Source of the DNA: Branchiostoma floridae
Taxonomy: Eukaryota; Chordata; Leptocardii; Amphioxiformes; Branchiostomatidae
Length of the DNA: 64,000 nucleotides
NCBI RefSeq assembly: GCF_000003815.2
Contig: NC_049993.1
Coordinates: forward strand, 9,555,844-9,619,843
Reading direction: 5' to 3'
Shown: in pieces, positions 1-64,000 of the stretch
Layout: each line of letters begins with the position of its first letter
How positions within the stretch are numbered: the stretch's first letter is position 1
Made by a program: the position numbers and the translations under genes
Notes under the pieces: model-generated
Seen by the model: the letters and a program-made list of their open reading frames with translations, nothing else
Databases searched by the model: none
Told to the model about the DNA's origin: nothing

Positions 1-181
1 GTAGAGTGCCTTACAGGCATGTCTCCCCACCCTACCCAACATCTGGTAATCCCTCCTACAAACACACCAGCACTGAAGGTGTGAACACTCAAAACACACT
101 CATTAAGAAAACAAACCAGCCACCAGTCGTAAAGGAATAAAAACAACAATTCCTCATCAAATTTTATCACTTTGTAGTGTA

Positions 182-510
182 CAATTTATCACCACTGTTG
201 TTGCTGCTCTGTACAAAATTCCAGTAAAACACAGAGAACATTGTCAAGTATGGCTTTAAAAACAGAATTTCCTTCACGATTTGTCTTCTTTGAATTACAT
301 CTCACCTAGTAACATTCAATTTATCGCCATTGTTGTTGCTATCGTTGCTGCTCTATACGATATTCCAGTGAAACACAGAGAATATTGTGAAGCAATTTGG
401 CTATAAAAAAATAATTTCCGTCACAATTTATCTTTTTAAATTTCATCACCTCGTAACATTCAATTTATCACCATTGCTGTTGTTTTTCTATACCTTATGC
501 CAGAAAAACA
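182..510. repeat. tandem repeat, about 135-144-bp unit
   Basis: Units start at AATTTATC near 182, 317 and 461. Each runs through CCATTGTTGTTGCT, ATTCCAGTGAAACACAGAGA, TTTCCGTCAC and TCGTAACATTC. About 2.4 diverged copies. Confidence 0.8.
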
Positions 511-599
511 GACCAAGAAATGTAATGAATATTCATATCTAGCGGCTCTTTATATAGGACATTAGAACGTTATGTCGTCAGGGCTGTCAGTAATTGTCT

Positions 600-2500
600 G
601 TGTCTGCAGCCCTCAGTTCTTGTGAACACAACAATTCAACGCGCATAGAAACGTGAGTGTTATAAGCACCAAACTTTTCCCCCCAATAAAAGTTGACTTT
701 TTCTATCAGGTTCTAGAAATAATGTTTTGTGTATTTTTATACTTTGTAGAGGAAAATAGATATTTGAGGAGCCATACATAATTTATTTCATGCGGATAAT
801 TGTTTGACTTAAATGAAACATTTTCTAAAAAGACATATTGGTATCCAAATTGAAAAAAAAAATTCATTTCGATGTTTTAAGCTATATACATTTTCAAAGC
901 CAATCAACTTTGTTTGTGGAAAACAGAGACAGTTGTACTTGTAGTAAGTCACTGACAGCAATATCAATTATGTGATGGGAAAAAAATCAAAACCGTCAAA
1001 AAAAAAGTCAAAAACTTTTTGTATTTGTTGGGGAACCAAGCACATTTCATTGAAAAAATTTGCATCAATTTGAAGCCACCTCTAATCAGAGTTCATATCA
1101 GTCCTGGTCTATACATCACAATTACATGTAGGCTACGCTCCACAAACATACACATTCCACAGGCATACTTGATAAGAATTCTCCTATCAACAATTATTGT
1201 CCTGGTAACCAACATTCCTAGAAGCCTCATAAGAGATAGCAAGGCCTATATAATGATCGGTATCATTGTTTAGGGTTGGATGTTTGAGACACAGTTATTG
1301 CTGTAATAATATGGTATTACTTTTAGTACAAGTCATGCCAGCAACAAAAGGTGTCCTGAATAACTGCAGGCATCATCTATATATTTACAGTTTTCTCAGA
1401 CAGTGCAAGGAGAAGAGCAGCTCATAGTTGACATGACAAGAGCAGAGTTGCCAACCCGCAAATAAGTAATATTTATATCTTCCGAAGAACCAATGCAGCA
1501 TAAATGTTGTGAGAGAGCTTTAGAATTGGTGAAAACAGAAGATGCAACTAAAATAAATCAGGTTACTGCGATCAGTCTGGATACTGAGTTTGAAATACCT
1601 TGTCATTATAATTGTCTATAAGTATAACATGTCTTTTGAAAGTGACACCTACGACTCTATCGATCAAATTATATCTCAATCGATCTCCAAAACTACTTGC
1701 CACATGTTACTATTTCCTCTCATTATGTGGCCTAATGTTGTACTTAATCCCTGACCCTTTTACTTTTGAGATAAAAGGAATGAATGACACTCAGACATAT
1801 ACTTCATTCCAGTTCTTGTCCTGACATGAAAGGGATACAGTAACACTGTAGAACCACTTGTTGAACACTTAAAACAGGTCCAGACAGACTATCCTGTAGT
1901 GTTCTAGATGGTGAGACAAAGAAGAGTTTAAATTCACACTTTTACTTTTTACCATGTCTCACAACTCCACATAATTATGAATCTTATCCTCTAATTTCAA
2001 AGTTTTCAAAGCAAAGAATAGAAACACTAGAAACAGAACGCATCTTTGACTTATATGACATTATTTATACCAATAAAAATTTTGTCATTATGATGCAAAA
2101 TTTCATATGAAATAGAAGTACAATCTTTTCCTTCTCATGATTTTCTTCTATTTAGCCACAGCATGCAAGTTGAATGATCATCTGATTATCATGTTTTTCA
2201 CATATGAAGCAAGTCTACTTTTTAAGTGCATTCTGTATAATATTAATCAGGTAACAAAGACACATGAAGAAATAGAACATCATTCAGGTGTGCACAACCA
2301 GAACACTGAACAATCCAAGTTGATAATCTACATGACCGGCTGAACGTTTGGATCACTAATCCACTGTCAAATATTTGCAATTTTCAACAGCCATGCATCA
2401 AGCAAGAAATACTCAACACAACAATTATTACAGAAATTAATAATTAATCATATTCTCTCCCTCTATTTGCCGAAGAGTGCGGTTCAAAATTTCATGCATA
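600..2500. other. AT-rich non-coding stretch
   Basis: No recognisable gene or repeat. Short open frames here have low-complexity, AT-driven translations. It could hold later exons or the 3' UTR of the candidate minus-strand gene at 2.5-4.6 kb. Confidence 0.4.
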
Positions 2501-2529
2501 AAAGTTTTGTGTTAGGGGTTACTTATTAC

Positions 2530-2581
2530 CTTGCAACTTTGCTAAACCAATACTGTTTTTGTTCTCCGTTGTTCGAGTCAC
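2530..2581 (-). CDS. candidate 52-bp exon, same unrecognised gene
   Basis: Flanked by acceptor GTTTTTTGTTCAG and donor AG|GTAATA. In the phase left by the 4239 donor it reads GDSNNGEQKQYWFSKVA. Phase compatibility has a one-in-three chance of being accidental and I could not find the following exon in 1-2529. Confidence 0.3.
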
Positions 2582-4238
2582 CTGAACAAAAAACTCCTTT
2601 CAACATATCCTTGTTGCTGCCTATGTAATGCAGGGTTTGGGCAGGAACACTATTGAATTTTCCTTCAATTTGTTTGAAACCTATCCTGCATCCTGTCAAA
2701 GTGCAGGTCCCTACACTATGTCGTAGGGATTCCCTTACAACAACAACAAAACCCAACACGCCACCTAAATCGTTAATGCTTATGATGGAAAAGGGACAAA
2801 AAAAGGAGAGAAAAAACTTGGCCTTACAAATAGAAATCAGGCGGAGGCAAACCCACAAAGGAGTGAATGTTTTTCTTCCTATTAATAAAACATGTCCAGT
2901 GCTCCAGCATGAAAGGGAAGGGATCAACAAACATGGGAGAATCGGGTGGCAGTCGGCAGGGCCGTGCAAACCCACTCTTGAAGAGAGACAGAATTCATCA
3001 CGATTCAAGAGGCGGATACTTGAAGACCACTAGACACCGGGCACAAGAGTGATGACCCAATCCTCACATTACGTCATAGGAAACTGGCCATGCCTTGCTT
3101 TCTATTTTCAACAAAATGTCTCATTCTCTATTATTAGCAAACATGAAAAAGCGTTCCGTCATTATTTTTTTCTGTGCGCTTGTTAAGTTGTTTGCCTATA
3201 CATCAACACAGAGCCAATAGGAGCCGGAATGTGTGTAACAGAAACAGACAATACGGAATACTTATTTGTAAATTCCCGTAAAAGTGGCCTTTGTAGAGGA
3301 TACAAAATATACTGCACGTTTATGACCTCCTTAAAGACCGTAGATATTTTTGGTGCCCGTTAAAACATGGGGGGTTTTGGGCACAGCTCACGACACCCTC
3401 CAGCACCTAACCCGGTCTCCCAGAGTTACTCTCCTTGGATAGGAGCTATGCGGGGAGAACTACAGCTCCTCGCTGTAAACTAACAAAGAAAAGGCGACTT
3501 CCTGTCGCGATAACTTACGCTCCATTCTTACGGAAGAAAAGAGCAACATGCCTTTGGTATGAACAGTCGGGTGGGTTCCCCAGTGTTTTCCCTACACGGT
3601 CCTAATTGCATATTCCTGATGTTTGTGGTGACTTCACAAGAGGGTATCGAGTTGTAGAGCCAAATGAATGAAAATTTATACTACACAAATGGATACAAAA
3701 CTTCTTCATAAAAAGAACCTTAAGGCTTACAATAGCAAAGCCTTCTGTTCTGTGCATGGTACAGAAAACCTTGGTAAGGCCAATGTTGAACATTATGCAA
3801 TTCATAAACATTATGCAAAGAACAAATAGATTGCTTGCATTAATCTTAGGCTTGGGTGTGTTGTATTAGTACCTGTTTAACAATTGAATTGGATCAGAGC
3901 ATTGGTCATCAGAAAAGTGTGACTTTTTCCACAATGGGCATCTTTGCAAAAGGGATGATCGCATGGTATGAAGTGTATCAGTATTGTATCAGATCATCAG
4001 ACACACACACACAGAGCATCCTCCACCACAGTTAGGTAAACACTCCCTTGTTTTTCCAAGTACTCCTGCCCCTTGAGTTGGAAATTCTGAACTACCCTGG
4101 GCCATTTTGGGATGCAAATGATGCTGTTATCATGAAAAACTACCCATCTATGCTGTATGAAAGTGGTGTAATTATGCTATATGCCTTTTATACTTAACTG
4201 TTGTTTAAGAAACAGAAGAAGTGTGTCATAATTCTCAC

Positions 4239-4559
4239 CTTTCTTTCCTTTCAGATGGATATTATCAGTAGAGATGCGTGTCGGTCCGGATGGATTCGGG
4301 AAGGGGCGCGAGTTGTGCTTCTGTAGAGGCTTGTGATGTAGCGGTAGCGCCGGTAGGGAAAAGTTTCGCTCCTTCTCCGTCGGTGTTCCATTTGGAACGG
4401 ACACGGGCACAGGAGTGGCATTGTTGGACGGAGGACAGGGCGTTTCGGGCTGGATCCGCAGTGCAGGGATTTCCTTTCCTCCAAACCCTTGTCCTTTGGG
4501 GCTGGACTGGTCCTGACTCGACCCGCGCCCAGAATTCATGTTGACAACACTGGATCAGG
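4239..4559 (-). CDS. candidate coding exon of unrecognised gene
   Basis: Pyrimidine-rich acceptor (CCTGCCCCAG at 4560-61), ATG at 4537-4539 in the context AACATGA, 300-base open frame and donor G|GTGAGA. The product is Pro/Ser-rich: MNSGRGSSQDQSSPKGQGFG, then KEIPALRIQPETPCPPSNNA and NFSLPALPLHHKPLQKHNSR. Composition is coding-like and far more GC-rich than its flanks. I do not recognise the family. It would be the first coding exon, downstream of a GC-rich island at 4.9-5.8 kb. The antisense frame also stays open but reads as a mirror. Confidence 0.5.
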
Positions 4560-4919
4560 CTGGGGCAGGGAAAACGATATGCGATCAATCGAAAGCGTAC
4601 ACCTTTCGTCCCTGTTAAAAAGATGGCAGACATGCTATCCATTTCCAGTACACTGTACACAGATCACGCAGGACAACATTTTCCCAACCCACAAACTTCC
4701 AAACCCATCAAAACTAAATTTGAAAAAAAAAAACTAAAAATCAAAACTTCCAGCACCTGAAAATCATATACAGTAGAATGTTGGCAAAGCTCCACAAATC
4801 TAGTTAAAAACCTTAATTAAGCTCTGGCCATCTTCAAATGCACACATGTAACATTAGTAGATAGAAAAGAAGACATTGCATAAGTCTGTTTTTAACCTAT
4901 TTCTGCGCTATTTTCCCAG

Positions 4920-5820
4920 CCTACACTCATGCTACGGAAGTACAACTGCACGGACAGACGGGCTGCTTGTGTAGTGGACGTTCCTGCCTGTTCTTACCTG
5001 GCCAGGTGTAACGGAATGTGCCTGGAAGTTCAAGATTTGACACCTGTCCGGCCGTGGGCCCGTTACCTGCCCAACAGGACAGGTGAGTGCGTGCGTGCGT
5101 GTTCTCAAGACACCACACACCTTGAGAAAAGACTTAAGGTACGGCACTTAAGGGGGAGGGGACCCACACTTAGCAACAGTGACATGCGAACCAGTGCTGA
5201 CACCTCGCGACTAATGGTTTAACTATCCCCGGGTAAACACGCCGAGTTCCACGGGCGCCAACACCACGCCACACCGCCGGCGTGCTTCCTGTCCGCCGTC
5301 GTCTGCAAACTTTCCCCCGAACTACACAACAACACGGCACTGGCAGGCCCTGGTCGCGACCCACGGGGTACGGCAGGAGTCGGTACAACAGTCGGAAGCT
5401 TTAAGGTTTGCTTGAGAAGTGGCAGCGAAGCGACAGAGGACACAAACTTGTCAAAGTTTCCCGGACAGAAACACACCGAGCTGTGCTCAACAGGTAGCAG
5501 GGAAGACTGTCATCTCTACTCGGGGACTCTTGCCCACAACCGCCGCCTTACCCGCCTCGCTAGCTACGATCAGGGTTTTTCACCTACCGACAACTCGGTT
5601 CAGCTACTCCAAGCAACTCCTAGTAACATCGTTGGAGACTGGCAGGGTTGTTACGGGCCGTAGGACGGAGGATCTTGTGCAAAATGCGAGCTGCTTCCGC
5701 CACTGTTGTGGGGAAATCTGGGACCAGAGTCCGCGCCGAGGCCTACAGGGGGTCATTAGTGATGCGGGACTAGGGGAACCGAATCGACCAATCAGCGCGC
5801 GTCTTGTAGAAACCTACACC
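4920..5820. promoter_or_regulatory. GC/CpG-rich island
   Basis: Clearly higher G+C and CpG than the surroundings, with open frames on both strands but no recognisable protein. It lies upstream (minus strand) of the candidate coding exon at 4239-4559, so it may be that gene's promoter and 5' UTR. Confidence 0.4.
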
Positions 5821-7100
5821 TGAGTAGAGCAGAGGGGTGTTGGGGTCAAATTTGAAATATCGTTTTTCTTTCTCTACAACAATATATAACAATTTCTGCG
5901 AGATGAAATATGACAAAGAGTTGCAGACTGCAGGACTGGTGTGTTTTATCGGGATCAAATTGTCGAAAATTGTAGATAGATTCTTCGAACATTCCCCATA
6001 GGGAAAGTCAAAATGGCGCTCTTCCAAAAGTCCCTGGAGACGTTTTATCAAAAATGGCCAAATTCCCACGATCACTGATATCCCAGTGAAAGTGAAAGTG
6101 ATTCCCAGAGGATGAAACCTTATTACACGATTATTACCTGGGGAAACGCAATTTGTTTCTCTAATGCGCATATTGTAAAGGCATTCGAACGGACGAAGTC
6201 AACTGGAAAGTTAGAAAAATCATAATACAATATTTATTCGACAAAGGGCAGCATATTCATCCACTGAACTGGCGTCGGTCTATATGATTCCAAATGCATT
6301 CTTGAAATTTGAACTATCGTTTTTAAACGTTTGATGAATAGGTAATTTTCAAAATATGTTAAGATGGAAAAAAGAAAAGTATTTAGTGTGTTCGTTGCTC
6401 AATCCAAACCATGACTACAAAATGAATAGTCAGGCGTCCTCTTCAGTAATATATATACAGTTATATCACGTTCCTGACATCTCTAGGCATACGTAGTTTC
6501 TTATGCGGTTTGTTTGAACATTCAAAGTAAAGAGATGTATTGAGATTTAAGAATTAAGTATAATGCCGTTTTCCGCCATTAACCCTAAGTGGAGCTGATC
6601 TTTATGATAGCTATTAATCCTCTGCGCGTTTTATCCTCCCTTTCTCTTGCGCAGGTAACCAGCATCAGAACTTCCGTTGACGCCGACGTGACGTCACAGC
6701 TCGGATATCCCAGCCGCCGGTGCCCTTTCCACTAAAAGCACCTGTGAGCCGCGCAAGGATTTGTCTGGACAAGTCTCCCATCCGGGATCTGTTTGTAGTC
6801 TATAGTGCACGCGCCGACCGCCGTCATTGTACAAATATTGCAGTCCTTTTCTTACAAACAATGGAAAATATGTTGATCAAATTGTTGGACGCCAATAGAC
6901 CATACTCCGCGTCCGACAAGGTACTACTACTAGGGTCATGGCAAGGAGTTTGTAAGCTCGTTGGTGATAGAGTAGTCATTACCAGACTCCTTTTTCTGCT
7001 GAAAAATAGCAGAATTTGGACAAATGGACTGAATGATCTACAAGCGGTGATAGCAGGTCATAAAGTTGAATAATTTCCAAGATTTATGATTTGGTCAAAT

Positions 7101-7121
7101 CAAGGAGGTTATACCTCCTTG
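7101..7121. repeat. AAGGAGGTT palindrome, copy 1
   Basis: CAAGGAGGT and ACCTCCTTG arms around a 3-base centre, flanked on both sides by GTCAAAT. Confidence 0.8.
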
Positions 7122-8226
7122 GTCAAATTCTACCTTTCAACGGCTTTCAGCCAAACAAAGTGACTGGTAGATACTACGGACTTAGCTATATAGCAGGCTC
7201 TATATAGCCTAAAACCAGCCTAGTAGTAGCTTAGTTCTCCGGCCCAACTGGTCCATACATATTGCCAACGTGAGGTCTCGGCGTAGGGATCATACTAGTA
7301 CATGTAGTTGGGCAACAGCTATAACGACTGGATTTGCGGCTACTGGGGTCATGTAGAGGGTATGTTTTATTTGATATGCATTGAAAAAAGACAACACTTA
7401 CGCATGATACTTTGTTCATTTAGTCAATTACAAGTTTGTATACTAGTACGCTTGACTAAAAAAAACGGTACTTTCCGTAAGAGAAAACTACCTGTAATGT
7501 AGGCTTAACTGTAAATGGCAGGTATCGTAGTTTACCAAGTACTAGTAGGGTTTCCTTCAAATGGCCGTGAATATAGTTCGCATGACAAAAGAACGAATCC
7601 TTGTCGGCCTGACTTTGGGATTGTTTCCACTCTATGTGTAAATCATCATAACAGATCAGTCATTGGGCGTGACGCATCGCGAATTGTTAATCAAATAAGA
7701 AATCGAAATTTCTTTCGCGAAAAAAGGGCGGGAACGTCGTAAATTGTCTCAGAAGCAGACGTTTTTACGACTTGGAAACCCCGCGCTCCTTTGGAATGGT
7801 TATCACCGTCTTACAGGAAAATCTGACGCACTCTTTGAAAGGAACAGAGGGATTTCAATGTGAAATTGCCGGTTATACTGTTATCATAGCACTAACAACA
7901 CCCCTGACAGATCCAGTGAAAGTGATTCCCACGCTTGGTCATCAACTCCCCAAAAATAGTTTATTTTTTCCTGACGTCGTAAGAAGCGTGAATCTAAAAA
8001 AAAATCACCCAGGGCTCTTTATTTCTTTTTCTGCTGTTTATTTTTTTCTGTTTTTTGTTTTTGTTTTCTTACTGCTGCTGCTGTTGTTGTTGTTGTTGTT
8101 GTAATGCGGACCAAGGAGGTTAAAGAATCACCTTGTGCAGACCATGTACTGTAAACAGGGTCAAGTCAGGTTTAGCACTTTAGGGTTAAGCAATGCGGTT
8201 TTATTCAAAAACTCCTTGGGTTTAGG

Positions 8227-8267
8227 CAAGGAGGTTATATCATATCATATGTGATATAACCTCCTTG
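8227..8267. repeat. AAGGAGGTT palindrome, copy 2
   Basis: Perfect 16-bp arms CAAGGAGGTTATATCA and its complement around a 9-base centre. Confidence 0.85.
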
Positions 8268-8914
8268 GTTTAGGTAAAGGTTAAGGTTAGCAGCATTCCG
8301 AGTCTGCAGTGCATCTTGATTGATATTCGCAAACGTTCTATGAGTCTTCTTTCTGCAACACGTCTATATACTGAGCGAAAAAGGAGTAGAATTGAACCAG
8401 AGAGAGCCACGAGCAACTAAGATAGTACTCCGTATTAGAAAGCCCCTATGAAAACCTTACGACATGAATATTGTACGACTTATATGCCTGGTACCTGGGT
8501 ACTGAGTAGGCGTCATAGCTTTTCTGACACGTGCGGCGGAGGCCTCTTCGCGCGTGCGTTCTGGTGTCCCTTTGAAAACACAACTCTTTTAACTGACATG
8601 AAGTTGGTTGACTTTTCTTTAATGTGGTAGGCGGAACCGTAAACACTCCCCGTCTAAACACAACTGGGTGGGAAACAACAAGTTCAGTGTCCTTCTGTTT
8701 GTTTTTGTATCGCTGGTTTGTTTTATGTATGGTCTATTACCCATCAACACCCGATGAATCTTTCCTACGCGTTGTGGATTTGTTAAGTTTTTTCCTACCT
8801 CGAAACAAAACTGATGACGTGCAGTATTCAACGGCTTGTGTGTCTTAAGGCAGCTCGGAAAACGTTCCAAAGCCATTCAAAACTCAGACTCAGCTTCTAG
8901 CCCGTAGGCGTACA

Positions 8915-9024
8915 AAATAGACTGGATGCCATCCTGGTTAGGCTAACGTCCGCTCCGATAGCCGCACTCCCCAACCGCACTCGAGTTGACGGAAACCCAA
9001 CTAGGATGGCACCCAGGCTAGTAA
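8915..9024. mobile_element. short inverted-repeat element (MITE-like)
   Basis: Left end TAGACTGGATGCCATCCTGG is complementary to the right end CCAACTAGGATGGCACCCAGGCTA, with a GC-rich centre. About 110 bp. Confidence 0.6.
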
Positions 9025-10807
9025 AAACACAAAACAGAAGATCTCAAAGTTTAAGAATGTTCACAGACACTTCGATAGGCAAATGAAGTGAAATGCGTCT
9101 TTATAAACGTTATTTTACCGTAAGACGTGGATTTTTTTAGATTTTTGTTCGGCGTAGATGTCTATCTGAACATAGATAAAATGAAAAATTCAAAACATCA
9201 TTAGGAATGCATTCTTCAACTGATGATGTTTTTCAGCCTCTTCAGGCAGAATGCCAGACGACGCCAATTCCTCTTGAAAGTAAAAGCAAAGATAAAGCTT
9301 AAGGAAGCGCATTCCGACTCTGAGATACCATACCGTGTATCGTCACTGTCCTTGTTTAGCCTTACTCTAGAGAAGGACAGTCATGTGCACGTGTTTTGTG
9401 ATAACCGCTATCGTTATTGTATACATCCTTCCTTTATCATTATTGTTACAGAAACACCACAACTAATTGCGAATCGCCTTCTATATTTCTCTAGCTATAT
9501 CTGATAGGGAATGACAAACAAGACTTCGGAAGGTTAGACTATGATGCAATTACTGTTTTGTATCGCTGGTTTGTTTTTTGTATGGTCTATTACGTCATCA
9601 TGATCAACACCGGCGAGAAATCTTTCCGACGCGTTGTGGATTTGAACATGAATACGTCACACGCCAGAGTCGCACACATATACAATATTTTGCTTGTTTG
9701 AATATCGGTTACCTTTATGTTTAGATAATATGAAACGAAGAGGTTAAAAATTGCATTTTTTCCTATTCAACAACAACAAAAAAGTTATTTTAGTCGGTTC
9801 CTAACAGACGATAAGTCTCAAATTATCCCATTTGCTACAGAAACTGAAGCCATGGGCTTAGCTGGAAGGTCCATCCATATGAAAAGACTGAGACACTTTC
9901 CCACCCGATTTATCAAAACAGTTTTCGTCTATTCCACTCACATGGAAATCTCAAGACTAACCGCTCGGATTTAGATGCTAATATTCGGGGGTAATTCTAA
10001 GCTCAAAGGCGGTTTTCTCACCGTGGCCATCCCTATCTCAATGGGACGTCCTATGGGCGGTCTTCAACTTAGGCATTTCTACTGTACAAATTATACATTA
10101 CAGCTAGCATATTTACACAACACAGCGTTTAGGAATGTCATTTGCAATAGAACGTCTTTTACAACTTTTATTGCGGCCCATATTTTAGATCTAAATGGGA
10201 GATTGTGGACTGTTATCATTAGGGGAATTTAGAGGACAAACTCGGTACAAATAAGGGGGCTGGCTTGGAGATTTCTTTATGGTCTCGCCAGGTTTATTAC
10301 GACGTTTTGGTGTGAATTTTCACACGATGCCAGAGCAAGGTGGGCGTACGCAAGAACGCTGATTGTCTCGGTACGGTTACAGAATATGCATGTTCTGGCG
10401 TGTCCCATGATTCGCGCGCTCGCTTCCCAAGGGCACGGAGCAGTGAAAGTGGTCTGGTTTCCATGGCAATGACGCAAAACGTTTCAAAGTGTACCTTTCT
10501 CTTGGATCGTGTCTTTTCCCTGAACTAATGTCAAGGTCCTCTGTAGAAACAAAACAAAAACCTAGACAGGTATAAAAATGATCACACGGAAATGAAGTAA
10601 CCGTTAGTTAAATCACTCCCATTTAATCTATATAATTGACCGTAAACACGTTTTCTCTACATTGACAGAGACAACTTTTAGTTTGTACTATATACCATAC
10701 CCTTCTGTTGGCTGAAAAAAAAGAAGTCAAGCTATTTTGGACCCCAAAAGCGAGCTGGTAACTCTTCTAGAAAGATGTTCCCCATTTGCCTATTTGTCAA
10801 CTTTCTG

Positions 10808-11519
10808 ATAGAGTCCATTCCAAGACACCATGCGGATGTTTGTTGCCATTGTTTAGAATTGATTTTAAAGTTTTGTAATTGTATGTCTAGGAAATTTTAT
10901 TCTTCAGAAATATTTTTAACACTGTTTCAACTTTATAAATATTTCTCTGGTCCTGTAAAACTTTGGAAATGTTCATGGTGTGGAATTGGATACTTCTAAT
11001 GGTTTCTAAATAATGATAACAGCATTCTACCATTATTTACCATTTTCTACCATTTTCTACCATTTTTTGAAAATGGTCCAGTGGAATGGGAAGATAGCAA
11101 TTCACTCATCCTTGCAAAGTATGGTTGGGTGCCATGCAACAATGGCCTACCACAAAGGATCCACCAGTGCCCAGCAGTGAAATCTAAAAATATACAGATG
11201 CAACAATAGGGCTTACTTTTATGGGGGCAATAAACTAATTTTACCATTTGGCAAGGTTTACAAATATTTGTAAATATTTGTAAATGTGAAATAATCACAC
11301 AGGGGTTTCACAATTATTCTAAATAAAGATATTTTTGTACAGTTACTTTCAAAATGTTTCTAAAATATTCAAAGGAATTCAAATAGATGAGTATTTTCTT
11401 AGTCAATTTTTTGAAAAGAATTTAATTATTGTGGCTCAGATATTCTTTTGTTCAAAATAATTCAGACTAATTATAAATATTGTCTAAAAACCCTCATGGT
11501 GTCTTGGAATGGACTCTAT
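10808..11519. mobile_element. 712-bp terminal-inverted-repeat element
   Basis: Perfect 25-bp inverted termini at 10808-10832 and 11495-11519 (starting ATAGAGTCCATTCCAAGACA). The AT-rich interior includes a small ATTTTCTACC tandem near 11030-11065. No transposase seen; superfamily unknown. Confidence 0.75.
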
Positions 11520-12061
11520 TTTCTTCGGCCCATAGAAATGTCTGATGCGAATAACTAGAGATAACTTTTAGTGTCAGTTTGTTTGACACTGGAACCGACA
11601 TTGTGTGTCCTTAGCGCATACTTTGGTTCTATAGTTAGATGTGCATATCACAGTAAGGATGAGCTTTCACCTTGAAGGCTCGACATTCAAGTAGATAGTA
11701 AGATAAATTCCTGAATACTGAAAGTCTTCAAATAGAGATGTATGCATCAGGCGCAATGGATAGAAATGCTGTATTCTTTTGGGTTCCAGAAGATTGCAGC
11801 TTTATTTCTTTGCAACACCTTCCTCTAGAAGGGACTGGGTCATATTTATCGTACTAGTACCAGTGTTGTATAGTTCTTGGGACAATCGTCGAACATATGT
11901 CTTGCAGAACTTTTGATGTCCTGTTAATGAAGAATTCTAGCCTAGATAGGCGGCGGTTGTTTCTGTTACGGCGTGCTTGAAAATTCTAGGACATTGAAAT
12001 GATGCGATGGCCTACGGCGAATGCGCGCCGTAATTTTGACACCGTCCTGAACTTCTCTTGA

Positions 12062-12130
12062 CTTTGTTGACAAGTTGGTGGGCTGGGTAGTCGTCCCTGA
12101 AGACACGGGTTCGAATCCCAGAGGTGGGGG
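12062..12130 (+). other. tRNA-like B box
   Basis: GGTTCGAATCCC at about 12109-12120 is a good RNA polymerase III B box, with a weak A-box-like GGCTGGGTAGTCG upstream. The arms do not fold as a full tRNA. It may be a SINE remnant. Confidence 0.3.
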
Positions 12131-12826
12131 AATCGCGCGCCGTTCCCACGCGAGGACAGGTGAGATTTGCATAATCTGTTTCAAGACGACTGGCGCCCTC
12201 ACTACACCGCCGGGAATTCCTCAAATAAAAAGTTATTTTACTAAGAAATCAGTACATCCCCGCCCTGAATTACAAGAAGTGACTCTCCTCTTCACACCAC
12301 AGAACCCACACAACACAGAAAAAGTAGGATTATTCGTCTTCCATTGTCTCAGAAGAAATGGTCAAACCGGAGAGTCAAAGTTACAGTGTAGAGTCAGTAT
12401 TTAGGACAGGTTGTCTGTCCTTTTCATGTCAGGTGTAATATTAGTCTTCGGGCAAGAATTTGCAATGATTTTACTGGTAGTATTATTTGATATGAAAGAC
12501 CTGCACAGGCACAGCTATTCAAAACACATACTAGTAGTCAAAACAACTTATAAATAGGTACAAACGACTCTGTTCTATACAATATAATTACGTTTCTTTA
12601 CCCCACCGTACGGTGACCCTTCAAGGTAATGGTAAAAGGTCAGGTCACGTTCGATAGGGCATTGGACAGGGCTGACCTTCGCAACAGCAAACCGCTAGAG
12701 CGCACAACGGTGGCGCCTGTCGGTCAAATCGAGTTGACTGATTGTTTGGCTCATCAGTGACGGTCCACTGTACTCTTCAAGCAGATCTTGATGGAGAAAA
12801 TCGTGACCTTTTTCTAATATCTAAAT

Positions 12827-12895
12827 TTATATGTCGTATTTTTTCTGTCAGCTATCACGGTGGAGATAGCTGACAGAAAAAGACGGCATATAAGA
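12827..12895. repeat. long hairpin
   Basis: Perfect 16-bp stem TTTTCTGTCAGCTATC (12841-12856) and its complement (12865-12880) with an 8-base loop. Imperfect pairing continues outward (ATATGTCGTATT with GACGGCATAT). Confidence 0.75.
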
Positions 12896-12936
12896 AAAAG
12901 ATTCCCCCTCCCATCAACCTCTGCTTTGACGGTCCA

Positions 12937-13156
12937 CTTACTCTCCAAGCAGAGGTTAGGCTCCGGCTGTTTTTTAAACTTTTTTGTAGTCCTTTTTTCA
13001 TTGGGTTTTCTATTTTGCAATTTTTTTCTTGAAGTACGCCAGCCAGTAGGTTATGACACAGCAACATAAAATACAAAATAGAAAGCCCGATAAAAACGAC
13101 TAAAAAACGTTAAAAAAAAAACAGCCGGAGCCTAGCCTCTGCTTGGAGGGTAGATC
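12937..13156. mobile_element. inverted-repeat MITE (CCAAGCAGAGG termini)
   Basis: The left arm from CTCCAAGCAGAGGTTAGGCT, CCGGCTG and T-runs is mirrored by the right arm ending in CAGCCGGAGCCTAGCCTCTG. The termini share AAGCAGA with partial copies near 12780, 45255 and 62433. Confidence 0.7.
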
Positions 13157-13247
13157 CACTGGTGAAATGTAGCGTATCGGCTTCTTAAATGTGCTTTTTA
13201 ACCTCTCAAATCCGAATCGCTTGATTAGAATGGTCGTGTTTTGATAG

Positions 13248-13380
13248 CCTCTACCAGGCTCCACAGGGCTCACTAACTGTACTCCTCTGCCGTCTAATAA
13301 CTCCTCCGGCGTGTTTTCTGTCTTATTTGGCCAATTTCTACAATTTTTCCAGCGACCTTTGGAGCCTGGTAGAGACTAGT
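13248..13380. mobile_element. TCTACCAGGCTCCA MITE, copy 1
   Basis: Ends TCTACCAGGCTCCA and TGGAGCCTGGTAGAGACTAG, with internal TTTCCAGCGACCTT shared with the copy at 21.0-21.3 kb. Confidence 0.75.
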
Positions 13381-14091
13381 GTTTTGATTAGTTTCATCTC
13401 CCTGAAACTGACTGGCTGTCTCGTGCGAAGCTGACCGCTATCTCGCTGCCGGACTATTTCTCACGTGTTTCTGAGTCACTTCGTTCTTTCATGACTTCAA
13501 CTCTAACAACATTACGTTAACGGCTTACTCTATCATATCAAGTTTCATTGACTGGCTAATGTTGATATCTTATCGCAGAAATTCTACCTCCCCAGTCCGA
13601 TGTCAGGTTGTTCGACATGTGCAAGTACATGTTTGTGTGTCAAGGTTGCGACATGATATTCCAACATGGCGGCGAATTTCACTTTTCAAGTTTTTTTCTT
13701 TTTTACACCTCCAATTGTCGAAACAACGATGGCGAATACCTGGACCCGCCCTCACCCTGACCCGTATTCACCCGTCTCCATGGTAACGGCCCAGCCCTTT
13801 GTTTCGCGCCACCGGAAAGTGCCGCGCTTACGTCAATAACAGAAACCCGAGATCTGCCTCTTGGATTAAACCCTAACTAGCTGAGACGGTCAGAACGAAG
13901 TTAAGATTAGTCGCTAATCAAACAATTTCCCACGACTTTGAAGTAGAATGGGTTCCTTAACAGAAAGATCTTCCCGATTCTCAAGAAAGACGTCTGTTCC
14001 TCAAGCGGCAAAATTTGTAAAAAGGAGTCGGGAAGAATCAACTCGCAGGTGACGGGAGAAAAACGTCTGTTGTCGTTTTCTTTCGCCCTAC

Positions 14092-14188
14092 CTGAAATAG
14101 AAACAGTTGCATTGTTTGCACGGTTGTTGTGAGTTATGTGATCCGGGCACTTTGAGCTGGGCTGCGCGCTGGGTGCTGTGGTGCCCAT
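14092..14188 (-). CDS. candidate first coding exon, unrecognised
   Basis: An ATG reads MGTTAPSAQPSSKCPDHITH, then NNRANNATVSIS, into a strong donor CAG|GTAGGG. It lies in a GC-rich patch (about 13.65-14.3 kb) with an X-box-like site and a TTACGTCA element. No downstream exon was found on the minus strand, so this may be a chance frame. Confidence 0.2.
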
Positions 14189-14459
14189 TCAGGGGAATTT
14201 GACTTTGAAGAGCAATGTCAGTCAGGTTCAAGGCCCCTCGTTTTCCCGCCAATTACATGCCACGGCGGGAAAGTGGGGGTGTCTTTTTGACGCTCGGAGA
14301 AAGTTGTAAGAAACCGAGACAGCATCGGATGCATTACTTCTCTAACGTCGCTCGTTGTGGCAAGAAAGTCGGAGGAAAGTTTAACGTTCTTGGAGAAGAA
14401 CACAACAAATTTTGGGCAATTTCATGTACCTGTGGCACTGCTACTCATCGATGACAAAA

Positions 14460-17400
14460 CAATCGATCGTAAACAGTTTGTACTCTGAGGTCACAAATAC
14501 CATAGCAAAACAAATAATGAAATCGATAAAGATTTTAGATCTAGCTTGATCAAAAACTATCCAAGCCTTAATTAACTTTATCAAACAGTAAGCCTTGCAA
14601 GATGTAGGTATGCAAAATCAACTTCCACACTTATAGCTTAGGGTCAAACTGAGTCCGTCTGCCAATGAAAGTGTCTGTCAGAAAGATTGGTAAAACTTTC
14701 CCTTTTTGATAATCCGTGTTAATCATTGGTGTTAGCTGTGCCACGCCCTCACAAGGCCACTTGGGACCGGGAAGCCATTTTGATTTATATTACCCAGAAT
14801 CCTACAAAAACTGTGTTCATCTTACGACAAAACCTTGGTCACAAAAAAGCAAAGAATATTTGTATGAGCAGATATAAAAGCATGCACAGCACTGTAACCG
14901 TTGTTTAGAAACACAAGTAGAGCTTGTAGCGGATTTTGCTGACAGCTTTTTACACTGACATGTTAATTTTACCGTCAGATCGGACCGGATCTCCCCAGGG
15001 ACGGATTGACACACGGGTGACAAACGGTGGGGACGATTAGCACATGATTGTAACCTCTGGGTGCGCTATGGGTGGCGAGCTTGTTCAAGAGACATTATTG
15101 AATAATGACAGAAAAAAACAAGTGCTTTTGATGCTTGACAAAATGATGGTGGATCATAGATCATGACAAAAAAGGATGAAATTTACAGCAGCAATTGATG
15201 ATCAAGTTATAAGTATTTTCTCTTTTGTTATCTTATTCTTACTTCTTATGTTCAACGTTTTAGTGATCCGGATTCATCTAAATATTATCAACGATAGGAG
15301 AAAAACGGATGGCGAACTTGTTCCAGCGAGAATACTGATTTTAAAAAAGTGCGTGGGAGTGGCGTATGCAGTCTTAGGTTCTGATGGAAAGAGACAGAAA
15401 TGACACATTGTCTTTCTGTGATTTTCCCCCGAATCTTCATTTCATTTCATCAAAAGTGTATATTTTGTAACGTTTTTGCTACAAGCTCTTGCTTTTTGTA
15501 GACCTGTTATTCCTTTTCTCTGAAAATCAATTCATGCCCTGGCCAAACAACGACTCGTAACATAACAGAAGAGACCGCGTTAACAGGTGGTCTCTATTGC
15601 GACAGTAAACATTAACTTTTATACTTTTATGATATTACGAATCCAGAAAATGACCTATCTGTTGTCAGCATGGATTAGGAAAATGATGCGATGCAACGTT
15701 AAGTGGCTACTTAAGTTTCCGGTCGAATGACACCACAAAGTATTTTTGAGAAGTCAGCCTCAAGTACAATCACTAGGACAAATGTTTCTGCTTTGGCTGC
15801 ACTTTTCTCAGACTAGTCAGTGTGAGCAGTGCGAATTCCCATCAAGTTCCCTTGAAGCGTATAAACATCGAGGCATTTGAAAGTGGCCCAAGCCCCGTAT
15901 CTCCCCGTTGCTTATCCAATCGCTTAATTGGAGAGTTCTGAACGAGGCACTTGTGACATTGTGCGCAGCGGTGGACAATGGCGGGTCTCCCGGCTTCTTT
16001 TGTCCCGCCTCAAAGCCCCTTGCTCCGACATTTTCCCTTCGCACTCCACGGGCCAGTGTTTTGGTAACAGCCGACTTGGTTTCCAAAACATCCATTCTGT
16101 GGCACAAGGAAGTCGATCTCCCGGCCTCCTTTCGCCCCGCAGAGCCAATTGTGCAAAAAACTGAACTTTGATCCCGATTCGGTCACCGATTCGGCTCACA
16201 AAGTCCCACGTTTTTAACGACATTCCGTTGGATTATCAACGTGCAACTTGACGATTTCCCCCTCCTAACAACACTTACACTTTCTATACCACAAATCTAG
16301 ACACGAACAATAGTAACAGTGTGAAACATGACCAGAAAACAATGACAAAATGTAAAACTATACAAAATGTAAAACTATACATTTTCAAACAATATTACTA
16401 TTGACGTCACAAGGTCATCGCACGGTCGAACGTAAAATGACCTTGCCATTCAGGTAAGAATTAGACAGGAAGTGATGACGTCATCAACATTTGAGCCGTA
16501 TAAACTGTATAATCCTTTTAGAACAGGTGTACTAATCCACAGGTAGATGCTGGTATGGAAGAGAATAACACGTTTTGACAGTCCCGCTTCCCTGACGCCT
16601 TGTACAGTCACGAAGAGAAATCGGCCTGTCAGAACACATCTTCCACCCAACTGATCGTGGATTTAAGTGTGCATTAATACTGGTAAAGTTATGTCAGCAA
16701 TTCGGACCATTCCCTCTCTGTTCAACTCAGCAACGAGAAATACTCATGCCTTCAACTACAATAGTTATCAACCCAGGATTGAAGTGATCAACTCGTTTTT
16801 CCTAGAACTATTGCAGGATAGAACGTGTTACTACCAAGAACATCCTCATTATATAGATTTAAACAACGCTTGCAGTTAGATGTCCAAATTCAAAGTGACT
16901 GCGAACGTTAACCTGGTGTGTGTTTGCATGCACTGTTGGCGGATAAACCAGGTATATGTGAGACATATGCTGAACTTTGCGGCGAATGATCCACAGCTAG
17001 CAGGATAACGATTTTGTTGATGGTGGCCGGATAACCCTCCGAAGAAACCCCGCCGTTTCTGCACCAAAATGCAATGTTGGCTACTTCTACAGTGTATTAT
17101 TTCTCTGGTTAGACCTATACACTTAGGTTTCTAAATAGCAAATAATTTCTTTAATAGATTAGAGGGTATAAAATAGCCCGCTATGCATATATGTAAGGAA
17201 GCTCAGGACAGATTTAAGGTTCGTTAAACGTTGCTCTTAACTATTCACGGACCGCCATTTGTATGCTTTTTGACGTCATATACATCTCAACAAGTCAAAT
17301 GAGTACAAATATCCGATAAATCAACAAAGGAACGCTGGAAAACAACTGTAAATTTATGAAACGCTGTAAATTTTACTCACTCGTAAATTCAATGCATGAC

Positions 17401-19500
17401 TGGAGTTAATTATCACTTGTCATAAATCAGGCTGAGAATCTTGGCAGTTTCCTTGGTCTTTGCACGAATCTATAAATCTTCTTAAGTTTCTTGCAACAAT
17501 ACAGTTATTGTACCATAGTTCGTACGAAATAACGTTAAAATGTGGAGAAATCGTTACACTCGACTTTTTAAGTAGTCCGCCAAGCTCTGGCGAGCGGCCA
17601 AATACATGGTTATATAGCTAGCTCAATGACGCCACCCAGCGATAAAAATGGTCAGTGCATGCTTGCAATCAAGCTCTGAGAACCTTAACTATAGCCATAC
17701 CAACCTCCTTGGTCATACTCATAGGCCCATTGCTATCAAATGTAATCCAATGAGCTGCTAATACAATATCTGTGAGGGGAGCTGACCACTATCTCAGTGA
17801 CCCAACCTCTACTTTAATAGGTAAGATATAGCCCAACATATAGTCACTATAGATAGGATTCTTACTGTAAATGGGCAATGGGAAAGTGACCACCAAAAAG
17901 TGGACGTGTCTCTTATGCAGAGATGGTCCCTAGTACAGGTTTGACTGTGTCACTGGCCAGGTGATCCTTTTGTAGATAGAGGTAGCTACAGTCCCTTGTA
18001 GGTTTGACTGTACAGTATAGCATGTCATTGACTGGTTGTAATCTCCAAGGAAATTTGCTGGTGGCATAACACGGTATCAAATGCTGGCTAAGCAGTGTCC
18101 AGCTAGAATCTGCCACCAGGGGTGGCTTATGGTCACTGTGTGGCCGGCTTTTGATACATGTAATTGATTCTTATGCCAGCGGTAAATCTGCTTGAGGATT
18201 AGGCCAGTTGGTCCTTATGCAGAGGTTGTCATTTGGACTTAGGGCCGGGTACCGGTGCAGAAACTTCAGGCACAGGTCCAGGTCCAGACCTGAACCTAAC
18301 TAGCTGTGAAAACTTGATGAATTGGCGATAATCAAAACCATGGTCAATTTTGCTACAGAGGATTCTGGTTAGGTGAGGATCCAATATCGTAGGCACCCCT
18401 AGTTTGACTGCATCTTTCAATTGAACATACACAGAATGGACAAGACAACATCGTTAAGGTTCTGTTTGTGATATTTTAATCCACTCTCTTTTGAGCTGTA
18501 GTTACAAAAACCTTTACTGCTTGGTGTGCAAACATACTGATTTTCTGTCAAGATTGTAGCAAAAATAGCTTTCAACCACTCTTCCCAAAACCTACCCCAT
18601 AAAGACTTGCTTATGTGTCTTCCTACTCAAATGCCATAAGCTATGCTGTTCCCCAAGTTTTACCATCTAGTCCTGCTCTAGGCAACAGTTGTGCCGGTGG
18701 GGGTAGGTTTGGTCAGTGCACCATTTTATCTATTCTGTGTAACTTGTCTTGAATCAACACAATAACATGGGATTTGCAGAGACTACAATCAAAGCATGGC
18801 AGACAAAAAGAAAAAAAAACTAGCTAACACTACAGTACTGATATCTGTTTAGGCAGAGTCGTCGAAATTAAAGGCATTTCTTGTGGAAAATACTGTTTGT
18901 GTCGGAACACAAAAACAAAACAACATCCAAACCCTCAGCAACAATTTTCACTGGAGTTGCAAATAAATTATAAAATGTTGTCAAACTAATACAAATCAAA
19001 AACTGTCAACTATACATTTCATTTAGCATGACACACAAAAGCACACAGTATAATTTTGCACCAAGAAAACACAGATAACTTCTACATGTTGCTAAAAAGG
19101 CTGTTTCCTAGCAAACCAAAACACTATAAAACTTGTAGGAATTTCTAGTCACAAAAACTCTACATCGATGGTTTTGCATATCGCCACATTGAAGGCCCCT
19201 CAGTGGTTGTGCATTACACTGTTGAATTATTCAATTTACAGACAAAAACATGAATATTAAAAACACTTGTTTACAAATAGGAAGGGAAAAAATAAATTTC
19301 CCATGTCACAAAAAATCTGTGCACTGTATACAAATACTTACATTCATACGACCGTACAGTCTAACAACCAACTAAATAAACAAAAAAATACTAACTCCTC
19401 TACTCTTTACACTCGATTCATTTCCAACCAGATTTACATGTATTGTGAAATAAATAAATCACTCATAAAAATTGTTGGCCTTCAGAAATCGTTGGCCAGG
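14460..19500. other. gene-poor stretch
   Basis: Mostly AT-rich with no convincing coding exon. A GC-richer patch at 15880-16230 has open frames on both strands and CCAAT-like motifs, but no identifiable protein. 17.9-18.3 kb contains short repeated phrases (GGTTTGACTGT twice). Confidence 0.35.
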
Positions 19501-20447
19501 ATTAAATTTGTTCCCATTTACTGGTGTTGCTGTAGTTTTTATTTATTTATAGAATACATATTACAAACAGTACAAAAGTTGTGATTTCGTCCAAACTGCT
19601 TGTAACAGCTCTCTCCAGTGATATGATAGACACAAAATCTTTTTTTACATTGCCAAAAAGGATTCCAACACAAGCAACCCGCATTAACTGGTAAAACTTT
19701 GAAAGAATAACACACACAAATTCACATCAGCATTGTTCCCCTATGCAAGTAATGCACAATTGTGAAATTAATATGCAATCCTTAACTACAAGACACGAAA
19801 ATGTTCCCCCAAAAAGCTAAACCAAACCGATTTGACATTATCTATACAATAGCAGAAACAGAAGTCTATCCATAGTTTTTGTTTTCTTTCAAAGACACAA
19901 GGAAGCTGTACAAGCAGTGAGGAAAAGTCAAAGGAGCAGCAAATAGTCTGATTTCAAAACAGCTATTATATTACATCTGCTTTTCAGTTTGAACGAGGAT
20001 GAACAAGTTACTATTACTATGACCTTTTTAGTGCTACACGTGGAATAGTTAGCTGCTACAAAAAGCACCAAGGAAAATACTTGCAGAATGCTCTAGAGAG
20101 GGGAGGTAAAGGAGGGGCGTGGTCCGCTCAACTTGTTATCAAAACTGCAAGCATTATGAAAACACCACTACTGTAACAGTAGCTGCTTACCAAGACTGTC
20201 TCCAAAACCCATCCCTCCGTTCCTGGGCCAAAGATTGGCTTCTTGGGACGTAGAGAAAAATTAAGTCCAAAAATTATGACCGTCATGACATGAAGTTGAT
20301 GAAGACACATTGTAGTAATTCTATCATGACATATTTAAGAAAAAAAATCGAAAACATGGGCTGCCAACGGAACGGAAAGATCTTGAGAGCTGGAGACAGC
20401 CCTGATACGGAGTTGAAGTCTCTACGGTTGACCGATGGTGGGCGGGA
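19500..20447 (-). other. probable RFX 3' UTR
   Basis: A+T-rich non-coding sequence following the 20448 stop on the minus strand. Overlapping AATAAA signals (minus strand) lie near 19540-19547 in an AT-rich run. No coding exon was seen here. The extent is inferred from the polyadenylation motif only. Confidence 0.45.
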
Positions 20448-20578
20448 CTAGTTCAGCTTCTGGATCTTGATGCTGGGCTCGTCCGTGCCGTTGGGGGCGG
20501 GGACGGAGTCGGAGGATGTGCCCGGCTGGGGAACCTCCTCGATCTCATCACCCTCCTTCATCTCCAGAAGTTTACTCT
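20448..20578 (-). CDS. RFX: RFX terminal exon, version 2
   Basis: Acceptor TTCTTCAG followed by an open frame [20 protein letters not shown] to IKIQKLN and TAG. GC-rich with coding-like composition, unlike its flanks. It joins in frame to either donor of the 22.5 kb exon. The acidic tail suits an RFX C-terminus. Confidence 0.72.
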
Positions 20579-23500
20579 CTGAAGAACAACCACAGAACAG
20601 TCTTCAGTATTACAGGCTCTCATTTACAATCATCATACCTCAATCTATGTCAAAAACAATGACCATTTTTTCTAACATGTCTGTACAAGGCCACAACAAA
20701 TCAGTATGTTGGTCCTCAGATACAAAATAATAATAATTTTGAACTGAAGTATCAACATGTAAACAAATTCTGAGGGGAAAATCTACACTTAGGGGCAAAG
20801 TTTTACATTCTAGCGTTCCTCTCATTTTGTCCTGACCTCTTTTTGAATTTTCACTTTACACTCACTTTTGTACAAGAACCAAGAAAGAAATTTGTGTGGC
20901 CCTATATTAAAAAAATTATTTCAAATGGCTCTGTATAAATAGTTAAGTTGACATCAGACAACCATCTAATCTTTTAGCAATACATGTATTTGTGGCTTTA
21001 GGTGGTTCGTGTCCCTTTTATGTTTGTTATGCAAATCAGTAGTCTCTACCAGACTCCAAAGGTTGCTGAAAAAACTGTAGAAATGAAACAAATAGAGGAG
21101 TAAGCTGGCCAGAGAAGTACAGCCTGCCCCCTAGCCGGCTGTGCCAGGCTGGGCTGTACGTTCCCTTTGATTCCCCGCCGGCCAGAGAAGTACAGCGCAC
21201 TGTTCCCTAGCTGGCTGTACTTCTCTGGCTGGCTTACCCCTCTATTTGTTCCATTTTTATGGTTTTTCGAGCGACCTATGGAGTCTGGTAGAGACTAGCA
21301 AAGCAGAATGAAATGCATGTGAAGTGACATGGAAGTACGATGACAGTGACTTGTGCATGCTGTGCTACTGATGTGCATTGCATGGTGCATGCTGCAATTG
21401 TGCTACTACAGGCAGGGAATCAAGGAAAGGGAACGTGCAAGCTGACAAAACACACATTTCCATTTGTGCCTGACAACGAGGGGTTAAAACCCAGTATCGG
21501 ATAAGGTTGGGGTTCATCCTAATAGAATGCCATGCAAATAAAAAAATCATGTCACTCCTTCCCCAAGTAAATTTTGAAAACTTTCCGAACAAAAACAGAC
21601 AACTAATAAAAATGGGTCAATGAAAAAGAAATGGAATGTCGAATGTAAATTATTTGAGCCAGCCTTACAGGTATACATGAAGCAAATGTGGGGATGAGCA
21701 GACATACCTTGCAAGAGCTTTTTTTTTTCTTTTTTCTTTTTGCAAAACAGAAATCAGCCGTGCAATCAGATTGAGGAAAAGGATTTTTACACCTCCGTTC
21801 ATACTAAATATTCTTACAGATCTGTAAATAGACGGTCAAGGGACACAGGTTGGACAGTGCTGATTGGTTGATCAGTGATTGGAGACGTGTCCTGATTGGA
21901 TAGCAAGCCAACGGACGGGAGCGAACCTTGCTCACTCATGCCCTCGTCCCAATCCAACTCTGAACCCATGTGTAGATACTGGAAGAAGAAAGAAAAGCAG
22001 CTGTCAGAAAACAATTGACACTGCAAGCATTCAAATCCTATAGAGATCATAAAAACAACACACATAAAAATATCTCAAACAATCTTCTTACATATTTCTT
22101 ATCTCTATCCTAAACCTTGACTCATATTCATATGTAGTCTTAAAACAATTAGATAATAGGAGAGAAATACCAAGACAAAGGCCAAATACAAGTCCAGCAA
22201 AGTGACAGAACTACACTTGGTAAATAGCAGCAACAAAATCTGCATGCTAAGATTAAATGGCAACACTGTTCAGGCTTTCTATTGATCTACTTTGCCAAGT
22301 CACCACGATATCTGAGATCCAAGGAAAAGCATGGTGCTAGGAGTGTTACCAAGCACCTGTAGTTTCTCCAGCATATTTTCCTTCAATGGTTTTAGCCAGG
22401 GAAAAAGCTGAACATTAGCTACATCAACATAAGGCAGTACTGTACACACATGTAACTGTAGTACCCTTGTAACCTAACGGTTTCCTTGTACCCACCTCAC
22501 CCATAACTGCGATGGGCGTCTCTCCCGTGGCGGCAGCGACCCTGTGTTCGATGAGGTAGAACATGTACTCGTCGTACAACAGGCGAATCAGGTGGAAGGA
22601 TCCGAAGCTGGCGGCACTGCGCAGGGTCAGGTCCCGAATCACCATCGAGCTATAGGGGAGGGGAGGGGGGTGATTACGGACCAGGGATAAACACAGGAAT
22701 GGTTAGAAAAGAGTCAGGAATGGCAGGGATTTTTTTTCCCCTTGTATTACTTATTTTAGGCGGGCAAAAATTCTAGTGATACATATTACAATGCAGTTAA
22801 ACAAAGTAAACTGAAATGCACGATGACACAAAGTCCAACTCTAATTTTGTGCATAATAGATACATTTATCCTTCATTAGATAGGACAAGCAGTGCTTTTA
22901 CTTCAATAGGAAGTAGGCTGAATAAAATTTTTAACTGGAAGCTATGTTACTACACTGTCCACCCAAAAAAGTCAGCAGATTTTCTAGGGTCGGTCGGGAA
23001 ACAGGAAACACAACATTTTTTTCCTAGGCCTAAACCCCGTGTCTGTCCTCCTACCTGTAGAAGGACCACTTGAGCAGGAACTGTCTGGCTGCCTTGGGGA
23101 AGGTCTCGCTGCCCTCGTACGGCTTGAGGACCTGGTTGACCACGCTGTCCAGCCATACTGCCCAGGCCTCCAGCGAGTTCTGCTGCTGCAGTGTCATCTT
23201 GAAGTCCTGCTCTAACCTGTGCACCACCGCGTCGTCACACTGACACACCCACGACGCTTGCTCCTGTGGGACAAGGTAGGTAGAGGTCAGGCGTAATTGT
23301 TAAACCCCTTCAAGGTGTGACACAACAATTTTGTACAGTACAAGCTACATACATTAGGTATGGAACCCCTACTTATTGTTTTTAAAACATGCTTAAGGTG
23401 TGGCTCTCTTCTAACACTGGAGTTCTATTTTGGGCCCCATCCAAAAAGGATCTCCTTACTGAAGCTAGGTGCTCATTTGTACCATGCCAAGTGAGGAAAT

Positions 23501-26500
23501 TGGTATTAAGTGCCTTTCCCAGGGGCAGAACATTGGTCCTGCTGGGGATTTGCACTCATCTCACTCAACAACCCTAACCCCGCAAAGCTACATGCCACCA
23601 CCTTTTTAGTACGCAAGCAAAATTTAGCCAGTGTCTTGTAAATCTTTGACACAAATTACACAGATAATACTTGAGACTCATAATGTACCAAAATACAATT
23701 ATATGCTAAATTGTGTTTTTCTCACCTGTACATGTGCGAAGTCCACCCTGTTTAGGTCGCTCAGCATCTGGTTGATCTGTGAGGTGTTCTGTAGGACTGC
23801 GCGGGCCGCCTGTGCCAGATGGTTCAGCGATGTGTACCTCCGTAACGTCTGGGAGAACGCGTTCACTGCTGAAAGCTACAGGGGACAATGCAGGGTCTTG
23901 TTAACATGACCGTTAGTAGTAAATATGTCTACTTTTATCACAATAATGTTTGATACAGATGTGGAGTAGCTGCATGGCAAAGAGCCTACACACACAAAAT
24001 TCTAACAAGATTCCTACAAGCAAAACAATGAAAATTTCTACAAGAAAACACACTACAGATGTCTATCAGTCTAAAAAGAAAACATAAATGGTCTATGTTG
24101 ACATGAAAAAAAAAACTTGTTTTAACAATGTTTTATGTCTCTTATTATTGATAAGGTCATATACTAGTTGTTTCTTTACCTTGGTCTTCACCATCTTCTT
24201 TGGAATGTTGGTCATGGCTGCTGACAGCCAGCCTTCCAGGGACTTAGCAAAGTTCCGGATGGCCTGAGTAAGGGCACCTGAGGACAACACAGAGCATCAG
24301 CACAGGCTCATGTCAGCCTGTCTCTTGGACAGGCAAATTTCAATTACTAGCATGTTTTCAGCATTAGCCTTGTTTCTTTGGCAGTCAATGAACAGGATTA
24401 GCATTCCCAAAATAATTTCATCAGGTTGGTATGTCAGGATAGTAGAGTTTTCTTTCACACAACCACTAAACCAGTTACCTGCTGAAGTTTTGATGTCTAT
24501 CAGACATCTCTACTATCCTAGGATTAGCATTGAATTTCTTCCAAAGCAAAATTTTATTATTCAGACCCCCTGATGCATTGTGCATAATAGTCATTGCTTT
24601 GCCTATTCCATTTACTCAAACTAGTGCATGTTTCAGCAGCATTGAAACTGACAAAACACGCCATTGTACTCTCTTTTTGGAGAGTTTCAACTAGCAAATC
24701 TGAGCGCAATTCAATTCTAACAGCATATTTGCACAAATTCTGACCTCCATTTTTGACTGGACTTACTTGGAATGGGCCTGAGAACATCAGGAATGAGGAC
24801 CTCCACTAGTGACTGCTTAAAACTTTTACTAAAAGACGTGATCACACGAGGGCATGAACGAGCGTGCACACCTCCCCTCACTAGTAATACTAGGAGTAAT
24901 TAAATTCTGACATCTTTAACTGGACTTACTTGGAATGGGCCTGAGAACATCAGGAATGAGGACCTCCACTAGTGACTGGTAGAAGACGTGATCACACGAG
25001 CGCATGAACGCGCAGACCGGCTCGTAGTCACACAGGATGTACAGCTTGTCTTTGGTCAGTCTCTTCTCCATGTCCGCGTCGTTCTGTCCCTCCCCGCCCT
25101 CTGCGGGGTTCCTCCAGAACGTTCTCCAGACCTGCTCGATCAGCGCAAACTGGAGGTTCACCACCACGTCTAGGATGGCCTGTCAGGGGCAAAATGGTAT
25201 GTATTAGTTAAACAATGGTCCTGTTCACTACGAAGATTCAGATTCAGCTTTATTGGTCCTTGACATTATAAATGTCACATGAAATGCGCCAAGAATTACA
25301 TTCCATAAAATCCTTGTTGTTACAATCCACAAACATACATAATCACATTTTGTTAAAAAGACCTAGACACTGGTTTAAATATAGCATTGGCGGAGAGACA
25401 AGTGGGCATAGCAAACAATAACGGACCAGAAGGAATCTGAAAAGGACTTCCATAGGCGTTTTAATTATTCTACAGTAGAAGTCGCTTATTAGGGAAGGCC
25501 ATTTGCCAGCTAAATTTTCCCGACTAACCGGCGTTCCCGATTAAAAGATGTTGCTCGAAATGACCCGAGTGGGGATGGGGGAGGGGGGCATCGGTGAATG
25601 CATCGCACGCATTGACACAAAGAATACAACACAATCATTTCTACCACAAATAATCAAGTCCATAACCACTTTCAGCTTCAAATTTATCTTTTATCGGTAA
25701 TTGTGATATTGTTATCACATTTTAGTGTCGAAGAACGAATCGCGATGCATCAAAAGATCTGTTACGTTTCGTCTATAGTATCGGCTTGAAGAAAACAAAG
25801 AAATTAACACTGCTAAAACACGTTGAGCTACCGAAAAAAAAACGAGGTACATATGCAAACGTATTCTAAATTTGCCAAATGAACAATTGTTTTGATTAAT
25901 AGAGGACTGTTCAATGGGAAAAGTGCACGCGATTACTACGTAAGATTTGTCGACATGTGATACACAGACGAAAAACATCGCTACGTTGTAGGACGAAAAC
26001 GCTCTTGGTTTTCAGACAAACTTTATGTACTAGGCGAAAATACTCATGACTAACGCATAAATAGACTGTTAATCTTCATATCTACAAATTTTCCAGTTAC
26101 GATGTCCACAGATTACACTGAAATTTTGCCACAGTCGACAGCGTCATTTTCAAAACATTTCCATCACGAAAACAAAGATGGCGGACGCGGCGTCATGTGT
26201 AGTATCCCATGATTCCCCGCGGCAACCGCCGGGCCGCGCGCTAGCGACGTAAATTGAATAGAAATCGCGGCCTTTTCGGACTCAAAACAGGCAGTTTTGA
26301 TACTTTTGGCGATCTGATATCTTTATACGGGAAAATTTTGGTTCATTCCTGCTGATTCTGGTGATTTGTTTGGCATATTTCGGGGTTAACATGCGTTGTA
26401 ACTTGAATTTTTTTCCCGATTAGCCGATTTGGGCTTTGCAAATATGGGGTGCTGTAAACAATAGCGCCAATGGGAAATGGTTTTGGATTTCAAAATTCTT

Positions 26501-29500
26501 TGCAACTAACCGATTTTTGCGACTAAGCGTATTGCAAATAGCTGGCTTCCACTGTATCTTCATGTAAACAACACTAATGCCTCTATTAACTTAGACCAAG
26601 TTTGTACAGGTACACATCCCTAGTAATGTATGAAACCAACGTTGGAAAATCATTCAATCAATAGTGTTGTAGGATGCTATTAAAAAAAAACGAGTGGTTT
26701 AAATTGTTAAGCCCATTCAAGGAATGTATTCTGATTCTTTTCAGAGATGGACCAAAAAAATTGTTTCTGTTAATTGAGTAGTTGAATTTTGAAGTGAAAC
26801 TGATTAGGCAGGGGAGGGGAATTGTTATCACAATGACATCTCTACTAAGGGAAAGACCTAACTACTACCTCTTGGAATCACCACTCAATGTCACAGAAAT
26901 CCATGTAAGAGTATCTGAGACAACCTGTGAAGAAATCTGCATACAAATAAAAAAACTAATGATACTACAAATATAAATTCAAATGGTTGTTTTGAAGGCA
27001 ACATTATTGGTTTGGTAGGTAAACAACTGTCTTCAACTCACCTCACAATGTTCCTTGTATAGAGTCTGGAAAGTCTTGACATCGTCCGCGGTTACGCCGC
27101 TCGGGACGGGGTCTGACGTCGTGCTGATCTCGGGAAAGGTGGGCAGGGCGCTGGACGCATCGCCTAGGAACTGCTGGTGCTGCTGCTGCTGTGATTGGCT
27201 GGAATCCCCTGCGCCACTGGCCGCTTGGTCCGCCCCTGCGTCTCCGAGCCCTTCCGGCCGCGGTACGGTCGGTTTGAACCTACAGGGACAAGAAGAAAAT
27301 GCACACATCAACATGTGTCGTCAGGAGAACTTTCCATCCACTGCAGGCTTCAACATTACTTATGCAGAAAGGCTACGGTCTCATTTCCAGATGGGCCCAC
27401 GGGCCAGGCAGTTTGTGGGAACAAAAAGTATGGCACAAAAGTCAACAAAACGAAACATTTGACTATAATTTGTGGGATATTTCTTTATGTTCCCACAATC
27501 AGCACAGTTTTGAAATGTGACCTGAACATAAGAGGAACTGTTACACACTACCCTACCAGCATCTACACCACATCAGCAACTGCCCGAGGTCCCTGCTGCC
27601 TAACATTAGCAGACTTATGGTGAAACAGTGCATAGGAGATGAACAAAGTACATAAACAACTGCCTACGAGTTTGAAGAAAGTGCACCGGACTAAATGTAA
27701 ACAGTGGTTACAAGTCCAGCCCCACAGAAATGTGTTAGTACACAGAACCACACACACAGCACACACACAACAAAGGAGCTGACTGGGACCACACACCCCG
27801 CAGGAGAATCACCCGACCCTACCCCGGAGCAGCCGACCTTCGTTCGTTCGTTCGTGTCGTGATTGGTGGTGGCGGTGAGAACGAGCGGTAAGCCACGAGC
27901 TGTGCTTACAGAACTGGGGAGTGCCGTTACTTACATGTACCGCTTGCCCTGGTTAATGGGCTGTTGTCGCATGGCCATGTGACCCTGGTCTTCCTGTAGT
28001 CTGTTAAGCGGCGAGGTGGCTTTGATCCGGATGCCATAGTAATGATACTTGGAGTTCCCCCTAGGTAGCATCAAAATAAAGGATAAAAGTTAGTACCTTA
28101 GACTGGTGGCGGGCGGCGACTGATCCAGAATGGGCAGCTGGTTCAGAGGCGACGACGGCTTGATGCGGATACCGTAGTAGTGGTACTTGGAGCTCCCCCT
28201 GGGTCGGTACAAACAGAATAGAGGGTCAGTACGTCCGGAGGCGGCACGCGGTCACGTGTGTCCGTCTTCTAAACACATCTGCACATGCTTAAACTGAAGT
28301 GAGAGAACTGGGATTCACTGTGCTCATAATCCTTCAATTAAAATACACTTTACAATATTAATGATGTTTATATGCACCTTTCTAACCTATCAATAACATG
28401 TTGGAAAGCAAACTACAATCTGACTTAGCTCGTAGCCTGCTCTTTTGAGAGGATAACCACACAGCAAATATTGTAAAATTCATCAACCATTATGTAAATG
28501 TCTTTCCTGCTATTAGCTACATTTGTGTGTATAGTTGCTAACACTAAGGTCAAAACTGAAACATCCTAACGATCATGCAGTTTCTTCATAAGCTGCTAGG
28601 TGTAGTACATACTGTGAGTCTGACCGATATTCACTATCTTATGACTACTCAAACTAATATTGAGGAGAAGTTGTCTTGAGCAAATCTAAAAATGCTTGAA
28701 TATTGGCATTTAATCAGTATATTATCAGTCAAGTTAAGTCAGTCAGTTTATCGTTGGACTGTGTTGGACTAGACACATATAGAGCTAGAGAAAAATAACC
28801 ATGTAAAGATAAAACAAGTTCTTGCACTTCTTGCTTTCTGTGATAGCAGGAGAATGTTGGCTTCCTAGGGAGAGTTCACTTGTCCCTGGAATGAGTTGTT
28901 AGGCAGAAGTCTTTTCTAAACCTGAACATTACAATACAGAAGCTGTCTTGAGGTTTGTTTCATTGTACTTTCAAGTATATCAAAATGTAACATTCAAAGA
29001 ATCTGGGCAAAACATTGCTGTGATGCTATACTAAAAAAAAACTTTACCCTTTGCAGTAAAAAAACAAAACAATTCAATGAACGAAGAAGAAAAGGAATCC
29101 TTCCAAACATTTGGTGTCCCACCTCTTCTTTTTCTTGAACTCCTTGCTAGGGTTGCGATATTGGATCTCCATTCTCTCCCCTAATTTTGCCGGGCACGGT
29201 TACAAACTAAGTTGGAGGAGTTTTTAGCCCAACATCCGGTGGAGAAGAACAGAAGGTAACTGACGAGGGCGTGTGTCGTCAGGAGATTTAAGAATGAACC
29301 TGCCCGGTAGTAATTAGCTACCATTGTATCACCTCTACCATCAGCAAACCATAGCAGCATCACTGTGGTTCCCAGTGTTTGCCCAGGCACCCAGAAATGA
29401 GAGTTTGTCAGAAGCCATAGCAACAGAACCAATTTCAAAAGAGGGTTTGAACAACAGCGTCCAACGGTAACTCATCATCATTAGGGCTTGCTGAGGGATT

Positions 29501-32500
29501 TTCTGACTGTAACTTAAGTAAACTTGCTTTAAGCAGGGTTTTCTGTAATGTGTATCATAATAAAAAGGGGGAAATGATAAATTTGTCATCATAAATCAAT
29601 AAACTATCTACTTTTGATTGTTCTGGCTTTACGCGAAATAGCTATGTTGCCAAGAAATTGAATTTTGTTAAAACTATTTGTAGTTGGATTTTACAGAAAA
29701 CAGTTGCAGTTTTGCAAAAGGGGTCTGCTTGGTCTAGCTCATCAAAATGAATGCCTTTTTTGGCAAACCAAAAAAGTGAAATTGATAGAAATATAACTGT
29801 TACACCAGAAGTTCATTTGAGTTTTGTCGATTCATAGGTAAGTCATGAACAAGACAACTTCTTCTGTTGACATGTGTCCTCATATAAAATAGTTCAGTGT
29901 ATAGTTTGTAGTCCATTTTCTTTTTCTAACAACAACACTGTCCCACTATAGCAAGCCCAATGCCTGCCTTTCCTTTTCTGACTGGAGTTGATGGAAAAAT
30001 GACCAACCTTGTTCCTAGTCTCCTTGTTCTCAACCCAAGAAAAACGGACCGGATGAGTTTCCCGAAAGACGCTGCGTTGACGGGGTCGAGCTTGTGTTCC
30101 TGACAGTGCCGTAAGTAGTGGTTGTACAACGTGCTACGAGGCAAACTCACGCCTTCCGCAGTTTCATAGTTCTCTAGCAACCATTGTATCTGAGGGGAGA
30201 AATGGCATTTAAGTGGATAAGTTGACATATCTTATCCTACATAACAGAATGTCTCTCAGAAAACTATAACTCTATGCACTCTTGAAAAGGAACAGACAAA
30301 TGTAACACCATCACACGAACACTACCATGCATGACTAGCTTTCTTTTCTCCTTTTTCAAATCAAACAAGGAGCAAAATTACTCTTCTTTTGACCAAATAA
30401 GTTGCAACAATTTCCCATACTTGTCCAAGAAAGGATGCATTTTCAATCCAGACAAAAAAAAAAGGAAAAATAAGAAGGGGGAATGTTTGGGGACAAAAAT
30501 GAAACAACCACAGAAAAAACATACATATATCTAACTTCATACCCACCAGCGGTCTTTGTTGTACGGAGTCCCACAAATCCCGCTGGTCTCACCGAGAAGG
30601 AAAAGAGAGATTGCGTGAATGAACGAAGAGTTTCATACAGGAGACACGGCAAAGTACCAGGGGAAAACGGAAAGGCATTTTTTGTCGTCAAACTGAGACA
30701 CGTCAAAAACAAAACAGGATACGCAAGAAACTGGGAAAGGGCATCGCTTTTGTTCAACTCAAACTGAAAAGAGAACTGTTTCAGTCTTTTTTCGTTAATC
30801 CAAAAAGCTGAAAGCTTAAATGAGTAGCCAAACTCAAGCTTGGAATGAACTTGTTCCAGAAAAAATAATGCAGAAGGGGTAGCTATGTGTGGAAGCTGGT
30901 TGGAGAAAGATTGTGAAGCTGGTTAACAATCTCTGAGCAGAACTTTACAGCATAAACAAGGCAAAGCTTATAGTGGCAGCATAGACATTGCAGAGAAGAA
31001 ACCATGTGAGCAACAATGCAATAGATGTGGTTAGGTGTGTACTATCAAGCCAAACAGAACATTATGTATATGTATAAATGTACAGGAGTGATGTTATGAT
31101 CAACAGAAAGAGCAACCATCCAAAAATGGTCTACTGGTGGAGAGGAATAAGCAATTGAATGAATACAAAGTGCTAAAAGAACTGCATGCTTGTTGTGAAA
31201 GAATGGTTGCGTGTGGTGCGTATACTCTCCCACATAGCACACTTCTCCTATGTGGTAAGTTACTCCGTGAACAGTCAATACAGCAGTGTGTCGCTTTCCT
31301 CGAACATTCCTTCCATTTTGCATTCCTACACTTCAATAAAGTAACGAATCTTTTCCTTTTTTTTCAAAGTTTTTGGTTGTTGTTTTTTTGGATGGTGTTC
31401 CCTTGGTGAGATCAGCAGAGTTTGTAGACTCACTTGTAGCAAAGCCCACTGGTAAAATATCCATTCTGCAACAACATCTTCTGCAATACCGTTAAGTTTT
31501 AGACCACTATGATTATTTTGTACCACATAACTCCACCACTCTATGCTTTAGATTAAACATTTTTTAGGCAAGATACAATGTTGGGCGCTCAGTAATGTGG
31601 TACAAGGAGTGGTAAGTTAGTGTCCGCGGCGGAGAGTATCTTACCGTGATAGGAGAAGCCCGTGTGGGGTATGTGACAGGATGGCCCTGTGAAAAGATAA
31701 GAACTTAGGGATGGTCCAAAAAATGAGAGCTCACTGCTAGCAAAATCTAATTCTTATCCCTCTTAGCTCTTTGTTCAGAGTAAGCAGAGGGATATTTCAT
31801 GTACTAAAAGAATAAAAGAGAAACAAGAATGCTAGTAAAAATGTTATACAATAGATTGGGATGTTTTCGCTAACATTTTCATGTACAAACTACTTAACAT
31901 CCTCGCTAATTTTGCCCTCGAAAAAACTTTAAAAGTTAACCTGCAATGGTATCCATACATGAAGTAGCAAAAAAAGTGCTTGTATGGATTTCAAACAGTT
32001 AGGAAAAAAAAAGTTGCAACCAATTTTGTGGAAGGATCGCAAGGGTATGTGCCTTTCCAGAAACAATTAGGGTTTCCTTCCTTGAGAGCAGGAGAAGACT
32101 CTTAGTTTGTTGAAGGTCTCAGTTCAGAGTTGTAACAATTTTGGGCTAGTCAGACTCTTTTTCAGAAAGGGCTTAGCAATTCTCTGAACAACATTTTCCC
32201 ATGGAAAGGGGTGCCTTGCCAGGGACTGACAGTTACATTTTCTGTGGACAAATTTTCTTCTGCTTTTCAGGGAATAAAAAACAATTATACATAGATACAG
32301 CAATAACCTAAAAATCAGGAGCCTGAGAGAAAACATAATTGAATGTTATTTTTCTGGGGCTTTTTCTTATTCAACCACCCGGTACTGTTAAAGCCCGAAT
32401 CGGAACCTGGACTTACCGACGCGCCAGGGTGAGCTCTGGCGAGGTGGCTGTGGTCCATGCCCTGTATGATGTAGGTCCCTCCCGTGGCCAGGAGCGCGGG

Positions 32501-35500
32501 GTTGACTGTCGCCTGTGCAGGCTGAACCCCCATGGCTCCTGACGTCAAGGTGGTGACCACGCCTGAAGCGGGTGAGATTCAAAACACACTCTTTACTACT
32601 ACATCCTGAACTTCTACATCATCATCATCATCGTTCATCCTCGTATGAGGTGGAACAGACGAAGTTAGTCCTCCAGAACAGCTTGTCCTTCATCGCGGAG
32701 AGTAGCTCTTGCCCTTCCAGCCCTGTTTCGACCTCAATGAGTTTCTTAAGAGTTGTGCTTGGGCGGCCAACCCTTCAACTTCTACATACTACATATTTTA
32801 CATGTGTATGTCTTGAACGGAATTTTCATAATAATATCACTTCTAGACCATCAAAGTTTAAAGTTTAACAGGCCCTTTGTTTTGCATTTTGAGAATACAA
32901 AATAAACTCAATACAATGTCTATACCACTGAAAAATGTCTATACCCTTTGTTAAAACTTTGAAACTTTATTAGAATAACCATTAGCGGTGGACCCTAGGG
33001 TCCACCGCTAGTCTTCCTGGTATTCATTCACAGAGACAATACATTATACAAACATGGTTGGCAACTAGACAAGTCACAAACACATCTAAATCAATAACAT
33101 ATTTACAATATACTTAATTTAAAAATTGACAATCCTGTCGCACAGTGCTTGTAACTACTGGTGGAGGTATTTGTGCAAACCATCCTTAAACACTCTCAGG
33201 GATTGTGTGGATTGCATGACAATTGGAAGGTTATTCCACACACTGACAGCCCTGTACATGAAACACTTCATCAGTGCGTTAGTTCTAGGTTTCTCTAACA
33301 GAAAAGATTGTTTAGCAGCAAAACGGGTTCTGTAACTATGCAAGTTGTTGACCGAACGCAGTTGCCTACTGATACAAATAGGTTCGTTTGTGAGTGTTAT
33401 CCTTTTAAATGTTGTCATGGTGTTTATTAACAGTCTCGTGTGCACAGGTTTCCACTGTGGCTTCGACTGAAACAGACGAGTTGCCTTGTTCTGCATTCGT
33501 TGCAGAAGGTTTATGTTAGTTTTAGTTGTGCATGACCAAACTGGGCTACAATAATCTATGTGAGATAGTACAAGGCATTCTATTACAATTTTTAACAATT
33601 TTGATCCATAATGTATGCGCATCTTTTGATCATCCCCAGTGATCTAGCCATTTTCTTAGATGTTAATTTTGTGTGAGTATTCCAGGTAAGGCACTCATCT
33701 ACTGTCGAACCAAGTAGTTTTAGTGTTAGCCAATAGTTCATGTATGTTATACATGGGAGGAAGCTGCAATTTTCCTTTTTCATGTTACTTAATTATATAT
33801 CAAATTATGCTAAGTATTAAAGAATATTCATACAACAAATTAACACATTTATCCTCCAACTGGCAGAAGAAAAAAGAAGAAAATGCCACACACCTAGTTG
33901 CTGCCTACCTGCAGTCGTTGTCTGGCCGGCGTCGAAGTACGCCGTCTGACCCGCCTGTGTGTAAATCTGCGCGTCGCTGTAGGCATAGGTGGTTGGGCTA
34001 TTATGGTGATGAACGGTAGAAACAAAAGGTTGAAGAAAAAAACGAAGGGTTTCGTACAGGGCCAGACCAATCAGGTGGTGCAACGCAGCAAGCCTTGCAG
34101 GAAGCTTTCTACTGCCTTTTCACAACTACTTTTTCTTCAAAAACATTCGCACAGTGCACACTACTCTACAGGGGAAACATTTAGTGCAGTGTAGCAGTAG
34201 ACACAAACATGCTGTGGCTGTGTACCTAAAATATTTTCAGGCACAGGTATCATGTCCAGACCTGTACCTTAACAATTTTACAGTTCTAGGACGAGGTACA
34301 CTACAAAATACAAGACATTTCTGGCACTGTTTTGGTCGGGCCCTGTACTATGGCATTAAAAAAGGCACCACAGCACTCAACACCAAGACAGTGGGGAAGA
34401 TAAAAGATTAGTGGGGATTTGAGAAAGCATGGAGATAACCTAATGAAATAGCTATACATTAAGGAAAGAGTTGGCAAAAAACAGCACATTTCTTTGCTAA
34501 TGTGATGTTTGATTTTTAGGCCACAAAAACTTGATTTCCTGGATGACAGCAGTGAGCATATATTTTTCATCCAACCAAACACCTTGCATTAACTGTTTTT
34601 AATGGGAAACAATAAGTGAGACTGTTCACTGTAAAAATTCATTTAAAGAACACCACAAAATGAGCACATTTTCAAAATCTTGTAGCAGAATTGGACTTAA
34701 TGTGGGGCTGTCATCCCCAAATCAAGTTTGCGTGGCCTAAATAACAAAGCATATGTGTTGCAGAGGTTTTCTTGCGACTAAGTTGATAGTGCAAGAATCC
34801 ACCCAGTCCAAGCAAGGACCACATACAGTAGAAGAAAACACTACAAAATGGAACAAACTTTAACAACTAAATTGCCCACAATCACAAGATTATTGAATCA
34901 TGCAGCAGGAAACTGGGGAGGAATACAACAGCTCTACTTCACGTATTTAACAGTCGGCATTATAGACCAGAATTTTGCTTTTTAAGTAAGCTGTCAGTGG
35001 CTTACTGATCTGGGACCTAAACAAGTTTGGCCAACTACATAATTATGATCATGCAGTCAACTGCTGTTTTTTAGTGGTAAATTATCATTTTAGGATGAGG
35101 ATTTACATGTTTCAAACCTCAAAGAAAGTGTATCTAGAGAAGCATCTTCAGTGACAAGTTTGGTACAGAAGTAGAGCTGTGTTCAACCTCCCCACTTTCC
35201 AATGATCAGAAATCACGCCCAAATCACACCCTTACATAGTTCCATTGGCATAGATATTGGCTGTGCTGGGATCGCTGGCTTCCACGTACTGCACGTGTCC
35301 AGCGTAGACAGCCTGGGGCTGGGACGAGGCCTGCAGGTTGACCGTGTCCCCCCCACCGCCGCTCCCGCTGCCCTCCTGCAGCTGTCCGTCCTGGTACTTG
35401 TCACCTGCAACAATCACGTGTCCGGCTGGTGGTCAGGAGGTGCACCCAGAGACAGGAGACAGGGAGGAGAGAGGATAAGGTAAAATAAAATAGAGCAATA

Positions 35501-38500
35501 TCTAAAACTCATGAGAAACCTTATAATGCTTTATAGCTTAAGGAGTTCTTACTCTTGAGTCTTGCATTAGAAAATGCACAGAAACATGCATAAGTGAATT
35601 GATACAACTTTAAACAGAAGGTATAGAAGAGAATGTGCACGATAGAAGTAGAGTTTTGAAATCTTTTTACAGGTGTACCAATGACAATAAGATAATTACA
35701 CCAATGAGAAAAAGAATAGAAAGACGGAGAAATGTCACAGTACTGCATATGTTGGTCAAAGTGAAGGGATTTCTAGCTGGAGTTTTTTTTTTGGCATATG
35801 TGTTTAAGGATCAGAGCATATGTTGTTGAAAGATTGTGTCAATTGCTAAAAAATTCTGCTAATGGAGTGTTACTGCAAATGTTATCTATACTAGAGTTAA
35901 ACGAATTGAAAAACAGGTGTTCGGTACACCATATCATACTTTTAATTGGGAAAAAATGTTGGTATTTTTTAACAATCTGCCTTATTAGCTGGGGCTTGCA
36001 AAGGGGATTCCAACACCTAACACTAATTTCAGGAGGCTACCTAAGTATTACGCTAAATTCAAGATGGCGATTACACAAAAATCTAGCTACCTAACCTTAC
36101 AGAAAGGGCAATTCTGACTGGTTCATATCATACTGTAGCACAGACATCGCTGCTCTCAGATGCGGTCACAAAAGTAAAGTATTTACAATGTATAGACTGC
36201 TTGATTCAATTATATTTACAATGCGGTCACAAACATAAAGGAGTATACTAGTAATATACATAACAATTCAATAAGAAGAGTCTCTTTATTCAGAAGGGGG
36301 CATGCAGGCCCTCTCAATAGTGTCAGAGTTGAACACTGACTCCGATACTCACTTGAGACCTGTACAAACTGCTGCTGCTGTATCTGCTGTGTCTGGGGTG
36401 TGGCCTGGATGATACTGGTGGTCCCCTCCTGACCCCCCTGGGGGGCCGACGGGGCCGGGGCTGCCGTCGCTTGGATCGCCGCCATGTCAGTCACAAAAGG
36501 CTGTGTTGCCATCCCACAGCCGCGGTGAAACCTACGATCAAACAAGTTATTTTAATTTTTTTTTTCAATTCTTAACATTTCTTGGTGGAAGTCAATGCGC
36601 AGATGTTGGCACATTGGCGCACCAAATCCATAGTGTCTTTTTGACTCACAGTTAGACAGATTAGCCGAAAAGGCTCAGTGGGCGTCACTCCATGGTTAAG
36701 GGAAAGTCGTGTAAAGTCTCTTTGCCAATGGCACAACGTCGGGGCATGGTAGGTATCGAACTCTGGACCTTTCGATTCAGAGCCAAACCCTCTACCAGTT
36801 GCGCCACAAGTCATAAAACTGGTTACTACAATGTACCTTATAGTTTTACACCACTGAACACAGTGGCTAGCAGACATGAAGGATTGATACCTGGTACTCC
36901 TGGCTAGATGTTATGTCATTGGGAAAGACACACTGCACGTCTTTCCTCACTCCATCCAGGTGTAAAAATTGGTAACTGACTGGTTGGAGAGGTACATGTA
37001 AAAGACTGTGGAAGGAGAGATGGGCTACTCCTTCCAAAACTGTGCCCTGGACACAGTGGATAAAAACCCACTTCTTTTAAAGCCTTTACCTTTCCCCTGT
37101 AGTCCAATTCATTTCTACATGTTCGGCATAGCATCTTATGTAAATTATTGCGTAGAAACCTACAGATGAGACCCCTATGCCGTCAATGATCACTTTACGT
37201 CCTTCCTACGAACACTATGTTAATCCCAGAGTAATACCGCGGCTAGTTCTCAAGGCAGGCAAGTGCTTTTCTGTGGGATGTTAAACCACCTGGTTCCCTT
37301 TATCTTCCAGGTAAATGCAGATGTCCCACATTCATTTAGTACACAGACCGATGATATTCTTTCTTTCTGTAGCCAGTTTTTTTTGTTACATAGGGGAAGT
37401 GAGGTGCTACGTTCCCATGCTTCTAGCATGTGCCCTCTTACTGTTACATATAGGAACAGATTCAAATTGATAACTAACCACCACAGGTAGCCACAATCTT
37501 CAACTGTAACTTGTATGGCAATTATTTCACCCTCAAGAAGCTTTAGCTTAAGCCCTTTGTCATATCTCATTTCCTAAGGACTCCACACTATACGCGCACA
37601 CCCCCCTTCAGTCATTCCGCTCACTTGTACTGCTCTCATTATTTTTCCAGTAAAAAAATGCTTTCTGTCAAAAAACTTTAGAGCTCAGTTTTCCACCCAT
37701 ACTTCATAGATCTTCTTGCCTTACCTATCAGTATTATTACATAAAGACAGCCAGGTGAGATCTTTTAAGTGAGGATTAATGCAGATAAGTGGTGAATCCT
37801 ACATAATGCATTTTTGGGGGGAAAGATTATCATTTGATCCTGGTAAAAGAACATAATGGGTTGCAGAGTCTTTGATGTTAACATTTCTTGTGAAATTGAA
37901 AATTGGTACCATTGGATAATTTCCTTTCATTTTGAAACACCCGATGAGTAAAGTAGCTGCTACTGAGTGCTAGGGTCCATTGTAATGAAACATACGTATT
38001 TATTCTGGCAAAGATATATTCTAACAATTTACAATAAAGCTACCAAAATCAATTCCTTTCTATGAATAAGCATGCTACACTACATTAGCAGTGACTTGTA
38101 CAAGCCTGATACCAGGTGTGACGCATGCAAATTCTCAAACTGGCATACCTACCGATTAACTCACTTTTTTTGTTGTACTACTTGCCTTTTCTAATCTTTT
38201 GAACACTGCCAGCAACTATAGCAAATATCACACATATGGTTCACTAGTATAGTAGTAAACACACCACCAGCAACTACGAACGTGAAATCTGTTACTGTTT
38301 GTTTTACACATAATCAGAAGACCCTGGGTAAATGTTGACCAATGGTACAGCTGTTCCTATACTCCTTGGCATTTTGTGGGTAGCCTTGTGTCCAGTGGTG
38401 TTAGCTTTTCAAGTTTAGTTCCCTTTGAATGGTCACTATGTCTGTTAGCTGGACTCTAGGCTATTTTTTCTAGGGGACTTGTGGAGGGGGGGGGGCACAT

Positions 38501-38797
38501 GAGGTCATGTTTAAACAGTGTCTATCTCAAAAAACTACAGGTTTTTTTCTATAGAATTCTCTATCTAGCTATTTCCAATTGAGCAATTTCTTCACACAGT
38601 TCTTCGCGCTGTTCCAGCATCATTATAATGTCCAGTTGTAAGAAAGGGCTTCAACATCATTTCATCTGACAGAAATCTCTTTAACCCAGAGCGAAAACAT
38701 TACCATAGCAACGGGGATCCGTTCCACAAACACATTTAACGTACCTGGGTCCTAAGAGAGAGTAGTTAGCCATGTGTAGTGCTTCCTGTTCCATCAT
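20448..38797 (-). CDS. RFX: RFX1/2/3-class winged-helix transcription factor, multi-exon
   Basis: Sequence-specific DNA-binding factor of the RFX family; relatives bind X-box promoter motifs as dimers and drive ciliary genes in the nucleus. Conceptual exons: 38745-38797, 36353-36531, 35236-35404, 33909-33997, 32417-32562, 31645-31686, 30008-30189, then 28097-28198 or 27935-28060, 27042-27279, 24930-25179, 24180-24277, 23726-23875, 23055-23263, 22496-22649, then 21814-21978 or 20448-20578. All junctions are GT-AG and in phase, giving about 749 residues with the downstream wing exon and the 21.9 kb end. The N-terminus is Gln-rich and includes [11 protein letters not shown]; the DNA-binding domain (about 227-300) includes [40 protein letters not shown] and [11 protein letters not shown]. 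The later B/C/dimerisation region includes [21 protein letters not shown] and [19 protein letters not shown] joins directly to IQWLLENYE, as in vertebrate RFX1. Family assignment is very secure; which vertebrate paralogue is closest is not resolved, as expected for a pre-duplication gene. Confidence 0.95.
21038..21299. mobile_element. TCTACCAGACTCCA MITE, copy 2
   Basis: Inverted termini of about 35 bp starting TAGTCTCTACCAGACTCCAA. The interior is a second palindrome built on GGCCAGAGAAGTACAGC, present in both orientations. It lies in the RFX interval between the two alternative terminal exons. Confidence 0.8.
21814..21978 (-). CDS. RFX: RFX terminal exon, version 1
   Basis: Acceptor CTTCCAG, in phase with the GAG|GTGGGT donor. 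Encodes [20 protein letters not shown], then a Ser/Thr/Pro-rich tail ending SLDRLFTDL and TAA. The acidic start resembles the acidic tail after VMGEF in vertebrate RFX. It could instead splice onward, since GTAAGA overlaps the stop, but that phase does not suit the 20.5 kb exon. Confidence 0.65.
   Translation of the reverse strand, partial: YLHMGSELDWDEGMSEQGSLPSVGLLSNQDTSPITDQPISTVQPVSLDRLFTDL
22496..22649 (-). CDS. RFX: RFX dimerisation-domain end exon, two nested donors
   Basis: Acceptor CTATAG. Encodes [20 protein letters not shown] through [12 protein letters not shown]. Two donors 5 bp apart are possible: G|GTGAGG (exon ends 22501) and GAG|GTGGGT (exon ends 22496). They suit different 3' exons and may give alternative C-termini. 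Confidence 0.95.
23055..23263 (-). CDS. RFX: RFX dimerisation-domain exon
   Basis: Acceptor CCACAG and donor AG|GTAGGA. Encodes [20 protein letters not shown] through [13 protein letters not shown], the conserved dimerisation-domain core. Confidence 0.97.
23450..23605. mobile_element. SINE-like repeat, copy a
   Basis: Shares CTGAAGCTAGGT...GTGAGG...AAGTGCCTTTCCCAGGGGCA with the copy at 48.27-48.39 kb, followed by a degraded reverse tRNA-like B box. In an RFX intron. Confidence 0.65.
23726..23875 (-). CDS. RFX: RFX dimerisation-region exon
   Basis: Acceptor TGTAG and donor CAG|GTGAGA. Encodes [20 protein letters not shown] and continues to [13 protein letters not shown], near-identical to RFX1-3. 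150 bp, phase 0. Confidence 0.97.
24180..24277 (-). CDS. RFX: RFX C-domain exon
   Basis: Acceptor CTCAG and donor AAG|GTAAAG. Encodes [20 protein letters not shown] then [12 protein letters not shown], near-identical to RFX3. Confidence 0.97.
24735..24865 (-). pseudogene. partial duplicate of RFX exon 24930-25179
   Basis: Copies intron sequence, splice donor and the [17 protein letters not shown] end of the exon. A 13-bp net insertion then shifts the frame and places TAG in it, and the acceptor side is missing. Confidence 0.85.
24930..25179 (-). CDS. RFX: RFX B/C-domain exon
   Basis: Acceptor GACAG and donor A|GTAAGT. Encodes [20 protein letters not shown] through [20 protein letters not shown], highly conserved in RFX1-3. 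Its 3' part and splice donor are partly duplicated nearby at 24735-24865. Confidence 0.97.
25230..25345 (-). mobile_element. LINE 3'-tail fragment
   Basis: The minus strand ends GGACCAATAAAGCTGAATCT with a short GAATCT repeat, the typical 3' tail of CR1/L2-type elements. No coding part remains. Confidence 0.45.
25473..26554. mobile_element. pogo/Tigger-like non-autonomous element in TA
   Basis: CAGTAGAAGTCGCTTATTAG at the left and the complementary GCTGGCTTCCACTG end at the right, each flanked by TA. Subterminal CGACTAACCGG and CAACTAACCGATTTTTGCGACT are mirrored. The 1082-bp interior has no transposase frame but does have a CpG-rich patch at 26160-26260. Confidence 0.65.
27042..27279 (-). 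CDS. RFX: RFX linker and B-domain start exon
   Basis: Acceptor CTGTAG and donor GAG|GTGAGT. Encodes a variable Pro/Gly/Ser linker, a Gln run ([12 protein letters not shown]), then [14 protein letters not shown], matching DIKSLQSLYREHCE of RFX3 at the start of the conserved B region. Confidence 0.95.
27935..28060 (-). CDS. RFX: RFX wing exon B (canonical)
   Basis: Acceptor CTACCTAG and consensus donor AT|GTAAGT; 126 bp. Encodes [20 protein letters not shown] then [20 protein letters not shown], the canonical RFX2/3-type sequence. It continues in phase to MFKPTVPRP in the 27.2 kb exon. Confidence 0.96.
28097..28198 (-). CDS. RFX: RFX wing exon A (alternative, variant C-terminal end)
   Basis: Acceptor CCCAG and donor AAG|GTACTA; 102 bp, in-frame length. 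Encodes [20 protein letters not shown] then [13 protein letters not shown]. It keeps the [10 protein letters not shown] wing residues but lacks the RLQED...MAMRQQP sequence that follows in other RFX1-3 proteins. It starts and ends in the same phase as exon B, only 36 bp downstream, so it reads as a tandem-duplicated, mutually exclusive alternative. Confidence 0.82.
30008..30189 (-). CDS. RFX: RFX DNA-binding domain, main exon
   Basis: Acceptor CCTCAG and donor AG|GTTGGT. Encodes the winged-helix core from [19 protein letters not shown] to [14 protein letters not shown], essentially identical to human RFX2/3, including the recognition helix ([14 protein letters not shown]). It ends in a split Arg codon that both downstream wing exons complete as RG. 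Confidence 0.98.
31645..31686 (-). CDS. RFX: RFX 42-bp microexon
   Basis: Acceptor TTTTCACAG and donor ACG|GTAAGA. Encodes [14 protein letters not shown], matching HSVTHTTRASPAT immediately before the DNA-binding domain. Phase 0 at both ends. It joins directly to IQWLLENYE, as in RFX1; the extra helix exon of RFX2/3 (IEMAIETLQ-like) was not found between 31.6 and 30.2 kb. Confidence 0.9.
32417..32562 (-). CDS. RFX: RFX exon before the DNA-binding domain
   Basis: Acceptor TTCAG and donor TCG|GTAAGT. Encodes [20 protein letters not shown] and [20 protein letters not shown], matching the SSSGGTYLIGNSM region of RFX3. Ends in phase 0. Confidence 0.9.
32983..33780 (-). mobile_element. 5'-truncated non-LTR retrotransposon (LINE)
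   Basis: The translation of the minus strand has [20 protein letters not shown], then after a frameshift [32 protein letters not shown] and [20 protein letters not shown] to the end. This is the C-terminal end of a CR1/Jockey/L2-type reverse transcriptase ORF. The 3' tail contains a 28-bp perfect palindrome and AATAAAGTTT. Inactive fragment in an RFX intron. Confidence 0.85.
33909..33997 (-). CDS. RFX: RFX N-terminal exon (Tyr-rich)
   Basis: Acceptor AATAG and donor G|GTAGGC. Encodes [20 protein letters not shown] then FDAGQTTTA, aligning with the TYPYTETQMYSQ...YFD block of RFX3. It lies about 130 bases from the LINE fragment in the next intron. Confidence 0.9.
35236..35404 (-). CDS. RFX: RFX N-terminal exon (QYVEASD motif)
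   Basis: Bounded by GTTGCAG and AT|GTAAGG. Encodes a Gly/Ser-rich linker, then [20 protein letters not shown] and [15 protein letters not shown], the counterpart of the QVQYVEG...YTNGAI block of vertebrate RFX2/3. Phases (2 in, 2 out) fit both neighbours. Confidence 0.92.
36353..36531 (-). CDS. RFX: RFX N-terminal Gln-rich exon
   Basis: Acceptor CGTAG and donor A|GTGAGT. Contains the ATG of [14 protein letters not shown], then an Ala/Pro stretch and a Gln-rich stretch ([15 protein letters not shown]), matching the low-complexity activation region of RFX1-3. This ATG is the start if transcription begins at the 43.5 kb CpG island and skips the 38.7 kb exon. Confidence 0.88.
36690..36815 (-). 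mobile_element. tRNA-derived SINE head (tRNA-Gln-like)
   Basis: The minus strand reads GTGGCGCAACTGGTAGAG (A box), an anticodon loop CTCTGAA (CTG, Gln) and AGAGTTCGATACC (B box). It is followed by the same GGCACAACG body motif as the other copies. Stems are imperfect, so it is not a functional tRNA gene. Confidence 0.65.
38699..38712. promoter_or_regulatory. X-box-like site in RFX intron
   Basis: ATTACCATAGCAAC, 13 of 14 positions of an X-box (GTTACCATAGCAAC), 33 bases beyond the donor of the upstream RFX coding exon. Confidence 0.55.
38745..38797 (-). CDS. RFX: RFX upstream coding exon (candidate true start)
   Basis: Encodes [17 protein letters not shown] and ends in a split Arg codon at donor CAG|GTACGT. 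Joined to the exon at 36531 it reads [14 protein letters not shown] without a stop, so phase and frame both fit. An in-frame stop lies upstream of the paired ATGs. With this start the protein is about 749 residues, close to human RFX3. It could be an alternative first exon or exon 2 after a UTR exon from the 43 kb promoter. The other possible start is the ATG at 36510-36512. Confidence 0.6.
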
Positions 38798-39960
38798 CTT
38801 CACAACTGTGATCTTTTGCTCCTTCTAACTCTCCCACAAGCCTTACTCTGTTCCCTGGGGCATTCTTGACATTATCAATTGATGAATATTCATTTCTTGC
38901 ATTGTTGGCCGAGAGGGGCCTGTGCGTGCAAGCGGCGAGAAAATTTTAATAATGGGAAAATATGTCCTTCCAAGTAATTTGTTGTACGGTATGAACAAAG
39001 AATACAGATGTCGTGCAGTAGAGGGATATAGTAAAATATAATTGTCTTTTATGGTGACTGTATATCTTCAATGTCCAAAGTGATCATCACACAGATCAAA
39101 GTAAAAGAAAAAACACAGTTTATACCAATCTGATCACAGATCAATGGTTAAAGCCCACTAGTAGAGTGGTCTTCTGCTAAATCTATCAATCCAAAATTAC
39201 TCTCCTGAATTTACTAAATTCTCTGTCATTTTGACTACGTTTTATCTGAAGACTTGCAATCAGTATAATGCTAACTGAAATTTTACTTCTTTGGATACAT
39301 GTACAATTTGTGTACCCCATTCCTCATTACTATCAAATCTAATAACTTTTATAGACTGAAATTTCTTAAAAATCAATGCCATATTGTATATCATTTCCTT
39401 TTTTCATTTCATCATTGTAATTATGTGATCTTGTACTTGTTGAACATCTACCTAAAAAAATGATTTAACTCAATGTGAGAAACTGTAGATAACAGAATCT
39501 CAAGAAAGATATAGATTTTTACTCTCCCTCCATTCTACAGAAATGACTTAACAACTGAATGCAGTTTGCATGAATTCATTTGTGAAGCAGTCATAAGCTG
39601 ACTTTAACCATTGTTACCACGACGCTATGAATATTAATGTTTATTTTCTCTTCCCAATTATTGTGGTCCAGGTTTCTGTAAATTATGATAAATGATCTAA
39701 ATGACCTCTTAAGTCTAATAAATCAGGATCCTTTCTTTTATGGTTTTTTTTTTTCACTGAAAAAATTCATTCACAAAATTGCAGGCTAGCTTTCTCATTT
39801 ACTCATGGGCAAATACACAAATTTATGGTTTTCATACACCTTGAAGCATCATTGTTGATGCAGCAAATATCCCTAGTAAAGGCTCTCTCCTCTGGGCGCC
39901 AAAAAGAAGAAAATTATCTTTTCCAATCTGTTCCATGCACGACACACACACAGGTGTGTC

Positions 39961-40131
39961 TGTTGCCAGGTGTCAGTCCTTTGTTACTATGGTTTCTGTA
40001 TACCCGCGCCCATCCCTTTAATGGCTTTACATTATACAATCTGGCTGGCAACTGAGCTTGCCAGCTGGTATCCTGGCAACCTGGAAAAACTTGAAAAACA
40101 ACTCCATGGCACCGTCGCGTCGCCTAGCAAC
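39961..40131. promoter_or_regulatory. cluster of RFX half-sites in RFX intron
   Basis: GTTGCC at 39962, GTTACTATGGTTTC at 39983-39996, GGCAAC at 40047 and 40075, and the compact X-box GTCGCCTAGCAAC at 40119-40131. Confidence 0.45.
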
Positions 40132-43100
40132 AGGATCAAGTTATGGCTGACATTTGGACAAAATGTTTTAGCCCTGGGGCTTTCTGAGTACAAAGTCGCA
40201 GTGAACCAGGGAGAACATGATATGCCTGGCGGGTACTTATCTATGGCGCAGGAACACTTATGTCGTAATAATGACTTGCTAAATCACCCAAGCAGATACA
40301 CCCACATGGGCAAAGCAGGTAAAGGGCATTACATACCCACCTGTAATATACAATCTGCACAGAACAATTGAAATGGAAGAGAAAAAAAATACAAAATGCT
40401 AGGCTAGATACTGCGTTTCCATTTTGTTTTGCCATGCAATGCTGCGTTGTGCCTTCATGTGCAGTATAATATTCAACGAACCCTCACTAACAAATATGTT
40501 TTGACCATACACTTTAAGTTTCAAACATTCGGGCTTAACATCTTGATGTATGTACTTTGTTCGACCCAATAATCATTTTGCCTTGGCTTCCGTGTAGATA
40601 TTCTAGCAATGTGTAGTTGGTCACAGAGGAAAATGTCAAGATCCAAGGTCGACCACCTTTGTATGTGTATCTTCACTGCTTGGTAACAGATGTCTGTCTG
40701 ATTAGCATGATCTCCCATCTGGTTCTGGTTTAACTACAAACTCACTACATACATACATCTGTCAGAAGAGTCCATGATTTGAGAGACTGTAGCTTGAATG
40801 TAGCATTCAATGTCAACACCTCATTAGATCACGAGCCTTTTCAAATTTTTCCAGGCTCACCTTCACATTTAAGTTCTATAACGGCCAATTGTATTGTCAA
40901 TTGTATCTGAGGACAACGGTAAGGAGCAGAGCAATAAAAAATTCATGAGCTACAATACACTTAACAGCAAATCAATAACACATAAATTTATGGCATGCAT
41001 TTTTACAGGTCTCATAAAAACTTATGTGCATGTGACAATCACATTCTGAGTGAGGAGGGCATTTTAAATACCACAGTCCTGTTTTTAACTTCTGAATAGG
41101 GCAAAACTGCCTGGAACAAATGATAATTGAGATAAATCATAAGCATTTCTCACAAAATTGAACAAGTTTATCTTCCTACCGTATCTTCCAAACAAAAACC
41201 GTTGAAATTTGACTCCAGGGCTCCAAATACTGACCTCTGCTGCAAGCTACAATTTGCAGAATAATAAACTTCTGGACTGCAGACAAAAATGTAGACAACT
41301 TCCAAGGCTAGGTACCAGGAATCACAATGTGGGTAATCAAGTTTTTAGCAGTGCACTAGAAGTTGGTGTTCCAGTTGGGTAGAAACAATGGATCATCAGA
41401 TTTTCAAAAGTTTCTCCAAATTACAAGTGAAATTCTTGGCAATTTGCAATCTTGCATATATTTATCAATCTAAGTAAAAATAATAAAAAAGAAACAAATT
41501 TTACCCAGTAATTGAAATATTTTGTAAAATCAGCCCATACTGAACTGACAGGTGGTCCCTTTCAGAATTGGATTTAAGAACTGTTGGAAAGTTTAAAAAC
41601 ATCATCAAAGTATGATCATTCAACGTCAAAAAATAAACTATTGTTCATGTGTTTAATATCTTTAAAACTTCATATACTTTTTCCAACTCCATTTCAAATT
41701 AGAGAAAGTTACACATTGACTGCAGGGTTTCACAGTTTTAAGCTGATCCAAGTAAACAGATTCTTGCTTGGCCTAAATGCACAACCTCAATCAAAATACC
41801 AGGTCTAGTCCCACTTTAATATTAAACATAGAGTTTTCATAAAGTGTTGCTATTTTTTTTTTCAATTTCACATTACAAATGGTTATTGTTCACTTGAAGA
41901 CAATGTCCTTCTGTTCAAGTGTACAAATGCACTACTGCCTGGCAGTTCCAGACAACTATAGTTTGTTGTCTGTTCCAAAGACAAGGGACTACTTTCATGC
42001 CAAATGAGAAACCAATTCATTTTGGTTTTGGTGCACAATGGTTTGAGTGTCTGATCTAACTTTGGCAATAAGTGACTTTCACCTAACTTTTTGGTTTCAG
42101 ACAAATAATTGCACCCACCAAACATCAGCAGAACCCATTCCTCTGGGAGTAGAAATTAGAATATCAGATAACAAAATTTAGACACAGAGATTCACTCAGC
42201 AACCTCATCAAGATGGATTTTGAGTTTGAATGAATTACAGTAACAAAATTTGCATCAAATTATGATAGCCAAAAGCATAAGTACCACAGTTATATAGTTT
42301 TTTTGCCGGTCATTTGTCCAAGTATCCCAGAGCTAAAAGTAAAACTGTCATTGCATATCTTGACCAGCCCATTGAAGAAAACACATTTTTGAAGAAACTC
42401 TACATAGATATTCAGTTATCATCAATATCTCAATATTCTGTGTTGAAACTCAAAGCAGATGTTGGGGTAGAAAATTGTTACTTTTTCAGTTTTCTGTGTT
42501 TCATATTAATTATAATAGTTTTGGTAGAGTACTGCCCTACTATTACCTAAGCTGATAAAAAAAAACATCATCCTCAGCCACTTACTGTCCAAAAGCTGGC
42601 AGGTCAGAAACATCATAATTTTCTACCCAACATCTACTTGGTGATCATTGGAATTGGTCAACCAATACAATTGCCTCCAGGCAAAACAGAACTTCTGCTC
42701 TAGTGCGTAGTTATATCACAAATTAATCAAAATCAGCATTCCGTGGGCAGCGGTCCAAAAACGTTCATTTTCTTCAAGTTTACTGATGTGAACATACACC
42801 ATTTATGAAGAAAATTACTGACACCAGGTACTGAAGGCCAAAGTCATAAATAATATTCTAGAAAAAGATTAACACATGAAAATGAGAAAAACAGAAATAC
42901 TTCACTTCCAGGATTTGAGAGTTTCGAAAAAAAAGTTGACTCATTTATGCTGATATCAAGAAATACATGTATCTCCAGCTAATAACCCAACAGGCGAAAA
43001 ATGCATTATTTACAGTACATAACGGCTACGACTAAACAAACACCCATATTGTACTCAGGTACACCAAGAAAACCGGTAAAAATTCGAAACCATAAATTTA

Positions 43101-43379
43101 ATTCTCTTCCACCCAATTTGCGGCGAAGGTTACTGTCTTGGATCAAAAAGAAATGATAGGTGCGTGCGACTTGAAGCCCAACGCCCACCCTTCATGACTA
43201 ATTAATTACCCTCTACCAAAACACTGGGGTTTACGAAGTACCAAAAAGACGCAAATTACCACCAAGAAAATCGTTAGACAACATTTAAGATCACACAAGA
43301 AACTTACACAATATTCACAACAATAAATACGATAAAAGTTGGGAAAATAAGGTTAGCAGAATTATTATGGTTGCCACTG

Positions 43380-44160
43380 TATCACCGCCGACCGAGCATG
43401 GGACCGCAGACGAGATCGCGACAAGAAAACTCGGGCAGCCCGCCCGCCAAAACTGCCGCCCCGCTCCCTCCCTGCCCAGTCTAACCCGCTAAAAACAACA
43501 GCGCCATTTTGTGGAGAACACCTTCGAAAAAATTTGAACCATCACGAAGGAAAATCTGGCCAGGATGGCCGCGTGCGGCGCCCGTACAACGCTGCCCCAT
43601 GCTCGGTAGTGGCGCGGTGCGGTAGTGGGAGTAGAGGATGGAGGAAAATCACCTTGTGGTTGGTGTTGTTGGCGGGAAACAGTCGCCGTGACTACGGTGG
43701 CTATGGCGCACACAACCAAGGCAACTGTTGCCACACGGCGACACACGCACACACAACACGGATCACTCCGCCTACCCGCCACTCAAACACCGCCTTCTTC
43801 ACCACAAAACTCCACTCATCGTGCATCAAACTACACCAACAAATTTCATCATATAATATTTCTTACAAAAATGTCAAAATTGCATCGATTTTCTGAACTT
43901 AGATGAAAAATTATAGATTAAGATGTACAAAAAATAGTACGAAGCAGCGGATGGATTCCAGCGGTGCGGCGGTTTGAAAACGACTGCCTATCATGGCGGA
44001 CACGAGACAGAATATCACTATGGCGACCGGGAAAAGAGGACGGGAATGCGTGACGTCAGGAGGGATAGGAGAGCGTTTTACCCCGTCTTTCCCGGATAAC
44101 TTGGGATTTAATGTGGAATATTTTATGTAAGGGGATATTGGCGTAAGTTGGCGTGACGTT
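43380..44160 (-). promoter_or_regulatory. CpG-rich island, probable RFX promoter
   Basis: Locally GC- and CpG-rich segment between the 3' end of TTLL7 and the first RFX coding exon. It contains a CRE (TGACGTCA) near 44051, two ATGGCGG/ATGGCGA motifs near 43992-44022, and facing RFX half-sites GGCAACTGTTGCC at 43720-43732. No coding exon was identified, so it probably holds a 5' UTR exon. Confidence 0.5.
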
Positions 44161-44481
44161 TGACGGAGGCTGACGAAAATGGGTTTGATGAACTACGTAG
44201 TAACCATTTGGGACCCTCCCATGTAACGGCGTTGTTTACCTAGTGACAGTGATGGTGGTGCGTGTGTGTGTTCGCTTGCCAGGCGATCGTGGTTCGAATC
44301 AAATCTTAGGATTCAGAAGGATATGGACACTTGGACTTTGATATTACCTGATTGTAGAGTTGTGGATCTTGTGGCAATGTGTTCACAGTGCCATCCAACC
44401 AGAAATAATGCCATTCAGAAATATGACTCTTATGAGAATACTTGTAATGTTTGTATAGAGTAGAGTTCCCTTGACCAAGTT

Positions 44482-44528
44482 CAAGGAGGTTGCATTGAGC
44501 ATGGAACCAAGGATAAAACCTCCTTGAT
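44482..44528. repeat. AAGGAGGTT palindrome, copy 3
   Basis: TCAAGGAGGTT and AACCTCCTTGA arms separated by about 25 bases, just downstream of the open frame at 44.3 kb and near the hAT-like element. Confidence 0.75.
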
Positions 44529-44598
44529 GGAACTATATGTTAACGATTGATGTCTACTATACTATAGTATAAAGTTGTAACTATTAATTGACATAATA

Positions 44599-44955
44599 TA
44601 CTGTAACAGGGCTTTAGCCAGCTCGAAATTTTTTTCCGTCAACCAATTACAATCGTTGCAAAAACCGCAAAAATTAATTAGAAGGACTGAACTGAGACCT
44701 TGAAAAACGGGTTTTAATGAGATTATCGTATGCGAAAGGGCGCCGACACACATTGTCAACAATCATAACAATAGCAAAACAAACAGTGTGTGGCTTTTAC
44801 GGCCGTGGACGGCGTCCCCAAGCCGCCTGTAGCTTCCACCAAGGATTTTTGTCCGTCAAGGTTGACGGATTGGTTTTAAAATTTTTTCCGTCAGACGCAG
44901 CAAATTTCCGTCAATTGACGGAAAAACGGACGCTGGCTAGAGCCCTGTACTGTAA
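44599..44955. mobile_element. hAT-like MITE with 8-bp target duplication
   Basis: Element 44607-44947 begins CAGGGCTTTAGCCAGC and ends with the complement of CAGGGCTCTAGCCAGC. It is flanked by identical 8-bp TACTGTAA at 44599-44606 and 44948-44955. The interior has repeated TTCCGTCAA. Between TTLL7 and the RFX promoter. Confidence 0.92.
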
Positions 44956-45379
44956 CTCTAAATAGAAAATGAGATGGAAGTTGATGGCTTTTTTTGTCTG
45001 GCAAGAACATCTCCCTATAAATATAACGTTAACGTTAACGTTCAATGATTTTTAAAAATTGTGAAATTTATGAGCTCCCATCCCAACATATTTGTAGATT
45101 AGGTCCAAAAAAATTTTTTGGGGTGCACAATTGCCATTCACTAGTTAAAATTATATTGTATCAACATGTTTTTGAGGGTCCCCTTTATACTGTATTACAA
45201 CGCTTGCACTGTTGTAATACAATGTACAAACGTTAGTACTCTCATTTAGTCTCCAAGCAGATGTTCGGACGGCATGCACTATTACCTAGTGGCTGCAGGA
45301 GGTTCCTAATCTTGAGCATTTCATTTCCATTCTAATAATGTAGTAATATACAATACTACCTCAAACAGTAACGACAAAG

Positions 45380-46857
45380 AGATCAACTTTTCATACTGTT
45401 TAATAAAATATTTATGACACAAGTTTGTTACATGTTACATATCATTACATGCTTTGAAAAAGATCAGAAATAAATTCAAACCATGCACTTAATAATTCCT
45501 GATCATTAAAAAATTGCAGTCATCCCATAGTTTTTACTGGCTGGCCATTTGATGGTCAACACATTAAACACCATGTCTATCTAAAGTTTAAACAAAGAAA
45601 TTATATTTTCAATATAACTCATAACAATGGACAGTCAAGTGCACTATTGTACATCCAAAGGATTTCTCCTGGTTTGGGACATACCTAATATAAAAAAAAT
45701 GATAAAAAAAGCATTCTCCGAAAGTTTTGCATTCAGATATCAATATTTGTATATATGCAATATTGTAAAATACAGATTTTTATACACACAATTGTATATT
45801 GTCCAAGTCCTATGACATCCTTTTCAAAAATGGAATTTCAGAATTTTTAGTTTTGACATGTTTGCTCTTTGCACACTATTAATAAACATATCTAAAACAC
45901 ATAAAAGGGGGAGTGGTATCAAAGAGTTTTTGCAATGATAGTTTTGCTATAGCACATCACAAGGTGTTTGTATGAACTATTTGAGAATTTTACTTTCCAA
46001 ATTTGTTACACTACCAAAGAATTATAAACAGTCTGACATTCCTACAACTTTGTAATTGGCAAAGTTTACTGTATGGAAAGCGAAGACCTATACATGTAGA
46101 AATAGCAACTTCCACTTGGCTGGGAGTTGACAACAGGTAATCTTATCAACGTAATAATAGGTAATCTCAAGTTATTCCCTGAACAAGAACTGATAATCTT
46201 TATATAAAATAGATCAATCTATCTATTTTACATTTAATACAAACTCAACTAAAATATAGCATATCTGTACACTGCATATATAAAGTTTCTAAATGCATAG
46301 TACAACATATCAACTCTACATTATCAATGTCAAACTGGCTAATATGGACAAGTGTCATGAAACATGCCCTGAGAAGAAATTTGCATGACTATCTAACATT
46401 TGATATTTTTTTACAAGTCTACTGAAACTTGTTACCATGTTATACTAGTAATTGAACTACATGTATAGACAGGAATCATCCAACAGGTGCGACACTAAGC
46501 CTGACTAAATCTAGCTTGTAGCAGCCCTTTCACTGGTCAGACCTCAAGGGAAGAAGGTGTAATCAACACAGGCTGGTGTGGCACTAACTGTCTTTGTTCA
46601 TCAAATCTAAGGGTTGGTTCACATGAGGCAAAAAAAATGACTTGTCCTGAAAATGTCCTACGACATTCAACACATGTCCTCCAGAGGTGCCACACCTTGC
46701 TGCAGTGCATCGTTTACATTTCTACACAGGCCGAAAAGCATGCTAGGACACGCGCCGCATGTCATATGACATTTTTAGGACAAGTCATTTTTTTTGCCTC
46801 GTGTAAACTGGGCCTAAGAGCCCAGAAAATACACAGGTCCACCTAAACGGTGGTCAG
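45380..46857 (-). other. probable TTLL7 3' UTR with an inserted MITE
   Basis: AT-rich sequence downstream of the TGA. ATTAAA-type polyadenylation motifs on the minus strand occur near 46231 and 45399; I saw no AATAAA in the expected orientation. A 204-bp inverted-repeat element begins 44 bases after the stop. Confidence 0.45.
46608..46817. mobile_element. PIF/Harbinger-like MITE in TTLL7 3' UTR
   Basis: Flanked by TAA at 46608-46610 and 46815-46817. The arms run from GGTTCACATGAGGC through AAAAAAAATGACTTGTCCTG, with a matching complement on the right. 204 bp, no coding capacity. Confidence 0.82.
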
Positions 46858-46972
46858 TCATGGTTGCTGTGCCTGCCCAAGTGGATAGCCAGTTCGGCCC
46901 ATTCGCTGAGCTATTGCACCGTTACCGTTGTTCCATGTCGAGTACTTGGGGGGCTCATTCCCTGGGTACGTC
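46858..46972 (-). CDS. TTLL7: TTLL7 terminal exon
   Basis: Acceptor CTTCAG. Encodes TYPGNEPPKYSTWNNGNGAI then AQRMGRTGYPLGQAQQP and TGA. The tail differs from the vertebrate C-terminus but is in phase, and follows the conserved domain at the expected distance. Confidence 0.85.
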
Positions 46973-49900
46973 CTGAAGAATTTTGGGAGGGAGAAAAGAC
47001 TATCATTTTGCAAGTCTATGGCATACGGCTTTAAAATCATACCTGCCAGACTTTCAATTTATTTGCAAATAAACATTGAGCGTTAAAAAAAGTTTTCAGA
47101 AAAAGATCAGTCAAACCCAACAAGTTATAATTTAGAGTCACTATCATTGGTTTCCCATTATTTGCAATAAGCCTCCGAGCAAAATTTGCAATAAACGTAC
47201 TGCACTAGTATTGATAAACATTGTTCCACACTATTTTTGATAGGAATGCATTGAGAATCTGACCATGGTATGACCACTAGGATGATGACAACTTCTTGCT
47301 CAAAACAATGAATGGTCTCTCTACAAAAGTTAGACTGTTGCTTTAGTAGGTTCTAGTACAGGTTGCACACGTTCCTCACCTTGTTTTGACGGGCTCCGGT
47401 GCCACAGCGTTCTTGGTCTCTGCAGCAAACTGGTAGACGATGAGGAGACACTGTCTGCACAGCTGGACGATCCGCCGACAGCAGCTCATCTCCAGGGGAG
47501 AGATGACGTCCGTACTCTTACTGAAGATCGTCTCCCAGGAGCACCTGAGGATACAAACGCACAATGTCGATCAAAGCCCTTTCCGACAACAACAAAAACA
47601 CGTGATGTCCAGAATTGCATCCTCTGCTACCATTTGTTAATTGGCCTTTGTCCCTCCTTACTAAAGTTCCTAATGTACAGACCGTTTCTCTCCACACATG
47701 GGTACTAAAGAGTGACGAGAGATCTAAGATTCCCTCTTTTCTCTTTTTTTAATAAAGATGATTGAAGGTATCAAATAAGTGTATCTGAATAAGTCTTCTA
47801 GAAAAAAGCTCCATAGTTTTATAACGAGAAGTAAAAAAAATGGAGTCAGTCGGAGTTCAAGTAGCCCAACTAAATAAAACTTCTAGCCACCATGAAAGAA
47901 AGCTAAAAAAAAGGCTATGTCTCCCGGAATGGGGTGGTATAAATCACCCGGATGGAGGCCTCGAAAACCTTGTATCAGTCATACATGTCTGACTCAGTAA
48001 TTGCTGATTTCTCGGAAGATGGAAAAAGAACAGAAAAGAACTCCACACAGAACAGAACACACACCACTAACAGTGGACTCGCTCACTGCTGTAGTTATTG
48101 CACAAAGCTGTGTGGCCCAAGGCTACTGAGATGGCGATGGGCACCGCCCTATGTGCCATCAGGCACGGGAAGGACTTTCTTTCTTTCCTTCTTTCTTCCT
48201 TTAGTACCCACAATCATTATGTTGATCATCATGGCACAGTCTTTATTTTAACGTTCTATCCGAGGAACGTCCCTAACTGAAGCTAGGTACACACTTTCAC
48301 CTGAGTGAAGTGGGGAAAGCTGTGTTAAGCGCCTTTCCCAAGGGCACATGATCAGTGACATGGCAAGGTTTGAACCTGGGGCTTTGACTTACTGTGAAGT
48401 GGAGAAGCAGTTCCAGAGGCCCTGCCCGTGGCTCCACAGCAGGCGGTTGAAGACCCGGCAGAAGATGCGGTACAGCGCCAGGTTGTCCACATCGTTCAGG
48501 TGCCAGACGCGCTGCAGGAGAGCACGGATGTTCATCCGCACAATGTCAATCACCTGGGAGCAGGAAAACATTTTCTGTCAAGTATTCTGATGTGAGGATT
48601 TTATGTGGATGGCATGTCTAAGAGCCAGCAACAAATATGTTACAGCTGCATACAAGTAACTGAATTGAATATAACTTAGCAACAATATTACATCTTCAAG
48701 CACAATGATATTTTTTTCTGACACACAAAAGTATACGAATCTGGAGTGACTACAGGTAGTCAAAATTGCAATTTTATGCCAACTTTTGTCTTGAACATCA
48801 ACAGTCATGGGTAAGACTTTAGTGACAGACTTCTGTACATGAATATGAATATCTAGAGAGTACAAAACTGTGATCTTTACCTTCCTTCTCTTGATGGAGT
48901 CCAGTTTCACCAGCCAGTAGGAGGCTATTCTGGGCTTGTGGTACTTCCAGTTCCCCTCAATTGCATCCAGCACCGTGTCTGCCTCTTCGTCGGTCTTCCC
49001 AGGAAACTTGATCCTCATGTCAGTCAGTGCTGCCAGGGTACGCTTGGTCAGCTCCTCCTCTCGTTCACTCTTCACATTATGGGTGTCCTGGGTTTGATAC
49101 AAGTTTCACAGGTTTATTATCATCATCCAGGCCCTTTGTTCCCATTAATTAAAACCTAACAGGCTAGCACTGTTGTTGGCCACGGCTTCAGCAAAGATTT
49201 CGGTAAAAGAAATTTTATACATGGAACTAAGAAAGCTTAAGCCTCCAGCCTCTTTTAGCCTTTTTCAGTTTTCATGAAAAAGTTGTTCTTATACTTTGTA
49301 GTTATCATCTAAGTACACTAGCCTGTGTTTACACAATCTCTCGCTGGCTTTGGTTAATGAACCCCTCCCTAGGAGGTGGCGGCTGGCCGCTTAGAGCATG
49401 ATTTTAGTCAAGATACTAAGTGCACCACCTGATTAATTTTTTTGTATGAAACAACAAACGATGAACACAGAATTTTTCCAGCAATGTAGCCACAAGTATG
49501 GCTTGCCTCTCAACTATAGGTCACCTTATTTGTCAACAATATACTAAGCATTCAAACGACCATAATAGTGGAATACAAATGGTGTTTTCTAACCTTGCTG
49601 TGGTTGGCAATGATCCTTTTCGTGGCTGACAGCGGACGTGTGAGCGACCGTGTTCGCTTCACGACAGGTGGAGATGGCGTAGATTGCTTCCCCAGCTGTG
49701 TGGATGACAGGGGCCTGCCTGTTGACCTGTGTTCTCTAGTTTCAGACGATAATCTGTGAGCAAACGATGAGGTAGGACGACTCCTGAGGTTGGCAAAAAA
49801 AATTACAAGGTCAACACATTCATCAAATATGTGTCCAACAATCTGCAACAATAAAACAGTTGCTATATCATGACAGGTTGTTTGTGCCGTTACTCCCTTG

Positions 49901-52900
49901 CAAATTGATAAAAAAACTGACTAAAAGTAATCATGACCAAATGCTGTAAAAATGCTGTAATTTTGTCAGGGAATGTACTTTTTCTTATTGCTTTTACTTG
50001 CACCTGTGATTCATAAATAGCAACGGCAGGTGTGGAATGCGTCAAATTCTTTTTGAAGCACTTGTGTAACATGATTCCATTCTTACATGTACATCCCTAA
50101 CTCTTCTGTCCAGGGCTGCAACTGGCCCCTCTAGAAGGCCGGCGGATGTTGGGCGGGCTGCTATAAGCGAGATTTAATCAGGCTAGTACATCCCCACAAA
50201 CCTTTACTTAACCATCCCAAAGCACAAAGGCTGGCACAACCCCTAGCCTACCTCTGTGGAGGCCCGTTAGAGAGTTGTCTCCTCCTGAAGGTAGGGGAGG
50301 TTGGCGGGGAGTTCTTTTCCCACAATCCCTCGTCACCCGTGTCCTCCGTGTCCTCTCCTGAAGGCTGCGGCATGTCAGCTGTCGGCATGGAGGACAAGCG
50401 CTGCAAGAGAAAACAAGCAGCACACAGTGAGCCTCTACCCTCTGTTGCAGACTTTGAGCAGGGGCGGCTTTCATTTTATGGGGGAGGGGTGCTGGTGCAC
50501 AATTTTCAACGTTGGCTACGTTCTCTTTGCAGGGAAAGGTAGTTTGCTGAGGAAGGGTCGTGGAAGGGATTTTACCCCTTCCACGGCGAACTCCCTTTCT
50601 AGGAGTTTGAACCAAGCCAATGTTGAAAATTGGAAACCAGCGCCCCTCCCCCCATAAAATAAAAGACAGTCTGCGATAGAGGCTAGTGAACTACACTTTC
50701 AAGGTGGCATCCAGACCTGTAGGGTAAGCTTTCTCCCAGTTCCAAGATGCAGAGAAGGCCAGAAATACACTGTCATGGTGGCATATCCCAGACTGTACAC
50801 CCTCAAGTCTAGCAAACTTCTCTTCATGTAGAAATAAATGTTGATGGAAAGAAGGATAGCCCTCTAGCTTAAAAAGAATAACTATAAGTGTCTATATACA
50901 GTACAGTTTTCACATGGAATTTAAATCATCACCTAGCATTTTCACACAGAAATGAGTCAGACTGATCTTATCAGAAAGAGAAAACCCTTTAGCACAATCA
51001 AGCCAATTATAAAGAAAATCCTAAAAAGCTTGTAATGCTTATAATGCACAAAATCAATTTTCATGAAAAAACACAACACTTCTTACGCCTTTCAGTCATG
51101 TTAGTATGTCATATCATGTCACGTCAGTTTATGACAAACTAAAGCCCCAAACAAGACCTGCACAACTCAAAACCAAAAAAGGGCAAAAGAACACATCACT
51201 TTTAAAACAGAGGCACACCTGAAAGTAAGATGCAGTTTTCATCAAAAACACACCACTTCCAACCATTTTCAGTCATGTTAGTATGTCATATTACAGCAGA
51301 TTATGACAAATTTGAACCCAAACCTAGACCTGCACAACTCAAATCCAAAAAAGGGTAAAAGAACACATCACTTAACACAGAGGCACATCCCAAAAAGTAA
51401 GATGTGGGACCAAAATCAGTTTTTATCAAAAACACACAACTTCCTACCACTTTCAGTCATGTTGGTATACTGTATGTCATATCACAGCAGATTAGGAAAA
51501 ATTTGAACCCAAACCAAGACTTGCACAACTCTTTCAACTTTTCATCAAAAGCTTTTTTGGAAAAGAACACATCACAAAATATTGTGGGCCCAAAATCAGT
51601 TTTCATCAAAAACACACCACTTCTTACCATTTTCAGTCATGTTAGTATTATGAAAAATTTGAATGCAAAGTTAACCAAGACCTGCACAACTCTGTCATCA
51701 AAACCCTTTTGGGCGTTTTCAGTCATGTTAGTATCAATGTCAGTTCACAGCACTGTGAATGAGAAACGTGAGCTCAAACCTTGAGCATCAAAACCCTTTT
51801 GTCCCTTATAATTTCCCCTGCACTACCACGGACCCCTGTCATGGCTGAGTTGGTGTGTGCGACCTTACGGATGACAGGAAGAAATGAAGAGGCACAGTCA
51901 TGCATGGAAAGGACAGACATTGAAGACAGTCTTAACCCTCAAACACCCGAGTGGGGTCCATTTGGACCCCAGGCGTACATTTTGAAGTACCATTTGAACA
52001 TTTTTGATCTGAAGAAAAAATCCTTCCGTGACTTTGTTAGCCAATATCTTGTATACCTTCTCCTAAGTTTTTTTGAAGATTGGTACAATACTGTGGAAGC
52101 TATAAAGAAAGTCCGTGATCAGTCCGTCTGGGGTCCAAACGGACCCCAGCCAAAAAGTGCAGCTTTTGAAACAAAGTTTTGAGTCTAACTCAGTGACTAC
52201 TTATCCTATCACCACCAAACTTTTGGGGGATAATAAACATGTAAAACTAAATCCTCATACAAACTTTTGTGTCTTCACCATATAATATGATGACATTATG
52301 ACGTCATTTAGCTTATAAGGGCGGCCATCTTGGATTTTGACTAATGACGTCATGAGATTAGCATAAATTATAAATTTTGAATCATGAAAATAGCATTGAA
52401 CTTCATAGAATTTTATTGTTGTAAGAAAATAAGCATGTTTTACCAAGAAAACCTTGTTTAAATCAAAATTGGATTTTTTTGGCAAAAATATGCCTGTCAG
52501 AAATCCGTTGCCATGGCAACCCCAAATAATGATAAATTTATTTTTTTGACAAAAAAAATTTGCTAACAATATTTTGTGTTATATCACCAAGTTTCATAGC
52601 TTTAGCGCCAGCCGTTCATGAGTTACGCGACATAATAGTTGCTGAGGGCCTCAAAAATTCCCCTCTCTGGTCAGAATAGGTTTAGTGCAAAACATGGTCC
52701 TTCTGATCTTTTGCATACATTATGATAATGAGGTGGAATTAGTAACACCTTAACATGTCAAAATATTCCTCTTACATTGACGAAGTAATGTATGTACAAT
52801 GATCACCGATAGGAATTGGAACTGAGATTTTATGAACAAAACATTTTGGGGTCCGTTTGGACCCCACTCGGTCATTTTAGTCGCAAAAAAAGGTCGGGTG

Positions 52901-53973
52901 CTTGAGGGTTAATCTGGGTGCAAATCATGTTCAAATTCACATCAACCTAAAAATCTCAACAAATAGGCAGCAATATACATCAATACTCACTTACATCCAA
53001 GGGCATTATATTCACCTTTCACCTTGGTGTGTTATTGCAGCCAGTAGGTACCCAATCTGAGTTATAATTAGGCTGTTTAATATGTGCTCAAGGCACCTCT
53101 ATATATGACCACGGAACCCCCATTTTAGATCACTTCCGAAAGACGAAATCCACTTCCCTTACCAAATGTCCAAGCTGAGCTGACCCTAGGATCAAACTCA
53201 GGCCCACGGATCAATGGAATTTGATCCACATGGCCCAAAGCAGAGGGTTTGCATTACCGATTGGGCCACAAAGACATGTTGCTGAAAACAGGTTTCTAAC
53301 ATGAAAAAAAAATTGATGTAGCAATTTATAGTGTCTGGGAATATATCATATAGATCCCGGGGCAATCTGTCTCTTATATGTGGCCTATATTGTATTTCTA
53401 TCTCAAACAGGAGAGTGTATATATGTACCTTAGGTCCTCTTGGGACAAGAGGAGCCGTCAGGGAGACACTGTCTTCTTCACACTGCTCTATCATGTCAAG
53501 GATCTCTGCTTCCTGAAAACAGATACAACAACACCATTTATACAACTCATGTTCAGGTATTCTCATATCATAATAATAAGTACATACTGCATTTAACAGT
53601 TTTTCTTCTGCTAGCTTTAAACCATCAGAAGACTTGTGAGAAAAAACATTTACAGTTTTTTTTGGGATATTCAGATGCCTTATGTAGCCAGGGTACCACA
53701 CTTTATTACACAGTTACTGTAGCATAAAACAATCACAGGTGGCAGACTTCACCCCCTTAGCCATAACATTTTGCAGTCCCATAGACAGAAAAAATCAGTA
53801 CTGAGGATAAATGAGTATAAGTTGGAGTTGCAATATGCCTGACAGACACATACAAAAACAAACACACCTACTATACAGGCAGAAACACAGATTGTCATAC
53901 AAAATACAAAAACCTACAGACAGACAGACACACACACACACACACACACACATCCACACACACACACACAAAC

Positions 53974-54005
<32 letters not shown>

Positions 54006-57000
54006 GACAAATGCAATACTTTATCAAATGAAGGAAACCACATCAGAAGTCCGTACCTTGTACTGACTGTACGCTCGACTCATGTCCTTCTGCAGTGCTG
54101 GCGCCCTTCCTGACAGGAACACCTGAAAGGCTTCGTCCAACAGCTGCGTCCACTGCGCCTGTTGGCTCTTGTTCTCTGTGGGGAAGATTCTCCGGAAGCC
54201 TCCCATGTGTCTGTTCTCGTAATCCTCACGCTTACGGTCCATGCGAATCATGTTCAGGTAATGTTTCTGGGGTGTGCAGACAAACCAGAAGTCAGTTTGA
54301 TGTTTAAACACATACTTTCAGCTCTCGCTCGAAAAGGCTGATCAGCCGATTTGCGTGGCTGTTTGACGCTACTCACCCCCCCCCCCCCACTGTTACACCT
54401 TTTAATCACGAGGGAGATACATTTTGTACTTGATAACTTAAAGGTACTTTTAAATCTAATTTTAAGCGGATTCATTTCAACATAAGTTCTGCCATGCATG
54501 CGCATTTCTGGTACATGAAAGTAGAACAACAAAGTTGTTGTAACAATTGTGTTTAAGAACTTAAAAATGCATCCGTTGGATTCCCCAGCCTAAAGAAACT
54601 ACTCGGTCCTGGTAGGTATTTGCAGATTTTTGTGTACCATTTGAAATTCACACTCATATCTTGAATGTATCACAAAAACACAAGTGTGACTCTCTACTTT
54701 GTACCTTAGTCCCCCAGATATCAAGAATACACAGTACATGTATGAACATGTACACAGAAAATCTAGGTACAGACAAATGTTTTTACTCACCAGCTCTTCT
54801 TTCCTCTTGTCTATAGCAATTTTCCTCTGCCTGTCTCCACGGTCCTCCTTACTGCTGTGGTGTTCTGGCCTCTTGGTCGGCCCTAAGAGTCGCCTCTCTG
54901 CTTCTGCCCTCTCCGCACTGATACTTTTTCTTTTGTCTGATACTCTAAAGGTGAGAGAGAAGAAGATCAAGGATGAGCATCAGACTAAAGAATTGGTCCC
55001 AAGACATCTTGCAAAACTACTTTATAGAAAATGGTGTGCTTCATACTATCATATACACAATGTATTAAGTACCATGCACTTATGCTTTCCTTTTGTCACA
55101 CACCTTGACAGTCAGATGGGAAATACGAAAAACAGAATGAGCACCAGACTTAAGAACATGTTTCCAAGACATCTTGCAAATCTACTTCTATAAAGAAGAT
55201 AATGTGCGTAATGAAAGTATGAACTATGCATGTTTGTAGTAATTCTACATAACTGTCAGTGGGGTAGGACAATTGCACTTGCCCGATCAGCACTTTCACT
55301 TGCCCGGGACAATTGGGTTAGTGGTCTTGACCAACCCTGGGTCAAGAGATTGTTCTGCCTTTTTGAAAAAAAAGGACGTACAGAACAGCATTGATATAGT
55401 CACTGACCTGATATTCATCAGTTTGATGGCGTCTCCAAGGAGACCACTTTTGATGTCATAGTCAATCTTCTCGTCCGTGCCAAAACTAGGGGAACGATTC
55501 ACCTGCAACATCAGACCATCTGTTCAGTCATTCATCCAATTCAAAGGCATCATAACACCTCAAGCTGATAACAGTGTGTCTGTACAATACTGACAACACT
55601 TCCTCAATATTGTACATTACATTTACACAACAATTCTTCATCCTTTCTTCATTGTCTTTTACAGCTGACATCAGTTTGCGGAAGATTCACTATGATCTTG
55701 ATAGTAGCTAGTAGTAAGCTAGTGAAAGGCGGCTTTTCTACGACCAGCATATCAGAAATGTGAAATTGATGACTTTGGTACAATTTAAAATCGATCAGAA
55801 TGTAAGCTGTCCCTTTATCCTTTATATCCCACATATATGTACACAGCATAATGGGATCAGTAATTATGTACATACCTCGAACACCCAGGGTTTGAGTTTC
55901 TTGTCCAGAAAGATGTCAAAGCCTAGCACCTCGAAGCAAACACTCTCGTTCGTTGACTGGTTTCCCGCCCGACACATCCGGTACGCGTGAAGTATGTGGG
56001 GCTCCGCTACGATCAAAGTCTTCATGATGAGGTTCTGGATGTTGAACCAGAGCAGGGGCACGTCGTAGCCGTTCTTACTGAGGAAGTTGTTCAGGTAGCG
56101 GATGGACCGTTTGCTCCCCTTGCTGACGTCTTCGTCCTTCTGGAAGTTCTCGTTGTGCTTGTTGACGGAGTAGTTGGTCAGGTGCATGCACAGCTCATCC
56201 TGGGTGGACACAAGTCGACAGGTGTCATGATCGTCAACCAAGGTTAGACATCCAGGTACATGTAATAAGATACGCAAAAAGCGGTTACTCAAGCAACTGG
56301 ATCTGATTTTGGAAACAGTCAGATGTTTCAGACAGTCATTCGGTGCTTTTCATCAGTGACATTCACGATGGCTGTCTGAAACATCAGATCCAGTTGCTTG
56401 AGTGACTGCTTTTTAGCAGATGTCATGATCATTTAGAACATGGAAATTTGCCACGGATCAAATCTTGGGATAAATGAAGTTGCTCATAAACCGTATGTTG
56501 CTGGCTTCTTACGTGGGACATGTTTGATAAGTTTTACAGAGCAGATTACCAATATCAGAAATCATAAATTATGATCACTTCATTTGTGGTCTGGTCAGCA
56601 AAAAAGTCTGCTCCAATAAAACTATCAAAGGAGTTTCCTATCTCTTTTATGGAAAATTTTTTAAAAGTGATTACTAAAATACTTACTAGTATTTTGGAGG
56701 ATTTTTGTTGAAACCATACTGGTAGTAGCAGCATACTTTTTCTACAGTTGGACCAACACCTAAGAGTTTAACATATAAATATGGAGGACATGTACATACA
56801 ATATTGCCATCTGTGGGTGCATGGTACTTTTCCGTCCCCATCCTGACGAGACCATCTTGGTACAGAAACACTCGCAGGGGGTCGCATGAGGTCACCAACA
56901 CGTACACACGTAGGTCGAACTTGTAGCCATCCAACAGGAAGGGCTTGTCCATGTACTCTTGCACAATGATGTGTTCATTCTGGGGTATCTTTTCTCCATT

Positions 57001-60000
57001 GCGATACAGGGATATCCTGTCAACATGGGGGAAAAGGATGTGTCATAGAAAAATTGACGTGTCTAATTCGTACATGTACTACAAAACTACATTATGCTAG
57101 ATACAAACAATGTGGAAATCTTTTTCCAAGGATGTTTTTTTCATACATCAATTAACAAAATGTGTTGCGTCTTCCGAATATATTTTAACATATAACATCA
57201 AGACCACAGCTAGCAATGAATCAGACCTTTACTGGTATCTAAAAGCAACATATCAACACAACTAATGATCTTATATAAGGCACTTAGCAATCTACTGTCA
57301 TACTATGACAGCTAGATGAAATAACTAAATATAGTGCAGCTAAAAATGTTAATACTACTGGGAGTCCAGAGAAAGCAAGGATAAGGAAACAATAGGTGTA
57401 AAAACTGTAATGGCATGTACAATATATGCTATGGCAATTATTTAAAAAAAAACCCTGATATTTAACCTTTAGCATAAAAAGCTCCATCGTCCTGAGAACA
57501 AAAGTTATCCATAGAATGCTAAGTATTAGCTTGAACCTATGTTCCCAATGTTACCTACCCATTTCCCATTGCACCGTTGGCAGGCTTCACGATGAAAGTC
57601 TTTTGTTTCTTCCTCTTCCTAAGCTCCTTGGTGTACGTCTGGAAGGTAGAGTATTCAGCTGGGAAGATCCAGGTACGAGGTGTGAAGTTGTATTCTTCTG
57701 GGCGCTTCCGATTCATTCTGGTAAACAAAGCAAACACTGTTGATTTCAAGAGTTATGTTTTGAAAATACAAAACTTATTACTGTAGATAGTGAATTTAGA
57801 TTAAACCTTAGTCCCTAGAGGCTGGAACCTGTTCAGTGATGTAAGGCCCTCTAGCAAAGTTACACCAAACTGCAGTTGTTGCACAGGAAAGTGAGCTTTT
57901 GGAAGAGACTGAGTGATACTAGCAGGTCATGTATCTAGATCGAAAGATTGATCCAAAGTAGAAGGGTCAGAAAACAAAAACAAAGCAAACTTCCAATACA
58001 CTTGTTGTCTACGTCTGATTTAGTCAGTAGCTCCTCTGGTGATTGGTTGTCTATTTGGTTGATTTCTACTATTTACCAGTGACAACCCTGGAGTTTGTTC
58101 TGTCTGGAAAAGCAACTAGCAGACTTAGACCCCATTCACACTCAGAAAAACGATTCGAATAAAACATTTATCCGAATAGAAAATTTTCTATCCGATCCAA
58201 AATTGTGTTCACACTGCTCTTCAGCAATCCGATTAGTGCGCCCTCAGTCTTATCTGAATAAAACATTAGTTGCGTTTCACAGATGTATCGCTACGTCTTG
58301 TGGTAGTTGGCGGGGAGATTCTTCACTTTATTTCTGCACTGGTCGAGGGATTTCTCAACTCCATGCTCCGCCATTCCTTCGGATATATCTTCATATTATA
58401 ATGTTCCTGTTTTTATGAACCTTCTCCCGAGCTTTTTCTGCGTCTCCTCTCACCCCCAGATGGAAATAAACAGCTTTGTTTGTTACAGTGTCCACTTGGC
58501 GAATGATGAAGATTTCCCTTTCTTTCCACTTATTGTTGTTGGAAGTAAAATACGGCGGAAAATGCTCGCTGAAAAACGAAGCAATCAGGCGTGTGTAGTG
58601 TTTCGAAGTATGACCCCAAGTTCCCGGATGAATGGCGTTACACCACGGAATAAGCGGAATCCTATCCACTTGCGCGTTCACACTGCCGAATCGCACGGAT
58701 CGAGACTCCCCGCGGCGCAGTTTTATCCACTTCCCGGAGTTTTACCCACCTCCCCGAGGTGGATCGCGAGGGATTCGAATCGATGAAATCCAAGTGATTT
58801 GGGAGCGTTCATACTGCTAAGTTTTATTCGGATCGGGTAGTTTTATTCGGATAACATGTTTTATTCGAATCGTTTTTCTGAGTGTGAATGGGGTCTAAGG
58901 TGTTTTTACAACAGTTTTGTCATCCGTTCCATCTTGTATGGTCAACTAGATAGTAAACATATCAACTTACTTGCAGATGTTCCTTGCCAGACAGTCCTTG
59001 CGACAGATCTCCCCCATCCCGGGGAAGTGGTTGATCCTCTGGTATGACTTCAGCTCGGCTATTCTCTCATTCTGCACAAAACTGTCGCTCCAGATCAGGT
59101 AACTGCAAAAGCAGAAACATAAAACTTTCATAAAAGACTAGTGCATATTAGCTTGCTTTTAAAACAGGCTATATTTTCCATCCATGTGTATACACTAGCA
59201 GAAAAAGTAAATTCAACAACAATCTTGTGACAGATTGGTGAAATAGCATCACTGATACTTGAACCTTCTATATATACAGGCTATGTCATGTTTGTACTTG
59301 TGTGTATTTAAAAAAATGTGTGTGTAGTCATCTCACCATTTGGGGTCATCCTCCTTGGAAACCTGCATGCCAGCTTGCTCCACAACTGCATGTACTAATA
59401 AAAAAAGAAAAACCCGACTAGATTAGTACAAGTCTTGTGGAGGTTTACCTAATCACAGTCTAAAAATAATATCTTTAGAATGGAATCTTTGCATTCCAAA
59501 GTAACAAAGGATTGCAGTGCCATGTACAGCCATGTTCAAACAGATGCAACTGACTGCATCTAGGAAAAAGGCCTCTACTGTTTTCGTGCAACCATGCAAA
59601 TTTCATGTTTTGTTGCGCATCTTTTATCTACTTACCAACATCATATCTTGTGCCGTACAAGTTAGCCGTGGCCTGGGACCTCCGTTTGCGAGATTTCTTA
59701 CTGAGCTGGCTCTTCTGAAGTACACTGTCATCGAAGTGGGCATGGCCAGCCTGGGAGGCATCAACTGTGAGAAAGATGAAGGACATAAAAATGGTGTTAA
59801 ATATAACTGGTGTAAAAATGGGTACGTGACTTTGATTGGGGACCTTAAAAGGCAGAGGAAGCAGAGGGTTGGGCTCCAACTTCTGGTGCTGTGCCCATAC
59901 AGCCTTAAAAAGGCTATGGGACCACCTTTACCTTCATAACTTCTTCACCTACATTGTCATATCTAAACCCTGCTTCTGGATCAAGAGTTGGGAAGCCTGC

Positions 60001-61099
60001 TGTAGTTGCTCATCTGCACGCTACTGGAAAGGAGGTTAAGCCGTGGTTGTTGCGCTTGTGGAAAACAGCTAACGGAATTTCCCTGGTACAATGCACATGT
60101 AAATATTGTACATAGCGTCTGTCTTCCCTGTTGCGGTCAGTGGAAGATTAGCTCTTCAGCAAGCTTAAAACTGAATCGAGATCACAGTTGTTAACAGTTT
60201 GTAAATATATATGGGAAGAACTGAACTTCAACATTCCTGGGACAATCATTCAATGTAAAATTCTATTGATGTTTAAATCCTANNNNNNNNNNNNNNNNNN
60301 NNNNNNNNNNNNNNNNNNNNNNNNNNNNNNNNNNNNNNNNNNNNNNNNNNNNNNNNNNNNNNNNNNNNNNNNNNNNNNNNNNTAGTGCACCAGGAAAGGG
60401 TTCCATGTAGGCAAATCTTGTATATCCTGTGTTTTTTGTAGATCAATTTTATCGATATAGTTTAGACCTTTCGAATTGTGTATCTTTCAAGTACTAAGAC
60501 AAAGACTTCACAAACATTAAGAACGAGCCAACTGTATCCAATGATCAAGCACGCGCTCTAGTACACACCTCCAGCCAGCACGGGCACATGGCTTCTAGTG
60601 CATTATGACTAAGTTGTATTCTGCAATACTAATAGTACTGGTACAGGAATAGATTATGGTTTGTGTGAAAAATGAATTTGTGAATGCATTGATTGTGGTA
60701 CTAACCTGTCTGAATGGATGCCATACTGTGCAATAGATATAAGAGATATAAGAGATTGGATGCCAACTTTGGTAGTACCACTGGGCATGTGGCTTCTAGT
60801 GCATCATGACTAGGTTTCATTCTGCAATACTTTACTACTAGTACTAGTTTGTGCATAAAATGAATTGATTGTGGCACTAACCTGTCTGAATGGATGCCAT
60901 ACTGTGCGATAGATTATTAGAGATCAGGTACCAACTTTGGTAGCAGGGCATGTGGCTTCTAGTGCATTATGACTAGGTTTCACTCTGCAATACTACTGTA
61001 CTTGTACTAACCTGTCTGAATGGAAGCCATACTGTGTAAGGATGCTGTTGTCTGTGGTGCAGGAGTGGAGCGTACGGAGTCTGAGACGGCTGCGGGCAT
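46858..61099 (-). CDS. TTLL7: TTLL7-class tubulin polyglutamylase, 17 exons
   Basis: ATP-dependent ligase adding glutamate side chains to tubulin tails; vertebrate TTLL7 acts mainly on beta-tubulin on microtubules. Exons: 61012-61099, 59636-59764, 59337-59394, 58971-59102, 57559-57717, 56800-57016, 55876-56199, 55408-55502, 54791-54944, 54057-54266, 53429-53512, 50252-50400, 49594-49783, 48881-49087, 48393-48553, 47380-47544, 46858-46972. All junctions are GT-AG and in phase, giving about 878 residues (human about 887). The core (about 95-400) has QRINHFPGMGEICRKD, FIVKPANGAMGNGISL, KFDLRVYVLVTSCDPLRVFL, MHLTNYSVNKHNENF and FEVNRSPSFGTD with the Glu/Asn metal-binding pair. A basic segment (401-452) matches the microtubule-binding element. 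The C-terminal part has RIKFPGKTDEEAD and YRIFCRVFNRLLWSHGQGLW, found in TTLL7 rather than other TTLLs. Confidence 0.95.
47380..47544 (-). CDS. TTLL7: TTLL7 exon 16, C-terminal domain
   Basis: Acceptor CCTCAG and donor AG|GTGAGG. Encodes CSWETIFSKSTDVISPLEMS and QLCRQCLLIVYQFAAETKNA, matching SSWESIFNKSPEVVTPLQLQ and CKQCLLVVYKYA. Confidence 0.97.
48272..48391. mobile_element. SINE-like repeat, copy b
   Basis: ACTGAAGCTAGGTACACACT, AAGCGCCTTTCCCAAGGGCA and TTTGAACCTGGGGC match the 23.5 kb copy. It ends next to the splice donor of TTLL7 exon 15. Confidence 0.65.
48393..48553 (-). CDS. TTLL7: TTLL7 exon 15, C-terminal domain
   Basis: Acceptor TCCCAG and donor CA|GTAAGT. Encodes VIDIVRMNIRALLQRVWHLN and YRIFCRVFNRLLWSHGQGLW. 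A SINE-like repeat runs up to the donor on the intron side. Confidence 0.97.
48881..49087 (-). CDS. TTLL7: TTLL7 exon 14, C-terminal domain
   Basis: Acceptor ACCCAG and donor AAG|GTAAAG. Encodes REEELTKRTLAALTDMRIKF and IEGNWKYHKPRIASYWLVKL, near-identical to MKIRFPGKSD...NWKYHKTKVASYWLIKLDS. Confidence 0.97.
49594..49783 (-). CDS. TTLL7: TTLL7 exon 13, Ser/Arg-rich linker
   Basis: Acceptor CCTCAG and donor AAG|GTTAGA. Encodes SRPTSSFAHRLSSETREHRS and RSLTRPLSATKRIIANHSK, similar in style to the RPFSAQ...SRPTSASRSHS linker of human TTLL7. Confidence 0.9.
50252..50400 (-). CDS. TTLL7: TTLL7 exon 12, variable Ser/Pro linker
   Basis: Acceptor CTTGCAG and donor AG|GTAGGC. Encodes RLSSMPTADMPQPSGEDTED and NSPPTSPTFRRRQLSNGPPQ. 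The low-complexity linker is poorly conserved, so the call rests on splice sites and phase. A MITE begins about 30 bp upstream of the acceptor. Confidence 0.85.
50430..50688. mobile_element. inverted-repeat MITE next to TTLL7 exon 12
   Basis: Left arm AGCCTCTACC...TTTTATGGGGGAGGGGTGCT, then CACAATTTTCAACGTTGGC; the right arm is its complement. The start is about 30 bp from the exon 12 acceptor. Confidence 0.78.
51050..51790. repeat. minisatellite, about 180-bp unit, four copies
   Basis: The phrase TTTTCATCAAAAACACACCA recurs near 51058, 51235, 51417 and 51597, together with TTTCAGTCATGTTAGTATG and GACCTGCACAACTC. In a TTLL7 intron, abutting the piggyBac-like element. Confidence 0.85.
51932..52912. 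mobile_element. piggyBac-like non-autonomous element in TTAA
   Basis: TTAA at 51932-51935 and 52909-52912. Inverted ends are CCCTCAAACACCCGA and the complement of CCCTCAAGCACCCGA, followed on each side by GGGGTCC(A/G)TTTGGACCCC palindromes. A third palindrome of the same type lies near 52129. 973 bp, no transposase frame. Confidence 0.88.
52507..52520. promoter_or_regulatory. perfect palindromic X-box in transposon
   Basis: GTTGCCATGGCAAC, the full symmetrical RFX consensus, within the piggyBac-like element in a TTLL7 intron. Confidence 0.7.
53030..53276 (-). mobile_element. tRNA-derived SINE-like repeat
   Basis: The minus strand has an A-box-like TGGCCCAATCGGTAATGC (53251-53268) and a B-box-like GAGTTTGATCC (53188-53199), with a body ending near the GCAGCCAGTAGGTACCC motif. 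In a TTLL7 intron. Confidence 0.55.
53429..53512 (-). CDS. TTLL7: TTLL7 exon 11 (84 bp)
   Basis: Acceptor TTTTCAG and donor AAG|GTACAT. Encodes EAEILDMIEQCEEDSVSLTA then PLVPRGPK, matching EEDILDLLEQCEIDDEKL...RGPK. Confidence 0.94.
53928..54002. repeat. (CA)n microsatellite
   Basis: Interrupted CA repeat in a TTLL7 intron. It generates spurious low-complexity frames on both strands. Confidence 0.95.
54057..54266 (-). CDS. TTLL7: TTLL7 exon 10
   Basis: Acceptor CCCCAG and donor AAG|GTACGG. Encodes REDYENRHMGGFRRIFPTEN and LLDEAFQVFLSGRAPALQKD, matching EHENRHMGNYRRIYP and FLSGRAASFQRE. Confidence 0.95.
54791..54944 (-). CDS. TTLL7: TTLL7 exon 9, basic microtubule-binding segment
   Basis: Acceptor TTTAG and donor CTG|GTGAGT. 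Encodes a strongly basic helical stretch (VSDKRKSISAERAEAERRLL ... IAIDKRKEEL) corresponding to SDKRRNLAKQKAEAQRRLYG in human TTLL7, where it anchors the enzyme on microtubules. Confidence 0.95.
55408..55502 (-). CDS. TTLL7: TTLL7 exon 8, end of TTL fold
   Basis: Acceptor TTGCAG and donor AG|GTCAGT. Encodes VNRSPSFGTDEKIDYDIKSG then LLGDAIKLMNI, matching INRAPSFGTDQKIDYDVK of human TTLL7. Confidence 0.97.
55876..56199 (-). CDS. TTLL7: TTLL7 exon 7, catalytic core
   Basis: Acceptor ACCCAG and donor GAG|GTATGT. Encodes DELCMHLTNYSVNKHNENFQ through MKTLIVAEPHILHAYRMCRA and SVCFEVLGFDIFLDKKLKPW. It ends with the catalytic Glu whose partner Asn begins the next exon. Confidence 0.97.
56272..56420. 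repeat. foldback repeat in TTLL7 intron
   Basis: AAAAAGCGGTTACTCAAGCA, ACTGGATCTGAT and GTTTCAGACAG are mirrored at 56371-56415 with one 14-bp interruption. About 70 bp upstream of the exon 7 acceptor. Confidence 0.8.
56800..57016 (-). CDS. TTLL7: TTLL7 exon 6, catalytic core
   Basis: Acceptor GACAG and donor ATT|GTATGT. Encodes ISLYRNGEKIPQNEHIIVQE, GYKFDLRVYVLVTSCDPLRV and FLYQDGLVRMGTEKYHAPTD, near-identical to human TTLL7. Confidence 0.97.
57559..57717 (-). CDS. TTLL7: TTLL7 exon 5, ATP-binding lysine motif
   Basis: Acceptor TACCAG and donor GG|GTAGGT. Encodes FTPRTWIFPAEYSTFQTYTK, a Lys/Arg-rich turn, then FIVKPANGAMGNG, which holds the nucleotide-contacting Lys of the ATP-grasp fold. 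Confidence 0.97.
58124..58901. mobile_element. long-TIR MITE in TTLL7 intron
   Basis: Inverted termini of about 40 bp starting CTTAGACCCCATTCACACTC and continuing AGAAAAACGATTCGAATAAAAC, in both orientations. 778 bp with repeated TTTTAT(C/T)CGGAT motifs. Ends resemble PIF/Harbinger; the target duplication is unclear (TTA against TAA). Confidence 0.8.
58971..59102 (-). CDS. TTLL7: TTLL7 exon 4, TTL domain start
   Basis: Acceptor TTGCAG and donor AA|GTAAGT. Encodes YLIWSDSFVQNERIAELKSY and QRINHFPGMGEICRKDCLAR, the diagnostic TTLL entry motif. Confidence 0.97.
59337..59394 (-). CDS. TTLL7: TTLL7 exon 3 (58 bp)
   Basis: Acceptor TATTAG and donor TG|GTGAGA. Encodes VHAVVEQAGMQVSKEDDPK, aligning with VRLVIDEMGFMKTPDEDET. 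Phases fit both neighbours. Confidence 0.9.
59636..59764 (-). CDS. TTLL7: TTLL7 exon 2, basic N-terminal stretch
   Basis: Acceptor CACAG and donor G|GTAAGT. Encodes DASQAGHAHFDDSVLQKSQL then SKKSRKRRSQATANLYGTRYDV, matching the KRKVRKKKKKGTITANVAGTKFEIV lead into the human TTL domain. Confidence 0.9.
60283..60382. other. assembly gap (100 N)
   Basis: Exactly 100 Ns, the usual placeholder for a gap of unknown size. It sits beside the tandem repeat at 60.59-61.03 kb, which may have caused it. Confidence 0.97.
60585..61030. repeat. tandem triplication covering TTLL7 start-exon end
   Basis: Three units contain GGCTTCTAGTGCAT(C/T)ATGACT, CTGCAATACT and CTAACCTGTCTGAATGG(A)(T/A)GCCAT. Splice-donor ends are at 60706, 60882 and 61012. 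The third is the functional exon end. Confidence 0.88.
61012..61099 (-). CDS. TTLL7: TTLL7 start exon
   Basis: ATG at 61097-61099 in a good context (CACCATGCC), with an in-frame TAA upstream in the same exon. Encodes MPAAVSDSVRSTPAPQTTAS then LHSMASIQT, and ends phase 1 at G|GTTAGT. The exon's 5' UTR part extends to acceptor TTAG at 61173. It holds a minimal ATGTGA uORF at 61136-61141. Its 3' end is the third copy of a tandem triplication. Confidence 0.82.
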
Positions 61100-61210
61100 G
61101 GTGACAGGTGGGAACACTCTCAACCAAGGTTACTCTCACATGGTAGTCCTCTTCCGTCTCCGTTTTAGTCTACTAAGGAAAACACATTTATAGTAAAGAT
61201 AGAGTCAAAT

Positions 61211-61237
61211 CAAGGAGGTTGAAAGAGAACCTCCTTG
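61211..61237. repeat. AAGGAGGTT palindrome, copy 4
   Basis: CAAGGAGGTT and AACCTCCTTG arms with a 7-base loop, again flanked by TCAAAT on both sides, in the TTLL7 intron upstream of the start exon. Confidence 0.85.
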
Positions 61238-61972
61238 GTCAAATGGAGGATAGGAACTTCTAATTCTTCTGATAACTTCCTTCTTCTCTTTTCTTCTTCG
61301 TCTTTTGTACTGCTACGCCCCTTGGGATACACCTAGTAAACTTGTACAACAATTCAACTTTTGGATCAAAGTATCAAATATTAAGTTCAAGCCATCTGTA
61401 TCTGTATCTATATAGCCAGTATGACAGCCCTTCTGCGTAACATGCCAGCTTCGCAGGCACGCGTCGCGGCAGCAGCTGGTTATATTACACTGAACAACCC
61501 ATCACACCTAACTTTGCACATCTATCTTCAAGCGTTCTTTAAAACTATCCAGAGAAGATGCCCCTCTATACTGTGCCTGGTGATAAAAAATTCCACTCTA
61601 CGATAGCTCAGGGAAACCATTGGTTGTTGTACCACCCACAGAGACCAACGATGTCAGTAATCTGAATGGAAGAGCGGTCCAAACTGGAGCTAATATTCCC
61701 ATCTGGCTAAAAGATCTCTACTCTACTCTTGTTTTCACTTCTTAGCCCTGTGTTTACTTTGTATTTTTTTTTCACGTCCCTTTTCACATGTGATGTTGAA
61801 GACTTCTTATCACATTTCCTCGGGACAGAATAGAGTAGAACGACCTTGCCCTACTACTATGGGAGAAGCGGGATCCAATGTCTTAGACATAAACAGTTTC
61901 TTAAAGATACAACAAAAGGTTCAGTATCACAGGGGTGGGAGGGGGGCGTTAATTTTCCCACATACCTTTGAT

Positions 61973-62480
61973 GAGGCGATCGTCCGTTCTGCAAAGTTCG
62001 GTGACAGCGTCTCTCAAGATGGCTTGCGTCTCATTCGCCGATTTTCTGAAGTCTTAACCGACGACCCGACTCTACTGTCTCAACCCCTAGCTACTGCGGC
62101 AGCTCTACCTTTGTTTGGAGTCCTTTATAATGTCCTTTGCTAAGTCTGCAGACGAAAGAAAGTCCCACAACTTTGGCTAGTTGACGCGAAGCATGGCCGT
62201 TGTTTGGCCTCGGTCGGACAGTGACGTTCCCCTGTGCTGGTCCGGCCAATCTAGAAGGCTGTAAGACTATACTTTTTGTCTTTAAGTAACGTTATACCTC
62301 GTGTTGACCCTTAAAGAAGGTTGCCATACCTGGAGACAGCGACCCTACTGGGAAACTTGGGCTGACTAACCGGTCCGGTCACGTGACACACGCCATGACG
62401 ACGAGATAACAACAGAGGGCGCAGGTTCGGAGCTCCAAGCAGATGTAGGGTGCGGCTTGTTATAAACGACGTGTTTTTTG
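61973..62480 (-). promoter_or_regulatory. candidate TTLL7 upstream region and 5' UTR exon
   Basis: Moderately CpG-rich stretch upstream of the start exon, with a CACGTG E-box near 62379. A donor CCAG|GTATGG at 62330 could end a non-coding first exon. A single RFX half-site GTTGCC lies at 62320-62325. No full X-box is seen. Assignment is by position only. Confidence 0.3.
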
Positions 62481-62489
62481 CGCCGTTTT

Positions 62490-63830
62490 GTTTGTCTTTC
62501 TTGTGATCCGAGTTTTGCCTTTCTTCCTCAATATAGTGGGAAGTAAATAGACAAAAATGGATCGCTAGAAAGACCTGCAGAATGCAGAAAAATGACGTGC
62601 AGAAAAAGCCTTTCCACCGTGCCTTGGTAGGTTCCAACTCAAAGCAATTAAACAAAACAAAGGCGTGCCGATGCACGTGCTGGTGTTTGTTTTTGTTTTG
62701 GAAGGTAACAGGACACTGTGTAGTGATAATATTTTATTTAGAAGAATAGAAGCGTTGTACATATAACTATTCTCCCCGTCATGTTGCAGACATCACACTT
62801 ATTTATCTATCACATTTACTTTTACGTTTACTAGTTCTGCATAGTATTGCAGGACAGAAAACGTGACAGCTGGAAAAGTTGTGATAACTTGTTTTTATAA
62901 CGATTATCATTTATCTATAGTGTATTTTAGTAGTGAAAGAATGTGAAAGAGGAGCGCTATCCCATTTTTTTCACAAATTTATCCCTCTTCAAGTGAAAAA
63001 TGTGACAGCACCCTTCTGTAACAACACTTTCTAGTAAGAGGAATGAATTTGACCAAATGTACTGGTGAAATAATGTGACAACCATTATCAATCATTCAAT
63101 GAATGAATGAAGACCTTTTGCACCACAGGGCTAAGTACAGGTGACACGGTAACAATTATAAACATGTAACAATGGTACCAATCTCTTCTCTGGGGGTAGG
63201 TGACCAACATCGACGAGCCGATGAATCTCATATACATCTGAATGTAACTGTTAATCTCATATACATCTGAATGTAACTGTTAATCTCATATACATCTGAA
63301 TGTAACTGTTACATATATACGTCTAATCTACTCTAGTACATTCGACATCATCTCGCTTCTTGGTAATTGCATAAATGTAGTTAGCTGTATGATTGGTTAA
63401 ATTTGGTTTGTCGAAGGCTGTAAGAAATATACTTAGTAGATTTCTTTCAGTTAACTATTCAAGTACATGAAGTGAGGAAATCTACTTAACACATAGTCGA
63501 ATAGAATACATGTCTTTCTATCGCTATCATACAAAGGACATTCTCCTACGCAGAGGGACCAAAGTCGTGTCGAAACTCCGCTGAGTTAGATAGCCGTTAA
63601 GGGACGGTGCGCAGGAGGATGACAAAGGACAATCTACAGTAAAATGTATCTAGTCTTCTAGATCTACTTTACCTAAACTACAGAATCGACAGATTCTTTG
63701 CTCTAGAGGAGTATGGTTATCGGTCTTCCTGACTCGATTAGCAAGTTGTGACAGCTGATTCTTAGTTTTGGTACGGTAGATCTGTGACGTACATTTACAA
63801 TATTAAGATAACCTTCTTCGTTATAGGATT
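62490..63830. other. non-coding stretch upstream of TTLL7
   Basis: AT-rich, without a convincing exon. It contains the 29-bp tandem repeat and otherwise unassigned sequence. Confidence 0.35.
63224..63310. repeat. 29-bp tandem repeat, three copies
   Basis: AATCTCATATACATCTGAAT plus GTAACTGTT, starting at 63224, 63253 and 63282, identical copies. Confidence 0.92.
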
Positions 63831-63833
63831 GTT

Positions 63834-64000
63834 TTAACCCTATTCAGACCGGGGGGGGGGGGGGGCTTTTGAGGCCTGTACCAATTTTGATGTCCTACAA
63901 CGCCAGAACGGCTTATGCTAAAAACACCAAATTTAATGGATTTTCCTAAAATATTGTTGGTAACAATTTCACGAAGTTTGACTAATTTTCCATTTTTTCG
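63834..64000. mobile_element. possible piggyBac-like element end
   Basis: TTAACCCTATTCAGACC followed by a 15-G run; CCCT directly after TTAA recalls the element at 51932. The other end lies outside the window. Confidence 0.35.

Follow-up and report, generated by a model that had tools for sequence, protein, structure and literature searches.

A tandem pair of exons, predicted to be mutually exclusive, in the DNA-binding wing of a probable RFX1/2/3-type gene of Branchiostoma floridae

We analyzed a window of 64,000 nucleotides from Branchiostoma floridae and found, in an RFX gene on its minus strand, two adjacent exons—A and B—either of which can complete the wing of the DNA-binding domain. 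With a probability of roughly 0.7, they represent a tandem-duplicated, mutually exclusive pair in the wing of an RFX1/2/3-type gene, kept apart by steric exclusion. Mutually exclusive use had been proposed in a preliminary description of this DNA, and the genomic sequence supports it more strongly than was argued there: the spacer between the exons is 36 nt long, and the donor of exon A and the putative branch point of exon B share the bases GTACTAAC. We also infer that exon A is used in mRNA.

The gene was assigned by domain profiles and is probably an RFX regulator of the RFX1/2/3 type. The RFX winged-helix DNA-binding domain (PF02257) was recognized with 117 bits in the product of exons U, B, and D and with 115.7 bits in that of exons U, A, and D (cut-off 27); U-B-D matched the RFX1 domain 1dp7 with an E-value of 2.5e-41. 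The C-terminal dimerization (BCD) region was also present, since both of the downstream exon ORFs submitted matched BCD_RFX (PF25340). An N-terminal activation domain separates RFX1-3 from RFX4/6/8 and RFX5/7 (PMC5838959). The following exons were located outside the A/B region (a slash marks a splice junction throughout):

36353..36531, minus strand: first coding RFX exon found, by translation and splice-site reading
30008..30189, minus strand: exon U, most of the RFX DNA-binding domain, ending in RTRRLGT and two bases of an Arg codon
27042..27279, minus strand: exon D, encoding the linker that follows the DNA-binding domain and the first part of the dimerization region (...TLYKEHCE)
24930..25179, minus strand: downstream RFX exon, BCD_RFX (dimerization) part, Pfam PF25340, 73.3 bits
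24180..24277, minus strand: downstream RFX exon, by translation and splice-site reading
23054..23263, minus strand: downstream RFX exon, start taken from the acceptor and end approximate; PF25340 gave 85.5 bits for 23054-23299
21814..21978, minus strand: last coding RFX exon found, ending in ...RLFTDL and a stop codon

At least one small exon between 32417 and 30189 is left out of this model, the exon near 23.8 kb is known by translation only, and the N-terminal exons were read by eye. Exon U is constitutive in all products considered, and its donor at 30008 reads AAG/GTTGGT; the acceptor of exon D at 27279 reads TGTAG/GTTCAA. The DNA-binding domain is thus split after the Arg of ...RLGTR, and the remaining part of the wing comes from exon A or exon B.

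RFX1/2/3 proteins hold a central place in the regulation of ciliary genes. A gene of the tubulin-tyrosine ligase family, represented by three exon ORFs (55867-57752, minus strand; PF03133: 71, 87, and 26.3 bits), lies on the same strand as the RFX gene and about 20 kb upstream of it; the position of this cilia-type enzyme gene beside a cilia regulator may be a coincidence. An RFX intron contained an open frame of 162 amino acids (33155-33643, minus strand) with no Pfam match, which we take to resemble the end of a reverse transcriptase from a non-LTR retrotransposon. Unread bases occur in a run at about 60280-60390.

The A/B region comprised the following features:

28225..28231, minus strand: putative branch point of exon A, TACTGAC, with the branch A at 28226, 28 nt before exon A
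28097..28198, minus strand: exon A, 102 nt, phase 2/2; CCCAG/GGGG...CTAAG/GTACTAAC
28089..28096, minus strand: dual-use octamer GTACTAAC, first eight bases on the donor side of exon A and putative branch point of exon B
28061..28096, minus strand: spacer between exons A and B, 36 nt, GT...AG
27935..28060, minus strand: exon B, 126 nt, phase 2/2; CTAG/GGGG...TACAT/GTAAGT

The complete sequence of the spacer is GTACTAACTTTTATCCTTTATTTTGATGCTACCTAG. The coordinates, splice dinucleotides, phases, and translations of the two adjacent, same-phase exons given in the preliminary description were all verified. Each exon opens with the last base of the Arg codon begun in exon U, and the length of each is a multiple of three. 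The first 58 nt of the two exons align without gaps, while their tails do not align. The reading frame is kept in all four possible joins (U-A-D, U-B-D, U-A-B-D, and U-D); retention of the spacer leads to an in-frame TAA stop codon, located inside TACTAAC.

Searching all six frames of the window for SKYHY, KYHYYG, or YHYYG returned only these two copies. When the exon B protein was searched against the 513-Mb genome of the species itself (E ≤ 10), only exon B and exon A were found among the first-pass candidates scored. No second RFX copy or assembly duplicate was detected, as the 351-base region matched only itself in 513,431,437 bases of 431 contigs. In viral contigs, 46 stretches fitted a pattern and none of them encoded a relative.

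The 60 nt 5' of exon A (28199-28258, minus strand) had a GC content of 0.62 and a CpG observed/expected ratio of 1.3, while the rest of the same intron (28260-30007) had values of 0.37 and 0.31, respectively. The CpG ratio was 1.04 in the shared part and 0.73 in the tail of exon A; the corresponding values for exon B were 0.81 and 0.40.

The heptamer TACTAAC is complementary at every base to the part of U2 that binds the branch point. It occupies positions 28095-28089, that is, bases 2-8 of the spacer; its branch A, 28090, is the seventh base of the spacer and precedes exon B by 30 nt, and a pyrimidine-rich stretch comes after it. Branch points were predicted by motif only, using a hand-made U2-complementarity score; for exon A, the heptamers in the 15-60 nt upstream of it were compared. 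When the best heptamer of each of 13 acceptors in the gene was ranked, TACTAAC came first with a score of 13.0 and TACTGAC of exon A second with 12.4, the other 11 scoring 8.7-12.0. The whole window contained eight copies of TACTAAC on the minus strand and three on the plus strand. In 36-mers simulated from the neighboring introns, TACTAAC was expected anywhere with a probability of 0.0019 and directly at the donor with a probability of 0.00027.

The donor of exon A agreed with the consensus at five of nine positions, the lowest value of the 10 donors scored (the others had 6-8), and may be inefficient. Its mismatches are at -3 and at +4 to +6, the latter three being bases dictated by the branch point.

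The exclusion would most likely work as follows. If the octamer were recognized as a donor by U1/U6, the bases needed by SF1/U2 at the branch point of exon B would be occupied, and U-A-D would be formed. If the branch-point machinery took the octamer, the donor of exon A would be hidden and exon B would be joined to exon U, giving U-B-D. Joining of exon A to exon B would need a lariat with 6 nt between the donor and the branch base, which should be sterically impossible. Exon B would probably be the default and exon A the regulated form, because no other donor that was scored is as weak as that of A.

The steric limit on the distance from donor to branch point is about 50 nt (PMC7969005), and in 57 of 629 human clusters the distance is under 50 nt (PMC5740500). 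The 36-nt spacer, with a branch motif at +7 overlapping the donor, points to a block of joint inclusion: joining of A to B should be prevented since recognition of the donor and of the branch point needs the same bases. As all four joins keep the frame, frame loss could not police double inclusion, and the overlap would have to do so. An overlap of eight bases between a donor and a branch point would take steric exclusion to its extreme.

That some mRNAs carry both exons, with 34 extra residues, or skip both is very improbable. The translations of U-A-B-D and U-D are open and the frame is kept either way; moreover, the skin form of amphioxus Fgfr adds a cephalochordate-specific exon to a mutually exclusive one (PMC5703972). 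However, to join A to B, an intron of 36 nt would have to be spliced out with its best branch point 6 nt from its donor, and the U-D product lacks the second half of the wing, so its domain should not bind DNA.

It is also unlikely that the region forms one exon of 264 nt, for which the acceptor of A serves as an alternative 3' splice site, with the donor of A unused and the TAA ending the frame. The weakness of this donor among the 10 scored and the in-frame stop directly after exon A are in line with such an arrangement, which would also explain why the likeness to exon B is confined to the wing part and absent from the tail. However, exon A ends with AAG/GTA in the only phase that leads on into exon D (a chance of 1 in 3, judged post hoc), and the AAG before its GT belongs to a pattern, MAG/GT, with a background of only 0.029 in the neighboring introns (also weighed post hoc). 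Furthermore, the distance from the stop to the next exon junction would be about 155 nt, so that we would expect the mRNA to be lost to decay. If a 264-nt exon were nevertheless used, the outcome would be a short protein that retains the DNA-binding domain and lacks the dimerization domain—possibly a dominant negative form—or nonsense-mediated decay.

The exon pair is further characterized by the codons that its members share. Over 19 shared codons, 16 of the 19 residues are identical, with three amino acid differences and eight synonymous codon differences. A chance origin of exon A is ruled out by this identity together with the synonymous differences. The Nei-Gojobori values were pS 0.75 and pN 0.069; synonymous sites are near saturation, and the duplication is thus old. 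Purifying selection over the 19 shared codons was found for both copies. No homology between the tails of exons A and B was detected: the best local match was 12 nt, with a shuffle P of 0.14.

The history of exon A was simulated starting from the codons of B, with an omega of 0.03 for the constrained branch and 1500 runs per setting; omega and kappa were chosen by us. Without a free period, the simulated synonymous codon changes were 6.1, 7.9, 9.3, and 9.9 at t = 0.3, 0.5, 0.8, and 1.2, respectively (observed: eight). When A was unconstrained throughout, the probability of at most three amino acid changes and no stop was 0.003 at t = 0.3 and 0.000 at t = 0.5, 0.8, and 1.2; freedom from constraint for the entire history is thus excluded (P of 0.003 or less). 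Shorter free periods at the end of the history gave intermediate values: at t = 0.5, the probability was 0.10 for an unconstrained final 30% and 0.013 for a final 50%, and at t = 0.8, which corresponds to about the observed synonymous count, 0.049 for a final 20% and 0.006 for a final 30%. Conservation of exon B alone could not yield the codon pattern, which argues for protein-level selection on A. The codon pattern and the simulation thus support the conclusion that exon A, as judged from the 19 shared codons, was under such selection for most of its existence.

These results also bear on the view that exon A is a relic, i.e., an old duplicate formerly used and now inactive and decaying, which we regard as quite unlikely. 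Its weak donor would fit, and the data, from one genome only, are compatible with a recent release in which up to roughly the last 5-10% of the history of A was unconstrained. A long unconstrained period is nonetheless disfavored by the simulation, and exon A retains an intact frame without a stop, the dinucleotides at both of its splice sites, and the near-perfect branch motif TACTGAC.

Regarding the origin of the exon pair, we tentatively propose that the donor of exon A was born from a branch point. The duplicated unit would have begun at or near the ancestral branch point, leaving GTACTRAC behind the first copy; the GT of this motif would have become the donor of copy 1, and the same bases would have remained the branch point of copy 2. 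The acceptor regions of A and B both start with GTACTRAC at a nearly equal distance from the AG. In several comparisons, the tail of exon A together with the spacer was aligned with the sequence upstream of exon A, and the results were mixed. The 34 nt of A scored 8.5 against the 36-nt spacer (shuffle P 0.001), with the best of 11 other acceptors reaching 1.5 against B and 6.0 against A. With 34 nt on both sides, the score was 4.0 (P 0.028), and one other acceptor reached 4.5 against A. The local alignment of 80 nt gave 14.0 (P 0.003; best other, 12.0), whereas in the global alignment of 80 nt another acceptor exceeded the pair against B (4.0 vs. 3.5). P was 0.0185 in a further setting and 0.10 in a simpler test. 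Part of the similarity could stem from the branch-point, pyrimidine, and AG signals that acceptors share, and a common origin of the two acceptor regions is a suggestion only.

Duplications engaging the upstream intron have been described for invertebrate tandem exons (PMC5224494, citing others), and the introns flanking consecutive mutually exclusive exons are more alike than other introns (PMC6071210). For COE/EBF, selection of a new donor after exon duplication was proposed (PMC2394523). If the donor of A did arise in the proposed way, exclusion would have been in place as soon as the exon was duplicated, with no need for regulators or for policing by frame shifts. Mutually exclusive exons would then have evolved in a single step, with the donor strength and the branch-point strength of the octamer traded directly against each other. 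B. floridae and B. lanceolatum separated about 72 My ago and Branchiostoma and Asymmetron about 104 My ago (PMC6305399); given these dates, an old duplication should be visible in other cephalochordate species.

As the preliminary description had stated, what separates the two predicted products is the end of the wing and the linker; within the DNA-binding domain the change is small (N to S, A to P). The crystallized RFX1 domain aligns through ...GIRIKA, the 14th residue of the exon, and up to this point A and B differ at these two residues only, the A to P change falling on the last residue of the crystallized domain. After the common wing, the product of exon A has a shorter, proline-rich linker, while product B carries a linker of a different sequence, which is conserved in human RFX1-3. 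RFX proteins use the wing to contact the major groove and helix 3 to contact the minor groove (PMC2533330). Since the linker is the main difference between the forms, the swap would be likely to change the coupling of DNA binding to dimerization or to partners, rather than the contact with the X-box. The RFX protein made from the U-D join, which keeps the frame, would lack the second half of the wing and may be unable to bind DNA; isoforms without the DNA-binding domain were reported for human RFX genes (PMC5838959).

Exons 18 and 18b of FOXP1 are mutually exclusive within a winged-helix DNA-binding domain, and their exchange alters DNA specificity; in the RFX pair, by contrast, the recognized residues are kept nearly unchanged and the linker changes. 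The nearest known cases are exons 4a and 4b of OGDH, alpha1 and alpha2 of MEF2, and IIIb and IIIc of FGFR. The OGDH exons are a tandem pair in which the branch points of the second exon lie below the steric distance from the first donor, which prevents their joining (PMC7969005). In OGDH, however, the branch points are 25-41 nt from the donor, whereas the RFX branch base is at +7 and its heptamer overlaps the donor; exclusivity was proven there by lariat mapping and mutation and is predicted here. The alpha1 and alpha2 exons of MEF2A/C/D are mutually exclusive and adjoin the DNA-binding domain of a transcription factor, and their swap alters partners, activity, and the use of co-repressors and co-activators (PMC5852603), an effect comparable to that suggested above for the RFX linker. 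MEF2 belongs to another family, its exons follow the domain, and their exclusivity is experimentally established, whereas the RFX exon also completes the wing.

The IIIb/IIIc exons of amphioxus FGFR are a proven case of tandem-duplicated, mutually exclusive exons in a cephalochordate gene, regulated by tissue (PMC5703972), but they encode part of a receptor, not a transcription factor, and their duplication is shared with vertebrates. In COE/EBF, the tandem duplication of an HLH exon also affected a transcription factor (PMC2394523); vertebrate EBF includes both copies, whereas exclusive use is predicted for RFX. Exons Ab and 3 of U2AF1 are duplicated exons explained by duplication of the upstream intron together with the exon and by branch-point organization (PMC5224494); they differ in that their regulation depends mainly on multiple weak branch points and on trans factors, not on an overlap of donor and branch point.

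In the parts of the open-access literature presented among the matches listed, no report of a mutually exclusive RFX wing exon or of a base-for-base overlap of donor and branch point was found. The accessible portion of the amphioxus functional genome paper mentions RFX only as a binding motif (PMC6292497). Mutually exclusive tandem exons governed by steric exclusion are already known, while the RFX wing pair and the base-for-base overlap are new within the literature covered. A survey of human RFX genes found that the isoforms of any one gene mostly encode identical proteins; RFX1, RFX4, and RFX8 are the exceptions (PMC5838959). A switch of wing and linker therefore differs from the pattern in that survey. 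If two RFX forms are made, a chordate outgroup to vertebrates would be using exon duplication instead of gene duplicates, and the RFX exon pair would directly test how isoforms and paralogues substitute for each other.
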